DNA from: Thuidium tamariscinum
Taxonomy: Eukaryota > Streptophyta > Bryopsida > Hypnales > Thuidiaceae
Direction: 5' to 3'
DNA length: 64,000 nt
Assembly (NCBI GenBank): GCA_947034885.2
Contig: OX344749.2
Span: 47,769,682-47,833,681 of the forward strand
Numbering within the stretch: position 1 is the first letter of the stretch; each line of letters opens with the position of its first letter. Position numbers and translations under genes: made by a program. Under the pieces are notes generated by a model. That model ran no database searches and was not told where the DNA came from. It saw only the letters and a list, made by a program, of their open reading frames with translations. Positions 1-64,000 of the stretch are shown piece after piece.

Positions 1-699
1 GTTGGAATTTGATGGGGAACCTATAACTGTGGACTTCATGAAATTAGAAGAGTAAGATGTAAAGTCCAAAAAATGGGAATCTTTTTACAATATTCTATAT
101 TTAAAAAAAATTGCATCAACAACTGATAAATATAAGAAAGAAAAGGAATCTATAACTTAAGAATTCTAGATCTATATGGTAGAACCACCTATTTATGACC
201 AAGGATCCATATCTAACCTATAGGATGTGGTTATTTCCAACCAAGGCTAGAAGAGGTTTACAATCAAAGTTTGGAATGTACTATTCCTCTATTTTCAAGG
301 TTGGGACTACTAAATCATGACACATGTCTCAAAGTATCATAAAGTGTAAGAGAAGTACCAATTAGGAAAGTAGTCTTGATTATAATCCAAATTAGAAGAC
401 TCTAGACATTGTCTATGCATTCAAATCACTTTTTGGCTTCCGAAAATCATAGTAATTTCAGTTTTAGAAATAAAATTATGGAAAATTCGCAATCTCCATC
501 CCTCCTATCTTGCTAACTGGAAAAAATTTGCATACCTTCATATTCCTCATGATCTGTTCTAGAATTTCTTAAATGATTGAATATAGATGGTTCTACATTA
601 AAACTATTATTGTATATAATATAGTAGAGATTGAGAGAACACAAATTGAACTGGAAAAAAACAAAAACAAATAAAATATAAGAAGAAAAATCATGTAGA
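1..699. other. AT-rich non-coding flank
   Basis: AT-rich sequence downstream of the stop codon of the minus-strand methyltransferase gene. No convincing exon, RNA gene or repeat was seen. The short open frames here lack coding character. Confidence 0.5.
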
Positions 700-3600
700 T
701 TATGTAGACATAGATTGAGAAAGGTCACTACTGTCAGTCGATGATGTGGTTGCTGACTCTACAGTTGTAACATCTACATATTGTAGAACTCTAGGGTCTA
801 AAGTGCTATACTTTTCCTTTATAGGAATATCTTCCTCTAAAGCCAAAGCTGACGCTAAAGCCGCTGCATATGGAGGCAATATGTATGACTTCTCTGGACT
901 TGGAAAAAATCCCGGTAAAGTGAAGAATGGCCGATTAGTGGTTTGCTTAGAAATCATGCTGCCAATAGAAAAACATAAAATTAGAAATGAACAAAGTGTA
1001 TTATGCATTTATATACAAAGATGTAACAAGTATGTAATTGTAATGATTTAGATGACATTTTACAACCTCAAATAAATATGCAAGATAAGTATAGACTTAC
1101 TTACTGAAACGTGATTTCTTCACAATGTGAGGAATTGGAACATTCTCTGCATCTGGATCATCTGCAAGTACTGGAACTGCCGCAGGTGATGGTGAAGCAA
1201 GGGGCCCTACTCGAATCATTGGAGCTAAAACTGAATTGAAGATTGCTTTGTCCTCTTCAAAGGCAATGATGTGTCTGCTTAGGATACGGCAAGCATGGAT
1301 AGATGCCCCTAAGAAATAGATAAACGAAAAAAAAATTATTAGAAATTTCAAGTAGGAAAGAAGAAACTCTTCAAGTCAACTTAAAAAATTATATACATAT
1401 AAGGTTTTGAAACCAACCAGTTGCAGCTGTGCAGTCGATGACAATATCGCCTGGAAGTGATGAGGCTTCAATTAGCATTTGAAGGAAACGAGGGTCCTTC
1501 TCCCGAGCCCCTCTCCAAGGACTACTGGTGTTATCCATCGTCAAAGTTTCTTTTTTGATGTAGTTTTGAAGAATGTCGTCCACCGCAAGATCCACCCCTA
1601 GCTCCCTTAGTTTAGGGCATGATTGGAATTGGAACTTAGAAGGTCCGACATCGGTGAAGTTCCTAACAAACAAAACAATTCCAAATCTTTGTGTCTGCAA
1701 AATCAAATAAGTTCCAAGACATTAGAAAGGACTTCAGAAAACCTTTTAAATTTCAATCAAATAAAAATACAAAAAGATTTCATAACATTACTTTGACAGC
1801 AAATCATTTTCAATGCTTACTCTAAAGAATAAAAAAACAAAACATACACGGTTTATATTCATAAGAAATTACATTTATGTACATCAAATAATATAAAGAA
1901 CCATTGTAAGTTGATAATAGCATACCGTGGAAGTAGAGGAAGTAGATGAGGCAAGATGAAGGCGGTTCATTCCCCACCAATCCTTCTTCTTCTGAAAGCT
2001 ATAAGATGCTGCATGCCCTAAGATGTTGGCTCTAATCTTGGGATTCCAAGAGTGAATGATGATAAGAGCTCCATCATCGTGAATGTGACCATCTGCATAT
2101 TCAAAAACTTCTGCAAGCCATGTAGGTGAGTCTGTATTCCACTTAGGAACATCAGTAGGGGGTAATGACAAGTTTGGAACTCGCAATCCCTCAGGCATGT
2201 CTGCAACCATCAAGTCCAGGCGAGGCTTGACACTTTTAACTCCTTTAAAGAATCTCTCCTTAGACCCCTTGTTCTGCAAAACATTTCATATATTTAGTCA
2301 AAAAGAGAATGAAAGGATGAAATGAAATTTAAGAATAAAATATAAGTGATAGTATAATACAAACCTGCTCAATGAAGTGAAGAATATCGTGGTACACTTG
2401 GGGTAAAGGATCAGCTAGTACAGCTGCAAGGGAAGAGTTAATAAAGAACTCATTGATAGTAATCTTTGAGTTATTAAGAAACTCTACTGCTGAAGGGCCA
2501 TGTATCATACCCTCTTCACCCAAAGACATATACTCAACATCACGTTTAGTGCCTCGAGAACTAGAACATTGGTGTTGTGAGCTCTCATCTATTGTAGATG
2601 GAGGTGGAGGTTGATCCTTGGAAGCTTTTCCCTTGGATTTGGCAGCTGAAGTAGCCTTCCCTGAGTCATCTTGTTTCTTACCCTTCTTCACCACTCTCTC
2701 CTTCGCCTTCTCTACTGCCTCTGAGTTCTTTAGAGCTATCTTTTTATCTAACTCGTCCCGCTTCTTCATGGCAATGGCTTTGGCATCAGCATCCAAACCT
2801 ACAAACTCATCAAATTCAGGCACAAGCTGATGAGAGTTGATGGATCGTTTGAGGTGCTCCTCTGGCATTGGTGTGAATTCCGGTGGACAATCAAGGTACC
2901 ATGCACCCGACTTCAAATGAGCACTTGTCCACCACTTCAGTCGAGGAACTGAGAACATACAATGATCGGAATTCACATCCAACCAAGTCTCTAGAAATGG
3001 TGGAAGATCTCGCTTCGCTATAGCTCCTTTGGGCAGCAACTCAAATTTAAAGTACCTATAAAAAAAGAAATCAACCATGTTCCAAAATCAGTATCACATA
3101 GCTTAAATACAATTTCAGTCCAGAAAACAACAAAGGCAAATATTAATTGGATTCTTACCAATAGACAACACGTTTGACAGAAAGGTCAGAGCCCTTATGC
3201 TTCCTAAAATCATCAGACTTTTTGAATACATCATGTCCCCGAAAATACATCAAAAAGGCATGATCCCAAACTCGAATCCTCCAGCCCTCTATGTACTCAG
3301 CAATGGACTCAGGCTCTTGTAGAGAATCCATATTCACCATCAGGTGGTCCTTCTTCACGAAGTTGTCGAACATTTCAGATCCCACCTCTTCAATCTGCAA
3401 AGGAAACAAAATCAATATGAAAAAAGAATATCATACATAGTACTACTTATAAGACCAATCGGGACAACAATCGTCATATCAAGAACTCATTTTTTATACA
3501 ATATATAGTTACACGTACCCCAGCATACCAACATGCCTTTCCTAGAAAGGATTTCAACTCGTTCTCTCCAATTGGTTTCATTGGAAACCTTCGTGCCTCT

Positions 3601-5025
3601 CTAGTCTGAATCAATGCATTCCATCATCGAAGCCACTTGACCTTTTGCTTTGCCTTCACATTGCACGTTGCAATTAATTGAAGCTTCTCTAACGTCATTT
3701 CTGGATTGATGTTGGAGCTCCAATGACGTTCAATCTGTAATGAGGAAGAAAAAAAATTAGAACTAATCAAATACTTGAAAATGAAGAACTAGGAGTTCAA
3801 AGCTATATTTTTCATACCTCTTGTAGCCACTCGGCACCAAGACTTGGATTAGCAACAGCCACAAGCTTTCCCATCTTTTGGATCAATTTAGAAGCCTTGT
3901 CTTTACTGCCAATCCTCATTGCTTCGCAGATCTCATCCAATGACTGTTCCTCCTCTGGTGTTTCCTCTTTATAAACACGCGTTGTAGTATCATCTGCCGC
4001 TGATATCTCATATTGCCAAAGAAAAATATCAGAGAATTAAAAAAGCTGACAACAATATAAAGATAATGATAAGAGCAAGTATAAACAATAAGGAAAAAAG
4101 TTAATCAAGCAAAAGGATGAAAAGAAAAATTACCTGAAAAATGAAGGAAGTAAAAACCTCAATCGACATTGAGTACCCACTCTTCCGAAGGTTTTGCTTA
4201 CATTGTGCAATTTCAGAGCGGCTTAAGTACTCTGAGAACTTTTCTATCGGTTGAACTCCGTATTTGCGAACACGGTATAATGTATGAACCAAACTCGTCT
4301 TGATAAATGAGTTCTCAGTCTGCCTGAAATCAAACATTAAACATAATCAGTGAATACAAAGAATATAAGAAAACAATCAAATAACTTTTCATAAAACAAA
4401 GGGACTTAAGATTAAACATACTTGTTTATATCATGCATTGCGTGCATGGCAATTCCAATTTTGCCCTTGATCTCCAGTATGATAGAATCCACCGAATAAT
4501 GCCACTCCATTTCAGTATTGTGGTGCCTTGAAATGTAAGATCTCCAAGCAAGGAGTCGATGGTTCCCATCACATACAAAAAACTTTGAGTTTTGAAGATG
4601 TTGCAAACCAGGAGTATTGTTCAAATGAGTGTTGAATAGGTCATTTTTGGCATTCCACAGTGGACCCCAAGATTGTTTCTCTGCGTCTGTATACTGTTCT
4701 TCTTCACCCTGCTCATTAGTAACGAACACGTAAAAGACAGCTGAACCATCCATGTAACCATTTACAAAACTGTTCTCCAATTTTGTGAGATCACACTGCA
4801 ATGTTGGCCTGACCATTGGCATGACGACCATTCGACACAAGGGAATCGTCAGGCGTGAAATGGAATGGGGCTTCAATCGCAAATAAGAAATGGATGAAAC
4901 AGAGTTCACTTTCTGCGATTTCCTAAGAGCATCCTCAGTGATACTTTCATTGACTTCAGCTATCGCAACTTGAGCCAAGCTCCCCTCCATTTCTTCAATC
5001 TCGGAAACATCAGTTCTCTCCAACT
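700..5025 (-). CDS. ParB-like domain / beta-class DNA methyltransferase gene, exons 2-11
   Basis: Ten exons read on the minus strand: 4422-5025, 4134-4323, 3818-4006, 3519-3734, 3159-3394, 2365-3055, 1926-2273, 1418-1694, 1101-1308 and 700-958. All junctions are GT-AG, phases agree throughout, and it ends in TAA. With the proposed exon 1 the total is 3,360 nt (1,120 codons). The first exon here carries a ParB-like core (VCDGNHRLLAW, about residues 198-208 of the model). Exon 7 has a Lys-rich linker. Exons 8-10 carry methyltransferase motifs in the order IV (VADMPEG), X/I (GDIVIDCTAATG) and II (RHIIAFEED), the permuted order of beta-class N6-adenine/N4-cytosine enzymes. ParB-methyltransferase fusions are known from bacteria and phages; here the gene is fully intron-split, so it is nuclear. 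Oddities: one in-frame TGA at 3624-3626, and motif IV is DMPE rather than a canonical (D/N/S)PPY. AdoMet binding is likely and catalysis uncertain. The substrate is unknown. Confidence 0.8.
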
Positions 5026-5412
5026 CTTGAGTTTCCAATGGATTTGTCACAACAATTGGAATTTACACAGGAATCAAAACAAAATGTTGTAATCATATGA
5101 CCGAATTGCAAAACACTAATCAAACAACATAACTTCGGTAACACCCCTCGGCCCCGAATGGTAGATATTGGCTAATAATGGGTGTTCAGCATAGCCCAAA
5201 TTTTTTTATTTGGTTTAAAAAATGAGTACTAAAGTAATAAAAAAAAAAGACTAATGAGAAGTGATCTCCCGTATTACAATATAAAAAATCAACAAGTAAG
5301 GGGGGAGAGAGTATTTGAAATTCTAAATCCACAAGCTAAAATTCAACAGTTAACTTAGTGTATTTCACAATGGTAGAATTTCTTGTGATCAATTCATAGT
5401 CTTACAATTCTA

Positions 5413-6125
5413 GCCTCAGCGCCGAGAGTAAGGTACAGTTCAATAATTTAGAAAGAGAAATATGAACCTAAGCAATGGAATCATAGTTGGACATTCCTAT
5501 ATGATTACAACTCTGACTGTTCAATATAACAAAAATCGAAATGTTGCAAATATCAAGCACACTGTGATAAGTAACATAGTTTTGAAAAATGAGAAATTTA
5601 CATAATAGTCCTCTGGATTTGGGAACATAAACTTTGTATACTACTATTACTAACTTGTTGGATCACACTTCACACCTACATTCGTCATTGAGAGGAAGTT
5701 TTCACTATATCCACAATGAAAAAAAGAATCAAATTGATCTATGAAACTAAAAAATTAAGGACATATTGACACCAATAACATAAACAATGTATCAAAACTA
5801 TAGATTTTCAAGCCTACCCTCGGCGCCGAGAGAAAGTTTTTAGTGTACTTGCGTTGATGAAAAAAATGAAATTGAACTTTGACAACTAGAAAAACAAAGT
5901 TACTTTGAAACTAATTATATAACGAGCTTATCAAAACTATAGATGTTCAATCCTACCCTCAGCGCCGAGAGAAAGTTTTCAATGTACTTGCATTGATGAA
6001 AAAAATGAAATTGAACTTTGACAACTAGACAACTAGACAACTAGACAAACAAAGTTACTTTGAAACTAATTATATAACGAGCTTATCAAGTCCGCAGAGG
6101 CTCATGCCTTCCCTTGGCGCCGAAG
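5413..6125. repeat. Dispersed GGCGCC palindrome motif, cluster 1
   Basis: A 12-bp near-palindrome of the form CTCGGCGCCGAG recurs near 5415, 5820, 5957 and 6113, always in the same orientation and usually followed by AGA or AGG. It stands out in otherwise AT-rich DNA. Confidence 0.6.
5790..6089. repeat. Two-unit tandem duplication, ~140/160 bp
   Basis: Unit 1 (5790-5929) and unit 2 (5930-6089) are nearly identical. Unit 2 is longer because a short ACTAGACA-type motif is present three times. Each unit contains one copy of the CGCCGAGAG palindrome motif. Confidence 0.8.
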
Positions 6126-6833
6126 GCGCTTATTGCCTAAACTTTAGGTAATGATAATCCTGATACAATATATCAAATCCTGATTAGCTTCATCAGATCA
6201 TAGGCTGAAAGGCAAAATTAGCGGCATAATATTGATTATCTTCATGATTCATTGTAATTTCAGTACTAAAGGAGGTACTTCTACACCGATAATTAGAAAT
6301 TATTCTCAAAATTCACGATACGGAGTCAAGTTCTAAGTGAAATACATTTGAATCGATTTCCTATACCTAATGAAAGAAGATGCTTCTAGATGAAGAAACT
6401 TTCCATGACTATTTCCACATGGATCAAGTCTTCACTATTGAGACTACTGTCACAGTCCGAAAATGTCGTGTAAGTGAAATAAAAAGATAGTGCATAGAAT
6501 AGTTCAATTTTTCAAAATTTTAGGGTTAGATATGGGGAGAAGAAGACAATTAGAGTCTTTTTCCCTTGGGATCCGTTTTAACCGGATTAACCAAGGAAAG
6601 TTTCCGGATCATGAGTATAAGTTTCCGGATCCGGATTCCTCAGTATCCAGAATGGAACTTTCCGGAAGACTGAACTGGCCAAGGACGGATCCGGTACACC
6701 CTAGGACGGATCCGAACAAGTTCCGGATCGTCAGCACCTACGGGTCTACACCGCCAACCTACGGAAACTAGCATAACGGACGGGGAACGTCGCGCCGTTC
6801 CGAGGAGAACCGGGAACGCAGGGTACCGACTAG

Positions 6834-6841
6834 TATATAAA
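6834..6841 (+). promoter_or_regulatory. TATA box in solo LTR A
   Basis: TATATAAA lies about 170 bp before the ATG of the LTR-encoded reading frame and at the same place as in solo LTR B. It is probably the LTR promoter. Confidence 0.6.
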
Positions 6842-7013
6842 CCCCTCCACCCCACTTCATTTTCCCTTTTCAATTTGGCAAATTGAGGTACGCTTGTGTG
6901 CAGGTTTTGGAGCGGTATAGAGAGAGAAAGAGTGGTGAGCAGTAGAGATCGGTTCTGGGTTTAGTTTAGGGTCGGTGCCGACCGCACCGACAAGTTCCGA
7001 CTCGAGCGGAGAG

Positions 7014-8998
7014 ATGGCGAGTTCCTCCAATCCGAAGCGGATGGTGGTGACTGCCAAGGCGATTTCGCCACTCATCCCTTCCGATCCACAGTATCGAAAG
7101 GAGTTAGAGGATGATTTAGTATTCCTAGGGTGTGACGGATTGATCCAGCGCCCATGGAGTATAAAGAGTGACGAGATGGTGCAGGAACTCCTTACGGGAG
7201 TTCCGAATCAGTACCAACTCACGGTGAGGGGTAGACCGACTGCTTGGTCGCCGGAAGCCTGGGCGGAAGTATACGGGTTTGAGAAAACCGGATTAGGCAT
7301 GGCTCCCCGGACGGATAAGTTTAGTGTCAACAAGTTCCGGAATCCGCCCCACCCTAAGGACGGATATTCAGTTCCGGATTGCACGAATGACTGGCACAGG
7401 CGGATGTTGGAATTCTTGATTCCCATCCTCTATCCGGAAAAGCCTACCCGCGTCATAGTAACTGTAGTGAACACCATTTTCGGGTGCTTCGAGAAGCGGA
7501 TAGTTAACTGGAGCCTAGTTCTCTAGTATGTAGTAAACCGATTGGCGGAACATGTGGGACGGGAAAAGACCAACCCTATCAGTGCCTACCTGTTCCATCT
7601 GTACCATCACAATGACGTACTGAGTGGGCCGGAAATCCTTTCCTATGAGACCGGCGTTTAGATCCTCAAGTATGGCTTGACGGATGAGGTGGAGAAAGAT
7701 CCGGAGGACCCAGAGGACGAGCGAATGGAAGAAGACCCCCAGGAGGTGAAGCCGGCCAGCTAGTCGAAACGGATGAAGTCCACGACGCCGGATAAGAGGG
7801 GCAACCCAAACCCGGATCCACCCGGATCGGTTCTGGGAAAGAAGAAGAGGAATCACTTCGACACCATCATCCGATACGCCATGATGGCACACGCGGACAG
7901 CAACAACTACGAGGCGATACTCGAGTAGATCTCCACCAAGCTAGGTGGAGTGAAGATCGAGGAAATTACGGAAATCCTCGATCATCTTCCAACTCAAGAG
8001 GTGTTGCGAAAGAAGGACGAGGAGATCCTGAAGTGGGAGGACGAAACCCGGAGGCAGGCGGATCGGATTCGGCAGGCGGAAGATCTAACCCGGGTGGCAG
8101 AAGAAGGACGGAGGAAGGCAAAAGAGGAGCGGAACAGGCTCCGTAGCACGGTGAGCTACCTCGAGGGTGACCTCAGTGTTGCCAATGGAAAGGTCACCGA
8201 AGCTACTGCCCTGGTCCACAACCTGAAGGAGTTGGTCTCCCAGCCGGCGGAAACAGTGGTGAGGGCCAAACTGTTTTCCGCCCGGTTGATGATGAAGGGA
8301 CACATCACCGGATCAAAAGTCCTCACCATCTTGGTGGATTACCAGGCCAAGATGGAGGGGTGCTGAAGGAGATGAGGGCCTTGGTTGGGGCTCTCAATCC
8401 GGAAATGGGAGAGGGCCTTTTGAGCTTGCTCAACCAGTAGGTTTACACCGACTTCAGCCTTGGAGCGCAAGGACGAATGTCGACGGATCAGAAGCTGCTC
8501 GGTAACTCACCGGTCATAAAGAACCTCGGCGAGCTCGGATCGGATCCGAATGCGGTCGGACCATCAAACACACCTACGAAACCACAAGAGAAGAGGGCAG
8601 CACCGCGGCTCGACTTAGAGATTCGGATGAAGGCCCTATCGAATCCAGCCAGGGAGAATCCGGAGAAGTTCGCCCACATGAACGAGCCAGATCAAGTATT
8701 GGGCAAGGTTCGGCGCAACACAACAGTCATCCTGGACGACTCGGATAAGGAAGATAATCCGCCCATCAACATCTGTAATGAAGCTGGGGAGCAGGGCGGA
8801 TTCCAGGAAGTGGAGCGGTCGGAAAGCTCAGAGGCGGATTCAGATGAGACCTCGACGGAAGATAGTGGAACGCCACCAGTTCCGATTCAGAAGAGACAAA
8901 CTCGATCCGCCACCAAGAAAGCTCCACCTCCCAAGGCAGCGACATGTAGGAGTTCAGTTCCGCCGGCGGGTACGACATTGAAGCGGGCGCGTAAGTAA
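7014..8998 (+). pseudogene. LTR-encoded ORF of solo LTR A (broken fossil)
   Basis: The region is homologous along its length to the open 665-codon frame in solo LTR B. It shows the same conserved N-terminal block (PRTDKF, NPPHPKDGYSVPDC), a coiled-coil middle and a basic C-terminus. It is broken by several changes. No Gag, protease, polymerase or integrase motif is present. Function unknown. Confidence 0.75.
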
Positions 8999-10254
8999 GG
9001 CGGAGTTGAATAGTTAGGTAGGATTTTTGAGATTTTAGAACGGAAGTTTCCTGGTCGGATTTCCCGAATGTGGGCCCCGATCCGGAACTTTAGGAACAAC
9101 TAGCCAGACCTTTCTGGATAATCCGGTTGGGCTCCGATTGGTTGTTTCGGATTTTCTTTTGCCTTGTTGGTATTCCGTTTTTGTTTTTAGGCTTTGACTT
9201 TCGTTTTGTTTTGAGCTTTTAAGGGGCGGGCAAGTTAGTTGGCTTGTCATTCCCTCCTAACGCATCTTCATGTATTCTCATTCCTTTCTTTAATCCAAGC
9301 CAGCAGATGAACATTTCAGTTTTGACTTTGTGTTTGGGATTCTCTTAGTTTGTTTGTTTGTTTGAAGTATTGAGAATCAGGAGAGACGGGTGAGGAGGAA
9401 TCCGGATTCTTAGGTAACTGAGATCTGAACTGAGTGATAAATTTCCGAGAGCTAGGGTTTGTGATTCGTGGGTTTTTGAGTGTGGAGCCTTTAAATTGCC
9501 GGAACGGTGATCCGGTGTAAGTCCAGGAGTGACGCGGAGGAGGTTCCGGAATCGCAGGGGCGGATCCGTGCGGAGTTAAGCAGCCGCCATAGGAAAGTTC
9601 CATCTGCCGGAAGGTCTACCAACCACTGAGTCTATCCGTGGAACTAGGGAAGTACGTCCTTTCAGATCCAGGGGTCCTTTGATCTGTCGTTGTAGTAAGG
9701 GCAAGTGAAGTAGTCCTGAGTGACCTGCTAACCGGATTGGCTCAGAGCCATCCGGAAAGTTGTGAGGACCCGAATCCGCTTCTACTGCAAAATCAGATAC
9801 ACTTGGGTGTCTTTGTGTGTTTTGTGTATTTTGTTTGAGGAGAGAGAGTGTGAAGTTTATGAGTGGTAGGTCCCTACCCCTCGGAAAGATCAAAAGAGGA
9901 CCCCCCCTGAGGATAAAACAGGGGTATCTAAAACCGATAAGTCAAGGTGACGGAACTAGAATCCGGGTTAGGACGGATCCGGGTGGAAGTGAAATCCGGA
10001 TCCGAGAAAGGAATCCGGATATAGTTGAGAGACGGATTCGGAAAGAGTGACGAATCCGGGGAAAAGCTCTGGAAAGCAAGTTGGTATTCCGGATTGAGAG
10101 TAGTAACTTGGGTGTTTTGAGCTGGGAAACCTAGAAACCGAAAAACGCAACTATTAGTAACGTCTGGAATCTCCTGGGACGATATTCTGTGTCATATTAT
10201 TACATTTGAGTGTGATAAAGGTGCTTTCTACTAGACTGCGCGTACGACAACTAC

Positions 10255-12007
10255 TGAGAATGATTCGTTCCTACAGGACTGATTAATTCGAGCAAAGTAA
10301 GGGCAAAGTAAGGCATCTGGGGAGAGTGCATAGGTACTAAAATTCTAACGCAAAGAATCGATGATCTAATCCATAGATCCCAGAGATCATGCTCTTGCAA
10401 TCCAGTGTTCACCCACTCATGAGACGCTTCAAGCATTCAACGCCGAAGGCAGTTCTGGGATGGCACCACTAAGCCCGAGCCCAAAAGCACACTCTTGTAC
10501 ATTCTTAGATTTTACATCGACATGAAGTATCTAAGCATCATTCTCATCTTGTTTAATATAGGCAAAGATGGAAATCTTGCAATTACGTGTGCTACCTATG
10601 GCTGCCAACAAAATTTCCACAACCGCATTGTACTATTCGAGGGGGAGGAGCAATAGCTCACGATTCAAGCAAAACGAGAGAAAGAAGAGGGAGATGACAA
10701 TTACTACACGCAAATCAGAGTATCCGCAAGAAGGGCCCTCTTCCTCAGATTCGAGCCCTATCATCACTGTGGAGAAACGAGAAATTGAATCCTGATTAGC
10801 TGACTCCTTCGCAAGTACGCCCATTTGGTGCCAATGGTAACCAGTCCTGGAAAAACTCAATCACCCTATATTTAGATGCTTGTGCAATGCATATCTGTGC
10901 CTCTGTGGTAGTGCTCCGAGGAAACTATACGAGTGTCCTAGGATCATGCAATCCCGAGTTCACCTGATCGTCCTAGGCTTACTGCATTCGGCGCCGAGGG
11001 TGAGGTGGCAGCCACCGAAGTCTCTCCAAGTTAGCATGTACTTGACGCCGAGAGTGGGGTGGCACTGACTCAAGTATTGCCAGAAACGCAAGTATCCTGG
11101 ATTTTCCAATTCGCTGAAACAGGATCTAAATCGATCAGGGACAACTAAGGCGTTACTGACACTACTGTTCTTCAATCTTTAGGAACTTGATTGGGCTATT
11201 CAAGTTCCTGGATCGTCATCTGGCTTCCATGCATCGGCTTACTAGATCGTCATTTGGCTTCGAGCCGGTACGAATCATTTGGGGAACCCTACTCGATCAA
11301 CCACGAGCCTAATCTGGTCCAGCCTGATCTGGTCGACATCGAACTAGGACTGTAATCAGCGCCGAGGGCCACCCACCACAAATCCAGAAGTGAAAAACTA
11401 GATCGTCAATCCATCGGAATCTACAGTGCCGCACCACCTGTAATGATAAGATTTCATGAACTTATCGCGATTTGGTTGAACTACTGGACGGAATGATCTG
11501 TATGTCGAAGGACCACAGTACATCGATCCAAACCTACAACGCCTCAACGCGGAAGACATAAAAACTAATGAACTTGGCATCCAGACCAGGAAGCGTGTGG
11601 AGACAAAGAAGTTCAGCCTTGGGGATTCGGGAAAATCTCGAGAAGCACGCACGCAGGGAGTAACGTTCATACCCTAAACCCTGTAATCGACAGCAGTTGC
11701 GGCACTCGTATCATCAGCGGCATGGTATCAGGTATCGATCTGTGTGTGACCTACACTACTCGAATTGAGGCCTCTCCATCCTATAGTACAACTTTGAATC
11801 CACGTGTGAGTATCTTTCGACGCCGAAGGTACCCTCGACTGGATCGGAGCGGGAGAAAAATTCGTTTTGAGCTACTCAATTTTAGCTCAAGCATATCGAA
11901 ATCCCTTGATTACGGAAGCATGATTGAAAGAAAAACACAGGAGCCGAACCTATTGTGTCAAGCGGGGCCTGAGATTAAGGGATTTGAGAAGGAACGCACC
12001 TACTGAC
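10255..12007. repeat. Intron 1 (proximal part) with GGCGCC motif cluster 2
   Basis: No exon could be supported here. The same short motif as at 5.4-6.1 kb recurs near 10440, 10988, 11043, 11357 and 11819, again in one orientation. Some copies are the full GGCGCC palindrome and others degenerate (GACGCCGAGAG). Before the solo LTR inserted, the two clusters were one stretch of about 3.5 kb. Confidence 0.5.
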
Positions 12008-12149
12008 TGGCGGCAGCTTCAGTTGTTGCATTCTTAGCCGGAATTTCAACCTCAGCTATCCCTTCACCACGCTCCTCACTCCCGCTCCCATCGCCCTCAC
12101 TAGCTTGTCCAGCGGTTGTTGCACTTCGAGTTACCCGCCGCTTCTTCAT
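12008..12149 (-). CDS. Proposed exon 1 of the ParB-methyltransferase gene
   Basis: The frame opens with ATG at 12149 and encodes a basic start (MKKRRVTRSATTAGQ) followed by an acidic, low-complexity tail, as expected for a nuclear protein. A GTCAGT donor after position 12008 leaves phase 1, which matches the phase-1 acceptor before 5025. The joined frame closes exactly. The acceptor has a weak pyrimidine tract, and the intron would be about 7 kb including a solo LTR, so the link to exon 2 is an inference. It could instead be the start of an unrelated small gene. Confidence 0.45.
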
Positions 12150-12420
12150 CGCAAGTTCTTCTTGATACAAGCGTGGAGAAAAAACTTATAGCTAAGCCAA
12201 AATGAACCAGTTGGTTTTGAATAACCCGGAGATTTTAGGGTTAGGGTCTCTATACCTTCGATTTGTTGAAGTTTCAACCCAAGACTGGCTACTACGAAGT
12301 GAAGAGAGCTGTCAACGAAGATAACAAACATAGTATAAATGAAGCACAATAGCCTAAACGAATTGCAAGTAGTAACCCTAGGGAGATTAGTTTTAGGGTT
12401 TCTAATATCTACACTAGGAT
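12150..12420 (-). promoter_or_regulatory. 5' region of the ParB-methyltransferase gene with telo-box motifs
   Basis: On the minus strand this stretch has two AAACCCTAAAA/CCCTAACCC-type telo-boxes (near 12230-12250 and 12385-12400). This motif is frequent near transcription starts of plant housekeeping and cell-division genes. No clear TATA box was assigned. Confidence 0.35.
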
Positions 12421-13131
12421 TCCTAATGCTTATTCTATTCTACTGAGAAAGTACATGCTTTGTCGTAATTCTAGTTTTGGTTGTGTATAGGTGAGAATGA
12501 TTATTTCTTTACATAAATCTATATCACATGAAACACTGTTAAATTAGTTAGATGTTTTGAGTAATGTGAAAAATTCATTTCAGTGGAGTTTTGATTGACA
12601 ACTTTCTAATAGGACAAGTTGAAAGCTCTTAGTGTGTTATAAGGAGGTGAAGCAAGATGGGCAATTTTGCAATATGTATTGTTTGGATGACCAGTGAATT
12701 TAATATTTTACCATTTAGTTTTAATTCTGGGGAGCTCTAGGACATTATTTAAGAAATATAGAAGTTCAGATGATATAGGCCTTCAGAATTGCCTATGTCC
12801 TTAATTGTCTAATTTTTCTAAATTTAATTAGGAATAGGGTGAAGAAATATGATTAAATCTCTGGAAATAGGCTCTAGAAAGGATTGCATTTACCACAGTC
12901 AATCTTATATTTTGATTATATATACAAATTTTTCATACTATATTACATATTATTATATATTAACCCTTTAAATGTATACCATTTATTAATTAAGGATAAA
13001 CGTTTGTTACAATATTCTTATACATGTACAGTTCATTTAGGATGACCTATTCATACTCTACATTTTGTGTACTATTAGAATATACAACTTCAATTTAGTT
13101 TAAGTGGGGTAATTCTAGCCAATAGATCATC
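12421..13131. other. AT-rich intergenic DNA
   Basis: Nothing recognisable as a gene, RNA or structured repeat was seen. Confidence 0.4.
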
Positions 13132-13253
13132 CAATTGCAACTAGTTTTTTTCTTTTTGGAACAAACAAAATGAAATTTCATGCAAAGAGAAAATAACATG
13201 CATACTAGTCGCAAGTGGCCTGGCGGAGCTCACAACACAATTGCAACTAGTTT
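13132..13253 (-). mobile_element. Short SINE-like or truncated LINE retroposon
   Basis: A 90-bp insert (13148-13237) lies between perfect 16-bp direct repeats (13132-13147 and 13238-13253). Read on the minus strand it ends in an A-rich tail (CCAAAAAGAAAAAAA). This is the signature of target-primed retroposition. It is too short to name a family. Confidence 0.65.
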
Positions 13254-13843
13254 GATATCCAGGGATGACGGGACGTCCGGACGTCCATGGGACGTAGACG
13301 CTACCCCTCGGACATCTTTTGACATTTGAAATTTTTTTTGACATACGTCCAGCGAACGGGCGACCGGACAGCCATGCGGACGGCCTTTCAGTAAAACGGA
13401 AGGCGGACGGGTAGTCGGTCGGACTACGGATGGGAGGCGGGACAGCAGTCTCGACTGCCCGTGCGTCCGCAGTCTCGACCGCCCGTAGTCTTGACCGTCC
13501 GTCCGCAGTCTCGCTCGTCCGTCCGTCCGCGAGACTGCGGACGGGCGGTCAAGACTGCGGACGCACGGGCGGGACTGCGGACGGGCGGATGCGTGGATAG
13601 TCTCGTTCCATAGTCTCGTTCACCCATTCACCCATTTGCTTGTTGGACGGTGCCGTCCGTTGCTCCGTCCGTAGTCCCGACCCCCAATCCGCCCGTCCGA
13701 AGTTCCGTCCGCGCGTTTGCTTCCGACGGATGCCGTCCGCTGGTCGCCGAGGACTACGTCCATAGCATCCACTGCGTCCGGACGTCCGGATTTTGGACGT
13801 AATTTTGCTCTGGACGTTGCAATTCGTCAACCTTGTTGATATC
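13252..13843. mobile_element. GC-rich hAT-type MITE
   Basis: A 576-bp element (13260-13835) is flanked by perfect 8-bp target duplications TTGATATC (13252-13259 and 13836-13843). It has imperfect terminal inverted repeats CAGGGATGACG / CAAGGTTGACG. An 8-bp duplication with CAGGG-like ends is diagnostic of hAT transposons. The interior is strongly GC-rich, built from many CGGACGG/CCGTCCG words in both orientations, and could fold extensively. There is no transposase, so it is non-autonomous. The left duplication overlaps the end of the SINE-like insertion by 2 bp. Confidence 0.88.
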
Positions 13844-14076
13844 CCAATGAGGTGGCCTATATTCTTAATGTCAATTAGCCATACACAAGTTTTTAATATA
13901 GCTAAAGTAATCGAGGATAATACTTAATGTCTACAAGTACATCAGTCACTTGCTATTAGAACACAGACCCTAATCCTAAAATGAAGTCCCTCTCTTATGC
14001 CCTACTCTCTATTGAATGAAACAAATATAAAGATAAAACATAATCAAAATAGATTCAATTGAGATGATTTACTTAC

Positions 14077-14370
14077 AGAAGAATACATGATAGCTCTTGG
14101 GTTGTATAGACTTACTATCTCCTTTTCAAGCAAGTGCAATGTCTCTAGATTCTCCGTGATGCACTCCTTTTCTTCGATATCTTTGACTTCCTCCAAGTTG
14201 CTAGCACTTCCTACTAAACCTACAATCATACTCGTTGAGGCATTGAGTGCTCTCAACCGGGAGCGCTGTAACTCTTTTTGTGAAGAAAAGAAAAGTTTCC
14301 TCCTCCTCTTCCTTCTCCTCTTCACTGTGATCAATGAACTATCCTCACATGTCTCCTTTGTTGCTAGCAT
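14077..14370 (-). CDS. Orphan first exon of an unrecognised gene
   Basis: The frame runs from ATG at 14370 to a perfect GTAAGT donor after 14077, encoding 98 residues. It contains a strongly basic stretch (KRRRKRRRK), probably a nuclear localisation signal, then a Glu/Leu-rich helical segment. No further exon was found to the left, where the hAT MITE and AT-rich DNA lie. It may be a gene remnant. Confidence 0.4.
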
Positions 14371-15053
14371 GAGACTAATACTATCATTTCACAATTCTAT
14401 TGTAATAGAAATAGAGTTCCAGTATATCTATCACAGGACTTATAAGGTAATGCTAATGCTCTTGGTGGAACAAGTGCATATAAGAGATAAGTCACTTGCC
14501 TACTAAACGACACTACGACAATAAGAATTAACAGACTCAAAATTTAAATGAAGACCCAACACTCCAACAGATCTGTAAAATCTTCTTTTAGGTCTTATTT
14601 GAAATTTTCCAATCCTGGACATAATGAATATAATCGTTCGTTGTCTTTATTTATGAAATTAGAAGATGATTTCGACCTCATTAAAGGCAGATTGGATTTG
14701 GATTGTACATGAAATATAATCTAATACAATATACAACAATTTTAGAAATGACATGGTCGTTGGTTTTCAAATTATCCTTTGTTATTTGGTAAACACTCTT
14801 GATTTCACAATCAAATCAAATCCCTCAGAAAGAGTTGGGCGGTTATTTCAAATATACTAAATATAAGCTTACTAACTATGTTTTTTCCTGACAACCACCT
14901 CCATTTTGGCGACTCTGTGTACTACCTTTCTCATAATGATGTACAAGACAATTTCTTGCCCTTATATTATCTCCTTTTTCTACTTCTTTGTTGTCCCTGG
15001 TTGATCTAGTTTGTTTCATCTGCCTTTGATTTTTACTTCTAGTTTGTTTATCA
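14371..15053. other. Non-coding AT-rich stretch
   Basis: No gene, RNA or repeat recognised between the orphan exon and the split gene. Confidence 0.4.
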
Positions 15054-15344
15054 ATGGCTTCTATCCGAGCGGATGGCCATAAAATACCCTTAGTCCTCCC
15101 TCTTGGAGAAGGGGGATTTGCCGTAATATCTTCACATCTCCTTCACGTTAGATTTGGTTTTATTCAGTCTAGTGTCTATGTTGAAGAGGAGATTATGTTT
15201 GACTCTGGAATTTTGAAGGAGTCTTTTCATGTCCTTAAGTTAGTTGTCGATGATGGTCACGTTTGGCACCTTCCTGTGGGACGCTACAGAGCTTATGGCT
15301 TGCTTTCTCCTTTAATGGGTGCCTCTAATGATGTCGTTCCTCAC
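15054..15344 (+). pseudogene. 5' part of an unrecognised gene split by solo LTR B
   Basis: An ATG-started frame of 97 codons runs straight into the target site of solo LTR B. The composition is coding-like (mixed hydrophobic and charged residues). No domain was recognised. The second part lies at 19171-19644 in the same phase. The gene was therefore present before the LTR inserted and cannot make its full product now. Confidence 0.45.
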
Positions 15345-15751
15345 TATCGTAGTCTGGAAATATCAGGTAAGTAAAATAGGAAGATAGTATATAGAGTAAG
15401 CTCAATTTTTCAAAATTTTAGGGTTAGATATGGCGAAAAGAAGATAATTAGGGTCTTCTTCCCTTGGGATCCGTTTGAACCGGATTGACAAAGGTGAATT
15501 TCCGGTCTATGGGCATAAGTTTCCGGATCCGGATTCCTCAATATCCGGAACGGAACTTCCCGGAAGACGGAACTTGGAGAGACGGATCCGATGTTGTCAA
15601 GAACGGATCCGGTATACCTAAAGACGGATCCGAGGTAGTTCCGGATGGTCGGCACCTACGGGTCTATGCCGTCGACCTACAGAAACTAGCGTAACGGCCG
15701 AGGAACGTCGCGCCGTTCCGAGGGGAACTGGGAACGCAGGGTACCGACTGG

Positions 15752-15759
15752 TATATAAA
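15752..15759 (+). promoter_or_regulatory. TATA box in solo LTR B
   Basis: TATATAAA lies about 175 bp upstream of the ATG of the LTR ORF and is conserved with solo LTR A. Because the ORF is entirely within the LTR, a single solo LTR could still transcribe it. Confidence 0.6.
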
Positions 15760-15933
15760 CCCTTCCTCTCCACTTCATTTTTCCTTTTCGATTTGGCAAA
15801 TCGAGGTACGGCTTGTGTGCAGGTTTTGGAGCGCGTATAGAGAGAGAAAGAGTGGTGAGCAGTAGAGATCGGTTCCGAGTTTAGTTCAGGATCGGTGCCG
15901 ACCGCACCGACAAGTTCCGACTCGGGCGGAGAG

Positions 15934-17931
15934 ATGGCGAGTTCCTCCAATCCGAAGCGAGTGGTAGTGACGGCCAAGGCAATTTCGCCAGTCATCCCTT
16001 CCGATCCGCAGCATCGGAAGGAGTTAGAAGATGATCTAGTCTTCCTAGGGTGTCATGGGTTGATCTGGCGCCCTTGGAGTGTGAAGAGTGACGAGATAGT
16101 ACAGGAAATCCTCTCGGGAGTTCCGAATCAGTACGAACTCATAGTGAGGGGTAGACCGAGTGCCTGGACGTCGGATATCTGGGCGAATGTATACGGTTTT
16201 GATAAAACCGGATTAGGTCTAGCTCCCCGGACGGACAAGTTTGGTGTTAACAAGTTCCGGAATCCGCCCCACCCTAAGGACGGATACTCAGTTCCGGATT
16301 GCACCAATGACCGGCATAGACGGATGTTGGAATTCTTGATTCCCATCCTCTATCCGGAAAAGCCTACCCGTGTCACCGTAACGATAGCAAACACCATCTT
16401 CGGGTGTTTTGAGAAGCGGATAGTCAACTGGGGTATAGTCCTCCAGTGGGTAGTTAATCGGCTAGCCGAGCATGTGGGACGGGAGAAGACTAGCACTATC
16501 AGCGGCTATCTCTTCCACCTGTACCACCACCATGATGTGCTGAGCGGCCCGGAACTCCTCCGCTATGAGATGGGAGTTCAGATCCTCAAGTATGGCTTGA
16601 CGGATGAGTTGGAGAAGGAGTCGGAGGACCCGGAAGACGAGCGGATGGACGAGGACTCGGAAGAGCAGAAGCCGGTCAGCCAGCCGGAACGAAAGCCGGA
16701 ACGGAAGAAGTCCACAACGCCGGACAAGAGAGGACACCCAGACCCGGATCCACCCGGATCAACCCTGGGGAAGAAGAAGCGGAACCACTTCGACACCATC
16801 ATCCGTCACGCCATGATGGCGCACGCAGACAACAACCAATATGAGGCGATACTCGAGCAGATTGTCATGAAGCTGGGCGCGGTGAAGATCGAAGACATTC
16901 TGGAAATCCTCGACCGTCTTCCGACTCAAGAGGTGTTGCGGAAGAAAGACGAAGAGATCCGGAAGTGGGAAGACGTGGCCCGGAATCAGACGGATAAAAT
17001 CCGACAGGCGGAAGATCTGGCCCGGATAGCTGAAGAGGGACGACGGAAGGCGGAAGAGGAGCGGAATGGGCTCCAAAGCACGGTGACGTACTTGGAGAGT
17101 GATCTCAGTGTCGCCAACGGGAAGATCGTGGAGGCCACCTCCTTGGTTCGGAACCTGCAGGAGTTGGTAACCCAACCGGCGGATACCGTGATCAGGGCGA
17201 AACTGTTTTCCGCCCGGCTGATGACGGAAGGGCACGTCACCGGATCAAAAGTCATCACCATCTTGGTGGATTACCAGGCCAAGATGGAAGGGGTGCTGAA
17301 GGAGATGAGGGCCTTAATTGGGGCTCTCAATCCGGAGTTGGGGGAAGGACTGTCGAGCTTGCTCAACCAGCAGGTGTTTACGGACTTCAGCCCCGGTGCG
17401 CAAGGACGGATGTCGATGGATTGGAAACTACTCGGAAACTCGCCGGTCGTGAAGAACCTCGGCGAGCTCGGATCGGATCCGAATGCGGCCGGACCGTCCA
17501 ACACACCTACGGATCCGCAAGAGAAGAGGGCATCACCACGGCTCGACCTGGAGATCCGGATGAAGGCCCTAGCTAATCCGGCCAGGGAGAATCCGGAGAA
17601 GTTCGCCCACATGAACGAGCCAGACAGGGTTCCGGGTAAGGATCCGCGCAGCAAGACAGTCATCTTGGATGACTCGGACAGGGAAGATAATCCGCCCCTC
17701 ACCATCCGTGATGAAGTTAGGGGTCAGGGCGGATTTCAGGGAGTAGAGCATTCAGAAAACTCCGAGGCAGATTCGGAGGAGACTTCGACGGAAGACAGCG
17801 GAACGCCACCGGTTCCGATTCAGAAGAGGCAGACCCGATCCGCCACCAAGAAGGCCCCCCCTCCCAAGGCAGCAACGCGAAGAAGTTCAGTTCCGCCCGT
17901 GGGCGCGACATCGAAGCGGGCGCGTAAGTAG
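15934..17931 (+). CDS. LTR-encoded protein (665 aa) of solo LTR B, function unknown
   Basis: An open frame from ATG at 15934 (context GAGAGATGGCG) to TAG at 17931 lies wholly within the LTR. In order it has a conserved globular block of about 220 residues (LGCHGLIWRPW, APRTDKFGVNKFRNPPHPKDG, TVTIANTIFG, FHLYHHHDVL), an acidic stretch (EDPEDERMDEDSEEQ), a long charged coiled coil (QEVLRKKDEEIRKWEDVARN onward), a VTGSKVITILVDYQAKMEG segment, and a basic C-terminus. The same layout occurs in the diverged ORF inside both LTRs at 26498-40411. It has no zinc knuckle, protease, RT, RNase H or integrase motif, so it is not Gag or Pol. It looks whole. The element is treated as a fossil. Confidence 0.8.
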   Translation: MASSSNPKRVVVTAKAISPVIPSDPQHRKELEDDLVFLGCHGLIWRPWSVKSDEIVQEILSGVPNQYELIVRGRPSAWTSDIWANVYGFDKTGLGLAPRTDKFGVNKFRNPPHPKDGYSVPDCTNDRHRRMLEFLIPILYPEKPTRVTVTIANTIFGCFEKRIVNWGIVLQWVVNRLAEHVGREKTSTISGYLFHLYHHHDVLSGPELLRYEMGVQILKYGLTDELEKESEDPEDERMDEDSEEQKPVSQPERKPERKKSTTPDKRGHPDPDPPGSTLGKKKRNHFDTIIRHAMMAHADNNQYEAILEQIVMKLGAVKIEDILEILDRLPTQEVLRKKDEEIRKWEDVARNQTDKIRQAEDLARIAEEGRRKAEEERNGLQSTVTYLESDLSVANGKIVEATSLVRNLQELVTQPADTVIRAKLFSARLMTEGHVTGSKVITILVDYQAKMEGVLKEMRALIGALNPELGEGLSSLLNQQVFTDFSPGAQGRMSMDWKLLGNSPVVKNLGELGSDPNAAGPSNTPTDPQEKRASPRLDLEIRMKALANPARENPEKFAHMNEPDRVPGKDPRSKTVILDDSDREDNPPLTIRDEVRGQGGFQGVEHSENSEADSEETSTEDSGTPPVPIQKRQTRSATKKAPPPKAATRRSSVPPVGATSKRARK

Positions 17932-19170
17932 GATAGGTTTGAGTAGTTAGGTAGGCTTTTGAGATTTTGGGACGGAAGTTTCCTGGACGGATTTCCCGGA
18001 TGTGGGCCCCGATCCGGAACTTTAGGGACAACTGACCGAACCTTTCCGGATAATCCGGTTGGGCTCCGATTGGTTGTTTCGGATTTTCTTTTGCCTTGTT
18101 GGCATTCCGTTTCTGTTTTTAGGCTTTGACTTTCATTGTTTTTTTTGGCTTTTAAGGGGCAGGCAAGTTAGTTGGCCTGTCATTCCCTCCTAGTGCATAT
18201 TCTACTGTATTTTCATTCCCTTCTTTAATTTGAGCCGGCGGATGGACATTCTAGCTCTGACTTGCGTTTGAGTCTCTTCTTGGTGTGTTCATTGAAGTGT
18301 TGAGAGGCAAGAGGGAAGGGTGAGGAGGAATCCGGATTCTGAGGCACTTGAAATCCGAACTGAGTGACCAACTTCCGAGGGTTAGGATCTTGAATCGTGA
18401 GTTTGAGCGTGGAGCCTTTAATTCACCGGAACGGTGATCCGGTGTAAGTCCAGGAGTGACGAGGAGGAGGTTCCAGAACCGCAGGGGCGGATTCGTGCGG
18501 AGTTAAGCAACCGCCATAGGAAAGTTCTATCCATCGGAAGGTCTACCAACCACTGAGTCGATCCGAAGAACTAGGAAAATACGTCCTTTCGAGTCTAGGG
18601 GTTTTCGAATCTGTCGTTGTAGTAAGGGCAAGTGAATTAGTCCTGAGTGACCTGCTAACCGGATTGGCCTAGAGCTATCCGGGAAGTTGTGAGGATCCGA
18701 ATCCGGCCCTAATACAACATCGGATATATTTTGGTATTTTCATGTATTTTTGTTTGAGAGAAGAGAGCGTGAGGTGTACGAGTGGTAAGTCCCTACCCCT
18801 CTAAAGATCAAGAGAGGACTCCCTGAGGGTAAAACAGGGGTATCAAAAACCAATTATTGAGTGACGGAACCAGATTCCGAATTGAGACGGATCCGGGTGA
18901 AGGAGAAATCCGGATCCGAGAAAGGAATCCGGTCATAGTTGAGAGACGGATTCGGAAAGAAAAGACGGATCCTGAAAAAGAGTCTGGAAGATAAGTTGGT
19001 ATTCCGGATTAAGAGTAGTAACTTGGGGTGTTTTGATCCGAGAAACCTAGAAACCGGAAAACGCAACTATTAGTAACGTCTGGAATCTCCTGGGACGATA
19101 TTCCGTGTCATATTATCACGTTTGGGCGTGATAAAGGTGCTTTCTGCTAGACTGCGCGTACGACACTCAC

Positions 19171-19644
19171 TAATCGGATTATTCTACTGTCGACATGCTT
19201 CTTGTTTGACGGAACGTTAAGAATGCAGAGGAACAGGACCACACTATTTTTACTACAACACTTGTTCCACTTGTACGTGTTAAGCAGGAATTTGTGTCTC
19301 CTATCATAGATTTATCTAGTGAATCTGAAGGAGAATCGCCTAGCCAACCGAATGTACAGGAAACACATCTTCATAGAGTCCCAGACAATGTCTTGAATCC
19401 ATCTCCTTATCCACATAGCACACCAAATACTAGTCCTGCTGTATCTTCTTTCTCTCGCCCGCCAATTTGTCCAAGAAGTTCAGTGCCAGTCAGTATCGTT
19501 GGTTGTCTTCGTAAGCTCTCATCTGTTCGTGGATCTAGGAACGAAATTGCTACTATAGACTATGATTCAATTACGCATGAGAAAGTTCAATATCTTCCTC
19601 CAGTCTTTGATGGGGACGTCGTGTTTGAGTTGCCTTCTCTTTGA
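19171..19644 (+). pseudogene. 3' part of the unrecognised gene split by solo LTR B
   Basis: The frame continues in the phase of 15054-15344 after the LTR, with a TAA at the junction and a TGA shortly after, both explicable as C-to-T changes. From 19294 it is open for 116 codons. It has a clear SUMO-interaction-like motif (PIIDLSSESEGE) followed by a Ser/Pro-rich stretch. A stop follows ELPSL. Function unknown. Confidence 0.45.
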
Positions 19645-22600
19645 CCTTCATCTTCTTCAACTGCTGCTGGAAACCTTCATGGCATGGACAAACGATATGA
19701 CGGTCATGCATCACTATAGGAAAGCCTCGTTTTTTGTGGCAAATTCAAAAGCCTGCGTTGACGTGGAATAAAACATTTGGCATGTGAACCGTAAATGTCT
19801 AGATAAACTCGTTAGAAAAGACAAGCCAAAAACATAAGGAAATCGGAGAAAACATACCGCGTTTCGATAAGAACATTAAGGAAAACAGGGCAGAATTTTG
19901 CTAAAAAAAGGTGTGGAAAAAAGCCACGTGTCTGCCATGTCATCGCCACATCATCATAGGCGGGCCCCGCCCCCCAAAAAATTTGCAGTTGCCCCTTGCT
20001 GACGTGGCCAGTGATGTGAACTTTTACCAGCCCTGCCTGCTCTGATCGGTGTCATGTTTTCTGTAACGGCACCATGTCATTTGTGATGTCCGCAGCGTTG
20101 ATGCTGCTGTTGTTTGCAGGTCGGTGTTCCTGTTTTTGACGACGCTTACTTTGGTGATATTCTGACATGTCAATGAGAATTGAAAACATACAGTCCAGAA
20201 TGTGTCATTGCTGGGTACATGCAATGTTTTCAGTAAAGCATCTTAGTTGTGTTGTTAGGAACTAACTAACGTGTTCATGACGAGATCAGGATTGGCATTC
20301 AGCGAAATCAGCAGTGTCTACCGAAGTAGTATTTGACACCTTCTCTACTAATTGCGTGTGATTCAAAATGCAAGAGAAGAAACAAATCGGAATCCAATGA
20401 ATGTTCACATTCTCTTTTTACATGTTAGGATACCCAATCAATACAGTGTTCTATATTGCAAGACATACTGAAAATCCCAAATCTATCCTAATTCAGTAAT
20501 GTCATGCACAACATTATTTACCACAGTGAAGATTTGGCAATTTACAAATCAAAACATGCTTCATAATGTACGAGACAATTCCATGACGTCACCTGATGTG
20601 TATGATGACATGTTCAAATGCCAGTTATAAAAAACAGGTTTAATTGCAGTAGTTTCAAAAGTATTTAGTAACTACATGTACTTGTCACTTTGTCTAAGCC
20701 GCATACACTAGTGCTGCAGAAACGCGGATATGAGGGACAAGTTTCGATAGTAAAGCTAATTTATTACAAAACTGCGGTGCATGCATAAGTGAGATCTAAT
20801 CGTTCGAGGAACCTGTGACACAGAGGAACTTAGGAAACACAAACAGTTTGGTCACTTTTTACAGCTACTGACAATCACATCATACCATTGTGAATGTGAC
20901 CACTGAATGCTTTCTTTGTATCACTCAGTTCCTTGGCATGTACCATTAACTTGGACCATCAATAGAGTTGCTAAGGATCTATGTACAATGCTCCCTTGCG
21001 CTAGAGTCATACCTCACATGTAGAAGAATCGCTCTTCATGATTACAGTGTGCAACTCCATTTTCACCCACTGCACTTAGAACTTTCTGAATTTCAATACA
21101 TGTGGCAGTACCAATCGCTTATAAACCCCCTACCATGGAAGAGAAGATGGCGCATTGCGCAGCCGACTTCTGAGTGCAGCATACCTCCGCGTCCTCGATG
21201 AGCTACAGCAGTCGTTATAATTTTTGGAAATAGTTGCTAGTATGCATAACTTACGGCTCCTGTAGCTCACCCTCCCATAGTATATAAGATACACATGTTT
21301 TGGCTTACTTCTTCAAGGCTTCCGGCACTACCATGTTGACTTCACTACTCCCTTGTGTTTCACCTTGTACATTGTTTTTTAAATGTTTGGGGTTGGTCAT
21401 CTTCTGCAATTGGCTACTTGCTTCCTGTGAATGATGTCTGCACAAAGAACACGTGGGGACCGTTTAGTCAAGGGTACGCACTGCACTTTAACTTCCCTTT
21501 CTTCCCACAGCGTCCGCAGCACATGCAGCTGTCTGTGTTGACGAAGCTGATTCGGCACACTTGCAATCCCTGAACTCTGTACACCTCAATGTGGATTAGA
21601 GCAGGCCAGTTCATGCATTGACGACTCCCCCATGACCTCAGTTCATTGCACAGTACAGTTGCATCATCTGACACTTTCATGCAAAATTTTTATGACAACT
21701 CACATGCCGTTCAAGTGATGCTCTTGAAGCGGCACAATTGACATTGCAAGCTCACTGTCACTTCCATGCCATGTGTCGTCACCAGCCCTCTTCGTGGTAC
21801 AAGTCAGATTTGTCTTAGCACAGACACTCCATAACCGAAATGAATAGGAGGATTTAGAGTTTCTTGGTTAGATGTGACACCATTTCATGTTTGCCTTCTA
21901 GGTTTAAGCATGGAACTTTTTGATACAACAACAGAAGTTTTCCACCCAAACCCTTCTAGAGTTAGCAACAGCATCCACCACGACATACTGAATACCTTAT
22001 TTCAATTCCTCATTTATCAAATTGACCCCATTGCACTTCTTGTTCTGCACTAGCTACCAGGAATTCGTACTTCCGTTAGTGCAGTCTAAAGATTGAACTG
22101 ATTCGTTTAGCAAATTCACAGCCAACGTTTCTACCCTTCGTAATCATTTATATTCTCGGAGATAGCGTACGCACCTCGTGCATGCTGGCATGCTTTTGAT
22201 CACTACGAGGATATTTGAGTTCCAATCGAGAGAAAGTTAACATAGACGTGTCAATCCTGGTGTCAGTGGGGACGTCTCAATTCGGCCACCTATTTGACGG
22301 AACTTTGTCAAATTTGAGTGACTTCTGACAGATTTTGCGTCATTACCTCCTCTTTTTAAGTTGATTCTATGCTGACCATGCGTTCTTTCCAGACTAGCTT
22401 CACGTCTTCTATTCACTTATTGTTTGCTTGTGCATTTCTACGAAATGAAGGTGGTCCCCCTCAATTATGAGATGCTGAGCATGGACTTCCAAGAATCTTA
22501 AGACAAATGTATATTTCCCATTCGGAAAAAAAGTCACAAAGTAAACACAAAATTCAGTAGGTGGGACTGTGAGAATTTCACATCTTTGGAGGGCCAGCTC

Positions 22601-23104
22601 CAAATTCACAGCATTCGAATCCAAATACAAAAATATTTCATTCAGCATTCTATACTATTTCCATTCACATGGAAAAACAAAACAGCATAATGAGCATCTG
22701 GAGTTCACATGCTCCTACTGTTCAATGGTTGTGATATAGTAAACACTCCTCGCTCTAGAATATAACAATTTACAGGAAACCAACGTCTTGCCCTTACACA
22801 ATTCAGAACGTTTACTTCAAATCACTAAAGGAAGAGCTAGACACCATTGACTACCTCAAAAGCATGCAGGCTGAGGTATGTTGCTAAAACCCAAATGCGT
22901 TTGAACCAATCTACCTCTCAAGTTCATACTATCTTATTCCTTAAACTCTTATATTTTTCAAGCTCACATTCTATTAACTGTACATTATTCCAAATTGAAC
23001 CAAGACGTCATGGATCTAAGTACTAAAGCTCTCACTTCCTTTTCCCTTGGCAGCAAGGCATGTGCACATCCTCCTGAAGCCAACAGCATAGCGCGTTCCT
23101 GTTG
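19645..23104. other. Non-coding DNA downstream of the TNPA-like gene
   Basis: No exon could be supported over 3.4 kb. It probably includes the 3' flank and terminal part of a CACTA element, but no CACTA-type terminal inverted repeat could be paired with confidence. Several CACTA words occur (for example near 20707 and 21327), none with a convincing partner. Confidence 0.4.
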
Positions 23105-25889
23105 TCACCTCTGTTTTCCTCTTTTCTTCTGCTTCCTTGATGCGCGTGTGTTTTCACGACCTTCGACTTCCACAGCCATGGCGGCATCCTGCAAAGTTTA
23201 AGACATATAATGAAACCTATTTGTTCACTTCACTTGGAGCCTCCCATTTACAAATGAAAATGGAAGACTACATCTTCATTCATGCTAACTACTATAAAAC
23301 TGAAGCCTCAATCCATTTTAATACTACGACTTCAAAGTGTAGACTTGTACCTGCGAATCCACCTGACTTTCTTGTCCTCCTGTTCCTTGCTCCCCATCAC
23401 CTACACTTCTGAGTACACTAGTGCATACTAGACGATCTGTAGACGCTCTACTGCTGCGGCTACTCTCCAATGCTTCCAAGCGACGCATCATCATGGCCAC
23501 AAACGGATGTTGAGAAATCTGCTCAACTGACAAAAAAGACAGAGTACCTCCTCTTGCCTCGTCCCCATTTTTGTGAACTGCCACATCCCTGAGAACGACC
23601 TCGTCACTTTCATTTCTGAGACTATCTTCCTCCTGCTCTTCACTAATGTCATATTCCTTGGACTTTCCCTGTTGTCCTGAAATCTGTGGCACATCCACAT
23701 TTAATTTTTGGATACCTCCACTTCTATGCATGACGTTGCAATCCACCTCTTTTCCTTGGCGACACCCGCCGTAACCTTTGTCCTTAGCCATTTCAACCCT
23801 GATTTCATCAGGGTCTGGTGACCTCCTCAAAATCCTTCACAATCTTTTCCTCACTCCAACTTCCCCTGACGGGCCTGTTCTTCCAAAGTTCACCCTGCTA
23901 GCATTAGCTCTTCGACAATTCTCGGATTTCATAATGGATGCTGGGTTCTCTAGCTGCCTCTCAAGAGTACGCCAAGTTCGGTCTGACATTCCACTTGGCT
24001 TCGACTCCCCGTTCCGAATTTTTTTCCACAGATCAACACGCCTCAAAGTCACTCCACGCGCAATAACTTCCTTCACATACTCGAACTTCACTGGTGAGCT
24101 GTACTCCCACGTATGCTGAATCCATTCAGCTATCTCTGCAACTGCTCCTTCCGGCTGCCTATTGATGTTACCAATTGCAGGGTCTAGATCCCTGGACAAC
24201 AGCATCAACTCTTTCCTCCAGTCCCCCACTCCCACGCCATATGGCATCTTCGTCTGTTCATCCACAAGTAGGAAATTCCGTGGCAGACCTTCTTTTTTCC
24301 GCTTCTCACCTTCTTTTTCGAGCCAAGCTCTCTCTTGCCTCTTCTCTTTTTTCCGCATTCTCTTAGTTGGGTACAGTATGTCTTGAACATTCTCGTTCTC
24401 TTCGATGTCATCAAGAACTGCCTCATCACGCAATTCTAGAGTATTTTTGTCGTTTCCATAGTCACTTCCGTTGCTAGCAGAGCGGTTGCCTCTCAATGAG
24501 CATACAGTCCGCATGCCTGCTTCTGTTTGGGGTTGACAGGACTGTATTTCATCTTCAGCGTAGTCCTCGCCATGTCCTAACAGACTCTGCAAAAAAATTC
24601 CACGTCCTCTTATTTTGTTAACTCATATTACTGTCCCTCCAACCCACCAGAATTACCTTCATTTTCACATCGTCATGAACTGCACACTACTACAGTCAAC
24701 ACTACCGAACATGACATAGTATATAAACTTGCTACTAACCATTCAAGAGTTCATTTCAGACATTCTATTCTCAAGTCAAGTTCTTCTTACATCTTTGTCG
24801 TTTTCTTCTGATGAGTGCGATGTACCTTTGCCGACAGTACCCCCTTCGTCCTCTGACCCATCCAATGCGCGTGAGACCGGCTGTTGTAATTGTGATACAA
24901 TCTGCCCTTCCGGAGTTGTAGTTTCCATAGTTTCAGCTGCCTCCCTCATCCTCACACCCTTCAAAACCGCGTACCGACGTTCTCTATTGCGACTGAATAT
25001 CTCCTGAGGCATAGTTCGCACTGGGATTGATGGCACACTCTTCACAAATGAGTCTTTCTCTTTCAAAACTTCACGTCCGCGATTGGCAGAAGAAAAGCCT
25101 CCGACGGATGCTCTTTCTATAGGACGACTTGCATTCCACAGTAGTCATGTACAACTTCTTCGAGGTATGCATACGACAACTGTGGGATACTAATGTCACG
25201 TTTCACTTTTATCCTATCCAACCATCAATAACTACTTGATGAACATCCAACTGTAATTCAGTACTTCCTAAGTGCTATCCCTGGGAAATCATTTATCCCA
25301 GTCAATGCTACGACTACATCTCATTGCTAAGAAGGCACATTAATAACAAAGTAACCTACTCTCTAAAAACAATCAAGCTTCCCAGTTCTCTATAGACTGT
25401 CAACTTCCTAGTACCTTCAGTCATCATATTCGAGCATGCAACATTTACATTCCAACACTCCAACAGCGACATCATACTAAGGCTTACGCTACACTATGGA
25501 AGTGAAATGAAGAGTTGCATCGCCTCTGAACCTCCAGACGTAACCTACTGTGGCATTTGCTTCCGCAACTTACCTTTTTGCTTCTGTGCCCATGCATCCC
25601 TTCTTGAATTAGCGGAGTTAGCTAAGGTTCCTGACTGCCGATATTGTCCTCCAGGCAATCCAGCGAAACCACTCGGCCCACTGGAATTCTCCTTTCCTGA
25701 TGAAGCCTTTGTACCTTTCTGTACACGAAGTGGTCGCGCAGTGCCTGAAATTCCTTTCTCCTCCACTATACCTCGACTCTCTTGTTCCGTGACACGGTCC
25801 CTCTGTGGTCGTTCTTCTATAGACGAGTTCTTCTTCCAATGAACAAATGCCTCTACTGGCCTCTTCACACCTTTCCGACTTGAGGATCC
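23105..25889 (-). CDS. TNPA-like (Ptta/En/Spm) CACTA protein, exons 4-7
   Basis: Four exons on the minus strand: 25574-25889, 24791-25116, 23351-24586 and 23105-23188, ending in TGA, with GT-AG junctions and matching phases. With exons 1-3 at 40.7-42.5 kb the model totals 2,487 nt (829 codons). The large exon 6 encodes a basic helical region, then the conserved core LPRNFLLVDEQTKMPYGVGV, DRTWRTLERQLENP, KSENCRRANASRVNFGRTGP. This fits the 'plant transposase (Ptta/En/Spm)' family, whose maize member TNPA binds subterminal repeats of the element. The tail is basic. One in-frame TGA lies at 23837-23839, with the frame continuing beyond it. A retrotransposon now separates exons 3 and 4. Confidence 0.7.
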
Positions 25890-26492
25890 CTGCTCCAATA
25901 TTCGAACTCCACGCATAAGAAATGGGATTATACATACACCTCGTCACTATCTACATCCTTCAGTGCAATAAATAAAACGAACAGTCCTTGACCCACAAAA
26001 AAAACAAAAAAAAACCCACAAGGTATTCTCATTGTCGAGATTGAAGTACATGACATTCACCTCTCCCACGGCCACTGCACTGTGTGTCTCACACATTTGC
26101 GATATTGCGCACAGGTATTAGTAAAAACATTCATACCTCCAGACTTGCTCTTCATTCGTAACTTCAAGAACAACAAAGTTACTATGTCTGCATTCGTTAT
26201 TTAATGTAAAAAAGGAAAAACTTCATTACATTCAATACCATAATACTTTCTCCAAATCCCATATACGGAACAAGTGAAGTTCACTCCTACTTCTGTCAAG
26301 TCATTCCAAACTGCTTGCCTTTCATGCTCGATAAACAGTAACCTTCCCTACCATCTTCATGGACATACACAGGAAAAACAGAACTACAAGGCAGAAGCTA
26401 CTTCCCTACTGACTTCGAAGAACATTTGAAGTTTTCACTTTACAGAAAAATGCAATTCATGTAAGTCCTGAAATCATCTACGATGAACCATG
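25890..26492. other. Intron 3 of the TNPA-like gene, left of the retrotransposon
   Basis: Non-coding, ending at the CTTTT target duplication of the LTR retrotransposon (26493-26497). Nothing else was recognised. Confidence 0.5.
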
Positions 26493-27764
26493 CTTTTTGT
26501 CGTAGCACAGGAAAGCACAATTCCTTCTCTAAGGCTTTAGAATGCACTAAATTAGCCTTAAAGTGACTCGTGTATCGTTCCCAAGAGATTTGGTCGAAAG
26601 TTGACGAAAGACCGGAATACGTTAGTGGTTATCACAACAAAACCCAAGCAAAAGACTGATCCGGTCTTGGTCTCCAACGTTCCTAAGATTTCCTTGGACC
26701 TGATTACCAGATCAATCCTTTATCCTTCCAAACTAAGTCTATCTATCTATACCTGTATGTTCACCACCTTGATGCTTACGCTCACTAGATATGGGACTAA
26801 AGACCGGATACTAGTAGCTGGTCCAATCCCTAGTATAGTAACCAAGTGTAAGTTTAACCTCGATAACAAGAGGGATCTGCTTGTTTGGGCGTTTAGGAAG
26901 GAAGCTTACTCCTACCCTTCAAGTTTTAAAGTGTCAGAAGTTCCACTTATGAGTAAAAAGAAACTACTACTACAAACAGACCGGAATACCTCACAACTGG
27001 ACCGGGACTAATCCGACCCAATAGGTCACGCAAGCACTCCTGCCTAATCCTAACAAAGACTACAACGATGGAAGAACCAGTTAGTCTAATCCTTGGTAGA
27101 ATAAGGGCGGTAGCTTATGCAAGAGAGCTGAATTTCCTCACTTAGTCCTTCTTTCTTCTATAGAGACCGGATCACCATTCAGTTGGCATTTGGCCGGACG
27201 CTCCCGATCTCAAACCCAGACTCTACAAGTGTCTATCTCTATCAAATACTCCCTAGACCTGTTTCAGAAAGCACTGTGGGATCCTGCACAAATTCCCTAT
27301 CAAAACCGAATTCACTTTAAGTCCAGAGACCGGATAAACTGACCATCCGGGCACACACTTATCCACACAAGGTTGCAATCCTAACCATCACCATAAGACT
27401 TTGACAAGGTCCCATGCACACAGTCCACTTCAGAGTGAATCAGAAAGGTTCTGACTTGTATTTGCAACACAAAAACTTGTGAAAGTAAGATAACATAATG
27501 CGCGCCCGAATTCAATTACGAACCGGGTTTAAATACTAAACTGCAAGAAAACCTAAAAGTGCAAATGGAATCAACACCAGCCGCCAAGAATGCCACCTCA
27601 CATTCCTCTACAACTTGGGTAGGTTGACTTCCACAAAACTACAAAAATACCAACAAAATAGGATCACAGATCCTACATATCTGGATCCGGTCTAAGTTCA
27701 AAAGTTCCTAACCTAAATATAACTTGGTTTAGCCGCCTTCCTATCTACCTGTAATTAATGCCCC

Positions 27765-28103
27765 CTATTTCCTCGCCTTCTTGAGAGGCGACGCACCTTT
27801 CCGGGCTGGCTGCTTCTTCGGAGACCGGTACATCTTGATGGGCTTGGGTTTCGGTTTGGTCTTACCCCGCGCCCTGGCCCTGGTCTTCGTGGTCTCTGCC
27901 AATGCCTGGTCCGCATCTGAGTACTGTTCCGACTCATCACCGGAGTCGGTCTCTTCCTCCGAGTCCTCATCTTCCTCATCTGACTCCTCTTCCTCTTCAT
28001 CCCGGGCCTTCCGCTTCACCTTGGATGTCTCCGCGGTCTTCTTCTTGAATCCGGTGATGGGCGGGTGGTGCACTATCTTGCTTTGCGGGGTCTGCTCCCC
28101 CAC
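27765..28103 (-). CDS. Acidic/basic tail ORF in the 3' LTR
   Basis: A 112-codon frame just downstream of the 577-codon ORF. It has a run of Glu/Asp (EEEEESDEEDEDSEEE) followed by a strongly basic Lys/Arg/Pro tail ending KKARK. The composition and ending resemble the C-terminus of the longer ORF in solo LTR B (SKRARK). Whether it is expressed is unknown. Confidence 0.4.
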   Translation of the reverse strand: MGEQTPQSKIVHHPPITGFKKKTAETSKVKRKARDEEEEESDEEDEDSEEETDSGDESEQYSDADQALAETTKTRARARGKTKPKPKPIKMYRSPKKQPARKGASPLKKARK

Positions 28104-28127
28104 TCTCTCGGCAGTCCGGGCTGGTCC

Positions 28128-29861
28128 CTAGCTTGGTGACCCGGATCCAGATCCGGTCTTCAGTATAGAGCGGACCTGCACCGTTGCCTTCGCTTCCCCT
28201 CCGGTCTTTGGTTGTGTGATGACCGTGGGTGATGACTTGCTTGGAGAATCATCCAACAAGGTGATGAACTTGGTCTTCTCCCTTGGTGGTGTAGTTCCCC
28301 GGATTATCTCCCTCAACACAATCGGCTCGGGTTCCGGCTCCTTGGTCTTCTCGGGTTGAGAAACCCTGGGCTCTTCAATCCGGGCCGGTGGGACAGATTC
28401 CTCCTCCACTGCGTCGGTCCTGGTTCCCTCTTCCTTCGCCGGTTCAGATATGCCGGCTTCTACCTCGACAGCTGCTAGTGGTGGCTGATCCTTCGGTTGC
28501 TCCTTCTCCATCTTTGTCTCTTCCGGTCCTGAGACCGGAGCAGAACTAGCTTGGACCTCCGTGACTACTGACCGCCACTTCTCCAGCGCTGCCTCCATTT
28601 TCTTGTTGTAGGCCACCAGAGCTGTAAGCATCTGAGGACCCACCATCTTGCCTGCTTCCAAGACCTTCCTGTCGAAAAGCATGGCTTTGTTGACGACTTC
28701 ACCCGGATGCGTGATGAACTCTCGGATTTCTCCGAGTGTGTTCCGGGCCTGCGTGGTGAGTCGTCTCTCTTCATCCAGCTCCTCCTGAGTGTGATGGAGC
28801 TCCCTCCTCAGGGCTGAGACCTGATTTGTTAGCCGGAGTACCTCCTCTCTGTCCCGACTATCATGAGCCTCCTGAATCAATTCTCCCAACACCTCCATGA
28901 TCTTGGAGGGGGGAATAGAGCCTAAAGCTTGGCTTATGGCCCGCAATAACCCTCTCTCCTCTAGGTGGTGCTTTCTGAAATCTTCCAGGTCTCGCAGGAT
29001 CCTTAGCAAGGGATCCTGTTCCCAGACCGGATCTAACCTCTGGGCTTCCCCGGCTACTACAGGGGTTTCTAGAGGTGGATCCTCTCTTCCTACCTCTGGA
29101 ACCTCCTCTACTTCTTGTGTGCCTCCTTGATGCCCCTCCTGACTCTCATCCTCGGAGTCCTCCTCATCCTGGTCATTTTCCGCTTCCGGGTCTGCAATCT
29201 CATACTCTATCAATGCAGCCCCTACCTCGTAAGCTTCCATCTCCTTCTCTCTCAAGAGGTCTAACAAATGATACAGATGAAACAGGAATGGTGAAATGGG
29301 AGAGGGTTTAGATTTCCCAATTCCTTTCACCATTCGGTCCATCCGGTCCCTCATAACTAACCCCCAATCTATCTTCCTGTCTCCCAACAGTGCACCAAAG
29401 ACAGTGTTGGCCACGGTGACCGTAATCCTACTAGGTCTATCCGGGTTCAAGATCGCCATCATGAACCGCAGTAGCCTCTTGTGTCTAGCAGACACACACT
29501 CTGCTACTGTAAAGCCGTCCTTCGGGTTGGTGGGCCTGCGGAACTTCCCTTGGTGGAATTTGTCCGTCCGGGTGCCCGTTGCATCTCCTCCTTGCTCGAA
29601 GGCGTACACCTTGCGCCACATCGCTGCACTCCACTCCTTTGGCAGCGCCCGGACCGTCCCTTTCCACTCGTTGGTCTGGCCGGCCAGTAGCTCCTCCACC
29701 ATCGCCTCATCCTTCAGGTTCCAGGGGTGAGCCATGAACCCCTCGCAGCCCATCTGCCTGAGGTCTTCCTCCAGCTCCCTCTTGTCTTGTGCGTCAGTTG
29801 GCACGACCGGATTCACATTCCGGAAGGCTAGAATCCTTCCTTCCTGCACCTCTTCTGCCAT
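28128..29861 (-). CDS. LTR-encoded protein (577 aa), copy in the 3' LTR
   Basis: An open frame in sense orientation lies within the LTR. Its N-terminal block aligns with the ORF of the solo LTRs at roughly 40% identity by eye (shared RTDKF...KFR, NPKDGFTVAEC, TVTVANTVFG, FHLYHLLDLL). It also shares the coiled coil and the LTALVAYNKKMEA segment. The LTR position, large size and cross-family conservation argue for a real protein. Function unknown; it has no Gag or Pol motifs. Confidence 0.75.
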   Translation of the reverse strand: MAEEVQEGRILAFRNVNPVVPTDAQDKRELEEDLRQMGCEGFMAHPWNLKDEAMVEELLAGQTNEWKGTVRALPKEWSAAMWRKVYAFEQGGDATGTRTDKFHQGKFRRPTNPKDGFTVAECVSARHKRLLRFMMAILNPDRPSRITVTVANTVFGALLGDRKIDWGLVMRDRMDRMVKGIGKSKPSPISPFLFHLYHLLDLLREKEMEAYEVGAALIEYEIADPEAENDQDEEDSEDESQEGHQGGTQEVEEVPEVGREDPPLETPVVAGEAQRLDPVWEQDPLLRILRDLEDFRKHHLEERGLLRAISQALGSIPPSKIMEVLGELIQEAHDSRDREEVLRLTNQVSALRRELHHTQEELDEERRLTTQARNTLGEIREFITHPGEVVNKAMLFDRKVLEAGKMVGPQMLTALVAYNKKMEAALEKWRSVVTEVQASSAPVSGPEETKMEKEQPKDQPPLAAVEVEAGISEPAKEEGTRTDAVEEESVPPARIEEPRVSQPEKTKEPEPEPIVLREIIRGTTPPREKTKFITLLDDSPSKSSPTVITQPKTGGEAKATVQVRSILKTGSGSGSPS

Positions 29862-30412
29862 CTCTCACTTGACGCCTACACAATCTAGGCGCGGTCCAAC
29901 TTAACTAAACCTCCTGCGCTCAAGAACCTGTCAGCTAGCGTAGTGCTATTCGCTCAACTATGTACCAGACCGGATTGACAGTTTATCTATCCCTTCTCTC
30001 TGTCTGTAGACCAAATACTCTATCTCTGGCCGGAAACCCTTTCTCGAACTGCGTGCAAGAAAGTGGCAGGACCTAGCCCTGCTTCCCTGGTCTTATACTT
30101 TTTCCCCCGGCATTAATTACTGACCGTTAGGTTTAAACCAGTCTGGTCACGTGGGAGAGATCCCGACGATCTCTAGACTCGGTAGCCACTCATTACCTAT
30201 CCGGTCTCGGTCGCTAGGTGGGCGGAATCCGGGATTTCATACGCTGTCCCTTAACGTAGTTTCTGGTTTACGGTCTAGGATTTTCCGGTTTCCGGTCTTG
30301 GTCCCAATTATGTGTAGAAACTAAGAAAACAACAAAAAAAATGGGGATTGAATAGATCCCTCTTCCCGTATTTTGCTTAAGAACCTGCTTAGGTGAATTC
30401 TAGGTTGCCACA

Positions 30413-30428
30413 TCACCCCATTTTCACA
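30413..30428 (-). promoter_or_regulatory. Polypurine tract
   Basis: In sense orientation GAAAATGGGGTGA sits directly before the TGTGGCAACC start of the 3' LTR. This is the expected site of plus-strand priming. Confidence 0.75.
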
Positions 30429-30499
30429 TGTGAACGTCCCGTGAACATTTAACTAGAACTGGGTTCCTAAGTAGTCTCTTAGCAACAAACGGTCTTCTG

Positions 30500-31640
30500 C
30501 TACCCAGAATCGGATTCCGAAAAAGAGTCCAAGTTGTACTTTTTTACTCGGGAACCATTTACTCTGGTTACTAACTCTTCTCCTCCCAGGTCCATTAACT
30601 GTAAGGACCCATTGGGGTAGATGGTTTTTACCTTGTATGGTCCCATCCATCTGGTATGCAGTTTGCCCGGAAAGTCTTCATAGCGGTTGTCATAGAGGAG
30701 AACCAATCCTCCCTCTGTGATACCGTTGCTTTTCGGTAATTTTGAATCGAAGTCCTCCTTTCTTCTGGTCTGGACCAGAATAGTCCGTTCCAAGGCCTCC
30801 TCTCGGGCCTCTTCCAAATCTTCTATTGCCAACAGTCGGACTTCCGGATTCTGGTTTCGGTCCCCCCTTCTTGCGGCCATTACTCGGTGTGTCTCCACTT
30901 CCATCTCAATCTTATGCAACGCCATTTGTCCGAATACTAGGAAAAATGGACTTTTCCCTGTGGTGGTCTTTTCTTATGTGTTATAGGCATGGACGGCTGA
31001 GGGCAACTTCCGGTCCCAGTCCGTCTTGTGAGCCGACACCATCTTGTTCAGACTTCGCTCGATTATCCCATTGGCCCGTTCAGTCAGTCCATTAGCCTTG
31101 GGGTTGTATGGTGTGGTCTTCCGATGCTTGATCAGGTACGTAGTGGTGATAGTCCGGATCAGGTCGTTGAGAAAATGGGTGCCCTGATCACTCACCAACT
31201 CCAAAGGATGTCCAAACCGCATCATGATCTCTTCGAACAGGAACGTTGCTGCTGTGCTTGCGTCGTTCTTTCGTGTTGCTTTGGCTTCCACCCACTTGGT
31301 AGCGTAATCTGTTGCCAAGATGATGTACCTCTTTCTTCTGGTAGTGACCGGATTGATAGGACCAATAAAATCGATCCCCCATTTCTCAAATGGAGCTATA
31401 GGGATGATTGGTGTCAGAGGCCAGTGGTTCCTGAAAGAAGGAGCACCTGTTCTCTGGCACTGATCACAGGTCCCTACAAAGGTCTTCACATCCCGGATCA
31501 TAGACGGCCACCAGTATCCGGCCATCCGGATACGGTTAATGGTCGTGTTGGCCGCGAAATGTCCTCCTGAAGGACCAAAATGAAGCGCATTCATCACCTG
31601 TTTTCTTTCCTTCTTCTCCAGACATCTTCTAATCTTCTCA
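30500..31640 (-). pseudogene. Integrase region of the retrotransposon (fossil part)
   Basis: In sense order it shows an HHCC zinc-binding motif (HFGPSGGHFAAN...CDQCQ), a D,D,E catalytic core (GIDFIGP, SDQGTHF, ANGLTERANG) and a C-terminal GPY-type module (RWMGPYKV) near 30660. It lies downstream of RNase H, as in Ty3/gypsy. No chromodomain follows. It is part of an element whose interior is broken. Confidence 0.85.
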
Positions 31641-31924
31641 TCTGCTCCTATCTTGAAAAGAACTCCGTGGATCAGGGTATAAGGTGCCGCCTTCTGCTGA
31701 AACACCACTTTTTCTTCGGGATTGTATCCTTCAGGAAAGGTGTGGTGGGTCAGATACTGGATGATGTCTTTGAAGTCCGAAACTTCGGTCTCTCCAATAT
31801 GAAATACCCCCAACTCATTGAGAGGCATGGTTCCTGGTTCCGGTATCACTGATCCGATCTCAGGGAATTCGTCCGGGAAAGTTGCCGCTATGCTCTCCAT
31901 GGCCTCTTTTCCACGCTGTCTGGA

Positions 31925-32295
31925 TAGGAAGTCTGCATTCACATTGGCTTTCCCTGGTTTAACTATTACCTCATAGTTAAATTCTTGTAATAGCAAGATC
32001 CATCTTGCTATCCGGCCCGACAGATCCGGTTTATTTATCAGGTACTTCAGGGAATCATGGTCTGTATGGAAGATGACTCTGTACCCCAGCAAATAATGCC
32101 GGAACTTCTTGCATGCATACACCACGGCTAGAGCCTCTCTCTCTGTAGTGGTGTATTTTCTTTCAGCCGGGCTCATCTGTCGGCTGGCGTAGTAAATTGG
32201 ACATTCCAATTTGTCGTGGGCCTGCCACAGTATTGCTCCCAAACACCAACCTGAAGCGTCTAGTGTTACGTAGAAATCTTGCGACCAATCGGGTG
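31925..32295 (-). pseudogene. RNase H region of the retrotransposon (fossil part)
   Basis: Motifs FYVTLDASGWCLGAIL, YTTTEREALAVVYACKKFRH and VIFHTDHDSLKYL are typical of Ty3/gypsy RNase H. It lies between the reverse transcriptase and the integrase. Confidence 0.85.
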
Positions 32296-32399
32296 GCGAT
32301 AGTATGGGTGCCTTCGCCAACCGGGTCTTGAGTTCTTCGAAGGCAGCTTGCCGGGCTGCCGTCCAGATGAACTCTACTTCCTTCTTAAGGAGTTCAGTG

Positions 32400-33140
32400 A
32401 GAGGATTTGCCAACTTGGCATATCCCTCGATAAACCTCCTGTAATACCCTACACATCCTAAGAATCCCCGGACTTCCTTTACACATGATGGCGGAACTAG
32501 GGACAGAATGACCTGGACCTTATCCACGTCCACTTCTAGCCCCTTCTCACTGACCACATGCCCAAGTAAGATTCCGGACATCATTCCCAGGAAACACTTC
32601 CCGGGATGCAATTTTAATCCGGTCTCCCTACACCTGACGAAAGTCTTCTCCAGGAATTCCAGATGATGGATTTTCTTCCCGAATACTGCGAAGTCATCAA
32701 TAAAGACTTCCAGAAAATGTCTGAGAAAGTCTCGGAATATATCCATCATCAGTCGTTGGAACGTACCGGGTGCATTACATAGTCCGAAAGGCATCCGGCT
32801 AAAGGCAAACGTCCCCCACTCGGTGGTGAAAGTAGTCTTTAGCTGGTCAGCCAATCGAATAAAGACCTAGTTATATCCGGAGAACCCATCCAGAAAACTG
32901 TAGCACTCTTGTCCGGAAACATGGTCCAAGATGATATCCGTAAAGGGCAGAGGAAAATAATCCTTTTTGGTTGCCGCATTTAGTTTTCTAAAGTCTTGGC
33001 AGACCCTGATCTTTACTTTACCATCGGCCCCTACCTTCTTAGGGACAACCACAATGGGGGAGACCCATTCGGAATTACTGACCGGATAAATGAATCCTGC
33101 CTCTAACAGCCTATCGATCTCTTCCTTCACCATCAAAGAG
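32400..33140 (-). pseudogene. Reverse transcriptase region of the retrotransposon (fossil part)
   Basis: Motifs include WVSPIVVVPKK, RVCQDFRKLN, FAFSRMPFGLCNAPGTFQRL and the catalytic FIDDFAVF box, in Ty3/gypsy order. The frame is not continuous over the whole element. Confidence 0.85.
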
Positions 33141-33699
33141 TATCTGGGGTTAAGGCGATACTGGCGCTATCTAATGGGGACAGATCCTTCCATCAGGTCT
33201 ATCCGGTGTTCTCCCAATTCGACCGGGATACCTACTAAGTCCGAGGATGTCCATGCAAAGACATCCAGGTATTTCTTTAGAAGCTTCACGTATTCCCGTC
33301 GCTCTACTTTGGACAGAGATTTTCCCAAAAAAAATGCTTTCCCGACTTCTACCTCTACTTTTTCGTAATCAGAGGGACTTACAATGTTCTTGATCCGGTC
33401 TGGCTCTTGCTCTTCCGCGTGTGTCCGGATCTCACTCCAGGGTAAGTCCTCCTTTCCTTCTTTCGTACCCACCGCCGGTAGATGTCCTGAATCCATCTGC
33501 TGTCGGATCCAGCCAGTCGTTAGCGGTACACTGGATTCCCCCAAGGATCGATCTTCGGTCTGGGGATCTCGTGTCTTCAAGTTTGTCTGATCCTCCAGTC
33601 CCTCAATTTCATGGACCGGATTCGGAAATTCGAAGTCGACCTCGGTCATCCCTTCGAATTCCTCTACGAGGTAGGTGGTGGTGGCAGAAGAATCCTCGG

Positions 33700-34250
33700 C
33701 GTCCGTCCAGTCCGTGGTGTACCCCTCTGATTCGCTGGTTTCACCCATGTGTTCCTCTAGACTCCATGGAATCCGGATTCCGGGTTTACCAACCACAAAC
33801 TCCTTATGTCCCCAGTCTACAATGACTCGGGCCGCATACAACCAAGGTCTTCCTAGCAGCATTGGAAATGGTCTTCCAATGTCTACACGAATGATAACAA
33901 AGTTCAGTAGATACGTTGAGTCACCTATCCGGGTCGGGACTTGTGACAGTCGTCCGACCGGAATCACTCGAGACTGGTCAGCCATTCTCAGCACTTGAGT
34001 AGTGGTCTCAAATGTCGTGAATCCTAAGTCAAAGGCTGTGTCCTCTAACATCAGATTCACTCCTGATCCTCCATCCACTAAAACTTGGGGGATGGTGCAG
34101 CCTTCTACTTCTACTGTGACTTCGGGTGGACCGAAATCTTCTACGTTGGTGAAGTTGACGGCTACAGCCGGGAGCTTGAATCTCCTCTTCCTTCTTTTGG
34201 TCCAGGCTTCCCGGATGAGCTTCTGATAGTTGGTATTATCGTGGAGCAGT
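33700..34250 (-). pseudogene. Aspartic protease region of the retrotransposon (fossil part)
   Basis: A retropepsin-like active site, VLVDGGSGVNLML, is followed by the beta-rich ligand-binding part (LLNFVIIRVDIGRPFPMLLG). It lies between gag and reverse transcriptase. Confidence 0.75.
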
Positions 34251-34690
34251 TGGCCAATGGTGACATTAGCTTTCTGATCCTTGATATCCTGTAAGATGTT
34301 GTACTCGTCCTCCCTTCTTTCTGACGTGATGAAGACTGGTACATCATTGAACCTTACATGCCTCGGAGATGTTACCAGACCGGAAGTTGGAGTTGGGGCA
34401 GTTCCGGTTTCAGGGACTGAACTGTCTAAATCCTTCCTAACTTGCTCGCTGATATCCTCCGGTATTCCTTTAGGTCCCACCCCATTTTCTAAGTTTGCTA
34501 GGGGTGGTCCTAAGGTAGATTCATCAGAGTGATTAGAATCACTCGAATCCGGTCTCTGAGTCCGGATTGGCCTACTTTTACGGTGGCCCTTCTTTCTACT
34601 CTTTCCTACTTTTCTCTTTTCGGCGGAGCTACGTGTTTCTACTCTCAAAACTGGCGTCTCTGGTGCACGGGGTAGCTCCACCTCCTGGCG

Positions 34691-36400
34691 TCAATTTTCA
34701 GGGTTCTCAATTCCGGTCTTAGATCCGTAATTGAGTCCCGTCTTTTCCCTAGGAGGGACTTCTACTTGTTTGTAAACTACCCGGGTCTGCTGAGGTTTCT
34801 GACATTGTGCAGCTATATGACCATATTCCTGGCAGTTTTGACACGGTAACATCATGGGTGCCCCCTGACCGGGTCCTTTAAAAGGACAAACATTTGCATA
34901 GTGGTCTGGGTTTCCACAGATGAAACAGAAGCCATAATTCTTTAACTGAGAAGGGAGGTTAGGATTCATCCCTATTGGGGCAGATCGAGGTCCAACAGTT
35001 GCCCTCATTAGCTGCTGCGGTGGTCTTCCTCTCCCGTAGGTTGACTGAATTTGGAAGACCGGATTCAAGTCCTCTTCCTCTCCTTCTTCGGGCAAGGTGT
35101 AGTACACCTCTCCTTCCTGATTGATGTAGTTGATTCGGCGTCCATATTGTCGAGTGCATTCACTCGGGAAGTGTCCTACTTCCTGGCATCTTGGGCACCA
35201 GACATTCGCACGGTTGGTTGGAACTGTCCTCCTCGGGTTCCGATTTTCGGCCAAGTTTACTTTGATGGCTTCCAATGACTCCTGAACCTTCTTCATGAAC
35301 TCCTTCGATTCGTCTTTTTCGATTTTTACCTTGACAACTCCTTTGCTCTTGTCTGCTCTTGAGTTCTTGCGGAGATGACGGTTCCGGGATCCGGCCTTTG
35401 ATCCCGACGCTCCGGCTGAGTCTGAACTTGAATCCTCGGACAACGAAGTAGGAGTGGTACTGCCGCTGCTTGAGCTTGAGCTGTCAGAGTGCTTACCCCT
35501 TCTCTTCCCTTTCCTTGAGGTCTTCTTGCCCTTCCGATCCGACCTTTTGAGGGCGTTCCGGAGTGACTGGGCCGAATCTTCATAATTCTGGGCTGCTTCC
35601 ATAGCTTCACGAAGCGTGGCTGGCCTGGTTTGTCGGATCTGAAATCCCATCTCCTCCGGGAATCCTGCAACGTACCATTCCACCTGCACACTTGGAGCTA
35701 TGTCCGTAGTCAATTTTTGGATAAGGGATTTAACCCTTTGTCCATATTTACGTACTGACTCCGTTGGTTTCATCGTCATTCTGCTCAATCGACCTAGGGC
35801 TCTAGCTTCACCCCCTGCCTCTCTGAAAGTGCGGACAAATAACAAAGTTAGTTGGTCCCAGTCATTCCGGGTGTGAGCCGGAACATCTTGGTACCATTTC
35901 AGGGCTTCTCCCTTGAGTAATCCTTGAAATATCCTTTGTTTGGCATCGAATTCTTCTTGGTTAGCCAAGACAATAGATTCGAATTCGCATAACCAATCAT
36001 CGACATCCTGATTCCCATCACCTCTGAACCTACTGTATTTCAAACGGGTAGATCCCACCATGGTTTCTGGTCTGGGTCCGGACCGTATGGATTCTGTCTC
36101 GTCGTCTGACTGGACCTGGACTTCTTCTACAACAACCGGAACTGGTCTCCGAGGTGGAGAGAGTTCTACTTCCACCTCGAGTACCTCTACTTCGATACTG
36201 GGGTCAGTTTCTGGTGCTGGATGGTTTCGGGGTTCTGTGCTAACACTAGGAAGGGCGTGGACCAAGATTTCTCCTCTATTGAGTCGGGCAGACCTTCTTT
36301 CTGAAGTTCCTCCCTTTTCCGTTCTATTCATGAGTGAGATTTTACTCTTTGTCCTTGACGTTCCTAAAGACTTTGATAGCTTACCGTATCGGGATGATCC
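34691..36400 (-). pseudogene. Gag region of the retrotransposon (fossil part)
   Basis: It contains a Ty3-type gag capsid domain (DDWLCEFESIVLANQEEFDA, EALKWYQDVP), a basic Ser-rich linker, and three CCHC zinc knuckles (CPRCQEVGHFPSEC, CFICGNPDHYANVC, CQNCQEYGHIAAQC). It follows the primer-binding site and precedes the protease. Confidence 0.88.
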
Positions 36401-36470
36401 GTAACTAGTTTTAGCTTTTAAAGTGTAACCCTCTATCGTGGTCCGGATTCGAGAACTTAGCAGTTTCAAA

Positions 36471-36488
36471 TCCCCGGCAGCGGCGCCA
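36471..36488 (-). promoter_or_regulatory. Primer-binding site, tRNA-Asp
   Basis: The plus-strand sequence TCCCCGGCAGCGGCGCCA equals the 3' end of plant tRNA-Asp at all but one position as I recall that tRNA. It lies 8 bp inside the 5' LTR. tRNA-Asp priming is common in plant non-chromovirus Ty3/gypsy elements such as Athila. Confidence 0.75.
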
Positions 36489-37763
36489 CTTTCTCGTGTC
36501 GTAGCACAGGAAAGCACAATTCCTTCTCTAAGGCTTTAGAATGCACTAAATTAGCCTTAAAGTGACTCGTGTATCGTTCCCAAGAGATTTGGTCGAAAGT
36601 TGACGAAAGACCGGAATACGTTAGTGGTTATCACAACAAAACCCAAGCAAAAGACTGATCCGGTCTTGGTCTCCAACGTTCCTAAGATTTCCTTGGACCT
36701 GATTACCAGATCAATCCTTTATCCTTCCAAACTAAGTCTATCTATCTATACCTGTATGTTCACCACCTTGATGCTTACGCTCACTAGATATGGGACTAAA
36801 GACCGGATACTAGTAGCTGGTCCAATCCCTAGTATAGTAACCAAGTGTAAGTTTAACCTCGATAACAAGAGGGATCTGCTTGTTTGGGCGTTTAGGAAGG
36901 AAGCTTACTCCTACCCTTCAAGTTTTAAAGTGTCAGAAGTTCCACTTATGAGTAAAAAGAAACTACTACTACAAACAGACCGGAATACCTCACAACTGGA
37001 CCGGGACTAATCCGACCCAATAGGTCACGCAAGCACTCCTGCCTAATCCTAACAAAGACTACAACGATGGAAGAACCAGTTAGTCTAATCCCTGGTAGAA
37101 TAAGGGCGGTAGCTTATGCAAGAGAGCTGAATTTCCTCACTTAGTCCTTCTTTCTTCTACAGAGACCGGATCACCATTCAGTTGGCATTTGGCCGGACGC
37201 TCCCGATCTCAAACCCAGACTCTACAAGTGTCTATCTCTATCAAATACTCCCTAGACCTGTTTCAGAAAGCACTGTGGGATCCTGCACAAATTCCCTATC
37301 AAAACCGAATTCACTTTAAGTCCAGAGACCGGATAAACTGACCATCCGGGCACACACTTATCCACACAAGGTTGCAATCCTAACCATCACCATAAGACTT
37401 TGACAAGGTCCCATGCACACAGTCCACTTCAGAGTGAATCAGAAAGGTTCTGACTTGTATTTGCAACACAAAAACTTGTGAAAGTAAGATAACATAATGC
37501 GCGCCCGAATTCAATTACGAACCGGGTTTAAATACTAAACTGCAAGAAAACCTAAAAGTGCAAATGGAATCAACACCAGCCGCCAAGAATGCCACCTCAC
37601 ATTCCTCTACAACTTGGGTAGGTTGACTTCCACAAAACTACAAAAATACCAACAAAATAGGATCACAGATCCTACATATCTGGATCCGGTCTAAGTTCAA
37701 AAGTTCCTAACCTAAATATAACTTGGTTTAGCCGCCTTCCTATCTACCTGTAATTAATGCCCC

Positions 37764-38102
37764 CTATTTCCTCGCCTTCTTGAGAGGCGACGCACCTTTC
37801 CGGGCTGGCTGCTTCTTCGGAGACCGGTACATCTTGATGGGCTTGGGTTTCGGTTTGGTCTTACCCCGCGCCCTGGCCCTGGTCTTCGTGGTCTCTGCCA
37901 ATGCCTGGTCCGCATCTGAGTACTGTTCCGACTCATCACCGGAGTCGGTCTCTTCCTCCGAGTCCTCATCTTCCTCATCTGACTCCTCTTCCTCTTCATC
38001 CCGGGCCTTCCGCTTCACCTTGGATGTCTCCGCGGTCTTCTTCTTGAATCCGGTGATGGGCGGGTGGTGCACTATCTTGCTTTGCGGGGTCTGCTCCCCC
38101 AC
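37764..38102 (-). CDS. Acidic/basic tail ORF in the 5' LTR
   Basis: Duplicate of the tail ORF in the 3' LTR: an acidic cluster followed by a Lys/Arg/Pro-rich end. See the 3' LTR copy for its relation to the solo LTR B protein. Confidence 0.4.
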   Translation of the reverse strand: MGEQTPQSKIVHHPPITGFKKKTAETSKVKRKARDEEEEESDEEDEDSEEETDSGDESEQYSDADQALAETTKTRARARGKTKPKPKPIKMYRSPKKQPARKGASPLKKARK

Positions 38103-38126
38103 TCTCTCGGCAGTCCGGGCTGGTCC

Positions 38127-39860
38127 CTAGCTTGGTGACCCGGATCCAGATCCGGTCTTCAGTATAGAGCGGACCTGCACCGTTGCCTTCGCTTCCCCTC
38201 CGGTCTTTGGTTGTGTGATGACCGTGGGTGATGACTTGCTTGGAGAATCATCCAACAAGGTGATGAACTTGGTCTTCTCCCTTGGTGGTGTAGTTCCCCG
38301 GATTATCTCCCTCAACACAATCGGCTCGGGTTCCGGCTCCTTGGTCTTCTCGGGTTGAGAAACCCTGGGCTCTTCAATCCGGGCCGGTGGGACAGATTCC
38401 TCCTCCACTGCGTCGGTCCTGGTTCCCTCTTCCTTCGCCGGTTCAGATATGCCGGCTTCTACCTCGACAGCTGCTAGTGGTGGCTGATCCTTCGGTTGCT
38501 CCTTCTCCATCTTTGTCTCTTCCGGTCCTGAGACCGGAGCAGAACTAGCTTGGACCTCCGTGACTACTGACCGCCACTTCTCCAGCGCTGCCTCCATTTT
38601 CTTGTTGTAGGCCACCAGAGCTGTAAGCATCTGAGGACCCACCATCTTGCCTGCTTCCAAGACCTTCCTGTCGAAAAGCATGGCTTTGTTGACGACTTCA
38701 CCCGGATGCGTGATGAACTCTCGGATTTCTCCGAGTGTGTTCCGGGCCTGCGTGGTGAGTCGTCTCTCTTCATCCAGCTCCTCCTGAGTGTGATGGAGCT
38801 CCCTCCTCAGGGCTGAGACCTGATTTGTTAGCCGGAGTACCTCCTCTCTGTCCCGACTATCATGAGCCTCCTGAATCAATTCTCCCAACACCTCCATGAT
38901 CTTGGAGGGGGGAATAGAGCCTAAAGCTTGGCTTATGGCCCGCAATAACCCTCTCTCCTCTAGGTGGTGCTTTCTGAAATCTTCCAGGTCTCGCAGGATC
39001 CTTAGCAAGGGATCCTGTTCCCAGACCGGATCTAACCTCTGGGCTTCCCCGGCTACTACAGGGGTTTCTAGAGGTGGATCCTCTCTTCCTACCTCTGGAA
39101 CCTCCTCTACTTCTTGTGTGCCTCCTTGATGCCCCTCCTGACTCTCATCCTCGGAGTCCTCCTCATCCTGGTCATTTTCCGCTTCCGGGTCTGCAATCTC
39201 ATACTCTATCAATGCAGCCCCTACCTCGTAAGCTTCCATCTCCTTCTCTCTCAAGAGGTCTAACAAATGATACAGATGAAACAGGAATGGTGAAATGGGA
39301 GAGGGTTTAGATTTCCCAATTCCTTTCACCATTCGGTCCATCCGGTCCCTCATAACTAACCCCCAATCTATCTTCCTGTCTCCCAACAGTGCACCAAAGA
39401 CAGTGTTGGCCACGGTGACCGTAATCCTACTAGGTCTATCCGGGTTCAAGATCGCCATCATGAACCGCAGTAGCCTCTTGTGTCTAGCAGACACACACTC
39501 TGCTACTGTAAAGCCGTCCTTCGGGTTGGTGGGCCTGCGGAACTTCCCTTGGTGGAATTTGTCCGTCCGGGTGCCCGTTGCATCTCCTCCTTGCTCGAAG
39601 GCGTACACCTTGCGCCACATCGCTGCACTCCACTCCTTTGGCAGCGCCCGGACCGTCCCTTTCCACTCGTTGGTCTGGCCGGCCAGTAGCTCCTCCACCA
39701 TCGCCTCATCCTTCAGGTTCCAGGGGTGAGCCATGAACCCCTCGCAGCCCATCTGCCTGAGGTCTTCCTCCAGCTCCCTCTTGTCTTGTGCGTCAGTTGG
39801 CACGACCGGATTCACATTCCGGAAGGCTAGAATCCTTCCTTCCTGCACCTCTTCTGCCAT
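38127..39860 (-). CDS. LTR-encoded protein (577 aa), copy in the 5' LTR
   Basis: Duplicate of the ORF in the 3' LTR. The start ATG is at 39860 (MAEEVQEGRILAFRNV). In order it has a conserved N-terminal block, an acidic spacer, a coiled coil (EEVLRLTNQVSALRRELHHT onward), a Pro/Glu-rich region and a segment with TLLDDSPSK, which parallels VILDDSD in solo LTR B. This copy is the one downstream of the 5' LTR promoter. It could be an accessory protein made ahead of Gag. Function unknown. Confidence 0.75.
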   Translation of the reverse strand: MAEEVQEGRILAFRNVNPVVPTDAQDKRELEEDLRQMGCEGFMAHPWNLKDEAMVEELLAGQTNEWKGTVRALPKEWSAAMWRKVYAFEQGGDATGTRTDKFHQGKFRRPTNPKDGFTVAECVSARHKRLLRFMMAILNPDRPSRITVTVANTVFGALLGDRKIDWGLVMRDRMDRMVKGIGKSKPSPISPFLFHLYHLLDLLREKEMEAYEVGAALIEYEIADPEAENDQDEEDSEDESQEGHQGGTQEVEEVPEVGREDPPLETPVVAGEAQRLDPVWEQDPLLRILRDLEDFRKHHLEERGLLRAISQALGSIPPSKIMEVLGELIQEAHDSRDREEVLRLTNQVSALRRELHHTQEELDEERRLTTQARNTLGEIREFITHPGEVVNKAMLFDRKVLEAGKMVGPQMLTALVAYNKKMEAALEKWRSVVTEVQASSAPVSGPEETKMEKEQPKDQPPLAAVEVEAGISEPAKEEGTRTDAVEEESVPPARIEEPRVSQPEKTKEPEPEPIVLREIIRGTTPPREKTKFITLLDDSPSKSSPTVITQPKTGGEAKATVQVRSILKTGSGSGSPS

Positions 39861-40090
39861 CTCTCACTTGACGCCTACACAATCTAGGCGCGGTCCAACT
39901 TAACTAAACCTCCCGCGCTCAAGAACCTGTCAGCTAGCGTAGTGCTATTCGCTCAACTATGTACCAGACCGGATTGACAGTTTATCTATCCCTTCTCTCT
40001 GTCTGTAGACCGAATACTCTATCTCTGGCCGGAAACCCTTTCTCGAACTGCGTGCAAGAAAGTGGCAGGACCTAGCCCTGCTTCCCTGGT

Positions 40091-40100
40091 CTTATACTTT
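40091..40100 (-). promoter_or_regulatory. Putative TATA box of the 5' LTR
   Basis: AAAGTATAAG on the minus strand, at a distance from the LTR ORF similar to that of the TATATAAA boxes of the solo LTRs. Confidence 0.4.
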
Positions 40101-40704
40101 TTCCCCCGGCATTAATTACTGACCGTTAGGTTTAAACCAGTCTGGTCACGTGGGAGAGATCCCGACGATCTCTAGACTCGGTAGCCACTCATTACCTATC
40201 CGGTCTCGGTCGCTAGGTGGGCGGAATCCGGGATTTCATACGCTGTCCCTTAACGTAGTTTCTGGTTTACGGTCTAGGGTTTTCCGGTTTCCGGTCTTGG
40301 TCCCAATTATGTGTAGAAACTAAGAAAACAACAAAAAAAATGGGGATTGAATAGATCCCTCTTCCCATATTTTGCTTAAGAACCTGCTTAGGTGAATTCT
40401 AGGTTGCCACACTTTTCCCCACAATAATTTTCTTAATACACTAGAAGCACTTAAAACGATGCATCTTCCTTTATTTATTGTCTATGTCGAGGAACCCTCC
40501 TCACTGTACAAACTTTGGCGGTTTCAGTTCATACAACATCATCCTCCATACCTTGCTATTTTACCTCACATACGCTTTGCTACATTCGAGATTTGAGAAT
40601 AATTACGGAGGAATTGCCTTCCAATCTTGAAATACATAAATCACAAGCTAAAACATAATACAGTAGACCACAAAATTTAAGACAATCAGTGGAACTTGTC
40701 TTAC

Positions 40705-42492
40705 CGCTTCTGTCAAGCTCCGAGTCCACACTGATGAGTTCTTCAATCTACGATACAAATCGACTTCTTTTAAGTCCAACGACGTCCCCAACCAAAGATC
40801 ACCAGCCCCGGCTTCCCTTTCACCTTCACTTGACTGCAAAAGTGACCACACAACACCAACATCTGGAATTCCATCTCCAAGGTACACGGACGGCACTCGT
40901 GCTACAACCAGCACACAAGAACGGCTTACATGCTCCAACAATATCAACAGGACAATCACAGCTGTATCACAAGTACTTCCCAAATTTTGTTCATTTCTTA
41001 CACAAGAAGTGAATTGTTGGTAACAGCTCTTTCGTAATTATTTCCTCAAGGGCTTCAGTGTTTCACTCTAACACAGACTCATAGAGACCAGAACATGCGC
41101 TTCCATGAAAATGATTACATGATGACCTGCGAGCAACAAATCGTTTTCACTTTACCTGACTTCGTGACTTCAGAAACATAACTTTCCTCTTCCCACGTCG
41201 TACTAGCAAATGTTGTAAGACAAGTGGCGTAAATTTAAAAAGCTAATGCTTCATTCAAACGGCAAGGACATCGTCATTAATTATCCAAAAACTGTCAGCC
41301 CCCTTTTATCAGTACCTGGATTCATGTTGAATGCATTCCATAAAAGGAATGCAACAATGGTACTCACAGGTCTCAGTTGACTATAACTGCTGCAACCTAC
41401 TTTGAAGATATCAAACTTCCGACACTGCATAAGAAAATCAATAAAATGAAGTCCAAACATGTGTTCGCCTCTACCAGGTATGAGTACTACAAGATACCAC
41501 GGCTAGAAAGAACTAGTGCTCTACGAATTTTTTACCTAAATCACGACTGTCGTTTCATCTCCACATGTAGGACACGGTGACTGATAAAAACTTAGCATAA
41601 TTACTCCTTCAATGCAAACGACCTTGTCTTACACATACAACTATTATTGTACCTGGAACTCCCCTAATTCAGTCCACTCCGTAACGATTGAATCGATCTC
41701 TGTCTTGAAGTTAAATACTCCACCACAGGAACTCCTGTTGCCTCCACTTGACTTTGGAGAAGCGCTACGTTCTTTCTCCTTGCAGCCACTTCCTATCCTT
41801 CTCTCAGTTAATTGCTCTGCTTTTCGAACATCGTTGCATTTTCTGTGCTGCAAGCTTCTTCTGATTGTAGTTCGCTCCCTAGGACTCCTGATCTTCCAAT
41901 GTACCAAACAACGTTGCCCGTCCTCCAACAACGATGCCGTCTGAGCCGCGTCTCTGCAAAAGACAATGAATACAAAAGACAAGAACTTTAATTCCTCGGA
42001 CTACAAAGATCCTGAAATAGAAGGCGGCGATGCCCGAGGATTATCATGTCAAGGCCCGTATCCCTAGAACATCAAATGCTATAGCAGCTAGTATAATTTT
42101 GTACACCTATTTAAACTTTCTCCACCAAAGGCTGCGGACGTTTCTAAAAAAACAAGGGTAAGAATAAGTCTTCGAAGTTTTACATGCACAACCGCCTTCG
42201 ATGAATTTACTATGAACAAGGCAAGCGGTTCTAGGAAGCAAGCTGAGAAATTTGTAACTGGAAGCGTCGATAACCACGTACCGCTACTGTACAGAACTTT
42301 GACTGCGCTACAGTGACGGACTTATCACGTTACAGGACTCTCAGAGAACTTACCAGGAGGGTTAATTTTTACTTCCCCTCCTCTTCACATAACTTACAGG
42401 TTCATTCTCGAAGCCGCCGCTTCCTGAAGTTGTGTACGTTCTTTCTCAACCACTGCTTGGTAGCGTTTGAGCTCATACGCTGAGATCGACAT
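40705..42492 (-). CDS. TNPA-like CACTA protein, exons 1-3
   Basis: Exon 1 (42398-42492) begins with ATG at 42492 and encodes a helical MSISAYELKRYQAVVEKERT start. Exon 2 is 41653-41953 and exon 3 is 40705-40833. All junctions are GT-AG, and phases join without a gap to exon 4 at 25889 on the other side of the retrotransposon. Exon 2 is Ser/Arg/Lys-rich. A second diverged copy of exons 1 and 2 with the same lengths (95 and 301 nt) lies at 52373-53215, which supports these exon borders. The likely role is the DNA-binding accessory protein of a CACTA element. Whether an intron enlarged by 13.9 kb is still spliced is unknown. Confidence 0.65.
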
Positions 42493-43100
42493 GTTGCTTC
42501 ACGAGAAATACTGCAGAAGCGTTTGACACAATCCCTTACGCCACATTGTTAGATCAATGGCACTTACAACTTGAGCTCAATATGTGAATACCTGTACGGT
42601 TGCCCCCTCCGATTTCAACTGCAGTAACCCATATTCCCAAGCTGCCACCTTCAACTCCTCTCTTTCTTCGTGAATGACGACCTGTGCGAAATAGGCAGCC
42701 TTCCTCCTCTATGTAAGCCAAGTTTCACGCAAACATCCTTGACATGCGCTACAAGGGTCTTTGTACTTCAACGCAGTGAGAAGAGCCTTCAAGGCATCCT
42801 CAGTAAGGTAGAATTACTGGAAAACCTGAAATTGGTGGACACTGCCTATGCTTCTCCTCCCGATTGTGTAATTTTGAATACACTGTTTATTGAACACGTG
42901 GAGGAAGGAATGACTGACTGCCATTACTATAGACCAAGGAGTCACTTCTCTATGTTATGGAAATTAATGAGGTGAAGTCGACCTCTTAGGATGTGGTGAC
43001 CGTCAATGTACATTTTGTTTTCAGCTTATTCACAAATCCTTTCTTCCACTTCCTGACGATGGAACTCACCGGTAAGTTCTTTCAAACTATGTGTCCCCAT
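42493..43100. other. 5' flank of the TNPA-like gene
   Basis: Parts of this region match the flank of the second copy at 53.2-53.7 kb (for example near 42870 and 53530), so the duplication extends upstream of the ATG. A minus-strand frame near 42590-42690 (VVIHEEREELKVAAWEYGLL) followed by a GTATTC donor could be an upstream exon, but its connection is unclear. Confidence 0.35.
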
Positions 43101-45718
43101 CGTCTTCAAATTCTAGAGTAAAGACTTCTAAATTTCACATAAACATCAACATTGAACCTAATGCCCACCAATTATTGGCACTTCAATATACCATTGTTTA
43201 CTAATTGAATAATTAACTACTCTCAACATATTCAAGATTTTCATTTCATTTGAAGACTCAACCTTGCTTTTTTTCCACAACTCCGTATCAATTTTTTACT
43301 AGCAAAATGTTAATGTCATGCATATCCATATGTCGTATTTGGAGTGACCACAATTGGTTTAGCTACCATAATGGGAAGAAGTTCACAGGTTTAAAATTGT
43401 ATTATTATTAAGTTTGCCAACATCAAATAAAAATTTCAAAAAACAACCCATTTGGATGAAAAAAATATGGAAGTAAAATGGCTTGTAAGTTTTGTATTTT
43501 TTGATTCTATGACTACATTCTTACTATTCCAACTTTGAACAAAAGTAAATGCAATTTTGGCTTAGTCAACTACTTGATATACTTCCACATTCATATTTCA
43601 AGAAAATATGTATTCTAATAATAACAAATCCAACCCTTGGATAGAAAATAACTTCATAATGTATCCCTAAAAATTAGGATGACTTTCATCCAACCTATAA
43701 TCAGAAAGAAATCTGACACTGAATCTGTACATAGTCTAGAAAATGGACATCGAAGCACTTAGGGGTTAAATTATTGCATAAGTATCTCAAAAAAAAATTG
43801 TAGTTCAACTCCAAAATGCATGTGGCACCAAATTATCCTATCAACAATACTTTGAAGTTAAATAAAACCTAATGAAGTTGCTAGTTCTTAATCTTTAAAT
43901 TTTCTAAGGTATTTTTCCACAAATCCATAGAAAATAATCAAAGTATAGAAGTGACAATTTAAAATGTTTATTCCACATGGTTTGAGGCCTTAGACCTTTA
44001 AGGATGCAATTTTGGTTTAGAAATTGTACTTCAAATACACACATAGACATATAAAATTGTTCAAAATTATGAATTGTAACCTACTGCAAAATTCATGCCC
44101 TAATGCAATGAAATTGACTTTTTTGATATTTGTTTTGGCAAAACCTAATGTTGCTAGAGGTTTTTACAAACAAATTGATCAAAAATTGAGTAGCAAATGG
44201 AGAATGATAATACATGAGCTAAAAATATGATCAATATCTCTCTCCTAAATATAAATGATCAATACTTGCCTAGGTCTACTTTTTGCAAGTACCCAATTTG
44301 GAATATGAATTGTCAAGCCCTACTTTGAGCTATGTAATGTAGTGAATGTATACTCAATGTTGTACCAAATTATTGTGCAAATTATACAATTGATAAGTTC
44401 TTCATTGATTATTGTGATCCACTATTTAATTAGGATTGAATAGTAATTCTATTAATAGAGATGATAGAAGCATGGAATTCTCAAAATGTATAAAAAAACA
44501 AATTTGATTGCAAATGACCTTATTGGATATTGATTTGTTTTTGGAATAATTGTGGTGCATTTCAAGATGCAAACTATTTAGGTTGAATTGTTGAAAAGGA
44601 AAAATGTGAGATTTGTGGATGTCATTTTATAGTCCACTGTATAGGAAAGTTTTGGTGTTTTTTGTCAAATAATATATTTTTGGATTGTCGGATAGGTGTT
44701 GAAGTGGCCAAAATATGGATCATGTAAGTAATCTTCTTCAAGTTTGTGCTCATTTGAAAAGCACTATAATTTCATTTTTCACAAAACTAAAATGCCATTA
44801 GAAAAATATGATTTTCAAGAAAGACAAAACTTTGGTGTCTTGTAAGTGAATGAAAATTCTTATGCACCAATATTGGGTTTCATGAAGTATAATTATGGAT
44901 TTTTGTGTATTCAAAAAATGTGGCATTCTACATTAATAAAAAAAAGGTACAATTCTTTTTTAACTTTAGAAATTAAGAAAATAACACTGTAGAAATGGTT
45001 AGACACTTTTGCCATATCATTTGCCTATGATTTGCCAAAATCCTTTGAAATTGTTGTTATTTAGCTTACTTTTGAATGTATTTATTTTTACTCATTCAAA
45101 GTTTAAATTAAGATATTCTCATGTCCATTCAAGTTTTTCCTCAATGCTCTTCCAATAATCTTAGTAATTTTACATCTATTATAAACTAATCTTTTACTTC
45201 CTATAACTTTTGTAGTGTATATAGTGCATACCCCATTTAAAATAACAATGGAACGTATTTTGTAGTCCCACTACCTCAAATGTCAAATGACCAAAAATAT
45301 TTGATGAGATTAATAGCAAACTCAAGATTAATGCAACCCATTCAAGTGTTATTTTTTCAATTTTTTGGGGGCTCCAATAATATGTTTTGTGAATGTAACA
45401 TGTAAATGTTCAAATTTAAATGTTTAGATGATATTTTATAGTCCTAGTTACTTGTGAAAATTTAGGTCAAGCCCCCAATGATAATCCTATGTAGAGATTG
45501 ATTACATTTTTACATTACTAAAACTTGGTTTTATTAATATGTATTGGATGTAAATTTGTCTTTACTTTTATTTGTAACTTTCCAAATCTATAGCTTATTA
45601 AGTTATGTATTCTTGAGTTATGGCTACTAATAGAGATGGGTTTTTTTTCTTGAATCAGGTATAAGAATTATTTTATGTTAAGGTAGCCTTAGAGGTTTGG
45701 AAACATCTACATCTACAA
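43101..45718. other. AT-rich DNA upstream of the TET/JBP-like gene
   Basis: Strongly AT-rich, with no coding frame, RNA gene or clear repeat. It starts abruptly next to the TNPA-like copy and probably contains the promoter of the downstream gene. Confidence 0.4.
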
Positions 45719-48700
45719 ATGGCTGATTGTGCAAGCTCGAGGTATGTTGTATTAAAGGATGATTGTTGAATATTAACTCTTTCTAGATATTTTATTTAGT
45801 TAAATATTTATTTAGTATTAGGGTAAATGATTAAGAACATAATAAGAACTTAAAGATGAGGGTGGAAGATTTTGAAAAAGGAATTGGCTTTTACGATCTT
45901 TCATTCTATATGGTAGAATTAAAAAATAAGAATGATTGATTTTGAAAAAGCAATTTGGCTTTTACGATCTTTCATTCTATATGGTAGAATTAAAAAATAA
46001 GGATGATGGATTTTGAAAAAGCAATTTGGCTTTTATGATCTTTCATTCTATATGGTAGAATTAAAAAATAAGGATGATGGATTTTGAAAAAGCAATTTGG
46101 CTTTTACGATCTTTCATTCTATATGGTAGAATTAAAAAATAAGGATAATGGATTTTGAAAAAGCAATTTGGCTTTTACGATCTTTCATTCTATATGATAG
46201 AATTAAAAAATAGGTATGATGGATTTTGAAAAAGCAATTTGGCTTTTACAATCATTCATTCTATAAAGTAGAATTAAAAAATAAAGATGATGGATTTTGA
46301 AGAAGCTCTAACAATCTTTTGTTCTACTTATTATATCTTGATTCTTGAAAATTAAAAAAATTAATTTTATAAAATTATTTTAATTTCTGTGGTCCATTTT
46401 TATTAATTATGTAATATAATGTAAAAATAGAGAAGAAAAAACAGAAGTAATTATAGTTTTAGGTCTATTTATATGTTTTCTAATCAATTTGTTTTCATAT
46501 ACAGGAAAGATAGAATTAGTGCTAAGAAAAGGCAAAGGGAGAAAGATTACATCAAAGCCAAATTGAAAGCCAAAAGATTAAAAGAATTTGAATTCGTAAG
46601 ATCAGAAGTCAAAGGTATGTATATGAAGGACATTCTTTTTATATTTTTCAATTTCTATTTCATTAAAAAGATTAGTTGACATTAGATTATCTTTAAAGAC
46701 AAAAAATTTATATCAAACTTTTTTTCTGAATTATTGTATATTGATCTTTTATATTTGTTCTTATATTATTATCTTATAGGTATTTTATTTTAGTTCAAAT
46801 AAGATGTAAAGTACTTTTTGAATAATTTGAGTTGAATTTTGTGGAGAATTCATAGTATTACAACTATTTTGAATTATTTTTTATTCAAACATTATTTTTC
46901 ATTTTTTATTTATAAGATCTTAAATGAGAGGTATTTATATGAAGGACATTCTTTTGAAATTTTTCAATTTCTATTTAATTAAAAAGATTGGTTGGCATTA
47001 GAGTATCTTTAAAGATAAAAAATTTATAACAAATCTTTTTTTCTTAATTATTATTTATTGATCTTTTATATTATTATCTTATAGGTATTTTGTTTTAGTT
47101 CAAATCAGATGTAAAATACCTTTTGAATTATTTGAGTTGAATTTTGTAGAGAATTCATAGTATCACAACTATTTTGAATTATTTTTTATGCAAACATTAT
47201 TTTTCATTTTTTATTTGTAAGATCAGAAATCAAAGGTATTTATATGAAGGACATTCTTTTTATATTTTTCAATTTCTATTCAATTAAAAAGATTGGTTGG
47301 CATTAGAGTATTTTTAAAGATAAAAGATTTATATCAAATTTTCTTTTCTTAATGATTATTTATTGATCTTTCATATTTGTTCTTATAGGTATTTCGTTTT
47401 AGTTCTAATGAGATGTAAAGTACTTTTGAAATATTTGAGTTGAATTTTGTAGAGAATTCATAGTATCACAACTATTTTGAATTATTTTTTATTCAAAAAT
47501 TATTTTTTATTTTTTATTTATAAGATAAAAAATCAGAGGTATTTATATGAAGGACATTCTTTTCATATTTTTCAATTTCTATTTAATTAAAAAGATTGGT
47601 TGGCATTAGAGTATCTTTAAAGATAAAAAATTTATATCAAATTTTTTTTTCTTAAATATTATTTATTGATCTTTTATATTTGTTCTTATAGGTTTTTTAT
47701 TTTAGTTCGAATAAGATGTAAAGTAGTTTTTGAATTATTTGAGTTGAATGTTTTAGGGAAGTTACAATATCACAACTATTTTGAATTATTTTTTATTCAA
47801 ACATTCTTTTTTATTTTTTATTTATAAAATCTGAAATTAGAGGTATTTATTTGGAGGACATTCTTTTGATATTTTTCAATTTCTATTTAATTAAAAAGAT
47901 TGGTTGGCATTAGAGTATCTTTAAAGATAAAAAATTAATATCAAATTTTTTTTTCTTAATTATTATTTATTGATCTTTTATATTTGTTCTTATAGGTATT
48001 TTGTTTTAGTTCAAATAAGATGTAAAGTACTTTTGAATTATTTTAGTTGAATTTTGTAGAGAAGTTATAGCATCACAACTATTTTGAATTATTTTTTTTT
48101 CAAACATTATTTTCTATTTTTTATTTGTACGATCTTAAATCAGAGGTATTTATATGAAGGACATTCTTTTTATATTTCTCAATTTCTATTTCATTAAAAA
48201 GATTGGTTGGCATTAGAGTATCTTTAAAGATAAAAGATTTATATCAAAATATTTTTTTTAATTATTATTTATTGATCTTTTATATTTGTTCTTATAGGTA
48301 TTTTGTTTTAGTTCCAATGAGATGTAAAGTACTTTTGAATTATTTTAGTTGAATTTTGTAGAGAATTCATAGTATCACAGTTATTTTGAATTATTTTTTA
48401 TTCAAACATTAATTTTTATTTTTATTTATAAGATCTGAAATCAGAGGTATTTACATGAAGGACATTCTTTTTATATTTTTCAATTTCTATTTAATTAGAA
48501 AGATTGGTTGGCATTAGAATATCTTTAAAGATAGACAATTTATATCAAATTCTTTTTCTGAATTATTGTTTATTGATCTTTTATATTTGTTCTTATATTA
48601 TTATCTTATAGGTATTTTGTTTTAGTTCAAATAAGATGTAAAGATCTTTTTGAATAATTTGAGTTGAATTTTGTAGAGAATTCATAGTATCACAACTATT

Positions 48701-50140
48701 TTGAATTATTTTTTATTCAAAAATTATTTTTTATTTTTTATTTATAAGATCAGAAATCAGAGGTATTTATATGAAAGACATTCTTTTGATATTTTTCAAT
48801 TTCTATTTAATTAAAAAGATTGGTTGGCATTAAAGTATCTTTCAAGATAAAAAATTTATATCAAATTTTTTTTTCTTAATTATTGTTTATTGATCTTTTA
48901 TATTTGTTCTTATAGGTATTTTGTTTTAGTTCAAATAAGATGTAAAGTACTTTTTGAATAATTTGAGTTGAATTTTTTAGAAAAGTTACAGTATTACAAC
49001 TGTTTTGAATTATTTTGTATTCAACCGTCTATTAATATTAAATTTTTTTAATGTAGGTGCATATGTCTTTCAAATAGAAAGAAATGTTGAAAATCTTAAT
49101 AAAAAATATTGGAAGTACATTCCTTCAAATCATGTGTGCATCAACCACAACATGTCTGTTGTCCAAGGCAAGACTTCAAAGGAAGTAGTGTTGGTAGCAA
49201 GGTGTTTGCCTTTTAAAGACATGTCTAAAGATGAATTTATGGAGTATGAGAAAATTACTTTAACTCTCTTGTTTATGATGAAAGGTGCAAGCAACGTGAC
49301 GACAAATACCGCCAAAAAATCTGGCAAAATGTATGCCGTAGGATGGAGAGGAGGTATGTTTATAATTTAAATAGTTTTATAATCATTTAAAAGTTTATAA
49401 TATTTATAAATATCTTTCTTAAAATATGTGAGTGTGATTGATGTTATTGGTATTGAATTATAGGTACAAATAGTGGTCTTACTGTTGGCCGTTACGTTCC
49501 TGATGGATCAATTCAAAGAAATGAACTTGAACTTCGAAGGTGGGAGCAACAACAGAAGCTTTTATTCGAACTGGCAAGAATTTATGGCAAAAAGTTTTCT
49601 ACACTTGCACCAACTTTATTTGAACACACAAGACTTGAAGCAGTACAAACTCGAGTACCTACATTGGCTGAAACAAAGTTTGATTTGCTTCATGTTCAAG
49701 ATAACGCTTTCTGCAGCAACCTTACCTATACTATAAAAGATTTTAGTAATTGCTTTCATAAAGATAATGATTTCAATGCTTATTCCTTTGGAATATGGGC
49801 TCCAATTTGTTTAGAAACTGGAAAACTACTAGGTAGACAAAATGGTTTTTCTAGTACAGGGGGTCAATTTTTATTAGGATCTTATAAAGCATATGTAGAC
49901 TTTAATTTATGTGATGGCATTGTAGAAATTATATGGAGAGGTAAAACAGATTTTCATAGTACCTTGCCAGGTACAACAAGTGAAAATTGTACAAGATTTG
50001 GCTCATCAGTACAAATTAGCAAATCATTAGTGGAAAGAGTAAAAACATTGTGCAAAATGAATGCAAAGGGAGATGATATTAGTAAAAAAGTACATGGTGT
50101 TAACAAAATTATGGAAACCAAATTGAAAGATTTGAACTAA
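45719..50140 (+). CDS. TET/JBP-like 2-oxoglutarate/Fe(II) oxygenase
   Basis: Four exons: 45719-45741, 46505-46614, 49057-49353 and 49464-50140. All junctions are GT-AG and phases close exactly (1,107 nt, 368 residues plus TAA), with no internal stop. The N-terminus is short and basic (KDRISAKKRQREKDYIKAKL). The C-terminal half shows the double-stranded beta-helix signature of the TET/JBP family: Fe ligands H242 and D244 (FHKDND), the strand YSFGIW, GGQFLLGSYKAYVDF, the distal Fe ligand H308 (TDFHSTLPG), and R321 (CTRFGSS), placed to bind 2-oxoglutarate. The family oxidises 5-methylcytosine or thymine in DNA; the product here is unknown. Small TET/JBP genes of this kind are known in fungi, often with DNA transposons, and in green algae. 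Introns 1 and 2 are filled by tandem repeats. This is the only clearly unbroken non-LTR gene in the window. Confidence 0.85.
45868..46310. repeat. 71-bp tandem repeat in intron 1 of the TET/JBP-like gene
   Basis: Six full units and a partial one, starting at 45868, 45938, 46009, 46080, 46151, 46222 and 46293 (period 70-71 bp). The units are nearly identical, so the array is young or homogenised. Each contains CATTCTATATGGTAGAATTA, a near-palindrome. Confidence 0.9.
46595..49030. repeat. ~304-bp tandem array in intron 2 of the TET/JBP-like gene
   Basis: Eight units with starts spaced 301-316 bp apart (landmark near 46626, 46942, 47247, 47550, 47854, 48157, 48458 and 48774), a few to ~10% diverged by eye. 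The first unit begins at the 3' end of exon 2. Later units still carry a degenerate copy of the exon end and donor (AGATCAGAAATCAAAGGTAT). The array thus grew from the exon 2/intron 2 junction itself. Confidence 0.9.
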
Positions 50141-52050
50141 ATTTATAAAAGCAATAGCATTTGATACTCAAGTCTTTAATCCTTCTTATTACTTTGTGAT
50201 GCTTTTCATTCAAAACCGACTTTAGTATTGTCATTTTTTGTAGGAGCAGCAAATTATAGGAAAAAATATTTGTATTTCTATAGTAGAGAGCAATTCATTA
50301 AATTCCACAAAGTATTTTTTCAAAAAAGGTATTGAATACTATCCTAAACCTCCAAATTAACAAGTGTTATATGCATTTAGGGCCTAATTGTGGAAACTAA
50401 ATTAATTTTGAAAATTGATGAAAAATAAGGGAAGTTGTATGATAGTCCTTGGTATCCTACCTATAAATCTTGAGTCATTTGATTTCAAAATATAGAAATT
50501 ATGGCCAAGAAATTAATCAATATACATAACTAGCACAAAATAACAATTTAGGAACTCAAAATGTACAACCTTTTTTAGTGCTTAAATTCTTTAATAGTTG
50601 TCCTAATATTCTCTTATAATGATTTTTTTTTCTAATCAATTCTTTAAGTGAATGTAGATGCTTAGATGCTAAAACAAATTAACCTTGCATTAGATGCATT
50701 AGATGGAATTTGAGCCTTCCAAATGCTTGTTTTGGGTTTGTTTTGAAAGAGTTCACAAAATAATTGATTACTATTAGGCTTACTTTTAAGGAAAACTAAA
50801 AATTGGCATGCAAAAATAAGTCCAATAAAAAATAGGAAAATTACTTAGCATAGTCATGGCTACATCAATTTCCTACAATTCATATACTTTTTGCATTCCA
50901 AGTTTGTAGGAATTTGCAATCTCTTGAAGCCCTCAAATTGCATCTAATATTTAAGTTATCTAGTGCAAAAAATGATCTACTACTTCATAAGATGAGTCTT
51001 CAAATTTCATCTATTGTATAAGTTCTCTAGTCCATAAAATGATCTACCTTCATAAAATGACATCACTGATAGTATGTTTTAGTAGTGCAGAGAATGATCT
51101 ATGTTGACAAACAACATCAATGCTATTGTGTATAGGTAGTCAAGAAAATGATCTAGCTTCACAAACAACATCAATGATAGTGTGTATAACTATACATGTG
51201 TGATTTTCATGTCATTAGTCTTTTTATTTTATTATTTGAAAAAAAATATAGGAAATTGCCATAACCTTCATACTGAAATGTAGCCTTCTTTTTATAAGAT
51301 AGTATTTTCAAAAATATAAATATTTTTAAATGATGACATTAGCTTATGAGAATGAACATGAAAGACAATGAAATTGAAGAGATGACATAAATTCTTGCAA
51401 ATGATTGCATAGGTATAAATGTGAAATTGTTTGCAAAATGTTGCAATTGTTATTGGATGCCAACCTTGTTCAAAGTAAAAAGAATGTCCCCTCTAAAATC
51501 CATATAACTAAATCTAATGGGATAGGTAAACTTGTAAACCCATTGTGCCTGTTTAATTGTATTGAATTAATTGAAATTTCAATAGGTTCAACACAATGCC
51601 AATATTTTGATAAGTTCTTGATATGATTTTTTTTTAAATGTAACCATGAAAATTCAAATAAGACATGTTAGAGATTGCATAAGAAAAGAAAACACAAGAA
51701 TATCACTTATGCTATGGAAGATTATAATGTTTGATTATGAGGGTGTTAATACTGCAAAACTGTTGTAAAGTTTTTCCATCCTCTTTTCGCACATCAAATT
51801 TTGAGAGTTGGTGACAAAACAAATATGAGGTTAAAAGGCCTAATATACATAACTCCTATCAATTTATGGTTTCTCGAAATATACTATACAATTTATATAA
51901 ATTAATTTTGAATGTGAATTTTTCTCCAAAATGTATTTGAGGCTCATTTTCAAGAACTCTACACACTAGGTGGGAAGTCAAGGTTACCATGGGTACTATT
52001 TCTCAAAATTGTGAAAACAGAAACAAAATTATCGTTCATTTTGTAGATTG
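50141..52050. other. AT-rich DNA downstream of the TET/JBP-like gene
   Basis: No exon or RNA gene seen. A degenerate ~60-bp repeat with the landmark AATGATCTA occurs at about 50960-51200. The region ends near 52050, where the second TNPA-like copy begins. Confidence 0.4.
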
Positions 52051-53700
52051 GATTCCTGGAGTGTCAAGGCCAACTGGAGACGTTAGGCGAATCTCTAAAT
52101 CTGAAAATGGATGGAACATCCTTCGAATAACACAAACTGCGAGCACTGCATACGACCGAGGCTGAAGATATACCCATAAATGAGCATGCATGATGCAGAA
52201 CTCTGCATTACCGTCCACTGCTTACTGACACTACTTCTGCTTTGTCGTTTTAATGGCTCTAACGTGTCGATCATTTCAAGTGCACTTGCCGGAATGACTA
52301 TCAAAGCTGGTTGCAAAAAATTATTGCTTTAGTTGTAACGAACCTACCCTTGACATGCCAATTGATTCGTACCTCGAACTCCTGAATCCCTGATTCATCG
52401 CTACAAACGGACTTGGAGTCAGCCTTATTCTGAAGATTTCCGCAAGAAGAGCTCCAGATTTCTTCACCTGCCTCCTCTGATTTGCTGCACCTTCTGTTCA
52501 CGCTCCCACCTCCGACGTTGTGGGAGCTCAACCGCACTACATTTGCAGTGCCTTTCGATCAACAGTTCTTTACAGTCCTCAAAATCAAACTGTGCTTCAA
52601 GGTACCCGTACTCTCCCCATGCATCGAGGAACATCTTCCATCTCCACACGATGACACATTCAGCGCCGCATATCTGAAGAAGACACTCACCACATAAGAC
52701 AAAAACATCAATTCCTGCACCTCCAGCATTCCACAAATAGAAGGCGGTGCTAGCCGAGATGAATCAAGTTAAGGCACATATCCCTAGAACATGTACTACT
52801 GTGACAGTCACTTTTCTTTCCTCTCCCTTTTTTAAGCTTCTTTAATGACGGCTGCGGAGCTTTCTAAAAAAACCAGGATCCCATTATAACTTCCCCTTTG
52901 CAAAGGCTGTATTTGCGGCTCGATGGTAATGGTCAAGATGAAATGCATGGGCAGCACCTGACGTGCTCCTAAATATATCTGCTCAAACTAGGTATGCCCG
53001 TGTAGCATTACCTAACACTAATTAATTCTGACACACTATGAAATCATCTACTTCCACAAATTCTGGATGACTTAGATGCACCAAACCAAAGGAATTATCT
53101 CTGAATTTCACAGCACTTACTGGTTCCTCCTCATTGTCGCCGCTTCTCTAAGCTGGGCCTGCTCTTTCTGAACGACAAGGTTATAGCGCTTCAGCTCATA
53201 CTCCGATATCGCCATCCTACATCAAGGGTACTACTGCCAAAATTATTCAGGGAAACCCTAAGGCGCACAATTCCAGCACTCTTACTACTGGAAGTCACTA
53301 TTCTGATTGCACCTCTTCCTCACTTCCACTCCTGAAACGGACTCCGACGAAGACGATGAGTCTCCCCAACTGGCACTGACATGCCGAGCTTCTGCACAAG
53401 CGCGACGCTCTCCGATCGAGTTCCAAGAGTACCCGAGGAGCTTCCAACAAAGGCAGGTATGCAACTTCTGAAAGACAGCAGGCATGCACTGGGACTCAGT
53501 TCTCAGACTCGACACATTGCGGTTTTGTATTCATTGTCTATTAAACATGTGCAAAAATTACCCTATGCCATTAATGTATACGAACGACTTACATGTCACT
53601 GTCATCAATCAGTGCTTCCATTGGGAAGTAGTGATTGAAGTGGTAAGCTTCTCATTACTATGCATCCTCTCCTTCCCTAAAGTGGCTTAGGTTGTGCATG
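52051..53700. repeat. Diverged direct repeat matching ~40.6-43.1 kb
   Basis: The non-coding parts also align: GAAGGCGG...CACATATCCCTAGAACAT near 52740-52790 matches 42020-42070, GGCTGCGGA.CTTTCTAAAAAAAC near 52850 matches 42130, and TGTATTCATTGTCTATTAAACATGTG near 53530 matches 42875. The two stretches are in the same orientation and bracket the TET/JBP island. Confidence 0.6.
52373..53215 (-). pseudogene. Second, truncated copy of the TNPA-like gene (exons 1-2)
   Basis: Exon 1 (53121-53215, ATG at 53215, MAISEYELKRYNLVVQKEQA) and exon 2 (52373-52673) have exactly the same lengths and phases as in the 42.5-kb copy, at roughly half to two-thirds identity in exon 1. Exon 2 has one in-frame TGA at 52559-52561 with the frame otherwise open. 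A possible further exon lies near 52208-52300. Homology ends near 52050, where AT-rich DNA begins, so the 3' two thirds of the gene are missing. Confidence 0.65.
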
Positions 53701-54643
53701 ACGAGGTATCAGATGGCCCTTCTTCTGAACTCTACAGCACGGACCGGGCCGGTTTTAGGTTTGATGCGCGGTGTCACTTTTGCTCGTTTGTGATGCCCTC
53801 GAGCAATGTTCCTTCGCTGCGAACTTCCATTCTATTCAGTTCAATGACGTCCTTGCACATGGCAGTATTTTTAACCCTGGTTGTGCATAATCAGGTGGTC
53901 CTTCAGAATCGCACATCATGGGCCAGGGCGGGGCCAGGCTCAGGTTGAAGACTCAATAGATCTTCCCTGCACTTTGTTCAAGGAACACTACAAACAGTGG
54001 ACGACAACATCGTACATGCGGAAGTGGGATCCTGTTCGATTCGAATCATACGTTTCAGGCACGTCCTCTAACACGTCGTCAGTCCTTCTGCACACTGAAC
54101 TTCCCGTTGTGTGTTATTTCTACCGCTCTTACTTTCAAGCAAAAATCAAATGCGCCCAAGGATGAGGGTTCCAATTATCCAGTACTGCAATTACGACTTC
54201 GTTTTAGGGTTTCCAGTGTCCGCAAGTAGCCTTCATGTCCAGTATGGCATTGTATCATTGACATACAAAAGTCTTGAACTTGTTCTGCGTTTTCAAAAAT
54301 CTATTCTACTGCATCTGGAAAGTTTACGTAAAGCATGCAGACGTCTCTACCGTGCAAAGGCAGGTTGACCATGGCCAATTCTTCGACATCTGTACACTAC
54401 GTTACGTCAGGCAATTCACAGTAACTTCTCCGGAAACTCACTACGTAGTACAAGGAATTGTGCAATTGAAAAGCGAATCCAAGTGCAAGGACGGGATGAA
54501 GCAGGGACCTACGCTACAGACCGTCCTCCAATTCCGCGATCGACATATTTAAGGTAAACCCAAATCTTCTTCAGGAATGCACGTCACTTAGGGTAACATG
54601 TGCATTCCTTCTCAGACAAATAAAATCAATGAAGAGTACAGTA
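53701..54643. other. Unassigned stretch between minus-strand genes
   Basis: No supported exon. A minus-strand Ser-rich frame near 53285-53430 (SWGDSSSSSESVSG) just to the left could be an exon of the neighbouring gene but has no clear junctions. Confidence 0.3.
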
Positions 54644-56189
54644 CTAAATTCGTAACGCAGCATTGTAACTCATAACGCTGCGAGGGATCTTTGACAACTT
54701 TCCCTTTCCTGGAGAAGGACCTGTCTCTTTCCGTAGTTTGCATTTGAGTACTCTCCAATGAAGACCAAGAGCTATCCCTCTTCGCAGCCTGATTTCTAGA
54801 AGTTTTTCTGACCCTGTCCCTGTCATTTCGTTGAATCTCATTGTGTTTGTCAATTTCGTGTCACATAAGTTACTTTCTTTAGACATAATGTACCATCGTT
54901 GAAGCTTCTGAACGTAACTTTCGCACAAGTTTTGAAGGGCCCAACACCAAGTGCAACCCCAGTATCATGACGGCAGTTTTAGCAAGCGTTGCAAGAATTC
55001 TCGCATGCTATGAGCTGTGGGCGTAGAAATTTTCACTATTGCACGGCACATATAATTCACAAGGTATCTAAGGAGGACTTGTGGGTAAGTGGCGATTCCT
55101 CTAGGGCTTCTAATTGCGCATACTGTATGTCAAAGAATTCTGTTTTTGTGCTTAAGGTTTTAGAAATTTCTTGATCACAAGGATTCTCTGATTTTGAACA
55201 ACTAAATGCAAACTGAATTCTAGTTGTTGCATGTTTCTAGTAGCTTAGGTAGTTTGCAATGTATTAAATTTTGAAGTGGTTCACCATCTTAAGCTCTTGC
55301 ATGTTGTCCGTAAGCAAAGCTGCAGAGCCGAATACAAAGCTTTCTCTCGAGGGATGTACTTTGAAGTCGGACGATTTCTTCTCGGTACCAGGTATGGGGA
55401 GGCTGAAGTAGCAATTCTTGCTCGCATTTCTTGGGACTTTCAGCGATTTGAGATCTTGGGGTTTCAAAGCAGAGTCCTCACTGTCAACAGCCTAAGACAT
55501 CAACCATTTTCGAAAGTCAAATTAAGGATGAAGTTAATATGCCTACAGATCCCTTACTTTGACTTCATCCCGCAAGTACGCACATATCAGATAATATATA
55601 ATTTCAAGACTTTTCAGAAAGAAACACAAAGTCAAGTAGACAGAGTACGGGAGAGAGAAATTTACACGGCAATGGAGCTCTCATCTCTTGTCGGTATGTC
55701 CAGGAAGCCTGTAGCGAGAGACCTGTGTTGCTTATGAGATCTCTCACTTGCGGCCTCTTGGGCCCTGGAAACGGTTGGGAGCTGAAGGCCTCGAGCAGGC
55801 GCTGAATTGAATCGAGAAGTAGACGGATCAGCGCTAGGCTTGACAGTCTGCCGCACAGCAGGCTTGGAGACCATCTTGAAGCTTTTCAATTCCGGATTCA
55901 CCAGGCTCTTAAACTCGGTACCTTTCTCATCCTCCTTAGAAACTCGTTCCGGCACGATAACAATTTTGGGGCCGACCACTTCTGTGCACCGTGCATTGCC
56001 GTATGCATCCTCACTATCAGATCGAGTGTGTCGAGTACATCCAGTTCCCCGAGTACCATCGTTAGTAATTCTCTCCGAGAAAGATCTGCTCTTTCTAGTC
56101 TCCAAAAATTCAGAAAGATTTCTTGTCTCTCTCTCTGGTTCTTCAGAAGGCATTCTGTGCCTTTGAGGCTTCGATTTCAGAGTCACCAT
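54644..56189 (-). CDS. Unrecognised minus-strand gene, divergent from TNP2
   Basis: Exon a runs from ATG at 56189 to about 55665. It encodes about 175 residues rich in Arg, Ser and Glu with many potential phosphorylation sites (SEEPERETRNLSEFLETRKS). Exon b is about 55293-55480 (KPQDLKSLKVPRNASKN...TDNMQELK). Exon c, about 54905-54644, ends in TAG (RWYIMSKESN...KIPRSVMSYNAALRI). Codon composition looks coding in all three, but the donor after exon a is weak and the exact borders are uncertain. No domain recognised. It starts about 1 kb from the TNP2 start on the opposite strand, so it may be an accessory gene of the same transposon. Confidence 0.45.
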
Positions 56190-57186
56190 TTTGCTTCATC
56201 CACTGAAAACGAGTTTGCGGTTTAGTGGTGCCCTGAATGTACATATTACTAAGTTTTAGACTAGCTTGGTATCACATCCATGCATGCAGTTCATGCTATC
56301 AATTTAAGCACCTGTGATTTCCGCGGAAAATCTTATTACGAATAGTTCTCTGTCCCTGAGATAACAAACACCGTTTTCAAGCCTGTAGTAGATCTGCATG
56401 TATGCTGCCATACCAAAACTAACAATACCAGTGCGTTGGAATTGTCTTCCACAGAGGATTATGTGGAAAGCTTGAAAGCGACTTTCACGTCTCCAACAGC
56501 TGAGGTACTACTGCGTAATGGCATGCACGTTGTAGATTTCCTTTTTTAAAATTCTTGTAAATTTCTTTAAAATTTTCGTGAAGCGTATTCGTATTGATCA
56601 ATTGCCATGACAGGATGCAGACGTGGTTGCATTCCATTATAACGGAAGAATATATACTGCCCTGTCGCAGATAATCCTATTCCTCCACCGAATTCCACCA
56701 ACTTCTGCCCTCACATCCTGTGCAGGTGAACTTCTATTTCTGAATGAAACTTTGTCAACCCTTGTACATATATGCTTGACATTACAGAGCCCACTCATTT
56801 GCATATTCAACATCATGAACTTGAAGTGCTTATGTTCTGCAATGTTATTTGTCATCACTTTTGATTTATATTTGGTTAAATCCTACTTTCAATAGCCACA
56901 GGACACCCTCGTCAACGACTACAATTGCATTGTAATAGTTTGTGGCAGATGCAATTGTTGTTTTTGCTAGAATTTCCTTTCTCCGCGCATAAGCATGGGC
57001 TCCACAAAAAAAGTACTCCTTTGAGGCTGGCAGACATATTTAAAACTGGAATATAAGTAGGGAATCCAATATACCGAAATGCAAAGTAGAACTGTAATGT
57101 GGGGAACACATGAACATGAATTTAGATTCATGCTATGCTTCTTTCATTGAAGTAACTGCTGCAAGCTCCAGGTACTGTGTAGGAAA
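56190..57186. promoter_or_regulatory. Divergent intergenic region between the unknown gene and TNP2
   Basis: About 1 kb without a supported exon lies between two start codons pointing away from each other. It probably holds both promoters. No TATA box could be assigned with confidence. Confidence 0.3.
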
Positions 57187-60100
57187 ATGAGGGGAGACTT
57201 GCTTGGTCAGGCTTACCACATCGAGCGTGCGGTTGCAGCGCGGCAAGGCATTTCCAGATATTCTTGCGGATGCGAAAGATGCCATGGATTCAAGATACAA
57301 GCCACTCAAGTTGTGCAGAGTCATCATAGAAAATATGGCAGGGATCGAAACTTGCAAGAGCCTCTTCTGGTGAGGTCTACGAAGAATGTGTCAAACTCTT
57401 GCAGACCTCAAAAGCTGTTGCGGTTTAACGGAACTTCCTCAATGTATAGTCCATTGAAATAGTAATATAGCCTAATGAACACAGTGCTCCCAACTATCAA
57501 TTGCAGAGACAGTTACAGCATTTTCTTCCGCTGGTTGCCTTGCTTGGATTCAGTGCCCCCGGGTTTAAATAAATGAACATTTGGAAATTGTTTCTTGTGG
57601 TTCCTCTTCTTATGTTGTTTTCATTTTGTTTTCCAGGGGAATGAATCCCGTCATGCAGAGACTACGGAGGACCCACATGTTGGGGAAGAAGACATCCACG
57701 ATGTAGATGAATACCTCGATGCAGAAGATTTTGTCAATGTCGACCCTGCCACTGCAAACACAGAAGTCCATCTTGAGGACATGGCACGTGATTATTTCAC
57801 TCGCGTAGACGAAATTCATGAACAGTTTTCAGACGAAGATGATGCTGTCCTCGATTTTGAGGACTTGACATCCGATGAGGAGGAATCGGACGATAGTGAT
57901 ATTCTAGAAGAATTGCTAAAGCAATCAACAGAGCCTCTTTTCGATGGGTCAAGTACAAGCAGGTTACAATTCAGCATCATTCTCATGTCTTTATGTACTC
58001 TTTATTCTGTCAGTCATCACTGCCTGGACGAGATTCTTACGTTTCTTAAGCAGGACGTGCTTCCTTCAAATAATAACTGCCCCAAGAACTCGTATGAAAT
58101 GAAGAGTCTACTGATGAAGCTAGGCCTTTCACATGAGAGCATCCACTGTTGTGACTGTGGGAAAACTTTGTACTGGCAAGAGAATGCAGAATTAGATAAA
58201 TGCCCGCATTGTCAAAAGTCCAGATACATTGAGGGTTCTCAGACAGTGCCTTTACGAGTCCTCAGGTACTTCTCAATAATTAAGAGGTTGAGAAGAATGT
58301 TTCGATGTCCTTTTCTTGCTAAACACATGAGATGGCATTCTAGCAATCACTCAGAAGATGGGAAAATGAGGTCTGTGGTGGATGGGGAGCAGTGGCGTTT
58401 TATAGACGAGCGCTACCCAGACTTTGCTAGAGAAGTCAGGAATATTAGGCTGGGCCCTGCACTAGACGGAGTGAACCCTTATAGTTTGCAGTCCAGCAAA
58501 CACTCTATTTGGCCAGTGATGATGGTGATATATAATTTACCCCCTTACCTAGTGACCAAACGTTTTTTTGTTTCTTTAACTATGATCATTCCTGGGCCTA
58601 AGTCTCCAACGGAGAGCACTATAGACGTTTTCATGCAACCTTTGGTACATGAACTGAAAAAATTGTGGAAGGGGGTTCCAACAGTGGATATGTCAGTCCC
58701 ACCAGAAACTCGTCGACTATTCAAGTTGCGTGCAATACTAATGTGGACCATTAACGACTTCCCCGCTTATACACTGATATCAGGACAAGCTGGTAAAGGG
58801 TATGCCGGTTGTCCAGTTTGTGGTGAATGCACAAGTGCAGAGTACTCCACTGCTGCAAATAAGACAGTCTTCCTAGGGAATCGGAGGTGGTTGAGACACA
58901 ACCATAGGTGGAGGGATGCACGCGCAGCATTTAATGGCCAACAGAATCATGAACCTCCACCTCCACGACAATGTGGTCTCACTATTGTTCAGCGTGGTGG
59001 ATGGAGGGAGTCATATTTGGGGTGCGGTGGTCGTGCAAACTCAAAAGAAGACCCAGTGAAGCGAACTGGTGTGAAAAGAGTTAGTATTTTTTTCGAGTTA
59101 CCATATTGGCAGGTGAGGTCCACTTCCACATTCCATTCCATGAAAATAGAAGTCTTTAGAAGTTCATGAAGGAAGTGTTTCGTAATTGTCAATATCTTGA
59201 TGGAATCATGAGGAACTGTTGGCTGTAGCTAGTGTAGTTGAGGTCTCGAAAGTCCAACCTGAACCCGTGGTGGTACATACTGTATGTATTGAAGTAGACA
59301 TGGCATCTGTGAGGTTCAGTGTTGAATTATTCTCCTTACAACAATGAAAAGAATGTCATCAGAAACTCTTGTCCCTACTTGCTTGTCATTTCAAAACATA
59401 ATATGGAACCAAATATTTTTCTTAAAGTGTGCTAACTGTGCAAGGCATTGAATTATTATGTCTGTGATTGATGTAGTGTAGTTGGTTCACTTGAAGAAGT
59501 AGTGGAATTCACGTAGTTATTCAGTACATTAAGGTAACATAGTCTATGTTTGAAAATTAATACTGAATCATGGGAAAAGTTTCATTCTTGTAACAAGACT
59601 GTGTTGCTTTGCTATTTAGTAGTTCTAAGAAGTGGTTGGAGGTTGGAGTTCAGTGGGTCAAAGTTTAATTACATGAGTCCATAAATAGCATTCACAGAAA
59701 CTAATTGTTGAAATGTGTGCAGGACCTTCCCATCCGTCATATGTTGGACCCAATGCACTGTGAGAAGAACGTCTGTGACATTTTGCTGCGTACTTTACTT
59801 GGCAAGACAGATGGGCCCAAATCACGGGAAGACATGCGTGTTCGTGGCATTCGTCCCCATCTGCATTTACAAGTGAATGCTGATGGGCGCACTTTTTTCA
59901 TGCCTAACGCTCCTTATGTTCTCAACCAAGAAGAGCGTCAAACCTTTTTCAGTACTATGAAGAACCTCAAGTTCCCCACAAACTATGTCAGTGCCTTGAG
60001 CAATAGGATTCAGGAAGGTAAATTGAGAGGAATGAAAACGCATGACTTTCATATTCTGCTTCAATAGGTACTCCCTCTCTGTTTCAGGAACATTTGTAAT

Positions 60101-62593
60101 GACAAAGTGGTGGGAGCTATTGTGCGCGTCAGTAGATTGTTCTGTAAAATTTTTGGTAAAGTAGTTGACAAAGACCAGAGAGAGCATATGCTTGATGATG
60201 TAGCTGAGACCATTTGTACCTTAGAGAAAGAGTTTGCCCCATCCATATTTGTCATAATGATGCACCTTCCGATACATCTAGTAGAGGAACTGTTCATTTG
60301 CGGTCCGGTGCAAACACGGTCGATGTATCCATTTGAGCGTTTCATGAAAGTTCTCAAAGGCTTTGTGAAAAACAAAGCGAAGCCCGAGGGAAGCATGGTG
60401 TATGGATATATGAGAGAAGAATCAATTGAATTTATGAACGAGTATCTTTCTGAATATATTGGGACAAGAAAACGTGCATGGGACGATGAGGAGGAGCCTA
60501 CCATGTATGATGAAATTTTGGAAGGGGTGAAGCGTGACTGTGTCATGACTCCTGAATTTCAGAAGCTCATACATGGTTTTGTGTTAGATAATACGTTGCA
60601 CATGGAGCCGTACAGGAGGTAAGTACCTTTGACGACATAAAAGCTATTTAAATTCAGGAGAGTTAAACTGAGTAGTCTTGCAGTCTTACTTAAATTTTAG
60701 TGGTACAATGGAATTTTTCAATCATGAAGATTTCATGCATACACAATTACAAACCGTATACAGGAAAGTGGAGTGAACATATGGGCTAATGAACTGTGTG
60801 CTTCCGTTAGTGTTGCAGACATCTGGCAGTTATGTTGAACGTTACAGCAGTTATTGAAGAATTGAGACATGAACTGTATGTCTGTAGGTTGTCTAGCTCT
60901 GCTTATGACGGCATTGTTAGTTTCGCTCTCGAGATTTGAAGAGTCGTTGTGTCTACGTAAAAGAGGAATTTGACAGAGTTGTTTGCTCTTTTATTTATGC
61001 TGTGGACTAGAAGAATGTCTAAGGCTGGGTCTGATTGAACATTGCAGTAGTGGAGAGAAACGTAGGGGTAGCCGAACTTGTATTGGTGACTTGGCTGTGG
61101 TAGTGGCGTGAAATGTGAGAAGAATTGCATTGTAGTAAATAATTGTGGTGGGCTTTCGAAGAACCCAATGTCTAAAAAGCAGTGCATGTATGCGGACTTG
61201 ATGTGTTAGGACTTCAGGAATTCTTTCAGTATTGTACAGTTCTGGAGACACTGTGGTGTGTTTTTCGGAAATTCTGAAGTGAAATTCTATCTCATAGACC
61301 GTTACCTTTTGTTTGAATTTCTCTGTTTTTGGATGTAGGAGGTACGTGGACTGTATGGAACGGAGGCAGCAGGAAAGATCAGAATATCGAAGACAGCTTC
61401 GTGGAGGGCGTCGAAGTCGATTTAGTTACCCAGAAGAGTTGAAGGAGCTACCAGACTTCGCCGAATGGATTTTACAGGAAGTGAAGAGGGAGCGCGAGGA
61501 AGGAATGGAGGTCGATGCTAATGTAGTGGACACTGCAAGAGGACCATTGCCTACAGCGGCATCATACAAAGGAATGTATGCTTATGGAAATCATTACCGA
61601 GTTTTGAGCTCGGAGCAGGCCCTCAAAACTTCGGACAGTGGAGTGGCAGCCGTATTCAAACAAGTATGCAGAAATGGTATTCGCGATACCAATCAGGTGA
61701 ATGCAGATGTGGAATACGTGGGCCACATTGAGGAAATATTGGAACTAAATTACAGAAGGCATTGTTTAGTGGTTTTAGTTTGCGATTTTGTGAAAGCAAA
61801 CTATATTGGTGAAAATGCAACGATAAAAAAGGATAAGTGGGGTTTCACTTTGGCGAATTATAGAAGGAGGTACGGTAATGTATGTCGCGACAGTTTTGCT
61901 TTTCTGATTCATTGTGAACAGGTATATTATGCTGAGGCCTTAGAGGCACCTGGATGGTGAGTAGTTCTCAAGAAGGAGGTCAAAGGAAAAAGAGTGGTGC
62001 CCAATGATGGCGAAGAAGTGGAAGCCGAACTATTTCAAATGGGGGATGACGAGGACTTCGATGGATTGATACCTGAAAGGGAAGTTGGTGAGGGGCCACT
62101 TCCAGCACCACGAACAGGACATAATGTAGTTCTAGAACCCGTTCGAAGAAGAGGAAGGAACGTGGGTCGCGGTGCAGGAAGAAGAAATGGTCAACATCGT
62201 AGTCAAAGGTATGACGGGTCGCCCAGTCGGGCGAGGGAGATGCAAGGAGGGACACCAGCTACTGACAGTGAAGAGGAGGTCCATTCTGAAGAGGTCGATG
62301 AGCGGGTCGAAGAGGAAATGTTTCTGAGAAGGAACTTGGGCAGTAGAAGTGGAGGTAGCAAGAGAATGAGAGAATCAGGTGGAAGTGGTCATTCCAGAAG
62401 AGTTCGAGTGAGACATGCTTCGGAAGAACAGGTTGGCCTTTAGGAGGAAATGTTTGCAGACATTGATCGCAGTCATTCAACTGATGCTTCAACTTCTTCC
62501 TTGCCAACCAGTTCGGATGGCACTGCCGGCAGTGAGGCAAGTTTTCAACTTCTCTGGTCATGTTATTTATTTATTTATTTAGCAAATTTGTAA
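57187..62593 (+). pseudogene. CACTA (En/Spm) transposase, TNP2 type, with three nonsense codons
   Basis: Four exons: 57187-57369, 57637-59112, 59723-60618 and 61339-62593. Junctions are GT-AG, phases agree, and the total is 3,810 nt (1,270 codons). In order: a Cys-rich N-terminal domain (YSCGCERCHGFKI), an acidic spacer, zinc-binding CCDCGKTLY...CPHC, and the TNP2 core (NPYSLQSSKHSIWPVMMVIY, LTMIIPGPKSP, GYAGCPVCGECT, FFELPYWQ/DLPIRHMLDPMHCEKNVCD). Then come the DUF4218-type (MHLPIHLVEELFICGPVQTR, YPFERFMKVLKGFVKN) and DUF4216-type (YGNHYRVLS, FVKANYIGE) domains and an acidic, Arg/Gly-rich tail. This is the catalytic transposase of plant CACTA elements. In-frame TAG (60065-60067), TGA (61958-61960) and TAG (62441-62443) occur without frameshift, so the gene looks recently dead. 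The opposite orientation to the TNPA-like gene is unusual. Confidence 0.88.
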
Positions 62594-64000
62594 TTCTGGA
62601 GGATTCATTTTGGAGACGATGTTAGAAGGAACTGACGGTAGAGGGAAAATGTAGTTGCTTCATCGAGTGCTTTGTAACCGGAAATGAAAGAAGATGTGGT
62701 GAATATCGGTGGTAAGCCAAACTATGCATGGCATGGAGGTGGATTAGTCATATAATCGCATGTATACTATGTTGAGGTCAAGGACTTGGAATCTTCACTG
62801 TGTTGTATTCACATGAGGAGAGTGTATTGGGAACTTGGTAGACGCCTTATATATGTGCGTCTGAGGTTATTCCAGTATGTGAAACCAATGTATAGGTAGT
62901 TGATATAGCTGAAGAAAAACCGGACATAGAGATTTACGAGTTAGGACGTTCGAGTAAGTGCTTGCAAATTAATGCATTGTAGAGTACGTTATTGAAAAAG
63001 CTGACCTGCTTCGTTCATTTTCAGAGATCTGGTGGAGACTAAAAGTACGAAAATGGGCGTGTCCATGTTGTTACTCATCTCCGAATTATATCCAAAGATG
63101 TCATGGGCAGTCAGACTATGGAACTGAATGTAGGCTTCAGAATTCAAGTAGCTTGACTGCTTTTACGATCTATGCAGAAAGTGAATATGGAACTTCGGTT
63201 TAGAAATGTATTGTGTAGGCGTCAGTTTTGGGAATGAAAAATTCGGAGGCCCTAGGTTTCGTGTCCAGTACCTTGGAAGACGTTATTCATGAGTATTTTG
63301 AGGGTTGAGATTTGAATTCTTCAAAATTGGGCCCAATAATTGTACTGAGCCTCTTAGAAAGCGATGGGTATGTGGCGGGTATCACGTGCAGAGGAGTGTG
63401 GCATTCTCGAAGAAGTCGTTGTTCTACTGTAGCAGACTGAATCTGAGTTTCTCACTTAAACCGATTTGGGAGTAGAGATATGTTGCTATGTCTACAATTG
63501 TTAGGAAGAGTTTGGGGCTGGCTCTTCGGACTTCATGAAAGAATTTGTATGTCTTTTCGTGGGAATGTGGGGTAGTAGCCGACAGTGAAAAAGTATTTCG
63601 GGGAATGGTGCTCAAACATTTAGCTGTGAGCACGATGAACTGCCGCAATGATACCTTGTAAGCACTGAATCTGGAATTGTCCTGTAACATTATAGTGGCC
63701 ACGGCGGAGTCTCAGTAAAGATTGAAGTGTACAAGTCATATTGACGAACCCATGGTATGCAGAAGAAGGTACCTTTTGGAATTAGTTAGTACCTTTCAAT
63801 GCATGTGAAAGGAAGGTTATTTTTCCATTACTTAAGTTGAAAAGGGTAGAAGAATCCAAAGTACAGTGGTGTGTTGCGACTTGCGATGGGAATAGTGGAG
63901 CTGTAGAGAGTGTAGTCCATCTTCATAACTGTTGTATTCTTTCTCGATTGCCTGGCTTGGAAAACGATATGGCATGCTCAAGACAGTTATGAGAAATAGA
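62594..64000. other. Non-coding DNA downstream of TNP2
   Basis: No exon, RNA gene or terminal inverted repeat could be supported. The right end of the CACTA element may lie here or beyond the window. Confidence 0.4.

Follow-up and report, generated by a model that had tools for sequence, protein, structure and literature searches.

Expansions of TET genes in fungi have reportedly been studied by Iyer and colleagues. Many fungal DNA transposons are described as carrying TET genes (Kojima, 2025; PMC12730594); the terms 'moss', 'bryophyte' and 'Physcomitr-' are absent from the main text of that paper. The described systems closest to the gene reported here are CMD1 of Chlamydomonas, which uses vitamin C to convert 5mC to glyceryl-5mC (PMC7854593), CcTet of Coprinopsis and the AG-type transposon TETs, which belong to the fungal TET expansion (PMC11040006), the PE-type transposon TET/JBP proteins, distant TET-like proteins that were recognized structurally with CMD1 as the nearest (PMC12730594), and metazoan TET and NgTET1. 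Opinions differ on whether plants have a TET-type oxidase at all. A review takes up the possibility of TET-like activity in plants and leaves it unsettled (PMC6949463), and no plant TET gene is found in the available text of PMC8594673, PMC12344493 and PMC11065319. Among the matches listed in the open-licence literature, no title or abstract opening describes a family of TET/JBP genes in the genome of any land plant; plant sequences of the type described here may already be present in databases. If a plant nuclear genome holds an expanded TET-like family, the question can be tested on named genes, and the fungal pattern of TET-gene proliferation carries over to plants.

We analysed a stretch of 64,000 nucleotides from Thuidium tamariscinum (the window), in which a first-pass annotation had proposed a four-exon gene on the forward strand. 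The model closes as claimed, at 1,107 nt and 368 residues with exact GT-AG borders, and the coding sequence is unchanged if one G is shifted across intron 3. Exon 1 (45719..45741, +) supplies the start codon (MADCASS...) and a GT donor; this start and exon are kept in four other loci of the genome, L019, L021, L022 and L028. Exon 2 (46505..46614, +) encodes a basic segment rich in Lys and Arg. The oxygenase domain begins in exon 3 (49057..49353, +), which has GWRG at its end, and exon 4 (49464..50140, +) encodes the double-stranded beta-helix core with H242, D244, H308 and R321, followed by the stop. The donors of all three introns are GTATGT, and intron sizes span 110–2,442 nt. Intron 1 (45742..46504, +) holds a 71-bp tandem repeat (45868–46306, 6.2 copies), and the 2,442-nt intron 2 (46615..49056, +) a tandem array of a 303-bp unit (46772–49024, 7.4 copies); elsewhere, intron 2 measures 305–307 nt (L019, L020 and L021) or 1,532 nt (L022). 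Intron 3 (49354..49463, +; 110 nt, GT-AG) has a position matched in L019–L022. In these four paralogues exons 2 and 3 are equal in length to those of the window gene and exon 4 is collinear, and this homology supports the predicted splicing. L020 is rearranged at its 5' end relative to the window exon layout; L019, L020 and L021 each contain one in-frame stop, and L021 also has an altered acceptor. An AT-rich island encloses the gene (44001..52000), with a G+C content of 0.20–0.28 vs 0.34–0.56 in the remainder of the window.

In a Pfam profile search the joined 368-residue protein matched PF20515, 'Tet-like 2OG-Fe(II) oxygenase superfamily', at 1.9e-46 and 159.2 bits, well beyond chance and above the gathering cut-off of 27 bits. 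Exon 3 alone gave a weak match (0.024) and exon 4 alone one of 3.9e-38 (132 bits), so that joining the two exons lifts the score. At E-values up to 1 no family besides PF20515 matched the window protein, neither PF12851 (Tet_JBP) nor 2OG-FeII_Oxy or its relatives. The TET/JBP assignment of the first-pass annotation is thus upheld as far as a TET-like 2OG oxygenase is concerned, and does not extend to Pfam Tet_JBP. Placement by profile search among the prolyl hydroxylases or AlkB proteins, which that annotation had named as the outcome that would tell against it, did not occur, since PF20515 was the sole sequence family and CMD1 and NgTET1 came top when a fungal relative was compared by structure. 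Searches of the PDB by sequence, with the window protein and with two alignments, gave no match, and a structure model of window exon 4 alone was unusable (mean pLDDT 39). A middling model of one mushroom relative had CMD1 as its best match in both structure comparisons, with NgTET1 also leading; in one of them, ALKBH3 and prolyl hydroxylases scored just behind these leaders.

The active site was compared via motif spacing, without a structure of the window protein, and with reference residues as given in PMC7854593 and PMC11040006. The Fe(II) triad HxD...H and the downstream Arg, features in common with CMD1 and CcTet, lie at the positions that had been claimed for them, H242, D244, H308 and R321. 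H308 and R321 are 13 residues apart, as are residues 397 and 410 of CMD1; R142 and H242 are separated by 100 residues, and residues 244 and 345 of CMD1 by 101. W141-R142 of the 'GWRGG' motif fits W204-R205 of CcTet and R244 of CMD1. The window enzyme would hold Fe(II) through H242, D244 and H308 and bind the carboxylate of the co-substrate through R321, and its W141-R142 may be equivalent to the W204-R205/R244 element that packs on the flipped base. The basic N-terminal segment could contact DNA or serve in nuclear targeting. The predicted reaction is oxidation of a group on a nucleic-acid base.

At the base-contact positions the window protein departs from the known enzymes. The H+5 residue, which is Asp350 in CMD1 (PMC7854593), Gly331 in CcTet (PMC11040006) and N1387 in TET2 according to the structural accounts cited, is F247 in the window protein, and the copies in its genome have any of F, E, H, L and C there. 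R+6 is given as Phe or Tyr in TET2, NgTET1, CMD1 (Phe416) and CcTet (Phe391) (PMC7854593; PMC11040006); here it is Q327. All 15 sequences of an alignment have this Gln, as do 18 of the 20 genomic copies reaching that position (K in L013, E in L024). The AG-type Asp at H+11 (PMC12730594), Asp337 in CcTet (PMC11040006), is replaced by G253, with Gly in 19 of 21 copies, and where PE-type proteins are described as having HxE (PMC12730594) the window family has HxD, in the form of HKD at 242–244. The contacts expected of a 5mC oxidase (N or D at H+5 or a CcTet-type Asp, an aromatic residue at R+6, and R or H at R+8) are not seen, the residues at H+5, R+6 and R+8 being, by spacing, F247, Q327 and S329. 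Metazoan TET and NgTET1 likewise differ from the window protein in base-contact residues, and it does not match their PF12851 profile. Because H+5 and R+6 differ from those of 5mC oxidases, the pocket, judged by spacing, matches no known 5mC oxidase and does not point to a particular base.

The named PF20515 relatives found here are all fungal, from five Agaricales (Mycena, Arthromyces, Dendrothele, Lentinula and Pholiota). The Mycena protein is 34% identical over 63% of the window protein, and the mushroom proteins share the H-x-D-x-D, GG, W, H-x-T, TR-x-G and Q positions with the window family. Unlike the window protein they are 436–527 residues long, and four of the five have W-H or F-H in place of its W-R element. 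In a tree, the copies from this genome and the fungal rows fall on opposite sides of a 100/100 branch; with five fungi, it does not tell which way a transfer between the two groups would have gone. PF20515 had no match in 14 control genomes, a result that is uninformative about plants, and among 13 viral stretches that fitted a sequence pattern none was confirmed as a relative.

The gene is not a lone one, which departs from the first-pass description. A PF20515 profile search of the whole assembly (363 Mb, 19 contigs) yielded 48 matches, which by our own grouping of nearby pieces make up about 35 loci on at least nine contigs. We read 21 loci, the window gene and 20 of the 34 others with their flanks; the remaining 14 are known from profile-match rows alone. 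Where examined, the family is mostly broken. Seven of the 21 are free of stops across the aligned region, but among these L010, L012 and L027 have frame changes and L016 spans residues 167–365 only. Three loci are intact at full length: the window gene, whose frame is open with all cofactor residues kept, as had been stated, L022, and L009, an intronless 378-codon open frame (372 residues counted from ATG). H242, D244, H308 and R321 are all retained in 16 of the 21; at least one is lost in L015, L024 and L026, L017 stops short of R321, and L028 has a change at position 308 that is unsure owing to an insertion there. The nearest relatives besides L022 have stops in three cases out of four and an insertion in the fourth. 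A CIA30 fragment adjoins L019, a marker that would fit a plant as well as a fungus; NCBIfam profiles were uninformative on neighbouring genes.

A segment comprising at least 44024..54252 is common to the window and to L022 on another contig, with 97.0–98.6% identity by BLAST and with ends that lie beyond the DNA compared. It is a recent segmental duplication between two contigs. Against L019, L020 and L021, the window gene has a dN of 0.095–0.107, a dS of 0.37–0.47 and a dN/dS of 0.20–0.27 (NG86), ratios that may be overestimated because these copies are broken; over 248 codons fixed within each side, the values are 0.048, 0.261 and 0.18 respectively. The older dN/dS of about 0.2 indicates that the gene lineage was formerly under constraint. 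Since the duplication, 13 changes at 861 nonsynonymous sites and 2 at 219 synonymous sites have accumulated in exons 2–4; of these, 7 and 1 are assigned to the window side and 6 and 1 to the L022 side, with codon 219 ambiguous. Coding divergence is 15/1,080 (1.39%), and three flanking stretches diverge by 1.02–1.43%; intron 3 has 0 changes in 110 bases. The probability of at least 13 nonsynonymous changes among 15 is 0.0004 at a dN/dS of 0.18, 0.0033 at 0.25, 0.07 at 0.5 and 0.39 at 1. The pair has changed at a neutral-looking ratio since it arose, and the window copy is without sign of present selection; at this divergence, an open frame would be weak evidence of function.

We think it probable that the window gene is a genuine, intron-containing PF20515 'TET-like' Fe(II)/2-oxoglutarate oxygenase from an expanded and, where examined, mostly broken family, predicted to oxidize nucleic-acid bases. 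Its ancestor would have been under selection, and segmental duplication would then have left the window copy redundant or drifting; this copy is a real and recently duplicated member, and probably one that the family can spare. The first-pass annotation had instead proposed a candidate for an active DNA base oxidase. A host enzyme of this kind, maintained by selection in the window copy, would account for the open full-length frame, the complete set of cofactor residues and the past constraint, but we regard it as improbable given the 13 : 2 ratio and flank-like divergence on both copies, changes at residues that are uniform across L019–L021 (D146 and R354, for example), the broken state of the closest relatives other than L022, and the difference at two base-contact positions of 5mC oxidases. 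The absence of those contacts, with a variable H+5 and a Gln at R+6, could also mean that an oxygenase of TET-like ancestry has turned to RNA, protein or a small molecule, and the close scores of ALKBH3 and prolyl hydroxylases in one comparison of the fungal relative are in keeping with this. Against such a target, CMD1 tops both comparisons, and the W-R element and the two spacings fit CMD1, so that we hold a substrate other than a DNA base to be rather unlikely.

It is also quite doubtful that the gene is cargo of a DNA transposon, spread as in fungi by helping its element to escape silencing. Many copies on at least nine contigs, mostly broken where examined, would be expected of such cargo, and the fungal precedent is as described (PMC12730594). 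L010 and L025 have in common a block in which a Plant_tran transposase (PF04827, 1.5e-87; Harbinger-type) adjoins a TET-like gene, which hints at transposon carriage at these two loci of the 21. The same transposase was found near two of the 21 loci searched and nowhere in the window, however, no ends of the L010 block were detected, and no convincing inverted repeats flank the window gene. A transposase in the same element together with defined ends, by which a transposon-borne TET gene is recognized, was not found for the window gene. Inverted arms of about 930 bp around L009 were considered as transposon ends and rejected as independent insertions: L027 carries this repeat as an insertion, and its close relative L017 has an empty site there. 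KDZ transposase gave no match in a search that lacked a positive-control signal, and its absence is hence not implied. Frames of Transposase_21, DUF4218 and DUF4216 (CACTA-type) were found. The transposons around the gene, previously called decayed, are not only that: a young LTR retroelement with an LTR pair 99.85% identical lies in the neighbourhood. There is a Ty3 polymerase, which we take to be Tat/Athila-like. A fungal source of the DNA, for which a PF20515 expansion would be nothing unusual, would agree with the named relatives and the GTATGT donors, but it is very unlikely in view of the Plant_tran transposase, the CACTA-type frames, this polymerase, contigs of up to 47.9 Mb, the intron sizes and the 100/100 branch that sets the copies apart from the fungal rows.

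A second family emerged from a search of the assembly with the PF12851 profile, which found four places, all below the cut-off of 34.9 bits. L029 is a 433-codon open frame with a Tet_JBP match of 6e-7 (29.3 bits) and a weak zinc-finger match (0.024). L030 is identical to it over 3,270 bases and L031 is 99.3% identical, with open frames of equal length in all three; L032 is decayed. A wider and rather speculative proposal, which we consider unlikely, would combine the two TET-type families, that of PF20515 with about 35 loci and the Tet_JBP-type one with a zinc-finger-like N-terminus and three 433-codon frames. At least one intact member, of the L009 or L029 type, would oxidize a DNA base and so provide a land plant with an oxidative route in addition to DNA glycosylases; transposons may have spread it and thereby relieved their own silencing, as has been proposed in fungi. 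For a first assay, the L009 and L029 types would be a better choice than the window copy. The best PDB match of L029 is CMD1, a weak one (0.083), and the window-family profile aligns with L029 collinearly and weakly (probability 2.4%, P 0.019).

Intron 2 of the TET-like gene varies widely in length among copies, from 305–307 nt in the paralogues with in-frame stops, L019–L021 (3950-4256 in L019), to 1,532 nt in L022, the recent duplicate of the window gene (2736-4267), and 2,442 nt in the window gene itself (46615-49056). This growth is a tandem duplication of nearly the whole intron length, and a donor-like GGTATTT/GGTATGT recurs in every repeat unit of the expanded intron. The protein sequence P0002 (288 aa, source 'lgn') has exon-2-like sequence joined directly to the end of exon 3 and then to exon 4, without most of exon 3. 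This arrangement is consistent with a spliced transcript, with a deletion or with a processed copy.

A Plant_tran (Harbinger-type) transposase frame adjoins the TET-like gene at two other loci, L010 and L025, where both lie in a common block (L010 4484-8312; L025 1357-4971) that is about 85–87% identical between the two. The transposase frame is intact in L010 and broken in L025, and part of the TET-like copy of L025 is repeated in inverted orientation, forming a palindrome (4007-5671). A roughly 930-bp repeat that seems to have TTAA on either side occurs at L009 1628-2567, 5572-6501 and 6947-7894, with two inverted copies on the flanks of the intact, intronless L009 gene; it is also inserted in L027 (3030-3972), and the corresponding site in L017 is empty. 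About 2.3 kb from the TET-like pseudogene of L019 lies a frame with a CIA30 domain (7634-7870; 1.5e-14), probably a host gene.

The window contains a young Ty3-type retroelement on the minus strand, whose 3,915-nt repeats (26498-30412 and 36497-40411) are 99.85% identical. One 578-codon open frame is common to both repeats, and the long terminal repeats themselves therefore carry a frame. An older repeat pair (6454-10249 and 15351-19165; 84% identical), with two mutually related open frames (195 and 690 codons), probably represents the LTRs of a second element. A CACTA/EnSpm-type transposon occupies 57577-61960, with matches to Transposase_21 (4.2e-67), DUF4218 (7e-31) and, below cut-off, DUF4216 (3e-06).

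Besides the PF20515 genes, the assembly holds a second TET-like family, L029–L032. Open frames of 433 codons are present at three places, L029 (contig C7 of the window's assembly, G000, at 19.896 Mb), L030 and L031; two of these loci are identical over 3,270 bases and the third is 99.3% identical. In a profile search, the L029 frame matched PF12851 Tet_JBP below cut-off (6e-7), and it also has a weak zinc-finger match. The fourth place, L032, is decayed.
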